Source: Stomoxys calcitrans (Eukaryota > Arthropoda > Insecta > Diptera > Muscidae). From it: DNA of 64,000 nucleotides. Shown here piece by piece: positions 1 through 64,000 of the stretch. The DNA lies in the NCBI RefSeq assembly GCF_963082655.1, contig NC_081554.1, forward strand, positions 192,725,752 through 192,789,751, read 5' to 3'. Each line of letters begins with the position of its first letter. Positions within the stretch are counted from its first letter, which is position 1. The position numbers were made by a program, and so were the translations under genes. The notes below the pieces were generated by a model. The model was not told the origin of the DNA, did no database searches, and saw nothing but the letters and a program-made list of their open reading frames with translations.

Positions 1-796
1 TGTGTGCTTGAGTGATACACTCACACACACACACAGACAAACACTTGAACACATGTATCCTTTTTCAAGTACGAGTATATCCTGTATATCCTTGCTCTCT
101 CGCTCTACATGTTGCGGTAATTAGAGCCATTGCTTAATTGTAAGTAATTTCGATAAATTGCTCTCAAACACTGTTGTCGATATTGGGGCACGATGTTGTA
201 GGGCAAAAGGATACCATCAATTTTCCTCGATTTGATGGTAACAAATTAATGCGGATGCTACCAAAAATCATTAATGGCTATAAATTCACTCACTCTGAAT
301 GCATGTACACTCACTCTGAGTACATGATGTTCAATTTTGGGTAACATAAGAAGTTTCGGGGCGAAATTGTAAGTCAGCTCATAGCTTTGCTAGTTGCTAA
401 GAAGAGGGAATGGCTGCATGCAGTTTATGGGCTCTTAAATGTCATGTCATTGTGAAAACATTTTTTCTCCCACACATTTCTAGTGTGCGCCCCCCAAAAT
501 TTTCCTTTTATTTTCATATACGTTTTAAAATACCCCCTCTTTCCCTTCCCAAGGGCAAGGGCTTCATATTAAAATGTTAGCAGTTATTTTTTGGGGGATT
601 TCTTTAATCCTTTGCAAAATATTGCTTTCAGGTTATAGTGTACTCCAGAGCAAAAAAGAAGCACTGAGCATATTTCATGTTTAGGCAACTGGAAAATTTT
701 GCTTTACCAAAAGCGAAAAAAACATAGGTGTGTGGCAGGAGGCAATGGGGTATATGAGAATGTAACTATTTAAAAAAAGAAGGCTGAAAGAGTTAA
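1..796. other. Unclassified non-coding stretch with a short CA repeat
   Basis: No coding region or known element is recognised. A short CA-type microsatellite lies at about 22-37. The stretch is AT-rich, with homopolymer A/T runs and stop codons in all frames. Its right limit is the degenerate GC palindrome that opens the first 153-bp-unit element. Confidence 0.5.
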
Positions 797-1680
797 AATA
801 TACTAGCGGGCCGTGGCTGGGCCGAACCCTCTATATACCCTCCACCATTGATTGTTTTTATAAAGTTTTTTTGCCCGGTATCTCTTTATAGGCAAACAAA
901 GGATAATGAATAAGAATTCCAATAGCATTGGAGCGTTATCAGATTATGTACCGATTATGACCATATTTGGCAAGTTAGTTAAAGCCCGTCGAATAGTCGT
1001 TGTGCGAAATTTCAGCCAAATCAGACAAGAACTGCGCACTACAACGGCTTAAGAAGTGCAATTGGGACATCGGTTAATATGGAAATAGTATTAAAGCAAA
1101 TGTAGGGTAATGGGTGCGTATAAGTAATAATAATTATTTGTGTAATACTACTAAATATTAATTGTTTACTGTAAACGAATTGATATCACAAATTTTTCGT
1201 ATACTATTGAATAGAGTAGAGCTTACGCTTTGATTATATCAGTGAGAAGCTCATGTGTGCATAGTAGTTTAGGTCAAAAGGGGCTCTTTTTAGGATAATG
1301 TTTCTTACAGCTTATTGCCTGGGATGTACATTGGTAACTAAAGTGCCCAAATATGCCAAAAACTAACCGCTTATGACCACATTTGGCAAGTTAGTTAAAG
1401 GTCGTGGAAGAGTCGTTGTGCGAAATTTCAGCCAAATCAGACAAGAACTACGCACTACAACGGCTTAAGAAGTGCAATCAGGACATCGGTTAATATGGGA
1501 GCTATATCAGATTTTAAACCGATTCAGGCCATACTTGTACCATGTATTAGAGGTCAAAAGGAAAGTCATGGCGCAAAATTTCACCCAAATCCGATAAGAA
1601 TTGTGCCCTCTAGAGGATCAAGAATTATAATCTTGAGTTCGGTTTATATGGGAGCTACATCAACACATAATTACTTACTT
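797..1680 (-). repeat. 153-bp-unit dispersed element, reverse orientation, degenerate
   Basis: The left end shows a decayed GC palindrome (GGCTGGGCCGAACC) followed by TATACCCTCCACCATTGA, the hairpin end seen in other copies of this family. Inside, the segment 959-1083 is repeated almost exactly at 1375-1500, about 416 bp away. The tail holds two units whose TATGGGAGCTA landmarks (near 1492 and 1645) are exactly 153 bp apart. The copy stops where a LINE fragment begins at about 1684. No coding capacity is apparent. Confidence 0.7.
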
Positions 1681-1685
1681 TAATT

Positions 1686-1938
1686 GACAATGACAGAACA
1701 TTTGCTCCACTAGCCGAACGTAGAACAACGTTCCAAGCGACTAGATCTTCTGCGCTCATTCTAAAATCTCTAACACCAAGTTTCGAGGTGTCTTCCACGA
1801 CTTGATTTTTCCATCAGGCTTTTGGTCGTCCTGGTTTGCGTTTACCACCGTGTTTGCCTTCAAAAGACTTTTTTGCTGGAGCTTCTTCATCCATTCTGAC
1901 AACATGGCCTAGCCAACGCAGCCGTTGTATTTTAATAC
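1686..1938 (-). pseudogene. C-terminal fragment of a LINE (APE/RT type) polyprotein
   Basis: On the minus strand, conceptual translation gives the typical C-terminal tail of insect endonuclease/reverse-transcriptase polyproteins. It contains RLRWLGHVVRMDEEAP, then GKRKPGRPK, then WKNQVVED and SAEDLVAWN. Only about 84 codons remain and one in-frame TGA sits just after GRPKA, so this is a dead 5'-truncated fragment. The tail is known from LINEs with an APE endonuclease. The larger APE/RT pseudogene at 49.2-50.6 kb lacks this part and may belong to the same family (inference). Confidence 0.75.
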
Positions 1939-1985
1939 GAGTAAGTATGCTATCGTCGTCATACCATATACCGAAACATATATCG

Positions 1986-2990
1986 GCTTATATGGGAGCT
2001 ATATGGTAGATGTTCATGAAATGCACAGGGAAGTCAGCGAACATAAGCGAAATTTGTGGCTGAGACACTTGGAGCGATGTAACTTAGGTACCGGTTTAAC
2101 CAGTGGTCTACTGTTGAGTCACTCTCGAACCACCGTAGAGGGGATGATAGGACCTCAGTTACTCTTGGCGACGTAACTGTGACCGGTCCGAAGAGATGGT
2201 CCAGGTTGTTTAAGCGTTAATTAATTGTACATCTCTGAGTCAAAGGGCTGGTAGGAAAGCCATTCGTCGTATCGTTGGTGTCCGAGCTGAAGGACAGCTA
2301 TCACAATTTACCGTGGACAAAGTTACGAACGTCATCCTTGGCATACCTGTTCCTCAATGGGAGGTTGAGTGGCAAATTTGCAATCCGTGGTGTAAAGTAA
2401 TCCAAGGCTTTGGGCCCCGACGAAATCTATGCACTGATGCTGAAGAATCTGGATCTACCTGGAGTCGAGTACCTTACAACTGTCCTCAAACCGTCTTTCA
2501 ACACTCTTACATTACCCGATGTCTGGAAGATGGGCAGAGTGATCCGGCTACTGAAACCTGGAAAGGACCCCAGTAAGGGGGAGACATACAGACCGATCTC
2601 TCTTCTCTCCCCAGCAGTAGCAAAGACGCTTGAGGCACTACTCCTCCCGAGCCTGAATGGAGAATTTAAATTCGCTGAACATCAGCTTTGATTCCGAAGA
2701 CTGCTTAGCACAACAACTACTTTGCATGCCATCACCGCTTACATTTGCCGTGGCTTTAATCAGCCCAGGCCAGGTGATAAGATGGTCCTCATGGCACTGG
2801 ACCTCTCGAAGACATTCGACATGGTCAACCATGCCAAACTATTTGAGGATATCGCTGGGTAGCGAATTATCTGTGTGGTCGCCAGTCATTTATGGAATTT
2901 AGGGATAAGAAATTGAATTTCCATAGAGTGAAACAGGGGAGCTCCCTCAAGACGTGGTGATATCTTCGGCCCTTTTTTAAACACTACCTA
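1986..2990 (+). pseudogene. Jockey-like LINE reverse transcriptase, broken
   Basis: Reverse transcriptase relic, read in several plus-strand frames. In order: HKRNLWLRHLERCNLGTG (linker before RT, about 2040-2100); RTSVTLGDVTVTGPKRW (2148-2200); GPDEIYALMLKNLDLPGV (2410-2464), the region before RT motif 1; YRPISLLSPAVAKTLEAL (2590-2640); after an in-frame TGA at about 2689, the motif A region ALDLSKTFDMVNH (2800-2838); and after a further frameshift, NYLCGRQSFMEFRDKK and VKQGSS (2850-2945). Motif A reads SKTFD where active elements usually have KAFD, and the YADD block is missing. Several frameshifts and stops make it non-functional. These motifs are typical of Jockey/R1-type LINEs. Confidence 0.85.
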
Positions 2991-2992
2991 TC

Positions 2993-3236
2993 CTCATGGC
3001 GATCAAGTATATATATAAGGTATGATTAAGGTCTTATACATACATCAAAGGTCCCTTATCATTGAGCTTAAAAAACTTGAATCGGACTGCACTCATTGAT
3101 ATGTGGAATGTTCCTTAGTGGAATGTTCATAGGCAAAATTTACATTGCACAAGGTCTTAGACCAATATTTTGATGTGTTACAAATGGAATGATGAAGATG
3201 GTATACCCTAATCATATGGTGGACGATATAAAAATA
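2993..3236 (-). repeat. 5'-end remnant of a 153-bp-unit element split by a SINE
   Basis: The left part (GGCGATCAAG followed by TATATATA) and the right part (GTTACAAATGGAATGATGA, GGTATACCC, TATGGTGGACGATATAAAAA) match the 5' end of reverse-oriented family copies, for example at 33930-34055. A SINE fragment at 3047-3147 lies between the two parts, so the SINE inserted into the element. Confidence 0.6.
3047..3147 (+). mobile_element. SINE 3' fragment
   Basis: Matches the 3' body of the tRNA-headed SINE seen elsewhere in the window: CCTTATCATTGAGCTTAAA, CTTGAATCGGACTGCACTC, ATTGATATGTG and TAGTGGAATGTTCAT. The tRNA-like head is absent, so the copy is 5'-truncated, as is common for retroposons. 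Confidence 0.75.
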
Positions 3237-3477
3237 GGGTCAAATGAACTGCTAGGTTAGATTAGTTTTCAGTAGCTGTCTGCCATCAGACTCACTTAGA
3301 CTTTTTCGTCCATTGTGATACCGCAGGAACAGCAGAATGAAGATGCCTTCTAGTTCCTACCGTTGACTCAACCGAATCGCTTACAAATGCCCAACAACTA
3401 ATCAGGCAAGTTCTAAAAGAAATGAGAACCAACAGTGAAACTCCTTCTGACTGCCAGTGTGGGACAAACTAAATTTC
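3237..3477. other. Unclassified segment, possibly a LINE 3' tail
   Basis: Non-coding, between a repeat remnant and a SINE. It contains phrases such as CTGCCATCAGACTCACTTAG. It may be the 3' untranslated tail of a LINE like the fragment at 1986-2990, but no second copy in this window proves it. Confidence 0.3.
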
Positions 3478-3706
3478 CCCTGAACATTTCACTAAGGAAC
3501 AGGGAATACTCCTCTCATATCAATGAGTGCAGTCCGATAAAATTTTAAGCTCGGTGATAAGGGGCCTTCTTTGTATGCCGAGTCCGAATGGTGTGCCGCA
3601 AAGCGACACCATTTGCTAGAGAAGATGTAACATGGCAGAATAACTCACAAATGTAGCCAGCATTAGTAAAGCGATAACCACCGCTGAAAATTTTTCTTCT
3701 TTCATG
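3478..3706 (-). mobile_element. SINE, reverse orientation, lacking most of its head
   Basis: Reverse complement of the SINE body. It contains ATTTCACTAAGGAACAGGG, TCATATCAATGAGTGCAGTC, a divergent CGAGTCCGAATGGTGTGCCG and a trailing ACCACCGCTGAAAATTT that corresponds to the junction with the tRNA-like head. It interrupts or abuts the LINE RNase H fragment that follows. Confidence 0.75.
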
Positions 3707-3709
3707 TGT

Positions 3710-4190
3710 GACAAACACACAGCAGATGTTATCTAGTCTCCTGTCCCTTGACGTCCTCACAGCTACTGCAGAAGTCGTTGTATGCAACCTTCAGTCTGTC
3801 AGCATATTGTCTGATCAGGCAGTGAGCTGTCATGATGGGCACTATGACTGAGATGTCTAGAAGTCTGTTCTAGCCAGCGACAGCAGAGGTATACCCACAG
3901 ATTCCAGTTCCCCTGGAATGTGTAAATTAGTTCCTAGTCTCGCAAGATCGTCCGTTCTGCAATTCCTTGGAACATCTCTGTGGTCTGGGAAGCACAACAA
4001 ATTAATTTTTAAATGTTCAGAGATCTGCGACAATCGGCAGCGGTTTTTGAATACAGAAAAACGTTTTCTAGGGATTTGATAGGTCCCTGGCTGTCTGAGA
4101 AGATATTTTTGCCAATCGACGTTATGACATTATATCTAAGCCATAGGAGCTACATCGAAATCTCATCTGGTCCTATTTTGTTCAAGATCA
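3710..4190 (-). pseudogene. LINE RNase H and C-terminal zinc-knuckle fragment
   Basis: Minus-strand translation in two or three frames gives a decayed RNase H domain (NIFSDSQGPIKSLENVFLYS, about 4120-4060), then a tail HIPGELESVGIPLLSLARTD (about 3915-3855). A frameshift follows, then LDISVIVPIMTAHCLI, YADRLKVAYNDFCSSCEDV (about 3865-3735). The last part resembles the Cys-rich C-terminus of Jockey-type LINE polyproteins. In-frame stops lie after LNI and after ARTDF. Orientation is opposite to the RT fragment at 1986-2990, so they are not parts of one continuous copy. Confidence 0.7.
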
Positions 4191-4246
4191 ATAGGTGGAG
4201 GCTATATACGATTCGGTCCTGCCGAACTTAGAACGCTTTTACTTGT
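4188..4246 (+). repeat. Isolated hairpin end of the 153-bp-unit family
   Basis: Contains ATTCGGTCCTGCCGAACTTA followed by GCTTTTACTTGTTT. The palindrome is imperfect (TTCGGTCC/TGCCGAA). Only the last ~60 bp of an element is present. Confidence 0.6.
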
Positions 4247-5836
4247 TTCTTTATAAAATTAAAAACCATTCACTTCTACCCATCTCACTTCCTTAAATTG
4301 AGCTAGTTGATCCCAAAAAGCTTACACCGGTCTTTTATCCTTAATATCCATAAAATATAGAACTCAATTCACATTGACAGCATTTGCCTCAAGCATGACA
4401 GTTTCACGCCAACTCCCATCACCCAACTCCCATCACCCAACTCCCATCACCCAACTCCCCACAACAGGAAGTCTTTCAAAGCCCATTTTGACAATTTACC
4501 ACCTACTTGCGTTGAACTTATCGCACCATGAAATATGTTGCGCTAGAAGTTAATGCCAACATTTATCCGACAAGAGAAATTTCTAAAGCAGGTGTTTAAT
4601 TAAGGATTAGTTTCATCTTCCAATGACAATTGAAGCGTGTAAACAAATTGCCAAGTGATTCGAAGCAAAAGTAATTGAGATAGGAGCTTAGGCAGATACT
4701 TGCTGTTCTTTTCCCCACCTTTTTCAATGATTTTGCTCTAGATGTGGTTGTTTTGCCACAACATGTCATTCATTTGTCAATCATGGAGTTTTGAAAGGAT
4801 TTTCTGTTAAAAAAAAAGTCAGACTTATGGCAGCTTAGACGGGGATTTTGTTGGGGATGGCAATGAAAAGAGTCAGCAACCTCAAGTATGTATACCTAAG
4901 CATGCTTAAGGACTACACCAATACACACAACCAATGCTTGTTAGTTTGTCATTGACTTATTTATGTTCGCAGGGCAATTTAGGTGTTTGAGTGGGAAAAA
5001 AAACCTGTTTAAATTTTCCAATATTTATATTGATTAGTAGGCCATTAGTTTGCTGATTTAGCTGGAAAACGTCATCATGGGTCATGTTTCACAACATTCA
5101 TTTGCAATGCATGACTTCCATATATGAGTGTATAGGTCCCTGCATTTTGCCCATCATACACCTTGGAGGCAATTTTGAACTGTGCTCACTTGGCACGTGC
5201 CATAACACTTTTTCTCTTCCTCAAAATAGTCTCCCCCTCTCCCAGCTTAAGCCCGCAACCACCCTACCAATTCACTACGCCCCACAGTTATTCACACGCT
5301 CACGTATATGTAAGCCTTAACTAAGTTTTGGCATTTGTCCTAAGGCCACAATAAATATACGTGTCAATTTATCATGTGTCCTGTGAGCAATGGCCAGCGC
5401 CAAGGAACACACAATGCCCAAGGATTCGTTTGCAAAGTACTCAGAGTGTGTGTGTGTGTCTCTCTCTATGCTACCTGTAAGCCTCACTTGCTAGTGGAGT
5501 AGCTGAGTTGTACAGAGGGGAATCAAACGAAGCCCTAGCGGAGCACATCATAAAAGCCAATTGCTTGGGCAGTAAATCAGCTCATTAGGTAAACCGCCCA
5601 TAGAGATATGAAACGGGAAGATGGTCTCCATATGGAATAGTTGGTTATTGGCGTAAGCAAGACATCAAACCAAAGGATATGCAACACACACGGCCATATG
5701 ATGAGAATTAGAGCTGAAAGAGGAACCATGGAGAGGAAATGGATGATAGAAAATTTTAACTTCAAAAAACCAGAGTTGTGTCAATCAAATCGGGCTTGGG
5801 ACCAAAATGCAGGGATGGAGTCCGGGGTCCACTGTC
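4247..5836. other. Unclassified non-coding DNA with a 14-bp minisatellite
   Basis: No coding similarity is seen. At about 4410-4459 the 14-bp unit CAACTCCCATCACC is repeated about three and a half times. A short TG/TC tract lies at about 5446-5466. The rest is AT-rich and looks single-copy within this window. Confidence 0.5.
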
Positions 5837-6462
5837 AGGAGAGGAGAGGAGAGGAGAGGAGAGGAGAGGAGAGGAGAGGAGTGGAGAGGAGAGGAGAGGA
5901 GTGGAGAGGAGAGGAGAGGAGAGGAGAGGAGAGGAGAGGAGAGGAGAGGAGAGGAGAGGAGAGGAGAGGAGAGGAGAGGAGAGGAGAGGAGAGGAGAGGA
6001 GAGGAGAGGAGAGGAGAGGAGAGGAGAGGAGAGGAGAGGAGAGGAGAGGAGAGGAGAGGAGAGGAGAGGAGAGGAGAGGAGAGGAGAGGAGAGGAGAGGA
6101 GAGGAGAGGAGAGGAGAGGAGAGGAGAGGAGAGGAGAGGAGAGGAGAGGAGAGGAGAGGAGAGGAGAGGAGAGGAGAGGAGAGGAGAGGAGAGGAGAGGA
6201 GAGGAGAGGAGAGGAGAGGAGAGGAGAGGAGAGGAGAGGAGAGGAGAGGAGAGGAGAGGAGAGGAGAGGAGAGGAGAGGAGAGGAGAGGAGAGGAGAGGA
6301 GAGGAGAGGAGAGGAGAGGAGAGGAGAGGAGAGGAGAGGAGAGGAGAGGAGAGGAGAGGAGAGGAGAGGAGAGGAGAGGAGAGGAGAGGAGAGGAGAGGA
6401 GAGGAGAGGAGAGGAGAGGAGAGGAGAGGAGAGGACAGGAGAGGAGAGGAGAGGAGAGGAGA
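5837..6462. repeat. (GAGGA)n pentanucleotide array, ~125 units
   Basis: About 626 bp of nearly perfect GAGGA repeat. Only three substitutions were noticed: GTGGA variants near 5881 and 5901, and GACAGG near 6435. The plus strand is all purine except at those variants and the minus strand all pyrimidine, so it is a homopurine tract able to form triplex DNA. Because 15 bp equals three units and five codons, long open frames run through it (Arg/Gly/Glu on plus, Leu/Ser/Pro on minus). They are arithmetic by-products. Each unit contains GAGAG, the core recognised by insect GAGA factor. Confidence 0.97.
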
Positions 6463-6772
6463 TGGATGTCCGCTCGATAGAAGAGCGATAAAAGATCACG
6501 TTCGCCTTAGGTCCGAAACATCTGCTGTTTTATTTTGTTTGCCTGTGGTAACATTGAGTATACGACGATGGCGCATGCTGCATGCACTTCCAAGCCATTC
6601 ATTCATCATCTTAAGTTTCTTGGACGCGAGTGATGCTTCATTGTTTATTACAATAGAATGTCCAAAGGCCATAGCCACACTAAAACTATATTTGCACTGA
6701 TTATTAAGATATGTTGGAACCAACGTTTCCTTCGTACGCTTTTCCACGATCACCTTCATTTAAATGTATCTC
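6463..6772. other. Unclassified single-copy spacer
   Basis: About 310 bp between the GAGGA array and the double palindrome. Short open frames on both strands have no recognisable product. Confidence 0.4.
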
Positions 6773-6863
6773 ATACTGAGATCGTTCTATCTTGGAAGAT
6801 AGAACGATCTCAGTATTTTTATGGCCTTCAGACCCCCCGATAAGGGGTCTGAAGGCCATAAAA
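6773..6863. repeat. Two adjacent perfect palindromes
   Basis: First hairpin: arm 6773-6793 and arm 6796-6816 are 21-bp perfect reverse complements around GG. Second hairpin: arm 6817-6836 and arm 6844-6863 are 20-bp perfect reverse complements around a 7-base loop (CCGATAA). The right arm of the second is the beginning of the 153-bp-unit element (GGGGTCTGAAGGCCATAAAA), so the left arm is an inverted copy of the element edge. Confidence 0.95.
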
Positions 6864-7690
6864 GCTTTATTTATTACCCGATTTCGCTGAAATTTGCCAA
6901 AGTGAGTTATTTTAAGCCTCTAGACATCTGACCCAAATATGGATTAGATCGGTTCATATTTAGATATAGCTGCCATATAGACCTATCTCCCGATAAAGGT
7001 TCTGAAGGTCATAAAAGCTTTACTTTTTATCCAATTTCTCTGAAATTTGAAATTGAGCCCAGTTTTAAGCCTCTCAACATTCGACCCCAATATGGTACAG
7101 ATCGGACTATATTTAGATATAGATGCCATATAGACCGATCTCCAGATATAGGGTCTGAAGACCATAAAAGCTTTATTTGTTAAACGATTTCGCTGAAATT
7201 TGAAATAGTGGGTATTTTTGCGCCTCCCAACATAGGACCCAAATATGGTTCAGATCGGACTATATTCAGATATAGCTGCGATATTGACCTATCTGCCGAT
7301 AATGGGTTTGAAGGCCATAAAAGCTTTATTTATTACCCGATTTCGTTGAAAGTTTAAACAGTGGGTAGTTTTAGGTCTCCCGACGTCCGTCCCAAATATG
7401 GTTTGTATCGGACAATATTTAGATATAGCTTTCATACAGAGAGATCTGCCGATAAAAGGTCTGAAGCCCATAAAAGCTTTATTTTTTATCCGATTTCGCT
7501 GAAATTTGAAATTCAAAATTCAACAGTGACTTATATTTATTAGACCACTCAATGTCCGTGCCGAATTCGGGTGCATAGGTTATCCAATTTTCACCGGATT
7601 GTGGCGAAAGTGGGTTTACATATATACCCGAGGTGGTGGGTATCCAAAGTTCGGCTGGGTCGAACTTAATGCCATTTTACTTGTTCTGTG
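6844..7690 (+). repeat. 153-bp-unit dispersed element, 5'-truncated, hairpin end present
   Basis: Internal units are landmarked by GATATAGCTGCCATATAGAC or close variants near 6973, 7126, 7279 and 7432. All three gaps are exactly 153 bp. The right end reads GAGGTGGTGGGTATCC, then a palindrome (AAGTTCGGC...GTCGAACTT), then CCATTTTACTTGTT, as in the other copies. The TATACCC end is missing; the copy begins at the double palindrome. No functional coding sequence is apparent. Confidence 0.85.
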
Positions 7691-8964
7691 TTTTTTTTTG
7701 TAAAACTTTCCTTTAGCTCTTAAAAAATCATCCTTTTGTTATTTATTTCATCAAGTTTGTTCATCTTGTAGAAGTCGGTGTTGGCCACTCTGACTAATAG
7801 GATCTATTGATGGTCTCTTATCACAAGCCCTGGTTCCTTACTCTACTTTGTTTACCTTTTACTTGCCAATGGCGGTACCCAGCCCCGAATCTTCACTCCG
7901 TTCACCTAACCAAATCACTAATGCTAGTATACAGAAGATTTTTTTAATACTTTCTATCATTCGTAATAACACCACCTCTTGTTTTAATACCACCCAGGAC
8001 ACCTTAACTTTAACACGTTATTATTGCAATTATCTTGGGAACAGCAAAGAAAAGGGTGAGAAAACAAGGAAAGGGATCATGTCTTTGTTAAGCTTCATTT
8101 AATCAAAACAAAAGTGAAATCTATGCTGTCAGTGGGCGTAAGTAGCTCGATGTGTGTGTGTGTGTGGGTAATTCTCATAGTGAATCTACAACCTTGCGCT
8201 GGGAGAGTGTGTGTATGTGTGCTTGTGAAAAATTACATGTTTTAGATATTTAGGCTTAAGCAAAACGATGCCTTGAATGCTAATAAATCTCCAAGGAACA
8301 TTTTTAGCCAAGGCTTAACTAAAACACGTACACACACACACATACACATATACACGCTAGTAAGGTAAATCCTGAACATGTAGTCTTTACAAAACCCAAA
8401 GGATATGAAGTTGAAAAAAAAAACAAGAGAACCCCCCACAGAGTTTTATGCAGCACGGGCAACTAAACTTTTGACCTTCTGCATCAATTGCCGCAAAAGG
8501 CTTTGATTAATACAATAAGCATAGACCGACAATTGAGTGGCAATAAAGTTCTGTTGTATGTTGAGTTTTTCATCATCAGTGGCAGGATATTAAACGAGAT
8601 GATGAGTAGGGTTGCCACTGTTGCAATTTTGTAGCCATTCTAATAGAATGGAGAATATTTTTTAGGGCTTTGATCAGCCCTTATGCAAAATTTTGCACAA
8701 TGTCTTCTTCTATTAGCTACTTTATCGAGCACTTGACACTCGTAAGACCCTAGTCTGTTAAATTGGGGGCTTTAACGAAATTTTATTAACAGTGTGAACA
8801 CGTATAGCAAAGTCCGCAAAAATCTTAGCAGATTTCAATAAAGTCCATTAATGACATCCTTCAATTGACATTTATAGTCTACTAGCTGGACAGGACCAGC
8901 TCCGCTGCGCCTTCTCTAACTCTCTAATATCTATTTAAAGTGGGTACACTTTGCCCTGAATGTG
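7691..8964. other. Unclassified non-coding DNA with TG/CA microsatellites
   Basis: Contains a TG run at about 8150-8167 and a CA run at about 8329-8350. Open frames are short and unlike known proteins. AGCTGGACAGGACCAGCTCC near 8885 has the look of a transposon edge but could not be assigned. Confidence 0.4.
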
Positions 8965-9250
8965 GATATCGTGCTACTGTAACCCATGTCCACCTATGAC
9001 GCTAAACGCTGCGTTCGAATCCGGGCTGAACTTCGGACAAAATATAAAGCGATGGTTATCCCCTCTTAATGTTGGCGACATTTGCGAGGTACATTACCAT
9101 GCATGGTCATGTAAAAAATTCTCCCCAAAGAGATGTCGCACTACGGCACACCGTACAGACTCGGCTGTAAAAAAAGATGCCTTATCGTTGGTAAACTCAA
9201 CTTGAGTCGGAAAGCACTCAATGATGTATGAAAAGTTTGCCCCCGCTCGG
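8965..9250 (+). mobile_element. tRNA-headed SINE, diverged
   Basis: Contains the end of the head (CCACCTATGACGCTAAACGC, then GCGTTCGAATCC, the B-box-like element). The body follows: ATGTTGGCGACATTTGCGAG, CTCCCCAAAGAGATGTCGCA, ACAGACTCGGCTGTAAAAAA, and a degraded CTCAACTTGAGTCGG region. The A-box part is decayed. Confidence 0.75.
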
Positions 9251-9284
9251 TTCCTAGGCAAATTTTTACTCACAACCAAATGTC

Positions 9285-11220
9285 TTTCTTTTGAGTCCCA
9301 TATTACTGTATTGGTATATATTTCGGGTTTAGGGGGTATTTTTGGGGGGTGGTCACTTGGCCATCAAAGTTATTATAAGATTCGTGCTCTACTTTCAGAA
9401 ACATTTCATATGAGTCCCATAATGTCATGATCGGTAAATAGGTTGTGTTTTTGAAGGTGGGTTGAACCCCAGGGTCTTTGTCCCACAATAGGGAGGTATT
9501 TTGGGGTAGGGCGGCTCTCAAACACATGGCTCTATATTGTGGTGATTTGCCCATATATCCATTTGGCAGGTTTTGGGCTGTTCCCGCGGCACCTGTCCCA
9601 AATAATAGAAACCCTGTTTTTTTTTTTTGGGCTGGGGAGGCCACCGGCACTTTGCCCTGAGAATAGATATCAAATTCGATCTTTACTACGAAATACCGTT
9701 GACTTGAGCTCCATATAGCTATAGTCGGAAATAAAATTCTGTTTATGGATGATTTAGGGCGTACGCCCAAAATTGGATATCAAATTCGTTTTCTACTCTC
9801 AAATACCTTTCATTTGAGTCCCATATTGCCATAATGGGTCAATTAATCTATTCGACGTATTTTTAGGAGGAAAAGAGACACCTTGACATGATCGCAAATT
9901 TTTATGTCATATTTTTAATCTACTCCCAAATATCTTTAATTTGAATCCTATATAGCCATGGTCGGCTGATATGCCTATTTGGGGGTATTTGGGGGGGAGG
10001 TGATCTACCATTACTTGGACCTAATTTTTTATGCCATATTTGAAATCTACTGCTGGATACTTTTCATTTGGGTCCCATATTGATAGGAACGTCAAATATT
10101 TCTGACTAGAGAAGTTTTTGGGTTGGGGAGGCCCGCTGGATACTTGGACCCAAAATTTAATATGATTTTCATTTTCTGGTCTCCAATTCCTGTCATATGA
10201 TACCCTTATTGTGTCCATCAGTCCTCCTTTGGTTTTGGGTGGCGTTTTTGGTGTAAGGGGGAGGTCAGTCATCTAAAAATTATAAAGCCTATGTTTCCTT
10301 TTTTGATTCTAAGGAACAAACAAACAAACCGAGTCCCATATAGTCATGATGGGTGATTTGCCCCTTTGGGAGTTTTTGGGGGTGGGGTGACCCCCTACAC
10401 TTCGATCTGATTTTGTATGCCAGATCCGTAATCTACTCTCGAATACCTTTCATTTAAGCCCCATATTAATATGGATCACCAATTTGCCTGTTTTTAGACA
10501 TTTTGAGGTTAGGGCGACTTCCTGGGTACTTGGACCCAATTTTGAATACCATATTCGTATTCTACTCTTCAATACCTTTCATTTGATATCCATATTGTCT
10601 TTATTGTGTCTTGTGATTTTGGGTGGTATTTTTGGGGTACCGCTGGAAGGTCCTCCCCCTTCCATTATCAATAAATTACAAACCATATTTCTTCTTCCTA
10701 ACCATATTCGTAATCTACTCCCGTATATCGTTCATTTGAGTCCCATATTGTCATGATCGTCAAATAAACCAATTTTAAGGGGTTTTGGGGCTGGAGCGGC
10801 CCCCCAGGTACTTGGACCCAATTTTTAATATGAAATTCGTACTCTACTCTTGAATACCTTTCATTTGAATCCCATATTGTGCCGATCGCTCCACTTTTAT
10901 TTTTGGGTAGTACTTTTGGGGGTAAGGGGAGGGTGCGCCCCCCTCCCGATATCAAAAAATTATATTGGGTTGCCCAAAAAGTAATTGCGGATTTTTTAAA
11001 AGAAAGTAAATGCATTGTTAATAAAACTTAGAATGAACTTTAATCACATATACATTTTTTACACTTTTTTTCTAAAGCAAGCTAAAAGTAACAGCTGATA
11101 ACTGACAGAAGAAAGAATGCAATTACAGAGTCACAAGCTGTGAAAAAATTTGTCAACGCCGACTATATGAAAAATCCGAAATTACTTTTTGGGCAACCCA
11201 ATATAGCCTATGTTTCATTC
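9285..11220. repeat. ~128-bp tandem repeat block
   Basis: Built of units with the phrases CTTTCATTTGAGTCCCATAT, a G-run region (TTTTGGGGGTGGGG) and ACTTGGACCCAATTTT. The GAGTCCC landmark recurs near 9816, 9943, 10070, 10199, 10331, 10456, 10585, 10738 and 10867. Spacing is mostly 125-132 bp, with one 153-bp gap and irregular spacing before 9800. The last unit is interrupted by a mariner-type MITE (10965-11201): the host sequence AAAATTATA/GCCTATGTTTC on either side matches an unbroken copy at about 10272-10296. No coding function is apparent. Confidence 0.85.
10965..11201. mobile_element. Mariner-type MITE, 237 bp, TA target duplication
   Basis: Terminal inverted repeats of about 32 bp begin TTGGGTTGCCCAAAAAGTAA on both ends; one mismatch was seen (GCGGA on the left, TCGGA on the right). 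TA dinucleotides flank it at 10963-10964 and 11202-11203, the standard Tc1/mariner target duplication. The interior lacks any transposase, so it is a non-autonomous derivative. The ends resemble those of mellifera-type mariners (recalled, not searched). Confidence 0.9.
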
Positions 11221-11257
11221 CACGTTGCAGCCACATTTTCATGCGGAGGTGACGATC

Positions 11258-12688
11258 CACAGTGGGCCAAATGGCAAAAAAATTGGAAATAAGTCTACAA
11301 CTTTTTATCTGTTGATTTTAGCCATACAAAATGTTCTAGACATTTGTAGAGGAGGACATAGGCTTTCAGAAAAGTGCTGTTGTTGGTCCATATCTTTAAT
11401 ACAGGGTGAGCTACAGGGTGTCAAAGTTGACCACTTTTGACTTCTCCAAGCTTCTGGGGGCCATAACTTTTGATCTACTCAACCGATTTACATGATTTAG
11501 GACTCTAGAGAAAGAGCTTGACAAGATCTAAAAAACTTATGCATAAAGTACCATGCCATCGTGTACTGTTAAGGAGTTATGAATTGTTTAATTTTAAAAT
11601 ATGAAAATTTGGCCTTGGTTTTTTTCAGTGTTTTTTAAATAACTCCGTCAATTTTAAAGCTATAAACTTCATACTTCACACAAATTATGCCAGCATATGT
11701 GTGCATAAAATACAAAAGGAATCACGTGAATATCTTTGGCGGTTTAAAAATGGCATCGTTTTCAATATGAAAAATATTTTTTTTGTCAAAAAATTGCAAA
11801 ATTTTTCAAAAAAGATACTCCCATTTCCTTTAAGTTTTCGCAAACTTTGGCCGTCAAAGCATTATCATTTCTTTCCATTTTCACAAAGTCGAGGTATTAA
11901 GAAAAGTTTTAAGTGCTAATTTGGCTAATTTCGATATCAAACAACACCGTTATCTTAAGACCAAAATGGCCAATTTTTTTACTAAACTTCAAAAGTTTCT
12001 CACTGGAAAAAAAGTTCCACGGGGATTTTTTCGCTTTTTTTGAACTTAAATGAAAGCTTAAAATGTTCCCAACATTTTAAGGTATGTCTCGCCATATCCT
12101 AGCCATAAATGAGATCGTAGCGATCAAAATACTGAAAAAAGTCAATTTTCAAGTAGTGCTATATTCATTGCTAAAAAACAAGTATTACGTCACATTTTAT
12201 TGCAAAGATGTTAAATAAACTTTTATTTGGTAACACTTCTTCTACAAAACACAAAAAGAATCATGGAAATATCTCTATTCTATTCCATTTTATGGAACCG
12301 GCAATAAAAAAGTCAATTTTTCAAAAAAGTCGAATTTCCCAAATTTTGTTTTTGTTGTCCTAATTGCACATGACACACTATAGCCATATTTACGCAACAT
12401 ACCTTATCGTAAAGGAAATTTTCATACCTTTCCAACGATGTATAAAACATTTCTCAACTCGGATTCTATCTACTCTAAAATTCATTTACACTTCATTAAA
12501 CTCTATATAAAAATGTCTATTTGTGAAATGGAACCTTATATGGGGCCTACACTAAAACATTGATAGATTTGCCCAGGGTTTACAATACAAATGTGTTAGA
12601 ATAAAAAAAGGTCTCCTGCCAAAGTTTAAAAAAATTGGAATAAAAATATGTGTTTTAGAGCGAAAACACTTCGCATCGGCGTGCGTTT
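11258..12688 (+). repeat. Transib left terminal inverted repeat (1,431 bp)
   Basis: Reverse complement of 15176-16601. It starts CACAGTG and ends CGGCGTGCGTTT. By eye the arms differ by one 5-bp insertion (CTCTA, about 11503-11507) and a T/A difference at 12410. The first 28 bases can be parsed as heptamer CACAGTG, a 12-base spacer and an A-rich nonamer-like AAAAAATTG. It contains a 72-codon open frame (11701-11919) whose translation is identical to one in the other arm; it shows no recognisable domain. Confidence 0.95.
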
Positions 12689-12736
12689 ATATGTATATTA
12701 GCTACTCCCAAAATAAAAAAGCATTTTAGTTTTGTA

Positions 12737-14779
12737 TTATTTGATTTTATTCTCTACCAAATAATCTAAGGTATCAAAATTTAAAAGCTCTTTAATTTGA
12801 ATGGCATCGGGATCGTCCTTATCTATATCGTCACATATTTTTGGTAGCCATTTAGTTCTGATGCTGTATAGTACCGGATCAGACGATAACAATAAATATT
12901 GAAGTAAATCATAATTTTGGTTAAATTTGGTGCTCTTTCGGGTATTGAAAAGCCGGAACTGTTTAACATCTCTATTACGGGATTCCTGAGCTTCTTCTGT
13001 AAGTTCTCCTAACGGAAGTATGTTGTATTCCACAATTTCCTTGCCATGATGTAAGACTTTATGTACTGTCGGTGTTAAAGCTTTCCACGAATATAAATCA
13101 GATAAAATGTTTTTTGTGTCATTACTATAAGCTTCAAATTTGGTTGAATTTATCATCTTTTTGCTATTGATTACAGCCAAAATCACTTTGAATCGTCTTA
13201 GCAAGTGTTCATCAAGACCGGTTATTTTAGATGTCGATACGGGGTCCTCAAAAAACCGCCTTGCCGAGTTGCCATCATTTGTGCTTCCGTATCCGTAAAG
13301 AGGTTTATCTATTATAAGTCCCTTTTGTTTAAACTCCAACTGGATTCGATTCTTCTCTTCCTGCCTCATTTTGTGAAGATCTTGGTTGTTTCTAGCAGAG
13401 ACATCGCGGTTTCCAGGGCTAGTCCGATATTTAAGGTCATACGATAAATGCAAACAATACTCCATGAATCGAATTCTACAGTGCAGGGGCGAAATACCGA
13501 AATTGAGCGCATTTTCGTTTACTAAATTTTCATCAGACTTGTCCTCGAATTGCCCATTCTTCTTGCCACAAATATTGCATCTCCAATTGGACATAACGCC
13601 AGTTAATGCGTTTGCCACCTTTCCATCGATCATAGTGAGTTGTAGTTGAAACGAAACTTTTATATTTCTTCCCAATTGGTTTATAACAATCATGGGTAAT
13701 GCAGCAATTTCTTCCTTTATTTCGTTCACCAAAGATCGTGTTGTGTTCCGGTCTTCCTTTGTATACTCAAACCGAATTGGGCGACATAAATATTTTGACC
13801 CAGGTGTTCTATTTATCCATATATCTTGAAATGCATTTTCTTTCGATGATGAAGATTGGTCCTTGTACAATCTCATTCTCAATGGTACTAATGATGCCAT
13901 GAAAATTGATGCGAAGTTGGTATCTATTTCTGTTTGTTGCTTATATTCGGAAAATCCAGATGATCCATCACAACCCCATTTGCTGATCAAAACCACTTCG
14001 GAATTATTACATGTGTTCAACTGTTCTTCAGTAAAATTAGAAATAATTCTAACAGCTGTATTTTCAACAAGATCAGCAAGTTTCACTCTTGCTTTTAATT
14101 CGTCCACGTATATATTTGATGGCACCATTTTCGTCCTGGTGTTGTACAATTTATGTTTTGAGGGTAAACAACCCCATCCTTTTTCACGAAGAGCCTTCCT
14201 CATTGTTGAGTATTTGTTTCTTGAGAGGCCTAGGTTCAAAATCAGGGCCAGTGCATCTTCCTCCGTGAATTCTGTAGTCGATTTTGGAGTTGGAATACTT
14301 TCTACCATTCTCTTTACCCTTTTCGGAGATGCTAATGGTAAAACATCGACAATTCGTCCAACATTTTTTGGTTGTGTTTTTAACAATGCTGTTTTGAACG
14401 TATCTTTTATTAAATTTGGCGGATGTGCCGCCAATAGTTCCTCTTGTTTTTTCTTTTTGGTTTTCTCCGTAACTTCGTCGTATGCTTTGCTAGGCCGGCC
14501 GGGAATCAGCGGTTTAATTTCAATAAGTAGATCCGATTTCAGCCACTTCTCATACATTTTGAAAAACTTGATTTTTGCGAATGAACATTCTGGCAACCTT
14601 CTCTCAAATGATTTGTAGAATTTTTCAAGTTTGTCTAAAGCGTCTTTATTTAGCCTTATTCCATATATGTGGTCCAAAGTGTAAACAAGTTCCTTAAATG
14701 ACTCCGTGTATGATTTGGAATCATTTTTGATGTCCCATACAATTTTCGAAAGAGTGGAATACTTCAGTATGACTTCCAT
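12737..14779 (-). CDS. Transib-family (RAG1-like) DDE transposase, 680 aa
   Basis: Encodes the cut-and-paste transposase that would bind the CACAGTG ends and excise and integrate the element. Its family shares ancestry with the RAG1 core. Seen in the sequence: the first catalytic Asp in SKWGCDGSSGFSEYKQ (D271); a second in LTMIDGKVANALTG (D385); a zinc-type CxxC pair in WRCNICGKK (C401, C404); a His pair region TVHKVLHHG (H573, H577); and the acidic LPLGELTEEAQESRNRD block (E595, E596, E599), one of which should be the catalytic Glu. The N-terminal part is Lys-rich and probably DNA-binding (inference). An in-frame TAA two codons upstream of the ATG supports this start. AATAAA overlaps the final codons. 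The length of 680 aa fits the family, and no stops or frameshifts are present. It is the only intact transposon protein in the window. Activity is not shown. Confidence 0.93.
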   Translation of the reverse strand: MEVILKYSTLSKIVWDIKNDSKSYTESFKELVYTLDHIYGIRLNKDALDKLEKFYKSFERRLPECSFAKIKFFKMYEKWLKSDLLIEIKPLIPGRPSKAYDEVTEKTKKKKQEELLAAHPPNLIKDTFKTALLKTQPKNVGRIVDVLPLASPKRVKRMVESIPTPKSTTEFTEEDALALILNLGLSRNKYSTMRKALREKGWGCLPSKHKLYNTRTKMVPSNIYVDELKARVKLADLVENTAVRIISNFTEEQLNTCNNSEVVLISKWGCDGSSGFSEYKQQTEIDTNFASIFMASLVPLRMRLYKDQSSSSKENAFQDIWINRTPGSKYLCRPIRFEYTKEDRNTTRSLVNEIKEEIAALPMIVINQLGRNIKVSFQLQLTMIDGKVANALTGVMSNWRCNICGKKNGQFEDKSDENLVNENALNFGISPLHCRIRFMEYCLHLSYDLKYRTSPGNRDVSARNNQDLHKMRQEEKNRIQLEFKQKGLIIDKPLYGYGSTNDGNSARRFFEDPVSTSKITGLDEHLLRRFKVILAVINSKKMINSTKFEAYSNDTKNILSDLYSWKALTPTVHKVLHHGKEIVEYNILPLGELTEEAQESRNRDVKQFRLFNTRKSTKFNQNYDLLQYLLLSSDPVLYSIRTKWLPKICDDIDKDDPDAIQIKELLNFDTLDYLVENKIK

Positions 14780-15175
14780 AACTTATAAATGTCCTTTACG
14801 CCTCTACAAAATATAATGAAGAAAATTTGGATTTTGTTCAAATATTTATGCAATATATTCACAATTAATGACCCATTTCAGGTATCAGACGCAATCGTAA
14901 AAAGGGGTCCAAAGTGCCTCTTTTTACTTACTCTTCTATAATTATTTACCTGGACTCGAATTTGGTTAAAAAAAATGACAATGAATTTTTTATGGGTAGG
15001 TTTTTTCACATTCATTGATACGGTGGATTTCCTGGGAATTCGACATAGCGAAACAGGTAACATTTGTCTGCATCAAATCTTAACACAAATATATATATAT
15101 ATGCAGGTATATTTCTAGGTTACTTTTTATTCAAAAATCATCAGCTTACATTAAAAATAGATGTAGGTACTATAC

Positions 15176-16601
15176 AAACGCACGCCGATGCGAAGTGTTT
15201 TCGCTCTAAAACACATATTTTTATTCCAATTTTTTTAAACTTTGGCAGGAGACCTTTTTTTATTCTAACACATTTGTATTGTAAACCCTGGGCAAATCTA
15301 TCAATGTTTTAGTGTAGGCCCCATATAAGGTTCCATTTCACAAATAGACATTTTTATATAGAGTTTAATGAAGTGTAAATGAATTTTAGAGTAGATAGAA
15401 TCCGAGTTGAGAAATGTTTTATACATCGTTGGAAAGGTATGAAAATTTCCTTTTCGATAAGGTATGTTGCGTAAATATGGCTATAGTGTGTCATGTGCAA
15501 TTAGGACAACAAAAACAAAATTTGGGAAATTCGACTTTTTTGAAAAATTGACTTTTTTATTGCCGGTTCCATAAAATGGAATAGAATAGAGATATTTCCA
15601 TGATTCTTTTTGTGTTTTGTAGAAGAAGTGTTACCAAATAAAAGTTTATTTAACATCTTTGCAATAAAATGTGACGTAATACTTGTTTTTTAGCAATGAA
15701 TATAGCACTACTTGAAAATTGACTTTTTTCAGTATTTTGATCGCTACGATCTCATTTATGGCTAGGATATGGCGAGACATACCTTAAAATGTTGGGAACA
15801 TTTTAAGCTTTCATTTAAGTTCAAAAAAAGCGAAAAAATCCCCGTGGAACTTTTTTTCCAGTGAGAAACTTTTGAAGTTTAGTAAAAAAATTGGCCATTT
15901 TGGTCTTAAGATAACGGTGTTGTTTGATATCGAAATTAGCCAAATTAGCACTTAAAACTTTTCTTAATACCTCGACTTTGTGAAAATGGAAAGAAATGAT
16001 AATGCTTTGACGGCCAAAGTTTGCGAAAACTTAAAGGAAATGGGAGTATCTTTTTTGAAAAATTTTGCAATTTTTTGACAAAAAAAATATTTTTCATATT
16101 GAAAACGATGCCATTTTTAAACCGCCAAAGATATTCACGTGATTCCTTTTGTATTTTATGCACACATATGCTGGCATAATTTGTGTGAAGTATGAAGTTT
16201 ATAGCTTTAAAATTGACGGAGTTATTTAAAAAACACTGAAAAAAACCAAGGCCAAATTTTCATATTTTAAAATTAAACAATTCATAACTCCTTAACAGTA
16301 CACGATGGCATGGTACTTTATGCATAAGTTTTTTAGATCTTGTCAAGCTCTTTCTCTCCTAAATCATGTAAATCGGTTGAGTAGATCAAAAGTTATGGCC
16401 CCCAGAAGCTTGGAGAAGTCAAAAGTGGTCAACTTTGACACCCTGTAGCTCACCCTGTATTAAAGATATGGACCAACAACAGCACTTTTCTGAAAGCCTA
16501 TGTCCTCCTCTACAAATGTCTAGAACATTTTGTATGGCTAAAATCAACAGATAAAAAGTTGTAGACTTATTTCCAATTTTTTTGCCATTTGGCCCACTGT
16601 G
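15176..16601 (-). repeat. Transib right terminal inverted repeat (1,426 bp)
   Basis: Mirror of the left arm, starting AAACGCACGCCG on its inner side and ending CACTGTG at 16601. It lacks the 5-bp CTCTA insertion of the left arm. The 72-codon frame here is 15945-16163 on the minus strand, identical in translation to the left one. About 400 bp between the transposase start (14779) and this arm (14780-15175) are unique; they include an AT microsatellite near 15090 and presumably the promoter (inference). Confidence 0.95.
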
Positions 16602-16606
16602 CGATC

Positions 16607-16966
16607 CTCGTTAAGCTGCTGTAGGTGAGCAAGCTCGTTCCGTTGCAAAGAACCATCGCCGCGAGAACAGGGTGGCCATTGGCTATTTGAAGGCGCCAAT
16701 AACTCGCCTTGTCATATCGAGCATAATCGGCATTCAGTATTTGTGCAAGAGCCAGTGCGGCCGGCCCGGGAGAGACACTCTGCTCGATACCGCTGATTGT
16801 CCTCGACATCCATTGCAGCTACTCCGTATGGAGCATTCCGCTATCCGCAACCTGTGGACACGCCCGGTAGCTCGCAGCTAAGCTTCGCGTGACAGCACTG
16901 AACACCACACAGATCGAACCTCATTGTTGCAGTCTGTGTGGTGTTCACAGCTATCCCGGGACGATT
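16607..16966. other. GC-rich unclassified segment with a 14-bp hairpin
   Basis: Flanks the Transib on the right and is clearly more GC-rich than its surroundings. The piece left of the Transib (about 11204-11252) should be its other side before insertion. A perfect 14-bp stem (16900-16913 with 16933-16946) encloses a 19-base loop and is followed by a T-run at about 16967. Open frames exist on both strands without recognisable similarity. It could be an older repeat in which the Transib landed. Confidence 0.4.
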
Positions 16967-18264
16967 TTTTTTTTTGGTTAGCTTCTCCAAGCCTTTGCCT
17001 TCCTTTAATTGTTTTAATCTGGATTCCTGGCAATATGAATATATCTCTTGGAACTATTTGGCATCTCTAGCTCTGAGTTAGGTATTAAGAAGACAAAACT
17101 GATTCTTTGAAAGATTTCCTAACTAACCTAAGTATGTATTGAGATGGGCATCAAGATTTCCACACAATTCCCTGGCCGCCAATATTAACTGTGGCATATT
17201 GATGATGAGCATTTAACAGAAAATATTGATACCAGATAAGCCGACAAGAAGCAAGGAATTAGTTTCTCAAAATGAAACAAAAAGAAATGCATGCAAAAGC
17301 TTAGTGGCATTTATGTAATTCTCAACTCCTTAACCCCTGACCTTATGGGCCTTCTGTGTCAAGCAATAAACAATAATAATAATAAAAAAAAATATTCTTT
17401 TCGAGGAAACTCTAATACCTTGAAGTTTTCATAATTGTCTACTATGACCATTTTTAGGCCCCTTTGCGATTTTTTTATGATGGCTTCCAGCCATTGGCTA
17501 ATGTTGCTGCTTGGCAATGGGCTCTAATCTTAATTACTTTTGTTTAATTACTTTAAAGTTGTATGGCCTAGGCTCAGCGTAGAATGTTGCTCTCCTCAAC
17601 TTAACAGGGGGCTGCTGCTGGCCATTGTGTTATGGCACTTTCACTGCTGTCTACCTACTACTTCCACCATCATCATCATCACCATGGCAAAGGTGATGCC
17701 TTGGACATCTAACCGACACATAGTCCATGGTCTATAAAAGCCTACCCTCCAGCTATTTTGAACATTTTTGTTTTGCAAAACTTGGTAGCAAATTATTTTG
17801 GGGATTGTAACGACGAAAATGAACCTTTTTCACTGTAGTGCTTTAGGGTTGAAGTGTGGTTGTTGTGGCAGTTATTCTTGGAAAATGAATATTATGCTAA
17901 TTTTATTGTGAAGAAAAATATTTTTCTTTTTGGCAGCTTTAACCTTTTTGTGGTTTGGGTGTTAGGCAGCACAAACTTATGACCAATTTAAGCTTAGTGT
18001 TGTTTTTCTTCGTCTCTTGGTAGCTTAAGCAGCAAAGTGAAGTATATCATATTTTGACAATATTTTTCTAAAATGAAGCTTAAGAAAGTAATCTTTATTA
18101 AGAGGGAGTAATATGACGAAAACAAATTTTCTGTCATTTATTGTAAACATGGATAAACTGTTCTGTTTCTGTGAAAAAAAGTGAATATGAGATAATTGAG
18201 GCATAACGCCAGGAGATAGGCTTAAGTGAATGACAAACAATAAGTAGAAGCGTAACACTATGGA
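16967..18264. other. Unclassified non-coding DNA
   Basis: AT-rich and single-copy within the window. A TATAAAAG string at 17733-17740 could be read as a TATA box, but no convincing initiator or coding exon follows. A short CAT/CAC triplet run lies near 17670. Confidence 0.4.
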
Positions 18265-19304
18265 TATGATGGAGTTATTATAAAATAGTGGTTGATACCC
18301 AAAGAACTTAGGGTACCCCCCACAATTTTATAATAACTCCACTATACCCATAGTTGAATCCAACTATGATTATAGTGGAGAGTGATACCCAAAGAACTTA
18401 GGGTACCCACCACTATTTTATTATAACTCCACTATACACATATTTGAATCCAACTATGGGCCGATTTGGATCATATTTGGTCTAATAGCTGAAAACCTCA
18501 TATAAGTCCCACTTTTCTGAACAAGCGTTATGTTAATAGGATCCGATCTGGACTACATTCAGCTCGGATATCTCTCTATTAAAAATTTCAGCGAAATCAG
18601 TTAATAAATGCACCTATTACGGCTTTAAGACTCTACATCAAGAGATCGGACTATATAACAGTTATATCTATATATAGGCCGATAGGGATCTTATTTAAAA
18701 TTTATGTCAAAGAAATTTAAGCGAAATTGAGTAATAGATTCTGGCTTAAAACCCTTAATCGGCAGATCGGTCTATATGTCAGCTATATATATATGTGACC
18801 ATGTGAGGATCATACTCGGTCCGTATATCAAGAGGCCTAGTGTAGCTCGCATCATCGGAGGCCAGCGTAGCGCAGAGGTTAGCATCTCCTCCCATGACTC
18901 TGTACGCCTGGTTTCGAGTACTGGCGGGAACATCAAAGAACAATTTCAGTGATAGTTAGCCCCCCTGGAGATGGCGACATTTGTGAGGTATTATGCTTTC
19001 TCCCCAAAAAAGTATCCCACTGCGGCACGCCGTTAAGACTAGGCTATAAAATAAGGATACATATCATTGAGCTTAATCGGACTGCTCTCATTGATATGAG
19101 AGAAGTACCCCTGTTCCTTAATGGAATGTTCATGAAAAGTATGGTTAATTTAGTTTAGTGCAACTGCCTCAAATTTCAGCGAAATCGGACTATAAATGAA
19201 CCCGTTATGGCTCAAGGCCTTTACTTAGTAGAAGGTCTGCTATGAAGCTATATCTAAATAAAGTCGCAGGTGAACCACACTCAGCCCGTATATCGAAAGG
19301 CCTA
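18265..19304 (-). repeat. 153-bp-unit element, reverse, split by a SINE
   Basis: It opens with a ~90-bp tandem duplication: GATACCCAAAGAACTTAGGG occurs at 18294 and 18384, each followed by an inverted ATTTTATAATAACTCC-type arm. Diverged reverse-orientation units follow (GGTCTATATGTCAGCTATAT near 18769) and resume after the SINE (TTTCAGCGAAATCGGACTAT near 19170). The hairpin and TATACCC ends are not intact. Confidence 0.6.
18860..19160 (+). mobile_element. tRNA-headed SINE, near full length
   Basis: The head holds GTAGCGCAGAGGTTAGCA (A-box-like) and a mutated B box (GGTTTCGAG). The body has GGCGACATTTGTGAGGTA, CTGCGGCACGCCGTTAAGAC, ATCATTGAGCTTAATCGGAC, CTCATTGATATGAGAGAAGT and TTCCTTAATGGAATGTTCAT. 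It is inserted in a 153-bp-unit element. It is not a tRNA gene, because the head continues directly into the SINE body. Confidence 0.85.
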
Positions 19305-19488
19305 CATGAGAAACTATGCCATGTAAAAACTTCTCTCCAAAGAGGTTTTGCACTGCGGTCCGCCGTTCGGACATGGCTATAAAAAGAGGCACCTTTTTAT
19401 TGAGCTTAAACTTGAATCCGACTGCACACATTGATATGTGAGAAGTTTGCCCCTTTTCCATAGTGGAATGTTCATGGGCAATATTTGT
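19305..19488 (+). mobile_element. SINE 3' part
   Basis: Lacks the tRNA-like head. It contains CTATGCCATGTAAAAACTTC, CTCCAAAGAGGTTTTGCACT, TTGAGCTTAAACTTGAATCC, ATTGATATGTGAGAAGTTTG and TAGTGGAATGTTCATGGGCA. It lies directly against the 22-bp minisatellite. Confidence 0.8.
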
Positions 19489-19489
19489 T

Positions 19490-21110
19490 TGGGTAACAAT
19501 AATCCGTGACGTGTTTAAATATTATCCATGATGCAGATAACAATTGTCGACGATGTGGATAACAATTATCCACGATGTGGATAACAATTATCCACGATGA
19601 GTGTAAAAATTATCCACGATGTGGATACAAATTATCCACGATGTGGATAATAATTATCCTTCATTTGGATAACACTATCCACTATGTGGGTAACAATTAT
19701 CTACGACGTGGATAATATTTATCTACGATGTGAATAACAATTAACCGTGATCTGGATACAAATTATCCACGATGTGGATATAAATTATTCACCATGTGGA
19801 AAACAATTAACCACGATGTGGATAGTAATTAACCACGATGTGGATAATAATTATTCACTATGTGGATAATAATTATCCGCAATGTGTTTAAATATTATCC
19901 ATCCTGCAGATAACAATTGTCAACGATGTGGATAACAATTATCCACGTTATGGGCAACAATTATCCACGATGTGGATAATAATTATTCACTGCGTGGATA
20001 ACAATTATCCGTAATGTGTTTATATATTATCCATGCTGCAGATAACAATTGTCGACGATGTGGATAACAATTATCCACGATGTGGATAACAATTTTCAAC
20101 GAAGTGGATAACAATTATGCACGATGTGGATAACAAATATCCACGATATGCATATAAGTTATTTACGATGTTGATAATAATTATCCACCAAGTGGATAAC
20201 AATTAACCACGATGTGGATAATAATTATTCACTATGTGGATAACAATTATCCACGATGTGGATAACAATTATCCACGATGTGGATAACAATTATCCATAA
20301 TTGGATAATTATTATTCACAAAGTTGATAATTGTTGTCCGTTTAGTGGATTATCGTAATCCAATTCGTGGATAATTGTTATCCACATTGTGGATAATTGT
20401 TATCCACATCGTGGATAATGTTATCCACATTGTGGATAATTGTAATCCGTTTAGTGGATTATTGTTATCCAATTCGTGGATAATTGATATCCACATCGTG
20501 GATAATTGTCATCCACATCGTGGATAGTTGCTATCCACATCGTGGATAATTGTTGTCCACATAGTGGACAAGTTTTATCTAAATCGTTGATAATTGCTAT
20601 CCACATCGTGGATAGTTATTATCTACATTGTGCATGATTGTTATCCACATCGTGGAAAAATATTATTCACATCGTGAATATTTTTATCCACATCGTGGAT
20701 ATTTGCTATCCACATCGGGGATAATTTTTATCTACATCGTAATTAATTTTATCCACATCGTGGATAATTGTTATCCACATCGTGGATAATTGTTATCCAC
20801 ATCTTTGGTAACTGTTGTCCACATCAATGATAAAATTTATCCACATCATCGACATCATGTATTGTTGTCATTCACATTATGGACGAAGCTTATCCAGATC
20901 GCGGATTTCATCAACTATGTGGATAACTTCGATCAACCATGTGGATAACGTGTATCCGCCTTGTGGGTGACATTTATTCATAATATGGATAACATTTTTC
21001 TCAATGGGGATAGTTTTTATCCGCAATGTTTATAGTTATAAGCTATGTGGATAACATTTATCCACGATATGTATAACTTTTATTCACGATGTGGAAAACC
21101 TCAATTTGCC
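19490..21110. repeat. 22-bp palindromic minisatellite with internal inversion
   Basis: Degenerate array of 22-bp units made of TTATCCAC and its reverse complement GTGGATAA around a 6-base spacer. The GATGTGGAT landmark at 19552 and 19574 gives the period. From 19490 to about 20310 the units read GTGGATAACAATTATCCACG. From about 20340 to 20880 they read the reverse complement (GTGGATAATTGTTATCCACA). A few forward-type degenerate units follow to 21110. The turn-over is near 20310-20340. No coding function is apparent. Confidence 0.92.
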
Positions 21111-22420
21111 ACATCTTTTTGGACCAAAGCTAAATTGCACCTAAAACCCCGAAGAATTTGGTGGCTAGGAATCTGGCTGCTTGAATGCAGTTTTGATTTC
21201 AAAACTCTTATCTAATTTTTGGTAAACAAACTTAAGTATGACATCTGTTGCAAAAGGAAACTTCTTTTCATTTGTTTTTCTGCCCATTTGGTTTTATTAA
21301 GACTTCACAATTTGTGATATCTGACCCAAAAGTAACTAAACTTAATGGACTAAAATAAAGTTATGAAGACGCAGTAAAAGCATATTGCCCACTTAATACA
21401 AAATCGAATGGCTCCAATAGCGAACTAAAAGCAGCAGCCAAGGAAACGGATGGTGACAAGGCCAATGAAGCTGTAAGGAGAGTGTGAAAGAGACAGCAAT
21501 AGTTATAGAGCACAAGCAGAAACATAAAACACTTACTTAAACATTCATAAAAGTTAAGAAAGTATGCCATAAAATAACCATCACACGCAATCAGACAGAC
21601 AGAGAGACGGGCGGACAGACACCAGACCAGATTCCAAGTAAGTGGGGGTGGGGAAGGACTTATTGATGTTGGTTGCCAAGAAACAAGGAATATAGCCCAA
21701 AGGCTAAGCAAATAGTTGCGGTTTCATGACACAAGCTTGCAAATATAAAATGTGTTGGTGTGTATTGCTGTTATGGTATGGGTCTAACGGTCTTTTTATG
21801 ATGCTGCTAAAATATTTTTTTTTCCAAATTCCAAATTTTCAATAAAACCTTAAAGCACGTAGACGCATATCAATTTTTGAGGGATTAAGTTTTATTTGAA
21901 GAGATTTGTTAAGCTAAGAAGGCTTATAAAAGTACAAATAAAAAGTGTAGTATAGGGAAAATTTGCTTTAAGTTTTTATTTGCCCCCACCCTTAAGAGGT
22001 CTACAAGGTTTTATAAAATTTCTATAAATTCCTTTTTTTCTCTGGCTTTGTTTCTTTTACTTTTGGTGAAGTTTATTTTAGGGGATGTCATTCAAACGAA
22101 ATGAAAACAACATTAAGACAATTTTCACACCTTTCACTCGTATGATGTTATTTCCTCTTTAAGTTTACCTTTCGCTAGATATACCCGGACTGTTTCTTTC
22201 ATTTTCCAACTCTGGTTATAGCAATTGATGGATACTTATATAACACGTTTTATTGTGTGAACGTATGTATAAATTTCAAACGCTTTATTAAGTTTTACGA
22301 TGTGAGTGGGAGTGAGGATTTTTTTTATCTTTTTTTGGGTTCCAACTTATATTTTGAAAGATAATCGCATTTTTACACTGGTCTGCAAGGAACTGGATAA
22401 TCGAAATATTTTATTGTTTA
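21111..22420. other. Unclassified non-coding DNA
   Basis: Separates two minisatellite systems. A 116-codon minus-strand frame (21361-21711) is rich in Leu/Ser/Phe, has no domain and is probably chance. There is a T-rich run near 21810. Nothing else was recognised. Confidence 0.4.
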
Positions 22421-22985
22421 GTAAAAGCGTGCTAAGTTCGGCCGGGCCGAATGGTCCATTTCGGACCATAATTGAATTTAATCTAGGAGAGAGAGATTGG
22501 TTTATATGGGAACTGTGTCAGGCTATAGACCGATTGAGACCATATTTGACATGTATGTTGAAGGTCATGGGAGAAACTTAAGCCAAATCGGATAATAATT
22601 GCGCCCTCTAGAGGCTCAAGAAGTCAAGATACCAAATCAGTTTATATGGCAGCTATATCAGGTTATGGATCGATTTGAACCATATTTGCAACAGTAAGTC
22701 ATGACTGAGAATTGTGCCCTCCAGTAGCTCATGAAGTCAAGATCCAAGATCGGTTTATATGGCAGCTGTATCAAAACATGGACCCACTTACATAGCTTTA
22801 CTTCTTCAAAAGTTAGCGAGCTTTCGACTGACAGACGGACGGACATGGCTAGATCGATTTAAAATGTCATGACGATCAAGAATATATATACTTTATGTGG
22901 TCTTGATGTATATTTCGAGAAGTTACAAACAGACTGACGAAATTAAAATACCCCCTTATCGTATGGTGGAGGGTATACAAATAAA
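22421..22985 (-). repeat. 153-bp-unit element, reverse, with both ends recognisable
   Basis: Left end: GTAAAAGCGTGCTAAGTTCG, then GCCGGGCCGAA (the palindrome). Right end: GACGATCAAGAATATATATA, GTTACAAACAGACTGACG, then GGTGGAGGGTATACA. The internal landmarks are 140 and 113 bp apart, so units carry deletions. It contains the short seed CAGACGGACGGACATGGCTA seen in longer copies. Confidence 0.85.
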
Positions 22986-23059
22986 TATTTTATATCTTAT
23001 TTTTATAGCAAATTTATCTATAATTTGTATAAGACTACTAACAAGGAGAATAAATAATC

Positions 23060-24510
23060 TACATAAATAAGTTTATCCACAATGTGGAAAAGTCTATCCC
23101 CAAGGTGGATAAGTTTATCCACAAATGAATAACCCTATCCCCGACATGAAAAGTTGATCAACTCTGTGGATAAGTTTATCCCCGAAGTGAAGAAGTTTAC
23201 CCCCAACGTGGATAAGTTTATCGCTGAAGTGGATAAGTTTATCCCCGAAGTGGCTCAGTTTATCCCCGAAATGGATAAGTTTATCCCCGAAGTGGATAAG
23301 TTAATCCACGTTGTGTATAAACTTATCCCCCAAGTAAAAAATTTTTCCCTGACAGATTTGTCCACGATTTGAAGAGATTTATCCACGTTGTGGAAAAGCT
23401 TATCCCCTTTATAAATAAGTTCGTCCATGCTGTGGGTAAGTTTATTAATTTTGTGAAACAATTTATCCACATTACGGATAAGTTTATCCACGTTGTGGAT
23501 AAGTTTAACCACGTTGTGGGTAAGTTAAACAACGTTGTGAATAAGTTCATCCACGTTGTGGGTTAGTTTGTCCACGTTATGGATAAGTTAATCCACGTTA
23601 TAGATAAGTTAAACCACGTTGTGGATAAGATAATTCACGTTTTGGATAAGCTTATCCACGTTTTGGATTAGTTAATTCACGATTTGGATAAGCTTATCCA
23701 CATTGTGGATAAGTTCATACACTTTGTGGGTACGTTTATCCACGTTAATGTGGATAACTTAATCCACATTGCGGATAAGTTTATATAACTCTAAGATAAG
23801 TTAATATACCTTGAAGATTAGTTTATTAACGTTATGAATAAGTTTATCCACGTTGTTGATAAGATTATCCACATTATGGATAAGTTAATCCACGTTGTGG
23901 ATTAGTTAAACAGCGTTATGGGTAAGTTTATTCATGGTATATTTCTTGAAGATAGGTTTATCTACTTTGTGGATAAGTAAATCCACGTTGTGGATAAGTT
24001 TATCCCCAAAGTAAAGAAGTTTTTCCCCGACGGGGTTTGTCCACATTGTGGGAAAGTTTATCCCCTATATGAATAAGTTCATACACGCTGTGGATAAATT
24101 TATTCAAGTTGTGGATAAGTTCATATACCTTATCCGCATCGTGGAGAACTTTATCCGCATCGTATAGAACTTTATCCACATCGTCGAAATTTTTATCCAC
24201 ATCATGGATAACAAAATACACATTGTGGATAAAGTTTTTCGCATTGTTGAAAACTTTATCCGCATTTTGGATGACTTCATCCACATTGTGGATAACTTTA
24301 TCCGCATCGTGAGTGTTTTTTTTCCGCATCGTGGATAACTTTATCCGCATCGTGGGTTACATTATCCACATTGTAGATAATTTTATACGTATCGTGGATA
24401 ACTTTATCCACATCGTGGATCCGCATTGTGATAACTTTATCCGCATTGTGGATAACTTTTTCCGCATTATGGATAGCTTCATCTTAGTGGTGGAAAACCT
24501 TATGTAGTGT
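23060..24510. repeat. 21-bp minisatellite related to the 22-bp array, also inverted
   Basis: Units of 21 bp such as GTGGATAAGTTTATCCACG or GATAAGTTTATCCCCGAAGT run forward from 23060 to about 24115. From about 24120 to 24500 the units read GATAACTTTATCCGCATCGT, which is the opposite orientation (its reverse complement has the form GATAAAGTTATCCACGATG). The core palindrome is the same as in the array at 19.5 kb. A block around 23308-23420 is repeated with changes around 23981-24090, about 673 bp apart, showing a higher-order repeat. Since 21 bp is seven codons, heptad-like open frames appear on both strands; they are considered by-products. Confidence 0.92.
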
Positions 24511-26375
24511 AGATGTAGTGTCCCCCATATGAAACGGTCCATCTGTAAATTTAATAGTTTATTTGTTTAATTGAAATTTTTGTTAATCGGTGTTTCCACC
24601 TGAAGCAAAACCAAAGCCATTTCAACAGACTACTTTAAACCGCAGCTTCGCCGGAGTCAGCATATAAAAGTAACAGACAACGTCAGGAAGCAAAAAAAAA
24701 AAAAAATCCAAAGAGACTAAAAGAGAAAATAGCACCAAAAACAAAAACAACAGCAATGGCATTTGAGTTTTTTTGTTTTACTCCTCTGGTTGCGTGTCCT
24801 TTCAACAGTTACGTGCTGCCTGTCTGAGGTTTCAACAGTCAAAGACTTCTACTTGCCGCTATCTTCAATGCCATGATAAAGTCAAGACTTATCTGTAGTT
24901 TAAGCTTAAATAGAAATAAAAAAAAAAATATTTGCACCAATACACCGACATTTGCTTCTTAACGTTGTGTTGGTAATGATGGTGGCTTTTGGATGGAAAC
25001 CAAACAGTTTAAGATTGCATTTAAATTTTAGCTGGTATTTCACCTTACGCTGCAGAGCCACCTATTCGAGAAGGATGTGGAAAACACAATGTGGCAGCTA
25101 CATGCTTTCTGTATGAATTGGGGATAAATTTAAAAAGCGAAAATGAAGCTATTTTTTCCATTTCTTATTCTTTGGCGAAAGGTGTTAAGTAGGTGAAAAC
25201 TGTGATAGACAAAGTTCGCAAGGATTCCACCAAATCCTTTGGCGTTTTTGCCTTTTCTTCATTGTTTTAGCAGGAAAAATGGAAAAAGGAAAAAAAACGA
25301 AATGTTCTTTTGTTGCAGCAGAAAACTTTTCTCCATATCAACTCCAACATACACACCGCCATAAGGGTGTGTTAATATGGCAATTGCAGCTTCAGCCACA
25401 ACCTCAGCTCCCAGCCTACCATACATCATGGAGAGACAGTAGCTGAGGAAAAAACTCGACTCCTTGTTGCATTGTTGCCACCAGAACAACAACAAGCTCG
25501 ACGAAGAAGCCTACCTCACTATGGCTGCCTTGAGGCTTGGCAAATGGCTTTAGGTGAATTTCCTTATTAAATAAAAGCCTTGTCTCTCTCTTCTTCTCTC
25601 CTCTCACCAAAAAACAATGGTAATGCATTATCCAATTTACAGGACCACATGTCCTTGTGATTACCTAGCAGAAGAAAAAGAAGTTTCAGCACTTGTCTGC
25701 TGCACTACAATGTGGATAGACAATGTTTTAAGATTGCCGTTGAAAACCTATTTAAAGTTGAAATATAAATTAAAAAATATTGTCACTACCCATCAAGGCT
25801 ATGTGCTGCTCTGATGTTGCTACGGATGTTGAATTGGCCTTAAAGGAAACGAGAGAGAGGGAGAGTGATGAAGAGGGAAAGGGGAGGGTAACAGAATGCA
25901 ATGAAAACAATAAAATGTAATTTATTCTTAGAGTTTCCGTCAGCTGTCGTCAGTTTTCAGCATTTGTGTTTATTTTAATAAAAATTCAATATCAGTTGCC
26001 TTGGTAAGTATTTGGGCTGAAATTTTTTATAGAAGGGAAAGCGAAGGAGCCAGTGTATGAGTGAAAATTAAAAAAAAAAAATCTACGAAAACAATTTTCC
26101 AATTTCGGTCTTCAAAAATAAATCAATTGTCAAATTTTGATAAAGTAGTTGAGAAAAACGTTGTATTTAAGGACAACATTTTCAAAGAATTTTTTCCAAT
26201 GTCAAAATTTAAATAAATGTTACTTTGAAGTCAAAACTCAGTTGAAATATCTTTGGAGACAAAATTGAAAAAAAATGTATTTACAGAAACTTTCATTGCA
26301 ATTTTGCCCTCAGGGAAAATTATTTCAAATTTTTTTCTTTAGAGAAAATACTATCAAAACTTGACTTAACAAACA
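24511..26375. other. Unclassified non-coding DNA
   Basis: AT-rich with A-runs near 24693 and 24921. A purine-rich GAGAGAGAGGGAGAG tract lies at about 25849-25865. Small open frames lack similarity to known domains. Confidence 0.4.
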
Positions 26376-26945
26376 GGCCGATATAAGGACCAAATGCAAT
26401 AAAGCCCTCAACGGGAAATTAAATAAGGCCCCAAACTTTTATACATAAGACAAAAACAACAATATTTGGGGCTTTATTTTGTTTTTCAGGGATTAATTTA
26501 GTTTTAAAAAATTGGGGCCTAATATCATCTGACATAAGACCCCAAATTTGTATATGAAACAAAGCCCCAAACCAAATTTTTGGGACTTTATTTTGTTTAA
26601 CAAGTGTTTAAAATAACATCGAGAGAACATTACATTTCGAAATATTTGTCAGACTTTATGGCCCAAATTTTGGGGCCCAAAGCTAATTTTTGGGGCTTTG
26701 TTTTGTTTAAAAAGTGTTTAAAATAACTCCGAGGGAACATCACCTTTCGAAACATTTGCCAGACATTATGCCCCAATTTTTGGGGTCCTACTTCATTTTA
26801 GTTTATGGTGTTTTTTCATTTCCTTGCGGCCTTATTTCACCGTTACTGTTGGGGTCTTATTTCATTATGAAATAAAGCCCCATATTTTGGTTTTTATTTC
26901 ATTTTATATTTGGGCTTTATTGCACTAGATCTTTACGCCTACAAA
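26376..26945. mobile_element. Small non-coding element built of GGGGCTTTATT motifs
   Basis: A 13-bp terminal inverted repeat (TGCAATAAAGCCC at 26395-26407, GGGCTTTATTGCA at 26912-26924) encloses about 500 bp. The interior repeatedly carries CAAAATAAAGCCCC-type motifs in both orientations. Two ~110-bp tandem units contain GTGTTTAAAATAAC (near 26604 and 26714) and AGACTTTATGGCCC or AGACATTATGCCCC. It has no coding capacity. It looks like a MITE or foldback element. The outer borders and target duplication could not be fixed. Confidence 0.55.
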
Positions 26946-27189
26946 CAGTCCAACACACTCATTCAATACTTAAACTTGTAAGGGATGGGCCATTTGGGCC
27001 GGGTGGGTAAAGGATGTGTTAAGAACAGGTGGATAAACCGTGGGTTCCATGTTATAGAGATAAGGCACAAGGCACGCAAAAAGGAGAGGAGGCATTTTAG
27101 AATCCTTATGCCTGTTTCCATAAACAAAACGGGTCAAAAAGAGACTGAACCCGCTGTACTCCTGTGGTAACTCTATAGTAAGGAGTTGG
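26946..27189. other. Unclassified segment upstream of a LINE relic
   Basis: Holds the G-rich TGGGCCGGGTGGGTAAAGGA near 26995. It may be part of the LINE that becomes recognisable at about 27190, but no motif could be placed. Confidence 0.3.
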
Positions 27190-28765
27190 GGCCTTAGGCC
27201 GGGGACGGTGCTCTGGATTTTTTGGGCGGTCGTTCGGCCAATTCTCACCTTCAGTTATCTGGTGTGGCTTTAAACTCTGGACAAGTGTGCCCTTCGCAGG
27301 ACGATCGAGAAGTTACAAGGTACCGCTGCAGTGCTTATCTCTCGGGCAAGACGATGTGCCCCGAAAGAGGCGCTAAATGCCATTCTCGATCTTATGCCTT
27401 TGCACCTATATGATGAGCGAATGGCAACTAAGATCGCCACTAGACTGAGGGAGTTAGGTACATGGCGCTCCTTTAACTCAGGTCATTCATCTGTTCTGCA
27501 GGGAAATGGTATGCGGCACGACAGGTTATATACCAGGTTAACAGCTTGGAAGTTGTTTTCCCGAAATGGGATCTCTGGGTTGGGGGCACCCCGCCCTTCC
27601 CGAGACACTCTGTATACACGGATGAGTCTAAATTGGATGGGGGCACTGATTATATACCAGAGAAGTCCTTCCTTGTTGATGGCTTGCAAGTCGTTATCGT
27701 GGAATGGGATCTTTAGGTTGGAAGCACCGCGCCCATCCCGGGACACAATGTATACACGGATGAATCTTAATTGGATGGCGGCACTGGAGCAGGAGTCTTT
27801 ATTGAATTCCTTGGAATCAGGGATTCTGATCCTGAAGGCAGTGAAGACGATATAGGAGCTGCCTGATCAGACCATCACGACATACATTTAAAGTCAGGCG
27901 GCGCTGAAGGCTTTGGCGTTGGTCCGCGTGAGGTTGAAACTGATTAGATGCAAACATCTTTTTCGAACCATGGGCGAAACTATCAGGCTGTACTGGGGCT
28001 CAGGCCATGAAGGTGTGGCGGGAAACGAAGCTGTAGAGGAGATGGCGAGGAATGTATCGCTGATTGAGGCCTTCGCGATTCTTAAGGTACTGGAGACGAT
28101 GTTGTTGTGGAAGCGTCGGAGCCATCAGACCGTTACGGTATATGTGGAATGTGAGGCGGCGCAGAGGGCTCTTACCTCAGGCCGCGTGAGTTCGAAACTG
28201 GATAGAAGATGCAAAGCGTTGCTTCGAAAAATGGGAAAGGCTATCACGCTTTGCTGGGTCCCAGGCCATCAAGGTGTGGCGGGGAACATGGCGGCAGAAG
28301 AGCTAGCCAGGAATGGATCGCTGATTGCCGTAGATCTTGTTATGGAATCAGTGAGACTTCCACTGTGCAAGCTTCTTATTAGTGTGGACACCTTCTACGA
28401 TGACTTAGCGAACAAGGCGTTAGCTGGTGCTACAGGTTATGGGGTGTCAAAAGTCCTGTCAACGAGAATTTCGCGAAACCGGACTCGCTTATCCTGGGGC
28501 TGAGAAAGCAAGACTGCTAAGTCTAAGTCCTGACTGGTCATTGTAATATCAGATATTTGACGTCGCCCTTGGTGTAAGGAGAGGCAGACTTCTGCAGGAT
28601 GTGCCGTGACGAGGAGAAGTTGAAGACGGACGAGCGCCTGTTGTGTCACAGCCCAGCAATTCTGAGAAGAAAACTCAGGATATTGGACGAAAACAACTGT
28701 CCGAGCCTGGATTCCCTACAGGGTCTTAGCCCTGTTGTTAATCTTGAGTCTTCATTCCACGCTAC
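27190..28765 (+). pseudogene. Jockey/R1-like LINE: RT thumb, RNase H, Cys-rich tail, duplicated
   Basis: Plus-strand relic in several frames. RT C-terminus: WIFWAVVRPILT (about 27212-27247), then AVLISRARRCAPKEALNAI (about 27327-27383). RNase H follows, with DSK/QR-type VYVECEAAQRAL (28138-28173) and CWVPGHQGVAGNMAAEELAR (28253-28312). The Cys-rich C-terminus shows CRDEEKLKTDERLLCHSPAI (28600-28660). Two internal duplications are visible: about 27544-27650 recurs at about 27682-27785 (offset 138), and 27893-28065 recurs at 28151-28326 (offset 258-261). The RNase H final motif is therefore present twice (first copy YWGSGHEGVAGNEAVEEMAR). Frameshifts make it non-functional. Confidence 0.85.
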
Positions 28766-29197
28766 TTACATTTATCGTCTTCTTTCGACTGGTTCTATCA
28801 ATCGTACATGCTTCGTGCATACTATTCGATTTGTTCTGCCGATATATACGATTTATTTATTTCTCGGCCACAAACCTGCCTCGCATGTGCCTGTGACTAC
28901 TCCCCGAATACTTCATGCTGACTCGATACACATACTTGGCTTGTCTTAACCCTGCTAATGAGTTGTGCAAACAATCAATGTGGAGACAGACCATTAAGTG
29001 TTGGTGTGACATTGGGCGTTTATTTCATTATTTGTTTTGTTCCAATGCTGGGGATAACTCTCATTCAATGTGTTTTCGTTAATGCTCTTAAGGTGGGTCT
29101 TTGCTGCTATCGCGGTGAACTCTCAGACTTGCCAAAGTAGATAAGTGGCAGTGTCAGCAATTGAAACCACTTGTCTTAACACAGTTCCAGGTGTTTG
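28766..29197. other. Unclassified segment between LINE relic and 34-bp array
   Basis: No domain is recognised. A 60-codon frame at 28958-29140 is hydrophobic and Cys-rich but short. It could be untranslated or LTR sequence of a retroelement that also includes the 34-bp array and the segment after it; this is speculation. Confidence 0.3.
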
Positions 29198-30583
29198 CCC
29201 AGCGATTCGTTCGCATCCGCACTTAGCTTGCATCCGCACCTAGTTTATTTGCGGGATTCGATCGTATCAGCACTTAGCTTGCATCTGCGATTCGATCGCA
29301 TCATCGCCTATCTTGCTTTCGCGTTTAGCTCGCATCCACAACTCTTTCGCATCCGCGCCTAGCTCACATCGGCGATTCGTTCTTATCAGCGCCTGTCACG
29401 CATCCCCGACTCGTTCACATCCCCGTATAGCTCAAATCCGCGATTCGTTTTCATCAGCGTCTAGCTCGCATCCGCGACTTGTTCACATTCCTGTCTAGCT
29501 CGAATCCGCGACTCGTTCTCATCCGCACCTAGCTCGAATCCGCGACTCGTTCGCATCAGCGCCTAGCACGCTTCCGCGACTTGTTCACATCCCCGTCTAG
29601 CTTGCATCCGCGACTCGTTCTCATCCGCACCTAGCCCGCATCCGCGACTCGTTAGCGACCACACTTAGCTTGCACCTGCATCTAGTTCGCATCAGTGATT
29701 CGTTTCCAACCGCACTCAACTTGCATCCGCGGTTTTCTCGCATCTGCGATTCGTGACTCGTTTACATCCCTGTCTAGCTCGCATCCGTGACTCGTTTGCA
29801 TCCGCACTTACCTTGCATCCGCGATTTGTTCGCATCCGCACTTAGCTTGCATCCGCCATTCGTTCGCATCAGCACCTATCATGCATCCGCGCCTAACACA
29901 TCCGCTCTTTATTCTCATCAGCGCCTAGCTCGCATCCGCGACGCGTTCACATCAACGTTGAGCTTGCACCCGCACCAAGTTCGCATCCACGATTCGTTCC
30001 CAACCGCACTTAGCTTGCATCCGCGGTTTGCTTGCATTCGCGATTCGTTCTTATCAGCGTCTAGCTCGCATCGGCGACTCGTTCACATCCCTGTCTAGCT
30101 CGCATCCGCGACTCGTTTGCATCCGCACTTACCTTGCATCCGCGATTTGTTCGCATCCGCACCTCGTTCGCATCCGCACTTAGCTTGCATCCGCGATTCG
30201 TTCTCATCAGCTCCTAGCTCGCATCCTCGACTCACTCACATCTCCGTCTAGCTCGCATCCGCGAATCGTTCTCATCAGCGCCTAACACGCATCTGCGACG
30301 CGTTCACATCACCGTTTAGCTTGCACACGCACCTAGTTCGCATCCACGATTCGTTCCCAACCGCACTTAGCTTGCATCCGCGGTTTGCTCGCATCCGCAA
30401 TTCGTTCTTATCAGCGCCTAGCCCACATCCGCGACTCGTTCACATCCCTGTCTAGCTCGCATCCACACTTAGCTTGCATCCGCGCTTTGTTCGCATCCGC
30501 ACCTAGTTCGCCTCCGCGATTCGTTCACATCCGCACTTAGCTTGCATTCGCGTCTCGTTCGCATCCGCTATCCGTTCGCATCG
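29198..30583. repeat. 34-bp CpG-rich tandem array, about 40 units
   Basis: The landmark TAGCTCGCATCCGCG recurs at 29462, 29496, 29530, 29564 and 29598, giving an exact 34-bp period. A unit combines TAGCTCGCATCCGCGACTCG with TTCACATCCCCGTC or variants such as TTCGCATCCGCACT. The array is strongly CpG-rich inside AT-rich DNA. Three units equal 34 codons, producing frames up to 103 codons with His/Ser/Arg repeats that are probably not genes. Confidence 0.95.
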
Positions 30584-32684
30584 TTAGATAGCATAGCCGG
30601 ACGTAGAAAGCCTGTTGTTCCTATACACACTCCCCCTGCTAGAAATCTTTCGAACACGTAGACCTTGTAGCAGTGAAATCTAAAATCCTAAGTATAAAGT
30701 TGTGTCTTTATAGGTACGGATCACACTTGCCTTTCCCTACCACTGAACCAGAAAACCGCCATGAGCGCTTCCGCCAGCCCCGAACCCAGAACTGAAGACG
30801 ACGGTTTGGAAGTCATCTCAGATGAGACAAGGTGCCCGTTATCTATCATAGACACCATTCATTGCCCTCACCAACACCTAACGCCTTCCACCAACGCCGA
30901 CCGATAGATCCCTATCAACTATAAATCGACTGTCGTCGGCAACCGTAACGACCAAAAGCTCCAACAAGGAGGCTTCGCCACCGAGACTAAACCAGCCGAG
31001 CCCAAGTTAACACCCTGAAACTCAACCATCATCCAGGAAACGCTTCTACAACCGAACTCTTGTAAGCAAGAGTAGAAGAGGATAAGGTTATCGTCTTCGA
31101 CTCACCCTTCGCCACATTGTCATACAACCCCATTAACAACCCCATGGCAGCCAGTTGTATGTACCGGATTGATCCTATGAAGTTCTTCATCGGCAAGGGC
31201 TGCCGCCTCAGTGTACAACACACTGCCACAACAACAACAAGTATATTTTAACATTGAATTACACCAATAAAGTCTCCTTATTGCCAATCCTCGATTCTAA
31301 TTAACTTGTGATATCACTTAAGGTTTGTGGGTCTTAAAGTTGACCCTGGAGACTACTGAACTTACCTCAGCGTTCGACAAAACAACTTCACAATTGGCTG
31401 ACTGCATCAAAATCTCGAAGTGAGTATGATAAAAAAAAGTGTTTACTTTCGTTTTCTGTTCTTATTGCTGGCTTTCATCGATCTGTGACATATGTTGAAC
31501 TATTTTTCCTCCTTCTTCTTCATTTCTACTTTCCTCTAGGGTGAACTAAAAGTCCCTAAGGTCTCCGATAGAAGCGGCTAGTAACCGAGGTTACTAGTCG
31601 TGTACCCTCCAACTTACATAACCTAATTGCATAAAAATTAAATTCCTCTTTGATAAAATTGTTTAAAATCGAAAAATTTTATTATTATCTATGTTCGAAA
31701 CAAAAATAGAAAAATGTTCATCTATTTTAAAAGTTTTGACTTTCTTTTCCACACGCGTATCCTAACTTTAAAGCCTCTTGCCCCTATAACACCCCTATCT
31801 CTTCCACATTCATGTCATCCCCAGGTAAGCTTCTTGAAAAGCGTAAATCTAATAAAATGATTGACAGTTATTTGAATCGTATTAATGTCACTCATATTTC
31901 ATCACTTCTTTGACAATCCAACGATGCTCAAACAAGCCATCAAGCAATTCTATAAAAAAAGACACAGCTAACACTGACATAACTGAGGAGCAACGGCATC
32001 AAGCGCGAGACAAACAAAAATATTACCATTGACGTTCAATTGAGTAGAGGGAGTCATCAGTTCTGTTTCTTCTAAAAAAATCATTCCGACGAACATCATA
32101 CATATGTACATATGTCAGTTGTCAGCTGTAAGTAGTAGCGGAGAGAAAATAGACTTTTCATAAAACAAAATATGATTGCATTTGACTGTTTTTTTACACA
32201 AGCACGATGTCTATGACAAGAGCGTATTACTATTTTCTTAGTGGGAGTGTAGAGTATTCTCCTTGAAGCAATAAAATACCTCTTCACTGCCTTTGAGAGT
32301 GTGAAAGGGAGCAGGAGCTAGTGGAAGAGCGCATAAATTTTGTATTGCTACGAGTGTTGATTGCAAATGGGTGTTAGCGATATGAGGTTGTAATGAAGAA
32401 TATGGTATTGAACAAATTTCAGAAAAACTGCACTTTATAATGCGCACCCCCCGATTTCTTTCATTTGTTGCACCCCACCTAATTTTGATCCCAGTAACAC
32501 GAATCAGAAGTCAGTTTTTTGGCTAAAGGCCCTTGGATCCCCTTGGGTGCCACAGGGGCCTTTGCCCCAGAAACGAACTTTCGATTCTTGTTCCTGGAGT
32601 CAACCCACATCTACACGCTAAATATCATTGCAAACGTAGGTGCGCCCTATAGAGGGCAGTTTTGTCAATATTTCAAGTAACAGG
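30584..32684. other. Unclassified stretch, possible gag-like remnant at 30761-31230
   Basis: From 30761 a short plus-strand frame starts MSASASPEPRTEDDGLEVIS and is interrupted after about 48 codons. Related-looking coding composition continues to about 31230, suggesting a decayed retroelement ORF, but no domain is recognised. A perfect 20-bp palindrome (CTAGTAACCGAGGTTACTAG) sits at 31578-31597. The rest is non-coding and single-copy within the window. Confidence 0.35.
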
Positions 32685-34062
32685 TAGAAACGTGAGAAGT
32701 TCGGCAGAACCGAATTTTGGGAACCCACCATCAGATTTCAATCTACTAAATATGTACAAAAATGTTCTAATCTAGTTATTCCGTTTGTTACACCTCGAAA
32801 TATTGATCTGCGTCTCGACTATGTCGGTGATTTTAGCTATGTCGGTCCGTCCGTTCCCCCGTCTGTCGAAATCACGATAGCACTCGAACACGAAAACCTG
32901 GTCGCCAGTTTTGCACAGTTGCTTCTTATTGACTTAGGTTTTTGGGGATTGCAAATGGATCATAACGGCTTAGATCTGGATATAGTCCCCAATCAAACCG
33001 ATCGACAGTGGGATAAAATCGAAAAAACTAAAAAACAAGTAAAAGCGTGCTAAGTTCGGCCTGGCCGAATCTTACATACCCTCCACCATAGATCGCATTT
33101 GCCGAGTTCTTCCCCGGCATCTCTTCTTAGGCAAAAAAGGATATAAGAAAAGATTTGCTCTGCTATTATTATATTATTACATGTTGGAGACCTGTGTAAA
33201 ATGTCAGCCAATTCGAATAAGAATTGGGCCCTTTGGGGGCTCAAGAAGTAAAATAGAGAGATCGATTTATATGGGAGCTGTATCGGGCTATAGACCGATT
33301 CAGATCATAATAAACACGTATGTTGATGGTCATGAGAGGATCCGTAGTACATAATTTCAGGCAAATCGGATAATAATTGCGACCTCTAGAGACTCAAGAA
33401 GTCAAGATCCCAGATCTGTTTATATGGCAGCTATATCAGGTTATGGACCCATTTGAACCATACTTGACACAGTTGTTGGATATCATAACAAAACACGTCG
33501 TGCAAAATTTCATTCCAATCGGATAAGAATTGCGCACTCTAGAGGCTCAAGAAGTCAAGACCCAAGATCGGTTTATATGACAGCTATATCAGGTTATGGA
33601 CCGATTTGAACCATACTTGACACAGTTGTTGGATATCATAAGAAAACAAGTCGTGCAAAATTTCATTCCAATCGGATAAGAATTGCGCACTCTAGAGGCT
33701 CAAGAAGTCAAGACCCAAGATCGGTTTATATGGCAGCTATATCAAAACATAAACCGATATGGCCCATTTACAATACCAACCTACCTACACTAATAAGAAG
33801 TATTTGTGCAAAATTTCAAGAGGCTAGCTTTACTCCTTCGGAAGTTAGCGTGCTTTCGACAGACAGACGGACGGACAGACGGACGGACGGACAGACTGAC
33901 GGACTGACAGACGGACATGGCTAGATCGACATAAAATGTCGCGACGATCAAGAATATATATACTTTATGGGGTCTCAGACGAATATTTCGAGTAGTTACA
34001 AACAGAATGACGATATTAGTATACCCCCCATCTTATGGTGGAGGGTATAAAAACAGTAAGGC
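32685..34062 (-). repeat. 153-bp-unit elements: a fragment plus a long reverse copy
   Basis: The first part (32685-33010) joins a decayed hairpin end (AGTTCGGCAGAACCGAA) to a 5'-end piece (ATTCCGTTTGTTACACCTCG) in the other orientation. The second part (33028-34062) is a near-complete reverse copy. It begins AACAAGTAAAAGCGTGC with the palindrome TTCGGCCTGGCCGAA and TACCCTCCACCAT. Units landmarked by TATATGGCAGCTATATC lie near 33268, 33421, 33574 and 33727, each exactly 153 bp apart. A GACAGACGGACGGACAGACG tract (33858-33917) follows, and it ends GGTGGAGGGTATAAAA. Two units are almost identical, indicating recent local amplification. Confidence 0.9.
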
Positions 34063-34680
34063 AAAAGTCGGATGGTGCCGACACCTACCCTATGAGTAAA
34101 ACGTGGGAGCTATATCTAGTTCTGAACCCATTTTGATGGACCTCGGTGGATATTTGCAGATGGGTTATTAAACAATCCGTATAAAATGTTGATAACTACG
34201 GTTGACAAATGACAACATTATTGCAAATTACCCAAAATTTGACGGACATATGTTTGGAAGCTATGTCTTAATCTGATTCGATTTCGACCAAACGACCCAG
34301 TGAACGTCTAATAGGCTATGCGGTAGGATTATTAAAGTGTAGTCAGAGGGCAGGCGAAAAGTGAAACGCCTCAAGGAGAAGCATTCTCGCCGATTCTTTG
34401 GAACGTCAAATTGAAAAATTTTGAATGGCTGGAGCTGAGGTGTTAACGAGATCATATGCAACATATGAAGGCCCTAGATGATCCGGGAGCCTCCTAATAG
34501 GCCTGGAATTTGTCACATCGGTATTTCGAAGAGAGTTATCTCTATCTATTCTTAAATGGCAGATTTTCTACTTAGAAACGAAAAAAAAGATTCTATCCCA
34601 CTGTGCGATGTAGTAAAGCATCACTCTACACTCATCGATACTGTCCTGTATAAAAAATACGATGTTAAAAATCCAAAAGG
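34063..34680. other. Unclassified repeat-like segment
   Basis: Contains GTCGGATGGTGCCGACACCT near 34068 and TGGGAGCTATATCTAGTTCT near 34106, which look like the start of another dispersed family with a short GTCGG/CCGAC palindrome. No second copy is in the window to confirm it. Confidence 0.35.
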
Positions 34681-35309
34681 CACTGCTAATCATCTACTCC
34701 CCTAGAAGCATGGTCGGTAAGTATTGGTGAGTTAACCCGAAGATGATATAATGGATGGACACAGCCATTGTGATACCAGTTCTGACAAATTGAACACTGG
34801 TATGGTTGAAGGCAGTTGCGAGAAGGATTCGTAACTAAAAGTGCGAAGAGGTGCAAAGGTTTTACCTGCGTCGAATTAATAGAATCTTTGAGACACACAG
34901 GATTGGAAGCGACGCTGAATATACTGCCCGTTGAGGCCTATTTTCGAAAAGGGTTGGGAAGCGTATGCTTCCAATATGTCGATGGGGAAGGTATTGAAAA
35001 TCTTCTTCAATCCTGTCGATATAGTTATGAACTTGCGACAGCAGGACAAGTGTATAGGTCATCAGACGGAATTCTGTAGTATAACGAATGTACACTGAAA
35101 AAAAAAAATTGGCCCTAAATTTAAGATTCTTCCATATTCGTAGGATTTTAGCCATGAAAACGAGCCAAAGAACCAAAACTTTTAAATAAATGTATTATCA
35201 TTAAATTTAATTTCCTATTTACTAATGGACATGACCATCCATTGCAGATTTTGTTCTCTTATTTTACTTCACGGATGACTGTCTAATCATTATTTTTTGG
35301 AAAATTCTT
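34681..35309 (-). pseudogene. Possible LINE ORF1 remnant with a PHD/zinc-like motif
   Basis: A 70-codon minus-strand frame (34686-34898) contains YQCSICQNWYHNGCV, a Cys-x2-Cys-x4-His pattern like part of the PHD or zinc-knuckle domains in some LINE-encoded proteins. The rest of the frame and the overlapping frames up to 35176 show no further domain. It lies next to 153-bp-unit elements and just upstream of a LINE relic on the opposite strand. Low confidence; it may be chance. Confidence 0.25.
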
Positions 35310-35620
35310 TGCCATACCCTCCACCATACGATGGGGGATGAAATTTTGCACGACCGTGTTTCGTTATGACTTCCAACAACTGTGTCAAGTATGTTTCAAA
35401 TAGGTCCATAACCTGATATAGCTGCCATATAAACCGATCTTGGGTCTTGATTTTTTGAGCCACTAGAGGGCGCAGTTCTAATCCGATTTGAATGAAATTT
35501 TGCACGAAGTATTTTGTTATGATATCAAACAGCTGTGCCAAATAAGGTTCAAATCGGTTCATAACCTGATATAGCTGCCATGTAAACCGATCTGGATCTT
35601 GACTTCTTGTTTTTTTTTAA
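35310..35620 (+). repeat. 153-bp-unit element, short forward copy
   Basis: Starts TACCCTCCACCATACGATGG (the 5' end signature) and contains two unit landmarks, GATATAGCTGCCATATAAAC, with GCTGCC starting at 35421 and 35574, exactly 153 bp apart. A decayed hairpin end (ACAAATAAAAGCGCGC, CCGGGCCGAA) belonging to a reverse copy follows at 35638-35675. Confidence 0.8.
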
Positions 35621-35654
35621 CTTAGCATCATGACCTAAAACAAATAAAAGCGCG

Positions 35655-37081
35655 CTTCCGCCGGGCCGAATTTTGACGCAGCACGTTTCCTCAATAAAAC
35701 GATTTCGATATCTGACAAGGTCAAATACTTAGGAGTAATCTTGGATAGGAAACTTTAGTGGAAGTGTCACATTCAGGAGCGTACTGAGAATGCTCAGAGA
35801 TGTTGGGCAATATGCAGACGGACTTGAAATTGGGCCTGAAGCCGAGGAAAGTCCACTGGCTCCACAGTAGCGTGATTCGACCAATACTAACATACGCCTT
35901 AGTATGGTGGACTGCTATGGAGAAAAAGTGCAACGTTAGGGCCATTCAACAAGTTCAGAGAGCATATTGTCTTGGCAAAGGCTGAGCGATAAGGACCCAC
36001 GTCCACTAGGCCACTGGAGACTATTCCAGATATCCGACCCATTGGCATACAAATTAAATGTGAAACAGCCTCTGCGGCTATGAGACTTAAGGCGATGGGA
36101 AAATGGATTGAAGATGGGAGCAGCTCGTACCATCGCGGTATAATCGAGGCGACGATAGGAAAGCTGAAAGGAATGGAAGAGGTTTCCGATTGGATACCTG
36201 AGACTACACTTGAGGCCAAGATTGCTGCCAGAGGAACAGTCTTGGTTTAACGGAACCCTAGTATTTCCATCTGGAAGATCATGTTACAGGGATGGATCAA
36301 AGCTAGGTGGCAGAGTGGGCTTGGGGGTCTACATTGAGAACCTAGGGTCTGAGATCTGTTATAGACTGCCTGACCATAATATGGTCCTGCAGGCGGAGAT
36401 ACGGGCGAACACGGAATGCGTGAAGTGGTGTGGTGCTAACGCGAAGACGTCGAGTGTGAACATCTTTACGGACAGTAAAATGGCCATAAGGGCAATAACA
36501 ACCAGGACGGTAAGGTCACGAACAGTCTTGCAGTGTAAGAAGGAAATTAATGCCTTCTCTGAGGATGGCACAATCCGCATCGTTTGAGAGCCGGGCTATA
36601 CCGGAGTGAGGGGGAATGAAAAGGCAGATGCTTTGGCAGTGAAAGTCCGAGAACTGCCGTCGATAAACTTGGTTAACCCGAAGACTTTCGGGTCGCGCAT
36701 TTCGATTTAAGGGTGTGGGGGACAATCGTTACACTGTGGAACAGCGAAACAGTCGGTAGGACGGCGAATATTCAATGGGGTGATCCGGATCGCTATAACT
36801 GAAAGAAAGTAAGAAGGAGGTCATAGATTTTAGTGTCACAACAGGACACATAGGACTTCGAACTCACTTATGTAAAATCGGTGCGGAAAGTGATAGCATG
36901 TGTAGGGCATGCGGGGAAGATGATGAGACGTTGGAACTTTTCCTATGTCATTGCCCGGCTTTCGTGGCTAACAGACACCGGTACTTAGGTGTTGACACGA
37001 TACCAAATATGAACCAACTTGGGGCAGTGGTATGGAAACCAATTAAGGATTTTGTAAGTAGCACGGAATTCCTCACATAAA
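35655..37081 (+). pseudogene. Jockey/R1-like LINE: RT C-terminus, RNase H, Cys-rich tail
   Basis: Plus-strand relic needing several frameshifts. RT thumb region: KYLGVILDRKL (about 35727), PRKVHWLHSSVIRPILTYA (35842-35900), MRLKAMGKWIEDGSSSYHRG (about 36080-36140). RNase H: YRDGSKLGGRVGLGVYIE (36282-36335), QAEIRANTECVKW (36390-36430), NIFTDSKMAIRAI (36462-36500) and, after a TGA, EPGYTGVRGNEKADALAV (36588-36640). These supply the expected Asp/Glu/Asp/Asp positions. C-terminal Cys/His motif: CRACGEDDETLELFLCHCPA (36901-36960), with the frame ending at 37080. The RT palm is missing, so the copy is 5'-truncated. It lies between two 153-bp-unit elements. Confidence 0.88.
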
Positions 37082-37105
37082 AATTTCTTTTTCGAGTTTA
37101 CTTTT

Positions 37106-38220
37106 TATACCCACCACCGAAGGATGGGGGTATAACCCATCGAAATATCAATTTCCGACCCTATAAAATATATATGTTCTTGATCATCGTAAAATTCAAA
37201 GATAATCTAGCCATGTCCGTCTGGTTATCCGTACGTCTGCTGTCCGTTTGACCGTCCGTCCCACTGTCCGTCTGTCTGTGGAAATAACGCTACAGGTCTT
37301 TAAAAATGGAGATACGGACAGAAGGTCTTTAAAAGTGGAGATTTGGAGCTGAAACTTCGCACAGATTCTTTACTTTGCCCAAAAGCAGGTTAAATTTGAA
37401 GGTAGGCTATATCCGATACGCCGATTTAGGGTCTTAGGCCCATTAAATTCACATTTATTATCCGATTTTGCTGAAATATGGTAGAGTGAGTTGTATTAGG
37501 CCTTTCGATGTCCTTCTTCAATTTGACCCAAATCGATCAAGATTTGGATTTAGCTGCCATATAGACCGATCTCTCGATTTAAGGTTTTGGGCCCTATCCA
37601 AAATCGGTCCAGATTTGGATATAGCTGCCATATACACTGATTTCTCAATTTAAGATTTTGGGCCTATAAAAGGCGCATTTATTGTCTGATTTAGCCATAA
37701 TTTGTTACGGTGAGTTGTGTTAAGCCCTTCGACGTCCATCTTCAATTTGGCGCATATCAGTTTGGATTTGAATATAGCTGCCATATAGACCGATCTCTCG
37801 ATTTAAGGTTTTGGGCCCATAAAACGTGCATTTATTGTCCGATTTCGCCGAAATTTGGGACAGTGAGTTGCGTTGGGCTCTTCAACAACTTTCTGTAATT
37901 TGGCCCAGATCGGTCAAAATTTGGACATAGCTGCCATGAAGACCGATCTCTCGATTTAAGGTCTTGGGCCCACAAAAGCCGCATTTATTGTGCAATTTAG
38001 CCAAAATTTGGTACAGTGAGTTATGTTAGGCCCTTCGACATCCTTCTGTAAATTGGTCCAGATCGGTTCAGATTTAGATATAGTTGCCATATAGACGGAT
38101 CTCTCGATTTAATGTCATGGGCAAATAAAAGGCGCATTTATTGTCCGATTTCGCCGAAATTTGGGACAATGAGTTGCGGCTCTTCAATTCAGATTTAGAT
38201 ATAGCTTTCATATACCGATA
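37106..38220 (+). repeat. 153-bp-unit element, forward, hairpin end missing
   Basis: Left end TTTTTATACCCACCACCGAA, then GGATGGGGGTATA, CATCGAAATATCAATTTCCG, a GTCCGTCTG-type tract and ACGCTACAGGTCTTTAAAAA. Unit landmarks (GCTGCCAT) fall near 37557, 37628, 37781, 37934 and 38087. One truncated 71-bp step is followed by three exact 153-bp steps. The copy breaks down at about 38220. Confidence 0.9.
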
Positions 38221-39544
38221 TTTGCCCTTCCTGAATGGTTTTTAGTTGTTTTAAACATTTGGCATCCTTGAACGATGTGAAGTCTTCTTGATCGAAGACT
38301 TGACGAATAACAATGGACCATGTGTTTCCTTGGGCAGACGTTAGGACAACAAAGTTTTTTAAGCATCATCCTCATTTAACATAACCTAGACTATACAAGT
38401 TATGACATACATTCAAGGAGGTAACTATCCAAATTTCTGCTTGGCCATATTTAATCTCATTTCGTTCTTTATTTTTCTTTTCCAAATTTCATTACACCCT
38501 GCAATATGCATCACATCCTTTCGTTTTCCCTTTTTTTCTATGTTCAAGAACATAGCATGCCCTACACAAAAGTATGTCAAAAAGTATTTGTATGACAACC
38601 TCGTGGATCCTCAACAGCTCGAATACATCATCAACACCAATGGCAATAGAGTGCTGGCAACCTCTTGCCATACATGCTGGTTTTATTATACAACATTTAG
38701 ATTTGTATTAGATTATATTTTGTATTTTTTTCTTTCATCATATTTCCATCAAAGGCCTTGAAGAGGGAAAGGTAATACCAAATAGAATATGGCTGATGTT
38801 ATTTCTTTTATCTGTCTATAGGAAGAGGCACACATATTGTCTTAAAGCATAGAAATTTATACGAAAGTTATGATATTTTAGAAGTTTGGTTTAGTTTGTT
38901 TTGTTTTTTCTTAGCTTTGAAATCCTTTTTGTCTATTTTTCCACAAAATGCCCCATCGATAAGCAATGGCCCCATACTGCCAATCAATTTAATGATGATG
39001 TCTACGTGTTTAGCTTTGTCAAAAGATGATCCTTGGGATCTATTTTCTTTTAGGTTTTTCTTTATTTATGTATGTGTGGGCCGGATATACTACAAAATTT
39101 AAACGGAAGTTTCTGTCAGGGCACGTGCATGTTTTCATTCGTTTGCTTTATTGAGGTCTACAGTTTAAAAGCAAGAGTAAAAGTTCAAAGCATTCAAATT
39201 GCAAATGTATTGGGCATGTGATATACGATCAAAGAGCCATAAAGATATCATTGTTAAATTAAATGTTAAATAGCCATAAGAGATGGTATGTGGGTTAACT
39301 AAATGTATGAAAATTTCATGGAATTTCTTGGTTTTTGGAGAGCTTATCTAATGGGGTATTAATAATTGTTAGTGATGTAGGTCAAGTGGAATTGTTTGGG
39401 GTTTAGGTTCAATGGATAACCCTTTGTCAATTTTAGTTTAGCCAGAGTTCACTTTGGTTCAAGTTAAGTAAATGGCTTCGAGTCTTATATTTGATATGAA
39501 GACAATGGCAGGAATAGCAGGGCGGGAACCAAAGATCTATTCGA
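38221..39544. other. Unclassified single-copy DNA, weak exon candidate
   Basis: No element is recognised. A 119-codon plus-strand frame (38402-38761) contains a non-repetitive, coding-like middle (YVKKYLYDNLVDPQQLEYII, about 38569-38630) flanked by AT-rich hydrophobic translation. A pyrimidine tract ending AG at about 38550 could be a splice acceptor. No known domain is recognised. Confidence 0.3.
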
Positions 39545-40906
39545 TATACCCACTTGTGTATGCACCGATTCCATGGTGACCGCATAGTGTGTTTTGAAAA
39601 GCCTAACATAAGTCACTGTGTCAAAGTTCAGTTAAATCCGATTATAAATGTGCCTTTTTTGGGCCCAAGACTTTAAATCGAGATATCGGTCTATATGGCA
39701 GCTATATCCAAATCTGGAGCGATCTGACCCAAATTGCAGAAGGATGTCGAAGGGCCTTACACAACTCACTGTCCCAAATTTCGGCAAAATCGGAGTATAA
39801 ATGTGGGTTTTATGGGCCTAAGACCTTAAATCAATGGGTTGGCCTATATGGCAGCTATATCCAAATCTGATCCGATCAGGGCCAAATTGAACAAGGATGT
39901 TGAAGGACCTAACACAACTCACTGTCCCAAATTTCAGCAAAATCGGATAATATATGTGGCTTTTATGGGCCTAAGACCCTAAATCGGAGGATAGGTCTAT
40001 ATGGCAGCTATATCCAAATCTGAACCGATCTGGGCCAAATTAAACAAATAAGTCGAAGAGGTTATGACAACTCAATGTCCCAAATTTCAGCAAAATCGGA
40101 TAATAAATGTGGCTTTTATGGGCCTAAGACTCTAAACCGGAGGATCGGTCTATATGGCAGCTATATCCAAATCTGGACCGATCAGAGCCAAATTAAAGGA
40201 ATATGTCGAAGGGCTTAATACAACTCACTGTCTCAAATTTCAGCAAAATCGGATCATAAATTTGGCTTTTATGGGCCTAAGACCCTAAATCGGCGGATCG
40301 GTCTATATGGCAGCTATATCCAAATCTGATCCGATCAGGGCCAAATTGAACAAGGATGTTGAAGGACCTAACACAACTCACTGTCCCAAATTTCAGCAAA
40401 ATCGGATAATAAATGTGGCTTTTATGGGCCTAAGACCCTAAATCGGAGGATCGGTCTATATGACAGCTATATCCAAATCTGAACCGATCTGGGCCAAATT
40501 GACGAAGGATGTTGAAGGGCTTAACGCAACTCACTGTCCCAAATTTCATCAAAATCGGATAATAAATGTGGCTTTTATGGGCCTAAGACCCTAAATCGGT
40601 GGATCGGTCTATATGGGGGCTATATCAAGATATAGTCCGATAGTGCCCATCTTCGAACTTGACCTGCTTATGGACAAAAAAAAAGAACCTGTACAAAATT
40701 TCAGCTCAATATCTCTATTTTTAAAGACTGTGGCGTGATTTCAACAGACAGACGGACAGACGGACGGACATGTCTAGATCGTCTTCGATTTTTACGCTGA
40801 TCAAGAATATATGTACTTTATAGGGTCAGGAATGGATATTTCTATGTGTTACAAATGGAATGACAAAATAAATATAACACCATCCTTCGGTGGTGGGTAT
40901 AAAAAG
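39545..40906 (-). repeat. 153-bp-unit element, reverse, six perfectly spaced steps
   Basis: The best example of the period. CTATATGGCAGCTATATC landmarks start at 39691, 39844, 39997, 40150, 40303, 40456 and 40609; every step is exactly 153 bp. Units are highly similar (ATCGGATAATAAATGTGGCT, CTAAGACCCTAAATCGG). The right end reads CAGACAGACGGACAGACGGA, GATCAAGAATATATGTACTT, then CCATCCTTCGGTGGTGGGTA. The left (hairpin) end is missing. Confidence 0.95.
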
Positions 40907-41191
40907 ACCATCTGCATGATCTCTGCATCCTTTTAGTACAGCTGTATGCATCCAACCTTCGAGAGTCTCTCCCAAGTACCCTTTCTGAGAGTTATGTAAA
41001 TTTTGCCCTGGCTAATATGTGTGTTGTTCATTATTGCTTGTTTGGTTGTATGGATCACATCATGTTGGGCCCAGCAAATGGAATTTTTCCACATAGATAA
41101 AACTCAAATTATAAATTATAACTTAAAAAAATTTGTTTTTTTCCATTCAGGAACTATTGCTGACACTAACTGAAGCTTATTTATATTTACT

Positions 41192-42568
41192 TTTTTATAC
41201 CCACCACCGAAGGATGGGGGTATATTCATTTTGTCATTCCGTTTGCAACACATCGAAATATCCATCTCCGACCCTATAAAGTGTATATATTCTTGATCAG
41301 CGCAAAAATCTAAGACGATCTAGACAGAAATCACGCTACAGTCTTTTAAAATTGAGATATTGAGCTGAAATTTTGCACAGATTCTTTTTTTGTCCATAAG
41401 CAGGTTAAGTTCGAAGATGGGCTATATCGGACTATATCTTGATATAGCCCCCATATAGACCGATCCTCCGATTTAGGGTCTTAGGCCCATAAAAGCCACA
41501 TTTATTATCCGATTTTGCTGAAATTTGGGACAGTGAGTTGCGTTGAGCCCTTCGACATCCTTCGTCAATTTGGCCCAGATCGGTCCAAATTTGGATATAG
41601 CTGCCATATAGACCGATCCTCAGATTAAGGGTATTAGGCCCATAAAAGCCACATTTTATATCCGATTTGGATGAAATTTGGCACAGTGAGTTGTGTTAGG
41701 CCCTTCAACATTCTTCGTCAATTTAACCCAGATCGATCCAGATTTGGATATAGCTGCCATAAAAACCGAACCTCCGATTTATGGTCTTTGGCCCATTAAA
41801 GCCACATTTATTATCCGATTTTGCTGAAATTTGGGACAGCGAGTTGCGTTGAGCCCTTCGACATCCTTCGTCAATTTGGCCTAGATCGGTTCAAATTTGG
41901 ATATAGCTGCCATATAGACCGATCCTCCGATTTATGGTCTTAGGCCCATAAAAGCCACATTTATTATCCGATTTTGCTGAAATTTGGGACAGTGAATTGC
42001 GTTGAGCCATTCGACATTCTTCGTCAATTTGGTCCAGATCGGTCCAAATTTGGATATAGCTGCCATATAGACCGATCCTCCGATTTATGGTCTTAGGCCC
42101 ATAAAAGCCACATATATTATCCGATTTTGCTGAAATTTGGGACAGTGATTTGCCTTAGACCCTTCGACATCTTTCTTCCATTTGGCCCTGATCGGTACAG
42201 ATTTGGATATAGCTGCCATATAGACCGATCTCTCGATTTAAGCTTTTGGGCCCATAAAAAGCGCATTTATTGTCCGATGTCGTCGAAATTTGGGACAATG
42301 ACTTGTGTTGAGCCCTTCGATATTTGTTTTCAATTTGACTCAGATCGGTCCAGATTTGAATATGGCTTCCATATAGACCGATCTCTCGGTTGAACAATGA
42401 CTTGTTCTTATAAGCATTTGGTCTAAATCGGATGACATCTATAGAGCTGCTGTGGGGCATAAGGTATGCATTTTTCACTGGATTTTGACGAAATGTGGTT
42501 TACATAAATACCCGAGGTGGTGGGTATCCAAAGTTCGGCCCGGCCGAACTTAACGCCTTCTTACTTGT
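41192..42568 (+). repeat. 153-bp-unit element, full length (about 1.38 kb)
   Basis: The only copy with both ends clear and units intact. Left: TATACCCACCACCGAAGGAT, CATTCCGTTTGCAACACATC, GATCAGCGCAAAAATC. Unit landmarks (CCATATAGACC) fall at 41451, 41604, 41757, 41910, 42063, 42216 and 42369; all six steps are exactly 153 bp. Right: CCCGAGGTGGTGGGTATCC, then a perfect palindrome with 10-bp arms (AAGTTCGGCC and GGCCGAACTT) around one base, then CTTCTTACTTGTT. It carries no protein other than 51-residue periodic frames. Confidence 0.95.
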
Positions 42569-43365
42569 TTTCTCTCTCTTTACGTAAAACTTGGCCAAGA
42601 CAAGAAAACATTTCGAAAAATTGCATTGCAACTTTTTGGTAAAACAGCAAAGTGAATATTTTTATTGTTATTGAATTTAACACTTTCTCTGACAAATTTC
42701 GTAGAGCATTGACCACTTAAGAAGTCATGATCAAGTTTTCAGTCCAAAGTGTTTTTTGTTCGTGAACAAAGGAAAATTCAATTCTTTGCCATCCCCCACG
42801 AAATGTTTTCTTTTTTTTTTTTTTTGTTGTAGTTTTCATTGAGCTGCTGCACTACTTGAAAAACAAGCCAAGTTTTTGACGCATCTCATGCGAAACTTTC
42901 AGGGGCAAAATGTAAAAACAGCCAACGAAACACTTGTATCAACACTCCCCGAGTTACCTTCAAGCTGCTTGCCTTGCCTGTGTTTTGTATTCCCAGGCCA
43001 TTGAATAGTAGTTTGTCTATTGAATTTTCTAAATATACAGTTTTGCAACTATTGCTCGATAATATTGTTGTCTGAAAATTATATGGCGCTCAGAATTGTA
43101 GAATTTTTTATTTTGCCAAGAAAGAGTTAGAGCAGGGTGTTGCTGGGCAATTTCAAAATAGAAACTTTTCTATGCAGTAGTCAGAATTTTAAGTGAAATT
43201 TTAACATTGCCTCGCTAAAAGACTACAAAGAAGTTTCTTTTGGAACTTTGGCACAACCATGGGAAACATTTTCAATTCTGTTTGCTAACAGAGTGCAAAC
43301 TTGAGAGCAAAACAAAAAACTATTGGAAAATTATTAAATTTTAAAATAATTTTCAAATAATATTA
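42569..43365. other. Unclassified non-coding DNA
   Basis: AT-rich spacer between two 153-bp-unit elements, with a T-run at about 42812-42826. Nothing coding was seen. Confidence 0.45.
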
Positions 43366-45435
43366 AACAAGTAAAAATGTACTAAGTTCGGGGGATTCGA
43401 ACATAGGATGTTCACCATCATGAATAAATTGATTATCCTAGTTCACAATAACACCACTGTAGCCAACTATGGAACGATTTGGAACATACTGCTTTAGATT
43501 TTAGAGAAATCGGGTAATAAATGCGCCTATTATTGGCGTAAGACCCTATATTGACAGATCGGACTATGTGGCAGCTATATCCGATATGGACCACAGTCGG
43601 TTGGTATATCAGATGGCCTCGTGAAACTCACTGTTCAAAATTTCAGCGAAATCGTTAAAAAAAGGCTTTGGAGGCTTAAAAAATCAAATCACCAGATCGG
43701 TTTATATGGCAGCTATATCTAGATATGATCTGATCTAGGCAATATTAGGTTTGGATATTGGAAGGCTTTGTAAAAATCAAAGAAATTAGGAAATGAATGC
43801 GCTTGTTATGGCTATAAGATTCAATATACGAATAACGGTCTATAAGGCAGCTGTGTCTAAATATGGTGCAATGTAGTCCATACCCAGCACGGATGTCAAG
43901 GGGTCTAATAGAACTCACTGTTCCAAGTTTCAGCGATTGCGCTTTATGGGCTGAATACGGCCGATAGGTCTTCATGCCAGATATATTCAAATATAATCCA
44001 ACCTGGAGCACATTTGATATGGATTTCGGAAGGTTGAGTACAACTCACGATTTAAAATTTCAGCAAAATCAGACGGTAACTGTGCATTTTATGAATTAAA
44101 GACCCTATACCGGGATATCGGTCTATGCGGCAGCTATCCTTTCCATGCGCATTTATCACCCGATTTATCTGAAATTTGGCACAGTTTTATTAGGACCCAA
44201 TATTTGATTCGAAAATGGTCCACATCGGAACATATTTAGATATAGCTGTCATATAGACCGATCTGCGCGATTTTGATTCTCACCCGGCTTGGCTGAAATT
44301 TTAGACAGTGAATTGTATCAAGACTCCAAATATATGTACCGAACATGGTCCATATCGCGCTATATTTACATATAGCTGCCATAGAGACCGATCTTCAACT
44401 TTAGGGCCTAAAGACCATTAAAGAGGATTTATTCTCCGATTTTACTGAAATTGCGCAGTATTTGCACTAGTGGTCGGGCCATATTTACTTATAGCTGCAA
44501 TATAAACCGATATGCCGGTTTTGGGTCTTAAGCCTATAACAAGCACATTTATTACCGGATTTCGCTCAAATTCAGAACAGTAAGATTTATTAGGCTCTCG
44601 ATGTTCGATCCAAAAATGGTCCAGATCGGAACATACTTGGGTATAGCTGCCACATAGACCGATCTGCCGATTTTGGGTCTTGGGCCTATAACAGACGCAT
44701 TTATTACCGGATGTCGCTGAAATTTGAAACAGTGAGTTCTATTAGGCCTTTCGATATCTGAACCAAAGATAGTCCAGATAGGAACATATTTTTATCTAGC
44801 TGCCATAGAGACCGATCTTCCGATTTTATGTCATAGGCTTATAATAGATTCCCGACATCCAGCCCAAATATGGTCCAGATCGGATCATCCGAATAAGGAC
44901 TAAATCACATGAACGGCGCACTTATTACCCTCTTTTGGTGAAATTTCGAACTCACTTAGGAAGGAGTAAAGCTAAACGCTTGAAACTTTGCACAAATGCT
45001 TCTTAAAAGTGTAGATCGGTTACGATTGTTGTTGTTTCTTGAGCCATTGCAGGGCGCAATTCTTATCTGATTTAGATGAAATTTTGCAAAAGGGGTTTTG
45101 TTATGACTTCGAACAACTGGACTAAGTATGGTTCAAATCGCTCCATGTTCTGATATAGCTGCACATAAACCGATCTTGAATTCTTGAGTCGCTACATAGC
45201 GAAATTCGTATCCGATTTGACTGAAATTTCTGCATGACGTGTTTTGTTATGACTTCCAACAACAGCACCAAATATGGTTTAAATCGGTTCATAACCTGAT
45301 ATAGCTGCCATATAAAACGACCTGGGATCTAGACTTACTAAGCCTCTAGAGAGCGCAATTATTATCCGACTTGGTCCCATGACCATCAACATACGTGTAT
45401 GAAGTGAAAGCAATTCACTGATTCAAATGTAAAAT
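43366..45435. repeat. Composite of reverse and forward 153-bp-unit elements
   Basis: Begins AACAAGTAAAAATGTACTAA with a decayed palindrome, and reverse-oriented units run to about 44150. From there units read in the forward orientation (GATATAGCTGTCATATAGAC near 44240, then landmarks near 44379, 44498, 44650 and 44803 with steps of 119, 152 and 153 bp). Past 45000 a second subfamily appears (GACTTCCAACAACAGCACC). The block ends directly at the CTTAT array. Confidence 0.8.
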
Positions 45436-48000
45436 CTTATCTTATCTTATCTTATCTTATCTTATCTTATCTTATCTTATCTTATCTTATCTTATCTTAT
45501 CTTATCTTATCTTATCTTATCTTATCTTATCTTATCTTATCTTATCTTATCTTATCTTATCTTATCTTATCTTATCTTATCTTATCTTATCTTATCTTAT
45601 CTTATCTTATCTTATCTTATCTTATCTTATCTTATCTTATCTTATCTTATCTTATCTTATCTTATCTTATCTTATCTTATCTTATCTTATCTTATCTTAT
45701 CTTATCTTATCTTATCTTATCTTATCTTATCTTATCTTATCTTATCTTATCTTATCTTATCTTATCTTATCTTATCTTATCTTATCTTATCTTATCTTAT
45801 CTTATCTTATCTTATCTTATCTTATCTTATCTTATCTTATCTTATCTTATCTTATCTTATCTTATCTTATCTTATCTTATCTTATCTTATCTTATCTTAT
45901 CTTATCTTATCTTATCTTATCTTATCTTATCTTATCTTATCTTATCTTATCTTATCTTATCTTATCTTATCTTATCTTATCTTATCTTATCTTATCTTAT
46001 CTTATCTTATCTTATCTTATCTTATCTTATCTTATCTTATCTTATCTTATCTTATCTTATCTTATCTTATCTTATCTTATCTTATCTTATCTTATCTTAT
46101 CTTATCTTATCTTATCTTATCTTATCTTATCTTATCTTATCTTATCTTATCTTATCTTATCTTATCTTATCTTATCTTATCTTATCTTATCTTATCTTAT
46201 CTTATCTTATCTTATCTTATCTTATCTTATCTTATCTTATCTTATCTTATCTTATCTTATCTTATCTTATCTTATCTTATCTTATCTTATCTTATCTTAT
46301 CTTATCTTATCTTATCTTATCTTATCTTATCTTATCTTATCTTATCTTATCTTATCTTATCTTATCTTATCTTATCTTATCTTATCTTATCTTATCTTAT
46401 CTTATCTTATCTTATCTTATCTTATCTTATCTTATCTTATCTTATCTTATCTTATCTTATCTTATCTTATCTTATCTTATCTTATCTTATCTTATCTTAT
46501 CTTATCTTATCTTATCTTATCTTATCTTATCTTATCTTATCTTATCTTATCTTATCTTATCTTATCTTATCTTATCTTATCTTATCTTATCTTATCTTAT
46601 CTTATCTTATCTTATCTTATCTTATCTTATCTTATCTTATCTTATCTTATCTTATCTTATCTTATCTTATCTTATCTTATCTTATCTTATCTTATCTTAT
46701 CTTATCTTATCTTATCTTATCTTATCTTATCTTATCTTATCTTATCTTATCTTATCTTATCTTATCTTATCTTATCTTATCTTATCTTATCTTATCTTAT
46801 CTTATCTTATCTTATCTTATCTTATCTTATCTTATCTTATCTTATCTTATCTTATCTTATCTTATCTTATCTTATCTTATCTTATCTTATCTTATCTTAT
46901 CTTATCTTATCTTATCTTATCTTATCTTATCTTATCTTATCTTATCTTATCTTATCTTATCTTATCTTATCTTATCTTATCTTATCTTATCTTATCTTAT
47001 CTTATCTTATCTTATCTTATCTTATCTTATCTTATCTTATCTTATCTTATCTTATCTTATCTTATCTTATCTTATCTTATCTTATCTTATCTTATCTTAT
47101 CTTATCTTATCTTATCTTATCTTATCTTATCTTATCTTATCTTATCTTATCTTATCTTATCTTATCTTATCTTATCTTATCTTATCTTATCTTATCTTAT
47201 CTTATCTTATCTTATCTTATCTTATCTTATCTTATCTTATCTTATCTTATCTTATCTTATCTTATCTTATCTTATCTTATCTTATCTTATCTTATCTTAT
47301 CTTATCTTATCTTATCTTATCTTATCTTATCTTATCTTATCTTATCTTATCTTATCTTATCTTATCTTATCTTATCTTATCTTATCTTATCTTATCTTAT
47401 CTTATCTTATCTTATCTTATCTTATCTTATCTTATCTTATCTTATCTTATCTTATCTTATCTTATCTTATCTTATCTTATCTTATCTTATCTTATCTTAT
47501 CTTATCTTATCTTATCTTATCTTATCTTATCTTATCTTATCTTATCTTATCTTATCTTATCTTATCTTATCTTATCTTATCTTATCTTATCTTATCTTAT
47601 CTTATCTTATCTTATCTTATCTTATCTTATCTTATCTTATCTTATCTTATCTTATCTTATCTTATCTTATCTTATCTTATCTTATCTTATCTTATCTTAT
47701 CTTATCTTATCTTATCTTATCTTATCTTATCTTATCTTATCTTATCTTATCTTATCTTATCTTATCTTATCTTATCTTATCTTATCTTATCTTATCTTAT
47801 CTTATCTTATCTTATCTTATCTTATCTTATCTTATCTTATCTTATCTTATCTTATCTTATCTTATCTTATCTTATCTTATCTTATCTTATCTTATCTTAT
47901 CTTATCTTATCTTATCTTATCTTATCTTATCTTATCTTATCTTATCTTATCTTATCTTATCTTATCTTATCTTATCTTATCTTATCTTATCTTATCTTAT
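45436..48000. repeat. (CTTAT)513 perfect pentanucleotide satellite
   Basis: 2,565 bp of uninterrupted CTTAT; no substitution was seen in any line. On the minus strand every unit contains AGATAAG, which matches the GATA-factor consensus WGATAR. It starts after ATGTAAAAT and stops at CTTGTCTTTCG. Its length in the genome may be uncertain because assemblies often mis-size pure arrays. Confidence 0.99.
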
Positions 48001-49229
48001 CTTGTCTTTCGTTATCCTAAGGTAATGTTTTATGAGAAACTGTTCAAATTGCCAAAAATTAATTTCTTTAAATTTCCAAATTAAAATTTGATGGGTTTAC
48101 ATTTCGCAGACCTGACCTTTGAAGTGTTAAACCAGTTCAACAGATTAAATGATGATGTTTCGAAGGTTGCCGATTACTTTCATTTGTGTGTGTTAAGAAA
48201 TGCCTCCATAAAGCCTTTTATGCTTGATCGAATCCAGGGATTTGTGTTTCACATAACAAAACGCATACACGCTCATTCACTCATACTTACACAAGCCACC
48301 TAGAGAGGCAATCATTTGGGTGGCATACAAATGTAAAGCTATGAAGAGCTGAGAACGAGTTAGAATTTGTAATCAAATATGTGTAAGTGCTTGTTGGCCT
48401 TTTGGGGTCAAGATTGTATTTGTAATTCAAAGACACATAGTAGGCGAACACACAACCGCATACTTAGTCTCATACTCTTGAAGTTCTTTTCAGTTAAATG
48501 CATACAAATCTTGGTAATCATTGAAGCGATTTGCTTAAATGAAAATCAACATTGATTGCTACAACAAAGTGATGCCTTTCATTATAATGGCCAATAACAA
48601 TGCAAGTGAAACTAATTGACTTTAACTTTGATTGACTTTTCTAAGAACCCCAACATGAGCACACACAGCACATGTGTGAATTTAAAAGAAATTATAAAAA
48701 TATTCTTTTCATATGAAGAACAAAAGAGGGACAAAGATAGAGAAATCAAATTCAATATACATACATATATTAAAAATCAAAAAAATAAAAGATTTAAGCA
48801 AATCTTCTTTACATAATCTGTTCAAAAATGTACACCCTCTGTGCTACATAAAAGAACGTTTGGAACATTTACTATTTCTTGGCGTTTACAATTTTTGATG
48901 GTGCTCCTCTTTGGTTAGTGCATTGTCCATAATACTATAAAGTAGCTGTTGGTCGCAGAACTCGTTGTTTAGCTGATTGGGTTGTTAAGAGTTGACTTGA
49001 CGTATAAGCTGTGCATTCGGATATGTATAGTGGAACTGCTGGATAGGCCCTAAAGTAAAAATCGAGTGATACATATATATGGGAGCTATATCCATATCTG
49101 AACTAATTTTTCTGAAATTCGCCAATAACCTCGGAAGTCATAAGAGAAACCTCGGAAGTCATAAGAGAATCGCGACAATCGGTAAACAAATGACTTAATT
49201 ATTGGAGAAGTACAAGGCCGTTATTACAA
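48001..49229. other. Unclassified non-coding DNA with a short repeat fragment
   Basis: Mostly single-copy. About 49066-49100 resembles a 153-unit (ATATGGGAGCTATATCCATA). A 22-bp stretch starting ACCTCGGAAGTCATAAG is duplicated in tandem around 49128-49170. No coding similarity was seen. Confidence 0.45.
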
Positions 49230-50600
49230 TGGACCGGGGATGGCACCACAACTACGCAGAGAGGTGACGAGTTGTACTACTGCTGTCATAACACGTCATA
49301 ACAGGCATGAATTTGGCTGTGGATTTGAGGTGAGTCGGAGACTGAAACACCTTTCTTCAATCTTTACTCCCATAGATGAGAGGCTAGCCAAAATCCGCAT
49401 AAGGCCAAATTCTTCAACATCAGCCGTATTTGCGCCCATGCCCCGACGGAAGACAAGAACGAACAAAAAGAAAGAATATTTTCTACGAGCGCCTAGAAAG
49501 ATTATATGTTCGCTATCCCGCCCATGATATTAAAATCTTTTTGGGGGATTTTAATGCGAAAATAGGGAAGGAAAATATCTTTGGCCCAACAGTGGAAAAA
49601 TCGTGCTCACACGAAGAAACTTCCGACAATGGGTTGATGCCAATAGTCTTCGCCGCGACAGAGAACTTGGTTTTTAGCAACACCAGATCCAAACATCGCA
49701 GGATTCATACCGCCACATAGTTGTAAGCTAATCAAAACACGAGAAACAAAATACATCATGTTGTGATAAATGGAAGGCATTTAACCAGGGTGTTAGTTGT
49801 ACGATCGATCCGAGCGGAGAATATCGACTCGGATCATTACACTTGTTCGCACTTGCCTCAGTGTGGCGAAAAGCATACCATCCGACACTGCACGAAAGTT
49901 GGACATCGGAAAGCTGCCAACACAACAGGTGGCAAAGACATACTCCACTCGGCTGAACCAATTGCATCAAGAAGGCATTCCCTACCCCTACACAATAGTA
50001 GCGCTATGGTAAACTATTGCCCACTCCAGGAAAAGAGCCGCAACATACGTACATGGGTACCAAAAGAACCAAAAGAACGCATGCCCGAGGATTGAATTCT
50101 CGGCATACAATGTCCCGCTCACAAGAAAGGAGACAACTACAGAGGAATGAGTCTCCTTCCGAACGCATACAAGATATGCTCGAGAAGACTGGGTGAAAGA
50201 TTAAAGTCCAAAGACAACGAAATAATTGGGCCCCACTCAGTGAGGCTTTAGACCTGGTAAATCCACCATTGACCAGACATTTACACTGAGACAAATACTG
50301 GAAAAGACACTAGAAGGACATATCAACTCCTGCCGTCTTATTGTTTAGTACTAAGCCGCCTTCGACAGGCCCATACGTTCAAAAGCATTGAAAGCCAAGT
50401 CTGAGTTTGGTATTCCTGCATAATTGACACCACTTTGCGGGATGACGCTAGCTGATACACGTTCCTCAGTTGAATAGGAAATAACCTCTCCGAACCGTTC
50501 AATATCAAACGAGGTTTCAGGCAGGGAGACAGCCTATAGCTTGATCTCTTTAATATCCTCTCGATCATCCTTAATCGGCTCCTAGAAGCTTTAATTTTTG
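49230..50600 (+). pseudogene. APE endonuclease/reverse transcriptase LINE relic
   Basis: Decayed LINE polyprotein in shifting plus-strand frames. Endonuclease: FGCGFEVSRRLKHLSSIFTP (about 49312-49370), DERLAKIRIR (49375-49405), YERLERLYVRYPAHDIKIF (about 49480-49540), the GDFNAKIGKENIFGPT motif (49544-49590), and SDHYTC (49831), giving the characteristic APE blocks. Reverse transcriptase: HKKGDNYRGMSLLPNAYKI (50118-50175), RLGERLKSKDNEIIGPHS (50186-50240), and RGFRQGDSL (about 50510-50540), the region before motif C. Stops and frameshifts abound and the YADD block is absent. The C-terminal type tail found at 1686-1938 would complete this family. Confidence 0.88.
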
Positions 50601-50659
50601 CTGCTTCGACAGTAGTTTGGTATGTAGAATAAAATTTGACCCTTCAATTAAATTTATTT

Positions 50660-50738
50660 TGTTTAAATTTTTATCAGAATCCATTGTGGTGGGTTCCCAA
50701 GATTCAGCCTGGCCAAACTTAGCACGCTTCTACTTGTT
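50660..50738 (+). repeat. Isolated hairpin end of the 153-bp-unit family
   Basis: Reads ATTGTGGTGGGTTCCCAAGA, then TTCAGCCTGGCCAAACTTAG (a decayed palindrome), then GCTTCTACTTGTTTT. It is attached directly behind the LINE relic. Confidence 0.7.
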
Positions 50739-53434
50739 TTTATTTAATTTGATTTTTTATGTTTTTCTTTTTCTTGTTGAATTTTTTAACTTAGTTTGAC
50801 ATATCTGTTCATGGCACTGTCCTTATTTCTAGCTTTATCTTAACTGCTAACAAACCACACTTTATATTGAAATAATGTTATCTAGGGCATAGAAAAATTA
50901 ATTATCCTGCAATTGCCAGTCTAGAGTTTTGACCTGGTTATATTTCAAATAAATGCCCCACACTCTCAATTTTCCATACTCAAAAATGTATCCATCTTTC
51001 ACCATTCACTTTAGTCTCGTTAGCCATTGACGAAAGAATTATGGTCAATATTATTACAATTTGCGGGACACAAACTCAAATAAAATAATTGGTTATTGAT
51101 TGGACTTAATTCATTGCCTCAATTTCCTGGAAATCAAATTTATTCAAGGTCATATGAATGACCCACAAATGGCTTTTATAAAGTGATGATGACGATGAAA
51201 TTAAAGGTTTAAAATGTTCTGTTTATAAAACAGATTCAATTTGAGGAGAATTGAATTTTATTTATTTTTTTCCACGAATATGAACTCTCTCCATCATCTC
51301 TTGCCTTTGTGGTGATTGTCAGCAATTTGTCAAAATTATGTCAAACACTTTCCATTCATCAATAATCACATATTTGAAATATGAACAGAACTTCATGGCT
51401 CTCAGCCTTAACGGAATGCCAGTCATAGAGTTTTCAAGAGTTGTAAACAGCTGTTGTGGTCCAGCACCATCGTCATCACCATCACCTTCCTACACACAAT
51501 CACAACTTGGTTGCAACTCCAACACGTGTTAAGCCATGACGCGGAAGTTAAAGATAAATCCTAGCCAAATAACTCCATGCTGACGAAGTGGCAACATGCT
51601 GTGGCCACTTCCGCTCACCTGTCCACAAGGCAAGGCGGGCGAGAGGTTGGCTGCGAGCACGTGTTTGTGTGTCCCCCCTGTCTTTCTGTCTGTCTGTCTG
51701 GATGGCTTAACATAAACCGTAACATTTTTGACGCGTGTTTTGCGGTACGTTGTTGCGGTTGTGTGGTTGCACACACAACGCCAACAGCCAACTGCCAGCA
51801 ACAACAACAATAACACAACCGCACTATCAGCAACAATCCACATGCCAAGCATTTGCAAATACACACTCTCTCTCCCACACTAACATACACATACACAACA
51901 CGACAAAGCCCCAACCAACGCACATTTGTTCTCCTACGCTACTGTTGCAGTTGGTCGTTTGTGTAACGATGAATGAATGGATGGATGGATGGATGCTCTC
52001 AATCCCCATATCATGGCTTCGTTATGCTTCGTTCGTTTATGCTCGTTGTAGCCGCCTATTTGGTCGCATGCTCGCAGTTCGTTTGCCAACCAACAGAAGA
52101 CCAACGAAGTTGTTGCCGTTTTGTTCGCCTTTTGCTAAGGCAAGGTGGTTCGGCTACAGTGCCAGGGTACGGCTTTGGCCTTACAACAGCCATAGTAGAA
52201 GATGATGATGACGATGACAATGTTCTTCTGCATCTGACTGTGTGCCAGTGGGTGTGTGTGTTGCTTGTGCCATGTAACGATGACTGAATAGCCATGAAAT
52301 TAGTTATGTTAAGGATTCTGCTTGAAACGGTTGTGTCCTTTGAAATAAGCGCTGAATGTTGAGTTGTATAATTTTTTTGAGAAAATATTTAAAAGGAAAA
52401 TAAAACGCAAACATTTATTTCGGCTTAAAAAAACGCAATGATTTTTAACGAAAGGAAATAAAATCGTTTTAAAATGGAGAAAAAATAAATGAAATAAAAT
52501 ACCAAGTGCTATAAGATATCGAAACCCAAAATGTTTATTTAAAATATCTTTTGCTGGTTTCTATTGCAACATATAGAAAATACTTATTGTGACTAAATAA
52601 GTGATCTTTAGTTCAGCAAAAGAAAAAGAGTTACAATCAAGTGTAAACAGTGCTTAGTGAAAAGTGAATCTTAAACCTCAATTGAAGACATTGATCATTT
52701 GCCCTTGTTATTCTATGATCGTATGTCAATGGCAGTGATGGCTAATTAAAGGTAGTTTAAATATTACATTCATAGGCAAATAATATTAAATTCCAATCGT
52801 AACCAAGAATGTACATTCATGGACACAAAATATTTATATAAACTTACCTTACAACTGTGGGTTACATTACCCCATGATATCAAATAGCACCATTGTGTGC
52901 CAATTTTCTGATTTTTGGACCTTAAATTCATAAAAATTTAATTTTTAAACGATTTACTTGATACATTGGTTCACGTCTTGCCTACAGCTGCCCTTACAAA
53001 ATGTGGCACATAGATCCCCCTTCTCTTTATGTAGGAGACGTATGGACCGATCTCCCATTTATATATCTTGAGGCCACAAAATACAAGTTTGGGGAGTTTT
53101 TAACTATGGATCTACTTTCATATTTAGCCCAAACAATGCCCAATTACAGGGCTGGCATAGAGAATCAATTCTCCCATGAGGCGCTGATCATTCGATTCAA
53201 AAAATTAACCTATGAATGTGGATTAAATTATGAGCTAAGTGAGCCTAAATGACCACCATAAGCTAAAGTAGCCCTAAGAATATCCAATAACAGGGCTAGC
53301 GTCGAATATCACAGGAGCACAGTAGTCGGTGATCATTCGAAGCAAAACATTTAACTGTGCTATGACTGTGGACAAAATTATGAGCTAGTGAGTCTAATTG
53401 AGATCGGCCACTGTAACCTGAAGTAGCCTATCCT
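50739..53434. other. Largest unassigned stretch; no host gene demonstrable
   Basis: From 50739 to 52990 the sequence is not obviously repetitive. The segment 51560-52290 is less AT-rich, with CA/CAA-rich and (GGAT)n tracts (51965-51995) and overlapping frames up to 156 codons on both strands. Frames are compositionally biased and lack domains, so they are not called as genes. At 53139-53410 a ~148-bp imperfect duplication (ACAGGGCTGGCATAGAG versus ACAGGGCTAGCGTCGAA) is visible, containing a shared GATCATTCG. The area could hold non-coding exons or regulatory DNA; nothing proves it. Confidence 0.4.
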
Positions 53435-54338
53435 TTTTTAACCACCACCATAGGATTGGGATATACTAATCTAGTCATTCCGTTTATATAACCTCCAAAT
53501 ATTGATTTACGACCCCATAATGTATATATATTCATGATTGTCTCGACATCATACGTCGATCTAGCAATGTCCGTCCGCCCGTCTGTCGAAATCAAGATAG
53601 CGATCGAACGCGAAGAGCTAACCGCTTGAAATTTTTCACAGATATCTTATAACGATTTAGGTCATAATGGATTGCAAATGGCCCATTTCGGTTCAGATTT
53701 GGACATAGCTCCCATATAAACCGATCTCCCAATTTGACTTCTTGAGCCCCTGGTGGCCGCAAATTTTGTCCTATTTGGCTAAAATTTTGCACATATTGTT
53801 TAGTTATGACTTCCAACAACTGTGACGAGTACCGTCCAAATAGGTCTATAATGTGATATAGCTCCCATATAAAACGATCTCCCGATTTGATTTCTTAAGC
53901 CTTGACTTGATTTGACAATTGGGCTGAAATTTTGTTCATAGTGTTCTGTTATGAAATTCAACAACTCTGCCAAGTACGGTTCAAATCGGTCAAGAACCTG
54001 ATATAGCTCTCACATAAACCGATATCCAAATTTGAATTCTTGAGCCACAATTTTCATCCGATTTGGCTGCGCCCAGTACGGTACAAATCGGTCAAGAACC
54101 TGATATAGCTCCCATATTAACCGATCTCCCGATTTGACTTCTTGAGCCCCTGGAAGCCGCAATTTTTGTCCGATTTAGGTGAAATTTTGCACAAAGTGTT
54201 CTGTTATGACTCCCAACAACTGCACCAAGTAAGCACCAATTCGGTCTATAACCAGATATAGCTCCCATATTTTAGCAGAATCCATGGTGGTGGGTTCACA
54301 AAATTTGGCCCGGCCGAACTTAGCCCGCTTTTACTTGT
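53435..54338 (+). repeat. 153-bp-unit element, forward, gagcccc subfamily
   Basis: Starts ACCACCACCATAGGATTGGG, CATTCCGTTTATATAACCTC. Units of a second sequence type (TTGACTTCTTGAGCCCCTGG, TTATGACTTCCAACAACTG) show GCTCCCATAT landmarks near 53708, 53861, 54006, 54108 and 54261. Steps are 153, 145, 102 and 153, so the period is the same 153 with two deletions. Right end: CATGGTGGTGGGTTCAC, the palindrome TTTGGCCCGGCCGAA, then GCTTTTACTTGTTA. Confidence 0.92.
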
Positions 54339-54544
54339 TATTATTCATGAAGTATATAGGACAACTGTTTCATATGGCCCCTCTATAGGGCTATTTTATC
54401 TTCTTATATTATGTTCAGACCAAAATTGTTTTGAGCAAACGACAAGGCTAGTTTTTCCTTTACAATATACAAGGATATTTAACAATGTGGTATCCCAAGT
54501 GGTAGCATTGAAATATGATGTTGAATGTAGATAATCAATACAAA

Positions 54545-56135
54545 ACAAGTAAAAAGGCGTTAAGTTAGGCCGGGCCAAACTTTATATATAAACCACCTTT
54601 CGTCAGAATCCGGTAAAAAATGCATAATTTATGCCCCCATAGCAGCTGAATCGAAATATGGTCCGACTTGGACCAAATTCGACATGGATATTGAGTCGTC
54701 TAATAAGTGCAAGTCATTGTTCAATTTTGCAGAACAATATGTTGGTATTTTTGGTAGCCATATCCATATAAAGACCGATCTGAACCATTTACTATCATAT
54801 ATATGCCGAAAAGCCTAACATAAGTCACTGCGAAATCGGAATATAAATGTGCGTTTTATGGGGCCAAGACCTTAAATCGATTGATTTGTCCATATGGCAG
54901 CTATACTTAAATCTGAATCGATCTGGGCTAAATTGTGGAAAGATGTCGAAGGGCCTAACATTACTCACTGTCCCAAATTGCGGCGACATCGGTCAATAAA
55001 TGCACCTTTTACTGGTCCAAAACCTTAAATCCAGAGATCGGTCTATATGGCAGCTATATACAAATTTGGAAATATCTGTGCCATATTGCAGTAAGATGTC
55101 GAGGGGCCTGACTTAGCTCACTGTCCCAAAGTTCGACGACATCGGACAATAAATGCGCCTTATATGGGCCCAAAACCTTAAATCGAGAGATCGGCCTATA
55201 TGGCAGCTATATCTTATTCTGAACCGCTCTGGGCCAAATTAGAGAGAGATATCGTAGCGCCTAACAAAACTCACTCACTCTCAAATGTTGTGCAAAATCG
55301 GACAATAAATGCGCCTTTTATGGGCCCAAGACCTTAAATCGAGAGATCGCCCTATATGGCAGCTATATTCAAATCTGAACCGATCTGAGCCAAATTGAAG
55401 AAGAATTTTGAAGGGCCTAACACAACTCACAGTCTCAAATTTCGGCGATATCAGACAATAAATTGCGCCTTTATGAGCCCAAAACCCTAATTCGTGATAT
55501 CGGTCTATATGGGAGCTACATCAAGATATAGTCCAATATAGCCCATCTTCGATCTTAACCTGTCTATGGACGAAAAAAAAAATTGTGCAAAATTTTAGCT
55601 CGTTAGTTTTTTGTTTGATTGTTAGGATATAGCGAGGCCAATTTTCACCTAAAACATGACCTGGTATGACGAGAACATTTTTTTTTTAACGGATTTCAAC
55701 ATTAGTGGCACGGTTGTTGGAATTCACAACTGAATAATTCGTGAAAAATTTCAGCATAATCGATCAACTATTGAAGCTTCTAGGGGATCAAGAAACCTAG
55801 TCTGCGAATCGGTATATATGGGGGCTATTTTCAAATCTGAGTCGAAATGGCGCATTTTCAATCCGCAATGAACTACCTCAATATGAAGTACCTGGTCAAA
55901 ATTTCAAGTGAATATCTTAATTTTTTCTATCCCTCTAGAATTCAGGAGACAGATGGGAGGACGGACTGATTTTTAGTTCGACTTGGAATGTCATAGCGAG
56001 AAAGACACATGCATGGGCGAACTGACATGTTTAGATCGACTTGGAATGTCAAGACGAAAAAGAGGCCATCATATACATTAAGGGGTCGCAGTTAAATATT
56101 TCAAGGTTTTACAAGTGGGGGATATAAAAAGGTAT
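54545..56135 (-). repeat. 153-bp-unit element, reverse, near full length
   Basis: Left: ACAAGTAAAAAGGCGTTAAG, then AGGCCGGGCCAAAC. Unit landmarks (ATATGGCAGCTAT) lie near 54891, 55044, 55197, 55353 and 55506, with steps of 153, 153, 156 and 153. The right part (55560-56135) is diverged and ends GTTTTACAAGTGGGGGATAT. The stretch 55950-56060 contains a doubled GACTTGGAATGTCA segment, suggesting a local duplication. Confidence 0.88.
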
Positions 56136-56184
56136 TTTTTCCAGACTTATAATGGATAAGGGTAAATATACACAAGTTTTTTTA

Positions 56185-56815
56185 AAGCAATTTTTATACC
56201 CACTTTTATAGGATTGGGTATATAAAGCACCCATTTGTCTTCTCCATCATCTGGAAGCTACAATTTAAATCCGATTAGGCTAAAGTTTGGAGTGAGTGGT
56301 TTATATACCCACCTTTATAGGATTGGGTATATAAAGTATCCATTTGTGTTCTTAAACCTCTGGAAGTGACGATTTATATCCGATTCGGTTAAAACTTGGT
56401 GTGAGATATACACTTATGACCCCAATATATACACCAAAGATCGTCCATATTGATCCATAAACAGATATAGCTGCCATTAGAATCTATACCACGATTTTAG
56501 TTTTTAAGCCCCCAAAAAAATACAAATTTTTGCCGGCTGGGCTGAAATTGGGTATGTGAAGTTTATACCAAAATACCTTAAACACCAAATGTGTCCCTGC
56601 TAGTTTCATAAATAGTAATAAGTCCCCATATAAACCAATCCCCCGATTTTACTATTTGAGCATCTAGAATTTCAATTTTTATTTCATTCCCTTTAACATC
56701 AAATGGCACCTAGATAGGTCTTCTCATAAGTTTGAGCAGCGATGTGAGCCTCTAGAGGTCTTTGTCACTACATTTCAAGATTTCTTCACAAAATTCGGAT
56801 GTAGAATGAGTTACT
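56185..56815 (+). repeat. Diverged element with a duplicated TATACCC end
   Basis: The phrase TATACCCACTTTTATAGGAT at about 56196 recurs as TATACCCACCTTTATAGGAT at about 56306. Both are followed by TGGGTATATAAAG and CCATTTGTCTTC or CCATTTGTGTTC. Downstream ATATAGCTGCCATTAGAATC and CCCATATAAACCAATCCCCC match unit landmarks weakly. It has no hairpin end before the SINE head at 56817. Confidence 0.65.
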
Positions 56816-56816
56816 A

Positions 56817-57035
56817 GAGGCCATCGTAGCGCAGAGGTTACCAAGTCGGCCTATGACACTGAACCCCTGGGTTCGAATCCTGGAGAGAACATTCGGCTAA
56901 GCCAAACTAACCTCGTTTTATTATAAAATGAATTAGCGGAATTATCACAGTTGCAAAATTCTCTAGAAATAAAAAATATCGCCACCTTCAGTTGAGGTGA
57001 GGTGAGTTGGCATTACGAAAGGTTTAAGAGCGTCC
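56817..57035 (+). mobile_element. SINE with tRNA-like head but unusual body
   Basis: A well-preserved head: GCCATCGTAGCGCAGAGGTT (A-box-like), CGGCCTATGACACTGAACCC, TGGGTTCGAATCCTGG (perfect B-box-like GGTTCGAATCC). The body does not match the other copies; it includes CCACCTTCAGTTGAGGTGAG and a GGTGAGGTGAG stretch. Either a second SINE family shares the head, or the copy recombined. Confidence 0.7.
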
Positions 57036-57189
57036 GAACAAAACACAAAAAGTTATTTAGGGTTTTCCTACTGACATGAATATCTATTCATCACTATTGT
57101 TGTAAAGTGTATTTTAAAATTGTTTCTTTGTTGGAATCGATAAAAAGAAGTAGGGCAATATATGTATGAATACTGAAGCTATATATGGG

Positions 57190-58172
57190 TCCATAAATAG
57201 TTTATCTGTCTGCATGTCTGTCTGACCATCAGTTTGATGGGCTGCGAGTTTGTCGGTCTGTATGTTTTTCTATCTGTATGTCTGTCCGTCTGTGTGTTTG
57301 TTCGTCTGTGTGATTTTCGTCTGGGTGTATGTCCGTCTGTGTGATTGTCCGTCTGCCTGTTGGTTCGTTTGTGTATTGGTCCGTTTTTGTCTGCTTGTCC
57401 ATCTGATTGTCAGTCTGTCCGTCCGTCTGTCAATGTGTCTATCTTTGGAAAGCGTTCTACCTTTCGCAGGAATACAAGTAACTAGGCCCAGATTGGTCCA
57501 GATTTGGATATAGCTGCCATAGAGATCGATATAAGGTTTTGGCCCCATAAAAGGCGCATTTATAATCCGATGTCGTCGAAATTTGAGACAGTGAGTTAGG
57601 TTAAGCTCTTCGACATTCTTCTGCATTTTGGCGCAGATCGGTTCAGATTTGGATGTAGCTGCCATATAGACCGATCTCTCGATTTGAGGTTTTTGGGCCA
57701 TAAAAGGCTCATTTATTGTCTGATGTCGCCGAAATTTGGGACAGTGAGTTGTGTTAGGCCCTTCGATATCCTTCTTCAATTTGGCCAAGATCGGTTCAGA
57801 TTAGGATATAGCTGCTATATAAACTCTCGATTTAATGTCTTGGCCCCATAAAAGACACATTTATAATCCAATTTCACTGAAATTTGGCACAGTGACTTAT
57901 GATAGGATTTCCGACATCCGTGTCGTATATGGCTCAGATTGGTTTATTTTTAGATATAGCTACTAAAAAGAGCAATATTTTGTTATACACAATGGAACAA
58001 TGACTTGTACTTATTAGTATTTGGTCCAAATCGGAACATATTTCGATATGGCTGCTATGGGGCAAAAGGTATGCATTTATCGCCGGATTTTGACGAAAGG
58101 TGGTTTACATATAAATCCGAGGTGGTGGATATCCAAAGTTCGGCCCGGCCTAACTTAACGCCTTTTTACTTG
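57190..58172 (+). repeat. 153-bp-unit element, forward, with GTCTG-rich leader
   Basis: The first 250 bp are a degenerate GTCTGTCTG/GTCCGTCTG tract grown from the family's GTCCGTCTG seed. Unit landmarks (GCTGCCAT) fall near 57517, 57662 and 57815, with steps of 145 and 153. The right end is CCGAGGTGGTGGATATCC, the palindrome AAGTTCGGCCCGGCCTAACT (one mismatch) and GCCTTTTTACTTGTC. A 172-codon minus-strand frame spans it as a by-product of the period. Confidence 0.88.
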
Positions 58173-58768
58173 TCTATCTTGATATCGATTGAATGTATCC
58201 TTTTAGATACAGTGCGCCTATAGTAGACGCAATTTTCATCCGATAAAGCCAAAATCCAATGATTTCTCTCATGACTTCCAACTGACTTTATTAAATTTGA
58301 TTTCATTTGGTCAGTGCATTGATATTGCTTCTAAATAAATCGATAAATCCTGATTTTAATTACTTCTCATATTCGTACAAAATATAGTTGGTGCGAATTA
58401 GCGATAGTATCAATTCTATCGATAGTTCATCGGCTCTAGTATATGAGGCGGTTAAAAGATTCAGTCCGACCGAACTAAGCGCGATTATATTTGTTTTTTT
58501 TTTATAAACCCAAATTTGGCCGATCGTAACAATGTGAGACTCAAGGGAAATTATAATTCAGATGTCAACTTTTGGTACATATATTTGTAGTTAAGTTACC
58601 ATATGACTTTCGCCTTCGAGATGAGTCTTGAATGATAATTATGCGTGGGTAGAATACACGTACTTCAATTGTCTTGCCAGTAGCCCCACCTCCTAAAAAC
58701 CTCAAAAGACGGACATGCAGGGTGATGGGGTTAATGTGTATATCCAATATCCAAATTTAGAGCAATTT
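58173..58768. other. Unclassified spacer with a decayed hairpin end
   Basis: A decayed family end (ATTCAGTCCGACCGAACTAA followed by ATTATATTTG) lies at about 58458-58495. The remainder is AT-rich with no recognisable content. Confidence 0.45.
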
Positions 58769-58980
58769 TCTGTCCGTCCGTCTGTCCGTCCGTCCGTCTG
58801 TCCGTCCGTCTGTCCGTCCGCCTGTCCGTCCGTCTGTCCGTCCATCTGTCCGTCCGTCTGTCCGTCCGTCTGTCCGTCCGTCTGTCCGTCCGTCCGTCTG
58901 TCCGTCTGTCCGACCGTCTGTCCGTCCGTCTATCTGTCTGTCTTTCCGTCCGTCTTTCCGTCCATCCGCCTGTCTGTCTA
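58769..58980. repeat. (CTGTCCGTC)-type minisatellite
   Basis: About 210 bp of CTGTCCGTCCGTCTGTCCGT-type repeats, mixing 4-, 8- and 12-bp periods. The same short motif is a fixed component of the 153-bp-unit elements next to their 5' end (for example 33858-33917, 37225-37275, 40747-40770), so this looks like an expansion of that seed. Confidence 0.93.
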
Positions 58981-59034
58981 TTGAAACCATGCTTACTTTA
59001 AAAGCTATAGGACAAGGCGCGTGAAATTCTGCTC

Positions 59035-60092
59035 AAATACTTCCTATTAGTGTAGTCAAGTCAGTCCATACTTCGTTATATCTGCCTTATAAACCGATCT
59101 CGTATCTTGACTTCTTGAGCCGCTAGAGGGCGCAATTACTATCCAATTTGGGTGACATTTTGCATAAAGTGTTTTGTTTTGAATTCCAACAACTATGGCA
59201 AGTATGGTCTGAATGGATTTATAACCTGATGCAGCTCCCATATAGACCGATCTCCTGATTATACTTCTTGAGCCTGTAGAGGGTGGAAATCTTAGCGGAT
59301 TTGACTGAAATTTTGTGCAATGACTTTTTCTATGACCTTTAACATACCTACCAAATGTGGTCTCAATAGATCCATAAACTGATATAGCTCCCATATAAAC
59401 CGCTCTCCCGGATATATTTCTTGAGCCTCTAGGGGGCGCAATACTTATACGATTTGGGTAAAATTCTGTAAAACGACTTCCTCTATGACCTTTAATATGC
59501 GCGCTAAATATGGTCTGTGTCGGTTTATAACCTGATATAGCTCCGATATAAACCGTTCTTCTGATTTTACTTTTTGAGCCCCTATGGGGTGCAAGGCCAC
59601 CGTAGCGCAGGGGTAAGCATGTCCACCTATGACAATGAACGCCTGGGTTCGAATCCTGGCGAGACCATCAGAATAAAAAATTGTTTTCCCCTTCCTAATG
59701 CTGGCAACATTTGTGAGGTACTACGCAATGTAAATCTTCTCTCCAAAGAGGTGTCGCACTGCAGCTTAAACTTGAATCGGACTGCACTCATTGATATGTG
59801 AGAGTTTACCCCTGTTCCTTATTGGAATTTTCATGGGCAAACTTTGTATTTGCATGGGGTGCAACTATTATCCGATTTGCCGGAAATTTTGCACATTGAC
59901 TTCTACTATGGTCTTCAACACTCAAACCAAACATGGTCTGAATCAGTAGATAATCTGATAATCTCTTATGGCATAGCAATTCTTATCCATTAACCTTCGT
60001 TGGCCTATAAAGAGATACCAGCCAAAGAACTTAACATGGTGAAGGGTATATACTATTCGGCCCGGCCATACTTGGCATGCTTTTACCTGTTT
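59035..60092 (+). repeat. 153-bp-unit element, forward, split by a SINE
   Basis: Unit landmarks near 59081, 59234, 59387 and 59540 give three exact 153-bp steps of the GACTTCTTGAGCC subfamily. A SINE sits at 59592-59855. The element resumes with GCATGGGGTGCAACTATTAT, which repeats the pre-insertion CTATGGGGTGCAA and so marks a target-site duplication of about 10 bp. It ends with TTCGGCCCGGCCATACTTGG and TTTTACCTGTTTC. Confidence 0.9.
59592..59855 (+). mobile_element. tRNA-headed SINE, full length
   Basis: Best preserved SINE. Head GGCCACCGTAGCGCAGGGGT with the A-box-like segment, GTCCACCTATGACAATGAAC, B box GGGTTCGAATCCTGGCGAGA; body AATGCTGGCAACATTTGTGA, TCTCCAAAGAGGTGTCGCAC, CTTGAATCGGACTGCACTCA, TTGATATGTGAGAGTTTACC, ATTTTCATGGGCAAACTTTG. 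It is flanked by ATGGGGTGCAA on both sides (59584-59594 and 59855-59865), a likely target-site duplication. The head is typical of a tRNA-derived pol III promoter. Confidence 0.92.
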
Positions 60093-60810
60093 CTATTAAT
60101 GTTTATACTTTAAATTTTCATTTTCCATTAAACTTTATAGTATTTTTTTTTTATTATTATTACTAAATAGAATCAATTTTTTGCAAAAACTTGCATTTTC
60201 ATAGATAAACTCACAAACAAAACAGAAACACACGTACGCGCATTTTAATATCGCATTTTTCACTTTGCCAAAGAGAATAATGAAATTCCATTGAAATAAT
60301 TGCATAAATAAGTGCCCCATAGTAGTATTTTCATTTTGTTTGTAAAACCATTTAATGAAATTTGTCCTGTGGCTAATGCTAATGACATTGAATTGCTCAT
60401 TTTAGCATATCAATTAAAATTAGAATAGAAAAACAGAGAGGCGTTCTCGGTGTTTTTGTTATGCTACGATTATGTGGAATTGATTTAAATTGACTTGAAT
60501 GCATTCAACTCAGCAGGAACGAATCTTTCATGCCCTCCATAATGGAAGGCGTTCATCAAGGTTTAGTGAACATTTCTAACAGAATGCAAAACTCAATGTT
60601 CAAGTTTGCAGCCAAAGCGCTTGCGAACTGTGCACTCCTGCTTATGCAAATAGGTTTATAAGGCAGCTATATCACTTACTCGCCATGAGTGCTGGAAATC
60701 CTAACAGAGCTCATATTCAAAAATTTCAGTAGAATGTTTAAACAAAATGACCCTTTGGGGCTTAAGAAATCAAATCTGGAAATGATTTTATATGGAATCT
60801 GTATTTCAAT
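60093..60810. other. Unclassified non-coding DNA
   Basis: AT-rich with T-runs near 60145. From about 60640 to 60800 faint 153-unit similarity is visible (TAAGGCAGCTATATCACTTA, ATTTCAGTAGAATG), a decayed copy into which the next SINE inserted. Confidence 0.45.
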
Positions 60811-61080
60811 ACAGCACAGTTGTTACCATGTCCGCCTATGGCGCTGAAAGCCTGGGTTCGTATGCTGGCGACAACATCAGAAAAAATGTTCAGCGGTGTT
60901 ACTTTGCGATGTAAAAACTTCTCCCCAAAGAGTTTTCGCACTGCAGCATGCCCTTCAGACTCTACTATAAAAAAGATGTCCCTTTATCATTCAGCTTTAA
61001 GCTTGAGTCAAACAGAAGTCTTTGAAATTTGAGCCCCTGTCCCTTAATGGAATTTTCGTGAACAAATTTTAATTTGCATT
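60811..61080 (+). mobile_element. tRNA-headed SINE, partly decayed
   Basis: TGTCCGCCTATGGCGCTGAA, a mutated B box (GGGTTCGTATGCTGGCGACA), CAGAAAAAATGTTCAGCGGT, ACTTCTCCCCAAAGAGTTTT, CTGCAGCATGCCCTTCAGAC, and a degraded tail CCTTAATGGAATTTTCGTGA. The A-box region is incomplete. Confidence 0.8.
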
Positions 61081-61380
61081 TAAATATGGGCCTATTTAGC
61101 CCATAACCCATTTTAAAGGAACTATACGTGCAAATTTTAGGTTAGAAATTCATAGGTAGAATTTCTCAACAATCAAGCGCATAGAGAGAAGTTGGAAATC
61201 CGGACAAACGGACAGACGGATATAGAGACAGACAGACAGACATTCCCATATGGTCTTATAATTTAATTTCTATCAAGATTATTTTTATATACCTTATAGG
61301 GCCTTAGACAAATATTTCTGAGGGTTACAAAAGAAATGACGAAAAGAGTATAACCTACCATCATGTAGTGGCTGTTATAA
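61081..61380 (-). repeat. 5'-end remnant of a 153-bp-unit element
   Basis: Contains CGGACAAACGGACAGACGGA, GACAGACAGACAGACATTCC, TATCAAGATTATTTTTATAT, GGGTTACAAAAGAAATGACG and AGTGGCTGTTATAAAAATA, matching the 5' part of reverse copies. No complete unit follows. Confidence 0.7.
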
Positions 61381-61638
61381 AAATAACTTTTCAAACATAT
61401 GTAAATAGAAGCAGACATTTTTTTCCGCCCAGTATCTCCATGTTTTATAATAATCTCAAATGTAAATGTCAAGTGAAATTACAACCCATCAAGTTATGTT
61501 TTTGTTGCTACTTGGGTTCATTTCACATTTTTTTTTTCAGAATTTCGAAACTCATACGCCACAATGTCCCCAGTCGATTTCAATGTTACTCATACATCAC
61601 CATGGCCATTGAATATAAAAAGTACACCAACACCAAAT
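61381..61638. other. Unclassified spacer
   Basis: AT-rich, with no recognisable element or coding similarity. Confidence 0.4.
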
Positions 61639-61932
61639 GCAAATTTGCCCATGAACATTTCATTAGGGAACAGGGGCAAACTTCTCACATATCATTGAGT
61701 GCTGTCCGATTCAAGATTTTTGCTAAAGGCCCCTTGCCTTCTTTTTATAGCCGAGTCCGAATTGCGGGTCTTTGGGGAGAAATTTTTACATGGCATAGTA
61801 CCTCACATATGCTGCCACCATAAAGAGGGGATAACTACCGCTGACAAAGGTTTTGATGTTCTCGCTAGGATTCGAAACCAGGCGTTCAGCGACATAGGCA
61901 GGCATGCTAACCTCAGCGCTACGGTGCGTCCT
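61639..61932 (-). mobile_element. tRNA-headed SINE, reverse, full length
   Basis: Reverse complement order: AAATTTGCCCATGAACATTT, AACAGGGGCAAACTTCTCAC, ATCATTGAGTGCTGTCCGAT, TTTTTATAGCCGAGTCCGAA, TAGTACCTCACATATGCTGC, CCGCTGACAAAGGTTTTGAT, B box GGATTCGAAACC and the A-box-side CTAACCTCAGCGCTACGGTG. All parts are present. Confidence 0.88.
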
Positions 61933-62177
61933 TCTCCATTATAGGTGTCATGTCCGAAGCAATACAGGTTGCTTCTGTAGCAACCATGACCTGTCAAAAA
62001 TTGGATCAGCTTGAAGTTAAGCTTTCCATGCGTTAACCATCTTATTATATTTGGCAATAATTTTTTAGTGCAACGGCCATTTGGGCAATAATCCCATCAC
62101 CTCTGCCAGTTTTACATCGGTGTTACTCTTTCTGACGTATGAATGGCCTTTCTTGGCGCGCTTTTGTTTTCGAGTAA

Positions 62178-62473
62178 ATGCAAATTGAACATTCCACTAA
62201 GGAACAGGGGCAAATTTTTCACATATCAATGTGTGCTGTCCGATTCAAGATTTTTGCTAAATGATAAGGGGCCTCCTTTTTATAGCCGAGCCCGAACCGC
62301 GTGCCGCAGTGCGACACCTCTTTGGGGAGAAGTTTTTACATGGCACAGTACCTCACAAATGTTGTCAGCATTAAGAGGGGAAAATCCCCGCCGAAATTTT
62401 TTTCTGATGGTCTCGCCAGGATTCAAAACCAGGCGTTCAGGGTCATAGGCGGACATGGTAACTTCTGCGCTAC
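62178..62473 (-). mobile_element. tRNA-headed SINE, reverse, full length
   Basis: Contains GAACATTCCACTAAGGAACA, ATATCAATGTGTGCTGTCCG, AAGGGGCCTCCTTTTTATAG, CGTGCCGCAGTGCGACACCT, TTTTTACATGGCACAGTACC, CCGCCGAAATTTTTTTCTGA, a mutated B box (GGATTCAAAACC) and AACTTCTGCGCTACAGTGGC. It lies 245 bp from the previous copy in the same orientation. Confidence 0.88.
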
Positions 62474-62930
62474 AGTGGCCTCCGTTTTCGTATACTCTCC
62501 TAAATACGATATATTGGAATGTTCATTTGCAAGCATATCAAAGGAGATCACCCCTCCTACCACGTGTGCTGCGTCGGCGTTGAGATGCTTCAGTAGAAAC
62601 TGCACACTGGGAGACAGTTTCGTCGATGCCATGTGGGATCTTGAAGATGTCTTTAGCTTCGGTTTCCAAACAGGGACCTCCGTTTTATGTTCCACCAGAA
62701 GTAGCTCTATTGTTATTAACCAGTCTTGAACTATTTTGATCTCCTCGTTCGAGTAGAAATAAATATGGCAATGTCAACTGAAAATCCAACGATTGTCGCT
62801 TCCTCTGGTAATTTAAGTCTAACTATACCTTCATACTTGATGCTCCACAGAAACGGGACAAGTACAGATCTTCGTGACACTCCAGAGATGAAACGACGCT
62901 CTTATCGGTGTCGACATATAGTAAAAGAAT
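62474..62930. other. Unassigned segment with coding-like composition
   Basis: Less AT-rich than its neighbours. A 90-codon minus-strand frame (62423-62695) contains TEVPVWKPKLKTSSRSHMAS; a plus-strand frame (62726-62992) also exists. It could be a retroelement relic, but no conserved motif was recognised. Confidence 0.3.
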
Positions 62931-62998
62931 TGCAAATTTTGCCCATTAACATTCCACTAAGGAACAGGGGCAAACTTCTCACATATCAATGAGTGTCG
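62931..62998 (-). mobile_element. SINE 3'-end fragment, reverse
   Basis: CAAATTTTGCCCATTAACAT, CCACTAAGGAACAGGGGCAA and TCACATATCAATGAGTGTCG match the extreme 3' end of the SINE. Only 68 bp remain. Confidence 0.75.
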
Positions 62999-63026
62999 AC
63001 ACAAAGTACTCGGATCGAAAAAAAGC

Positions 63027-64000
63027 TTTTTATAACCTCCACCATAGGAGGGGGAATACTATTTTCGTCATTCTGTTTGTAACACCTCGAAATATACGTC
63101 TGAGACCCCATAAAGTATATATATTCTTGATCAGCGTAAAAATCTAAGACGATCTAGACATGTCTATCCGTCTGTCTGTTGAAATCACGCTACAGTCTTT
63201 AAAAATAGAGATATTGAGCTGAAAATTTGCACAGATTCTTTGTTTTGTCCATAAGCAGGTTATGTTCGAAGATGGGCCATATAGGACTATATCTTGATAT
63301 AGCCCCCATATAGACCGATCCGCCGATTTAGGGTCTTAGGCACATAAAAGCCACATTTATTATGCGATTTTGCTGAAATTTGGGACAGTGAGTTGTGTTA
63401 GGCCCTTCAGATTTGGTTATACCTGCCATATATACCGATCCGCCGATTTAGCGTCTTAGACCCATAAAAGCCACATTTATTATCCAATTTTAATGAAATT
63501 TGGGACAGTGAGTTACGTTAGGCCCTCCGACATCCTTCGTCAATTTGGCGCAGATCGGTTCAGATTTCAGAACGATCCGCCGACTTAAAGTCTTAGGCCC
63601 ATAAAAGGCGCATTCATTGTCCGATTTTGGCCGAAATTTGGAACGGTGAGTTGTATTAGGCTCTTCATCATCGCTCCGCAATTTAGCTCAGATCGGTCCA
63701 GATTAGGATATAGCTGCCATATACACCGATCTCTCGATTTTAGGTCTGGAGCCCATAAAAGGCGGATTTATTGTCCGATTTAGCCAAAATTTATTACAGT
63801 AAGTTGTGTTTGGCCCTTCGATATTCTTCTTCAATTTGGTCCAGATCGGTCCAGATTTGAATTTAGCCGCCAAATAGACCTATCTCTCGATTTAGGGTCT
63901 TAGGCCCATAAAAGCCACATTTATTATACGATTGTGATGGAATTGGGGAGAGTGAGTTTTGTTAGGCCCTTCGACATCCTTCGTCAATTTTGCTCAGATC
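63027..64000 (+). repeat. 153-bp-unit element, forward, running off the window
   Basis: Starts TAACCTCCACCATAGGAGGG, CATTCTGTTTGTAACACCTC, GACCCCATAAAGTATATATA, GATCAGCGTAAAAATC. Unit landmarks at about 63306 and 63426 are 120 bp apart (a shortened unit); those at 63717 and 63870 are exactly 153 apart, with a deletion between the pairs. The hairpin end lies beyond the window. Confidence 0.9.

Follow-up and report, generated by a model that had tools for sequence, protein, structure and literature searches.

The 64,000-nucleotide stretch of Stomoxys calcitrans DNA analysed here, hereafter the window, contains at positions 11258-16601 an element of 5344 bp with the ends CACAGTG...CACTGTG on the plus strand. 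This element is very probably an autonomous cut-and-paste transposon of the Transib superfamily that multiplied very recently and, judging from the sequences of its copies, probably still moves. Its anatomy, the homology and triad alignment of its transposase, its insertion signature, a set of near-identical copies and the concordance of its two arms were observed directly. Features of the superfamily that are present comprise homology to the transposase core, the D, D, E triad, the C..C and H..H pairs, terminal heptamers, a CG-rich 5-bp target site duplication (TSD) and a single gene. The V(D)J recombinase has been traced to the Transib family, and with heptamer ends and an intact transposase gene of identical sequence in at least 41 copies, the element offers itself as a candidate for an active member of that family. 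Transib invasions and Transibs with long terminal inverted repeats (TIRs) have already been reported, and the element is an addition to a known group; what sets it apart is how many intact and identical copies it has, and how well the variants of its two arms agree.

Anatomy of the element

An earlier note on this DNA had reported a 5-bp duplication, CGATC, CACAGTG termini on both sides and one uninterrupted transposase of 680 residues. The duplication and termini were confirmed, and the transposase is indeed encoded by one ATG-started frame on the minus strand (Table 1). When the gene was shuffled 200 times, the longest stop-free stretch in any of the six frames was 179 residues, as opposed to 680 in the real sequence. 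These shuffles, together with the signature of ends and TSDs in 41 copies (see below), rule out a chance origin of reading frame, ends and duplications.

Table 1 Features of the Transib element and position of the ~153-bp tandem repeats in the window
Feature	Positions	Strand	Basis
Left target site duplication, CGATC	11253..11257	.	read directly
Left terminal inverted repeat, 1435 bp, starts CACAGTG	11258..12692	+	arm comparison
RSS-like heptamer CACAGTG, left end	11258..11264	+	read directly
Transib transposase gene, 680 aa, single open frame	12737..14779	-	ORF list, homology
Non-repeated stretch between start codon and right arm, 392 bp	14780..15171	-	distance computed
Right terminal inverted repeat, 1430 bp	15172..16601	-	arm comparison
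RSS-like heptamer CACAGTG, right end (CACTGTG on +)	16595..16601	-	read directly
Right target site duplication, CGATC	16602..16606	.	read directly
~153-bp tandem repeats	39601-42383, 37603-38178, 54830-55518, 57485-57965, 63306-64000 and others

A feature that goes beyond the first description is the pair of inverted arms of about 1.43 kb, which together account for over half of the window element. The two arms are distinguished by a single 5-bp indel and two substitutions. The indel is a deletion in the right arm, opposite 11502-11506; none of the 20 copies in the initial comparison has this deletion or the base at 15454 of the right arm, and each of the two occurs in one of 39 rows of the wider comparison. 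The second substitution lies near the inner edge and is common to those 20 copies. The 392-bp non-repeated stretch in front of the gene probably holds a promoter or leader. Internal repeats of the arms were found in short or weak form only. Rfam gave no match above gathering scores, and the predicted single-strand fold of the left end was nothing special (z 0.19).

The ends of the element are symmetric, carrying the same sequence on both sides. A search for a nonamer at 12/23 spacing gave 6 of 9 matching bases at best, with spacers of 11 and 9, a score that 39 of the 1426 arm windows also reach; an arrangement like that of 12/23 recombination signals is thus unsupported, as chance alone often yields matches of this quality in the arm. 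Close to the arm's inner edge (12618-12645), 21 of 28 bases match the terminal motif. This match was seen first and put to a shuffle test afterwards, and since 5 of 500 shuffles were equal or better, the case for a second transposase-binding site is weak and none is claimed. Another potential Transib end at 34599-34605 (CCCACTGTGCGAT) is attributed to chance because the bases next to it differ from those of the element, and the CACAGTG motifs at 41682 and 57888 lie in or beside the 153-bp repeats. DNA comparison revealed no further pieces of the element within the window, protein search returned a single chance-level match (E 9.9), and the joined flanks used as a query for an empty site in the window gave no match across the junction.

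The transposase and its relatives

Among solved structures, the transposase matches chain 6pqn_A best (E 6.8e-84, query residues 165-643), with 175 of 455 aligned residues identical (38%). The structure record labels this entry just 'DNA-mediated transposase'; we take it to be the HzTransib transposase of Helicoverpa zea. Residues D271, D385 and E599 of the Stomoxys protein align with chain residues 109, 208 and 419. The catalytic residues of HzTransib are D126, D225 and E436 according to a review (PMC6941560). The offset between the two numberings is 17 at all three positions, and this constancy bears out both the identity of 6pqn as HzTransib and the triad D271/D385/E599. The two aspartates are those singled out in the earlier note, and the catalytic glutamate of the acidic block it had pointed to is E599, inside EEAQES. 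Its CxxC and His pairs are C401/C404 and H573/H578, which align with Cys and His residues of the solved chain and correspond to a zinc site whose role is known from RAG1. An AlphaFold model from the single sequence was unusable (mean pLDDT 35.8), so the assignment of the DDE fold rests on sequence homology. The NCBIfam profile search of the transposase returned no family, and Pfam gave no match to a P-type transposase or THAP domain up to E 1.

The proposal that the protein belongs to Transib, and not to another superfamily, is thereby upheld by sequence and profile searches with 6pqn_A as best match, by alignment of the triad with the residues published for HzTransib, and by the ends of 41 copies and TSDs of 39 of them. 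Could the element instead be a transposon of the RAGL/ProtoRAG type, or a RAG1-like gene domesticated by the host? The C-terminal part does match Pfam RAG1 (E 1.2e-5), at 24.1 bits just below the curated cut-off of 25, and solved RAG1L and RAG1 chains match weakly. These chains rank behind 6pqn, however, which is by far the best match, and the first 170 residues find no significant counterpart among solved chains (best E 0.21). The only other ATG-started reading frame of at least 80 codons wholly inside the element runs antisense to the transposase gene; there is no second sense frame from ATG of this size, and no RAG2-like gene was seen among such frames. A domesticated gene would moreover be expected as a single copy, but heptamer ends occur in at least 41 copies, 39 of which have TSDs. 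We regard both variants of this alternative as highly improbable.

For a Transib element, the following course of events can be proposed. The single gene would give rise to a DDE transposase resembling the RAG1 core, which is predicted to bind the CACAGTG ends and whose activity is assumed by analogy. If HzTransib is a guide, excision would follow nick-and-hairpin chemistry: a nick, a hairpin on the flanking DNA, blunt transposon ends, and then a staggered attack 5 bp apart, steps taken from the biochemistry of HzTransib and RAG1 as summarized in PMC6941560. Insertion would occur at CG-rich 5-bp targets (CGNCG) and create the 5-bp duplication, and multiplication would have been so recent that the interior has stayed identical in at least 41 copies.

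Copies, insertion sites and arm variants in the host genome

The host genome (1.07 Gb, 297 contigs) was searched with the 2479-bp interior, which includes the transposase gene. A first look gave 865 candidates, of which the best 40 were scored, a procedure that biases the set towards perfect copies. Each of the 40 matches the query at 100% identity along its entire 2479 bp and carries the exact transposase reading frame; their positions run from 0.33 to 95.3 Mb on one 272-Mb contig (C1). The window copy lies on a different contig (C3) and is absent among the 40 best of 865; perfect copies thus exist beyond those 40. As only the best 40 were scored, the perfect identity is partly an effect of selection, which may have left older or defective copies out of view. 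Extending the copy density of the occupied 0.33-95.3 Mb of C1 to the entire genome would predict about 450 copies, a figure that is an extrapolation and not a count. Including the window copy, the CACAGTG heptamer is intact at both ends of all 41 copies. Searches for relatives outside the host confirmed none of 3 pattern matches in the viral collection and none of 45 in the prokaryote collection. The 18-base end of the element does not occur in viral contigs and occurs three times in prokaryote contigs, which on a rough estimate does not exceed chance expectation in 257 Gb.

An exact 5-bp TSD flanks 39 of the 41 copies. The two exceptions (L010 and L015) are full-length with two flanks lacking a common TSD, and are possibly products of recombination between copies. 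Counted by position over 39 duplications, C occurs 33 times at the first, G 31 times at the second, T 17 and A 12 times at the third, C 30 times at the fourth and G 33 times at the fifth. The resulting consensus, CGNCG, is that of Transib TSDs. It is present in exact form in 15 of 39 cases, compared with a frequency of 0.0011 in the window; CG stands at one or the other end of every one of the 39, and their overall G+C content is 71%. A length of 5 bp and GC bias are given for Transib TSDs in PMC8289069. The mapped insertions provide a natural set for measuring target choice.

The insertion sites also bear on whether segmental duplication or assembly error, instead of transposition, has spread the identical copies, as the same 2479-bp interior in 41 places might suggest. 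The left flanks of the 39 copies compared are all distinct, and 39 of 41 copies have an exact 5-bp TSD of their own. Two insertions, L014 and L022, occupy the same point of two copies of a repeat; next to the junctions their flanks agree to no more than 81-86%, and their arm variants differ, which marks them as separate insertions into a recurrent target. On these grounds, spread by duplication or misassembly is scarcely credible. The dispersed repeat hit by these two insertions (flanks L044-L047) is also found to the left of the window copy, at about 9.7-10.9 kb.

The near-identity of the copies points to recent amplification. The copies are not uniform in every respect. Of 39 copies measured, 30 have a length of 5349 bp, the window copy has 5344 bp, and three carry arm deletions (5282, 5271 and 5330 bp). 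Note that this comparison of 39 copies leaves out L032 and L033 because an exact 18-base end was demanded; these two have one substitution each, outside the heptamer, and possess TSDs. The 39 copies represent 34 distinct element sequences with a mean pairwise difference of 5.6 substitutions per element, all falling in the arms because the interior had been selected as identical, and the arms contain 42 singleton substitution columns. This low-level variation indicates that the copies do not stem from a single generation. Along with the deletions in three of 39 copies, it would suit a burst that lies in the past and has since been silenced by small RNAs of the host, perhaps aided by hairpin RNA from the long arms, leaving the copies intact but immobile. 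Against this speaks the transposase gene, intact and identical in all 40 other copies, even though these were selected for identity. We therefore consider silencing a possible but rather unlikely explanation and prefer an element that probably continues to move. The suggestion in the earlier note that the element is young and potentially mobile has thus gained from 40 other copies with identical interior and from distinct sites in the 39 compared.

Four sites vary in several copies, and do so on both arms. At these sites, left and right arm agree in 35, 38, 36 and 35 of 39 copies (one-sided Fisher p 2.5e-3, 3e-9, 6e-6 and 2e-6, values that are too small since shared descent among copies inflates significance). 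A mutation arises on one arm, and matched pairs therefore call for copying between arms. Because several different matched haplotypes exist, conversion is needed despite shared descent. The likely route is gene conversion during gap repair: the 1.43-kb arms would stay alike within a copy by copying of one arm from the other, perhaps in the course of repair after excision. Kilobase arms with variants matched between left and right would make arm homogenization accessible to study from sequence alone. Going one step further, we tentatively entertain, at somewhat less than even chances, that a Transib invasion has been caught in progress, with hundreds of intact autonomous insertions and arms kept alike by repeated arm-to-arm conversion. 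If so, gap repair after excision would both copy and homogenize the element.

Known systems and surroundings of the element

The closest characterized system is HzTransib. Residues 165-643 of the Stomoxys transposase are homologous to its protein, the D, D, E triad and the H..H pair being aligned, and HzTransib likewise has a 5-bp TSD. The discovery paper (PMC1852546) describes Hztransib as an element of 3518 bp with 'long TIRs', a deduced product of 489 residues and the TSD GCTCG. The Stomoxys element, in contrast, comprises 5344 bp (5349 in most copies) and encodes 680 residues, about 160 of which are additional at the N-terminus relative to the solved HzTransib chain; identity in the common part is 38%. 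Given the 'long TIRs' of Hztransib, the long arms, though noteworthy, are no novelty as such. Beyond that mention, the accessible portions of the openly licensed literature yielded no report of kilobase arms in Transib.

A recent burst has a precedent in Drosophila Transib1, a Transib DNA transposon of 3030 bp that likewise spread recently as near-identical copies, in this case worldwide in D. melanogaster around 2013-2016. For that invasion, PMC12230796 offers dating by time-stamped samples and a proposed donor. With symmetric TIRs, an RSS-like heptamer and no recognizable nonamer, the Stomoxys element agrees with most Transib families, which have little or no nonamer (PMC8289069). It differs from those Transibs for which PMC8355894 describes nonamer-like sequences and 12/23 spacers, neither of which was found here.

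ProtoRAG/RAGL transposons and the RAG1-RSS system resemble the element in their CAC-starting heptamer, CG-rich 5-bp TSDs and aligned DDE residues (PMC8289069 and PMC7204232), and the Stomoxys heptamer is exactly the RSS consensus heptamer CACAGTG. Unlike ProtoRAG/RAGL, it has symmetric ends, no RAG2-like gene was seen, and no nonamer at 12/23 spacing is recognizable. Galileo, a Foldback-like insect DNA transposon of the P superfamily, also has long inverted arms, but its transposase is unrelated, in keeping with the missing P-type match in Pfam, and its arms are internally repetitive with THAP sites, as stated in PMC3688188, whereas the arms described here hold only short or weak repeats.

The earlier note had described the rest of the window as decayed. 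This holds insofar as no other long open frame stood out besides those of simple repeats; two RNase H fragments (Pfam PF00075) emerged in addition, both on the plus strand, at 27892-28500 (E 9.7e-9) and at 36168-36584 (E 1.7e-4, below the cut-off). They are probably remnants of non-LTR retrotransposons. A dispersed family of tandem repeats, each unit measuring about 153 bp (51 codons), occurs in both orientations (Table 1) and presumably resembles repeats of calyptrate flies. Tandem 21-22-bp repeats of a palindromic kind (TTATCCAC..GTGGATAA) occupy 19490-20956 and 23066-24483. Two pentanucleotide arrays complete the picture: (AGGAG) at 5837-6462, with 125 copies and 99% match, and (ATCTT) at 45434-48008, with 515 copies and 99% match, the latter strikingly pure for its length.
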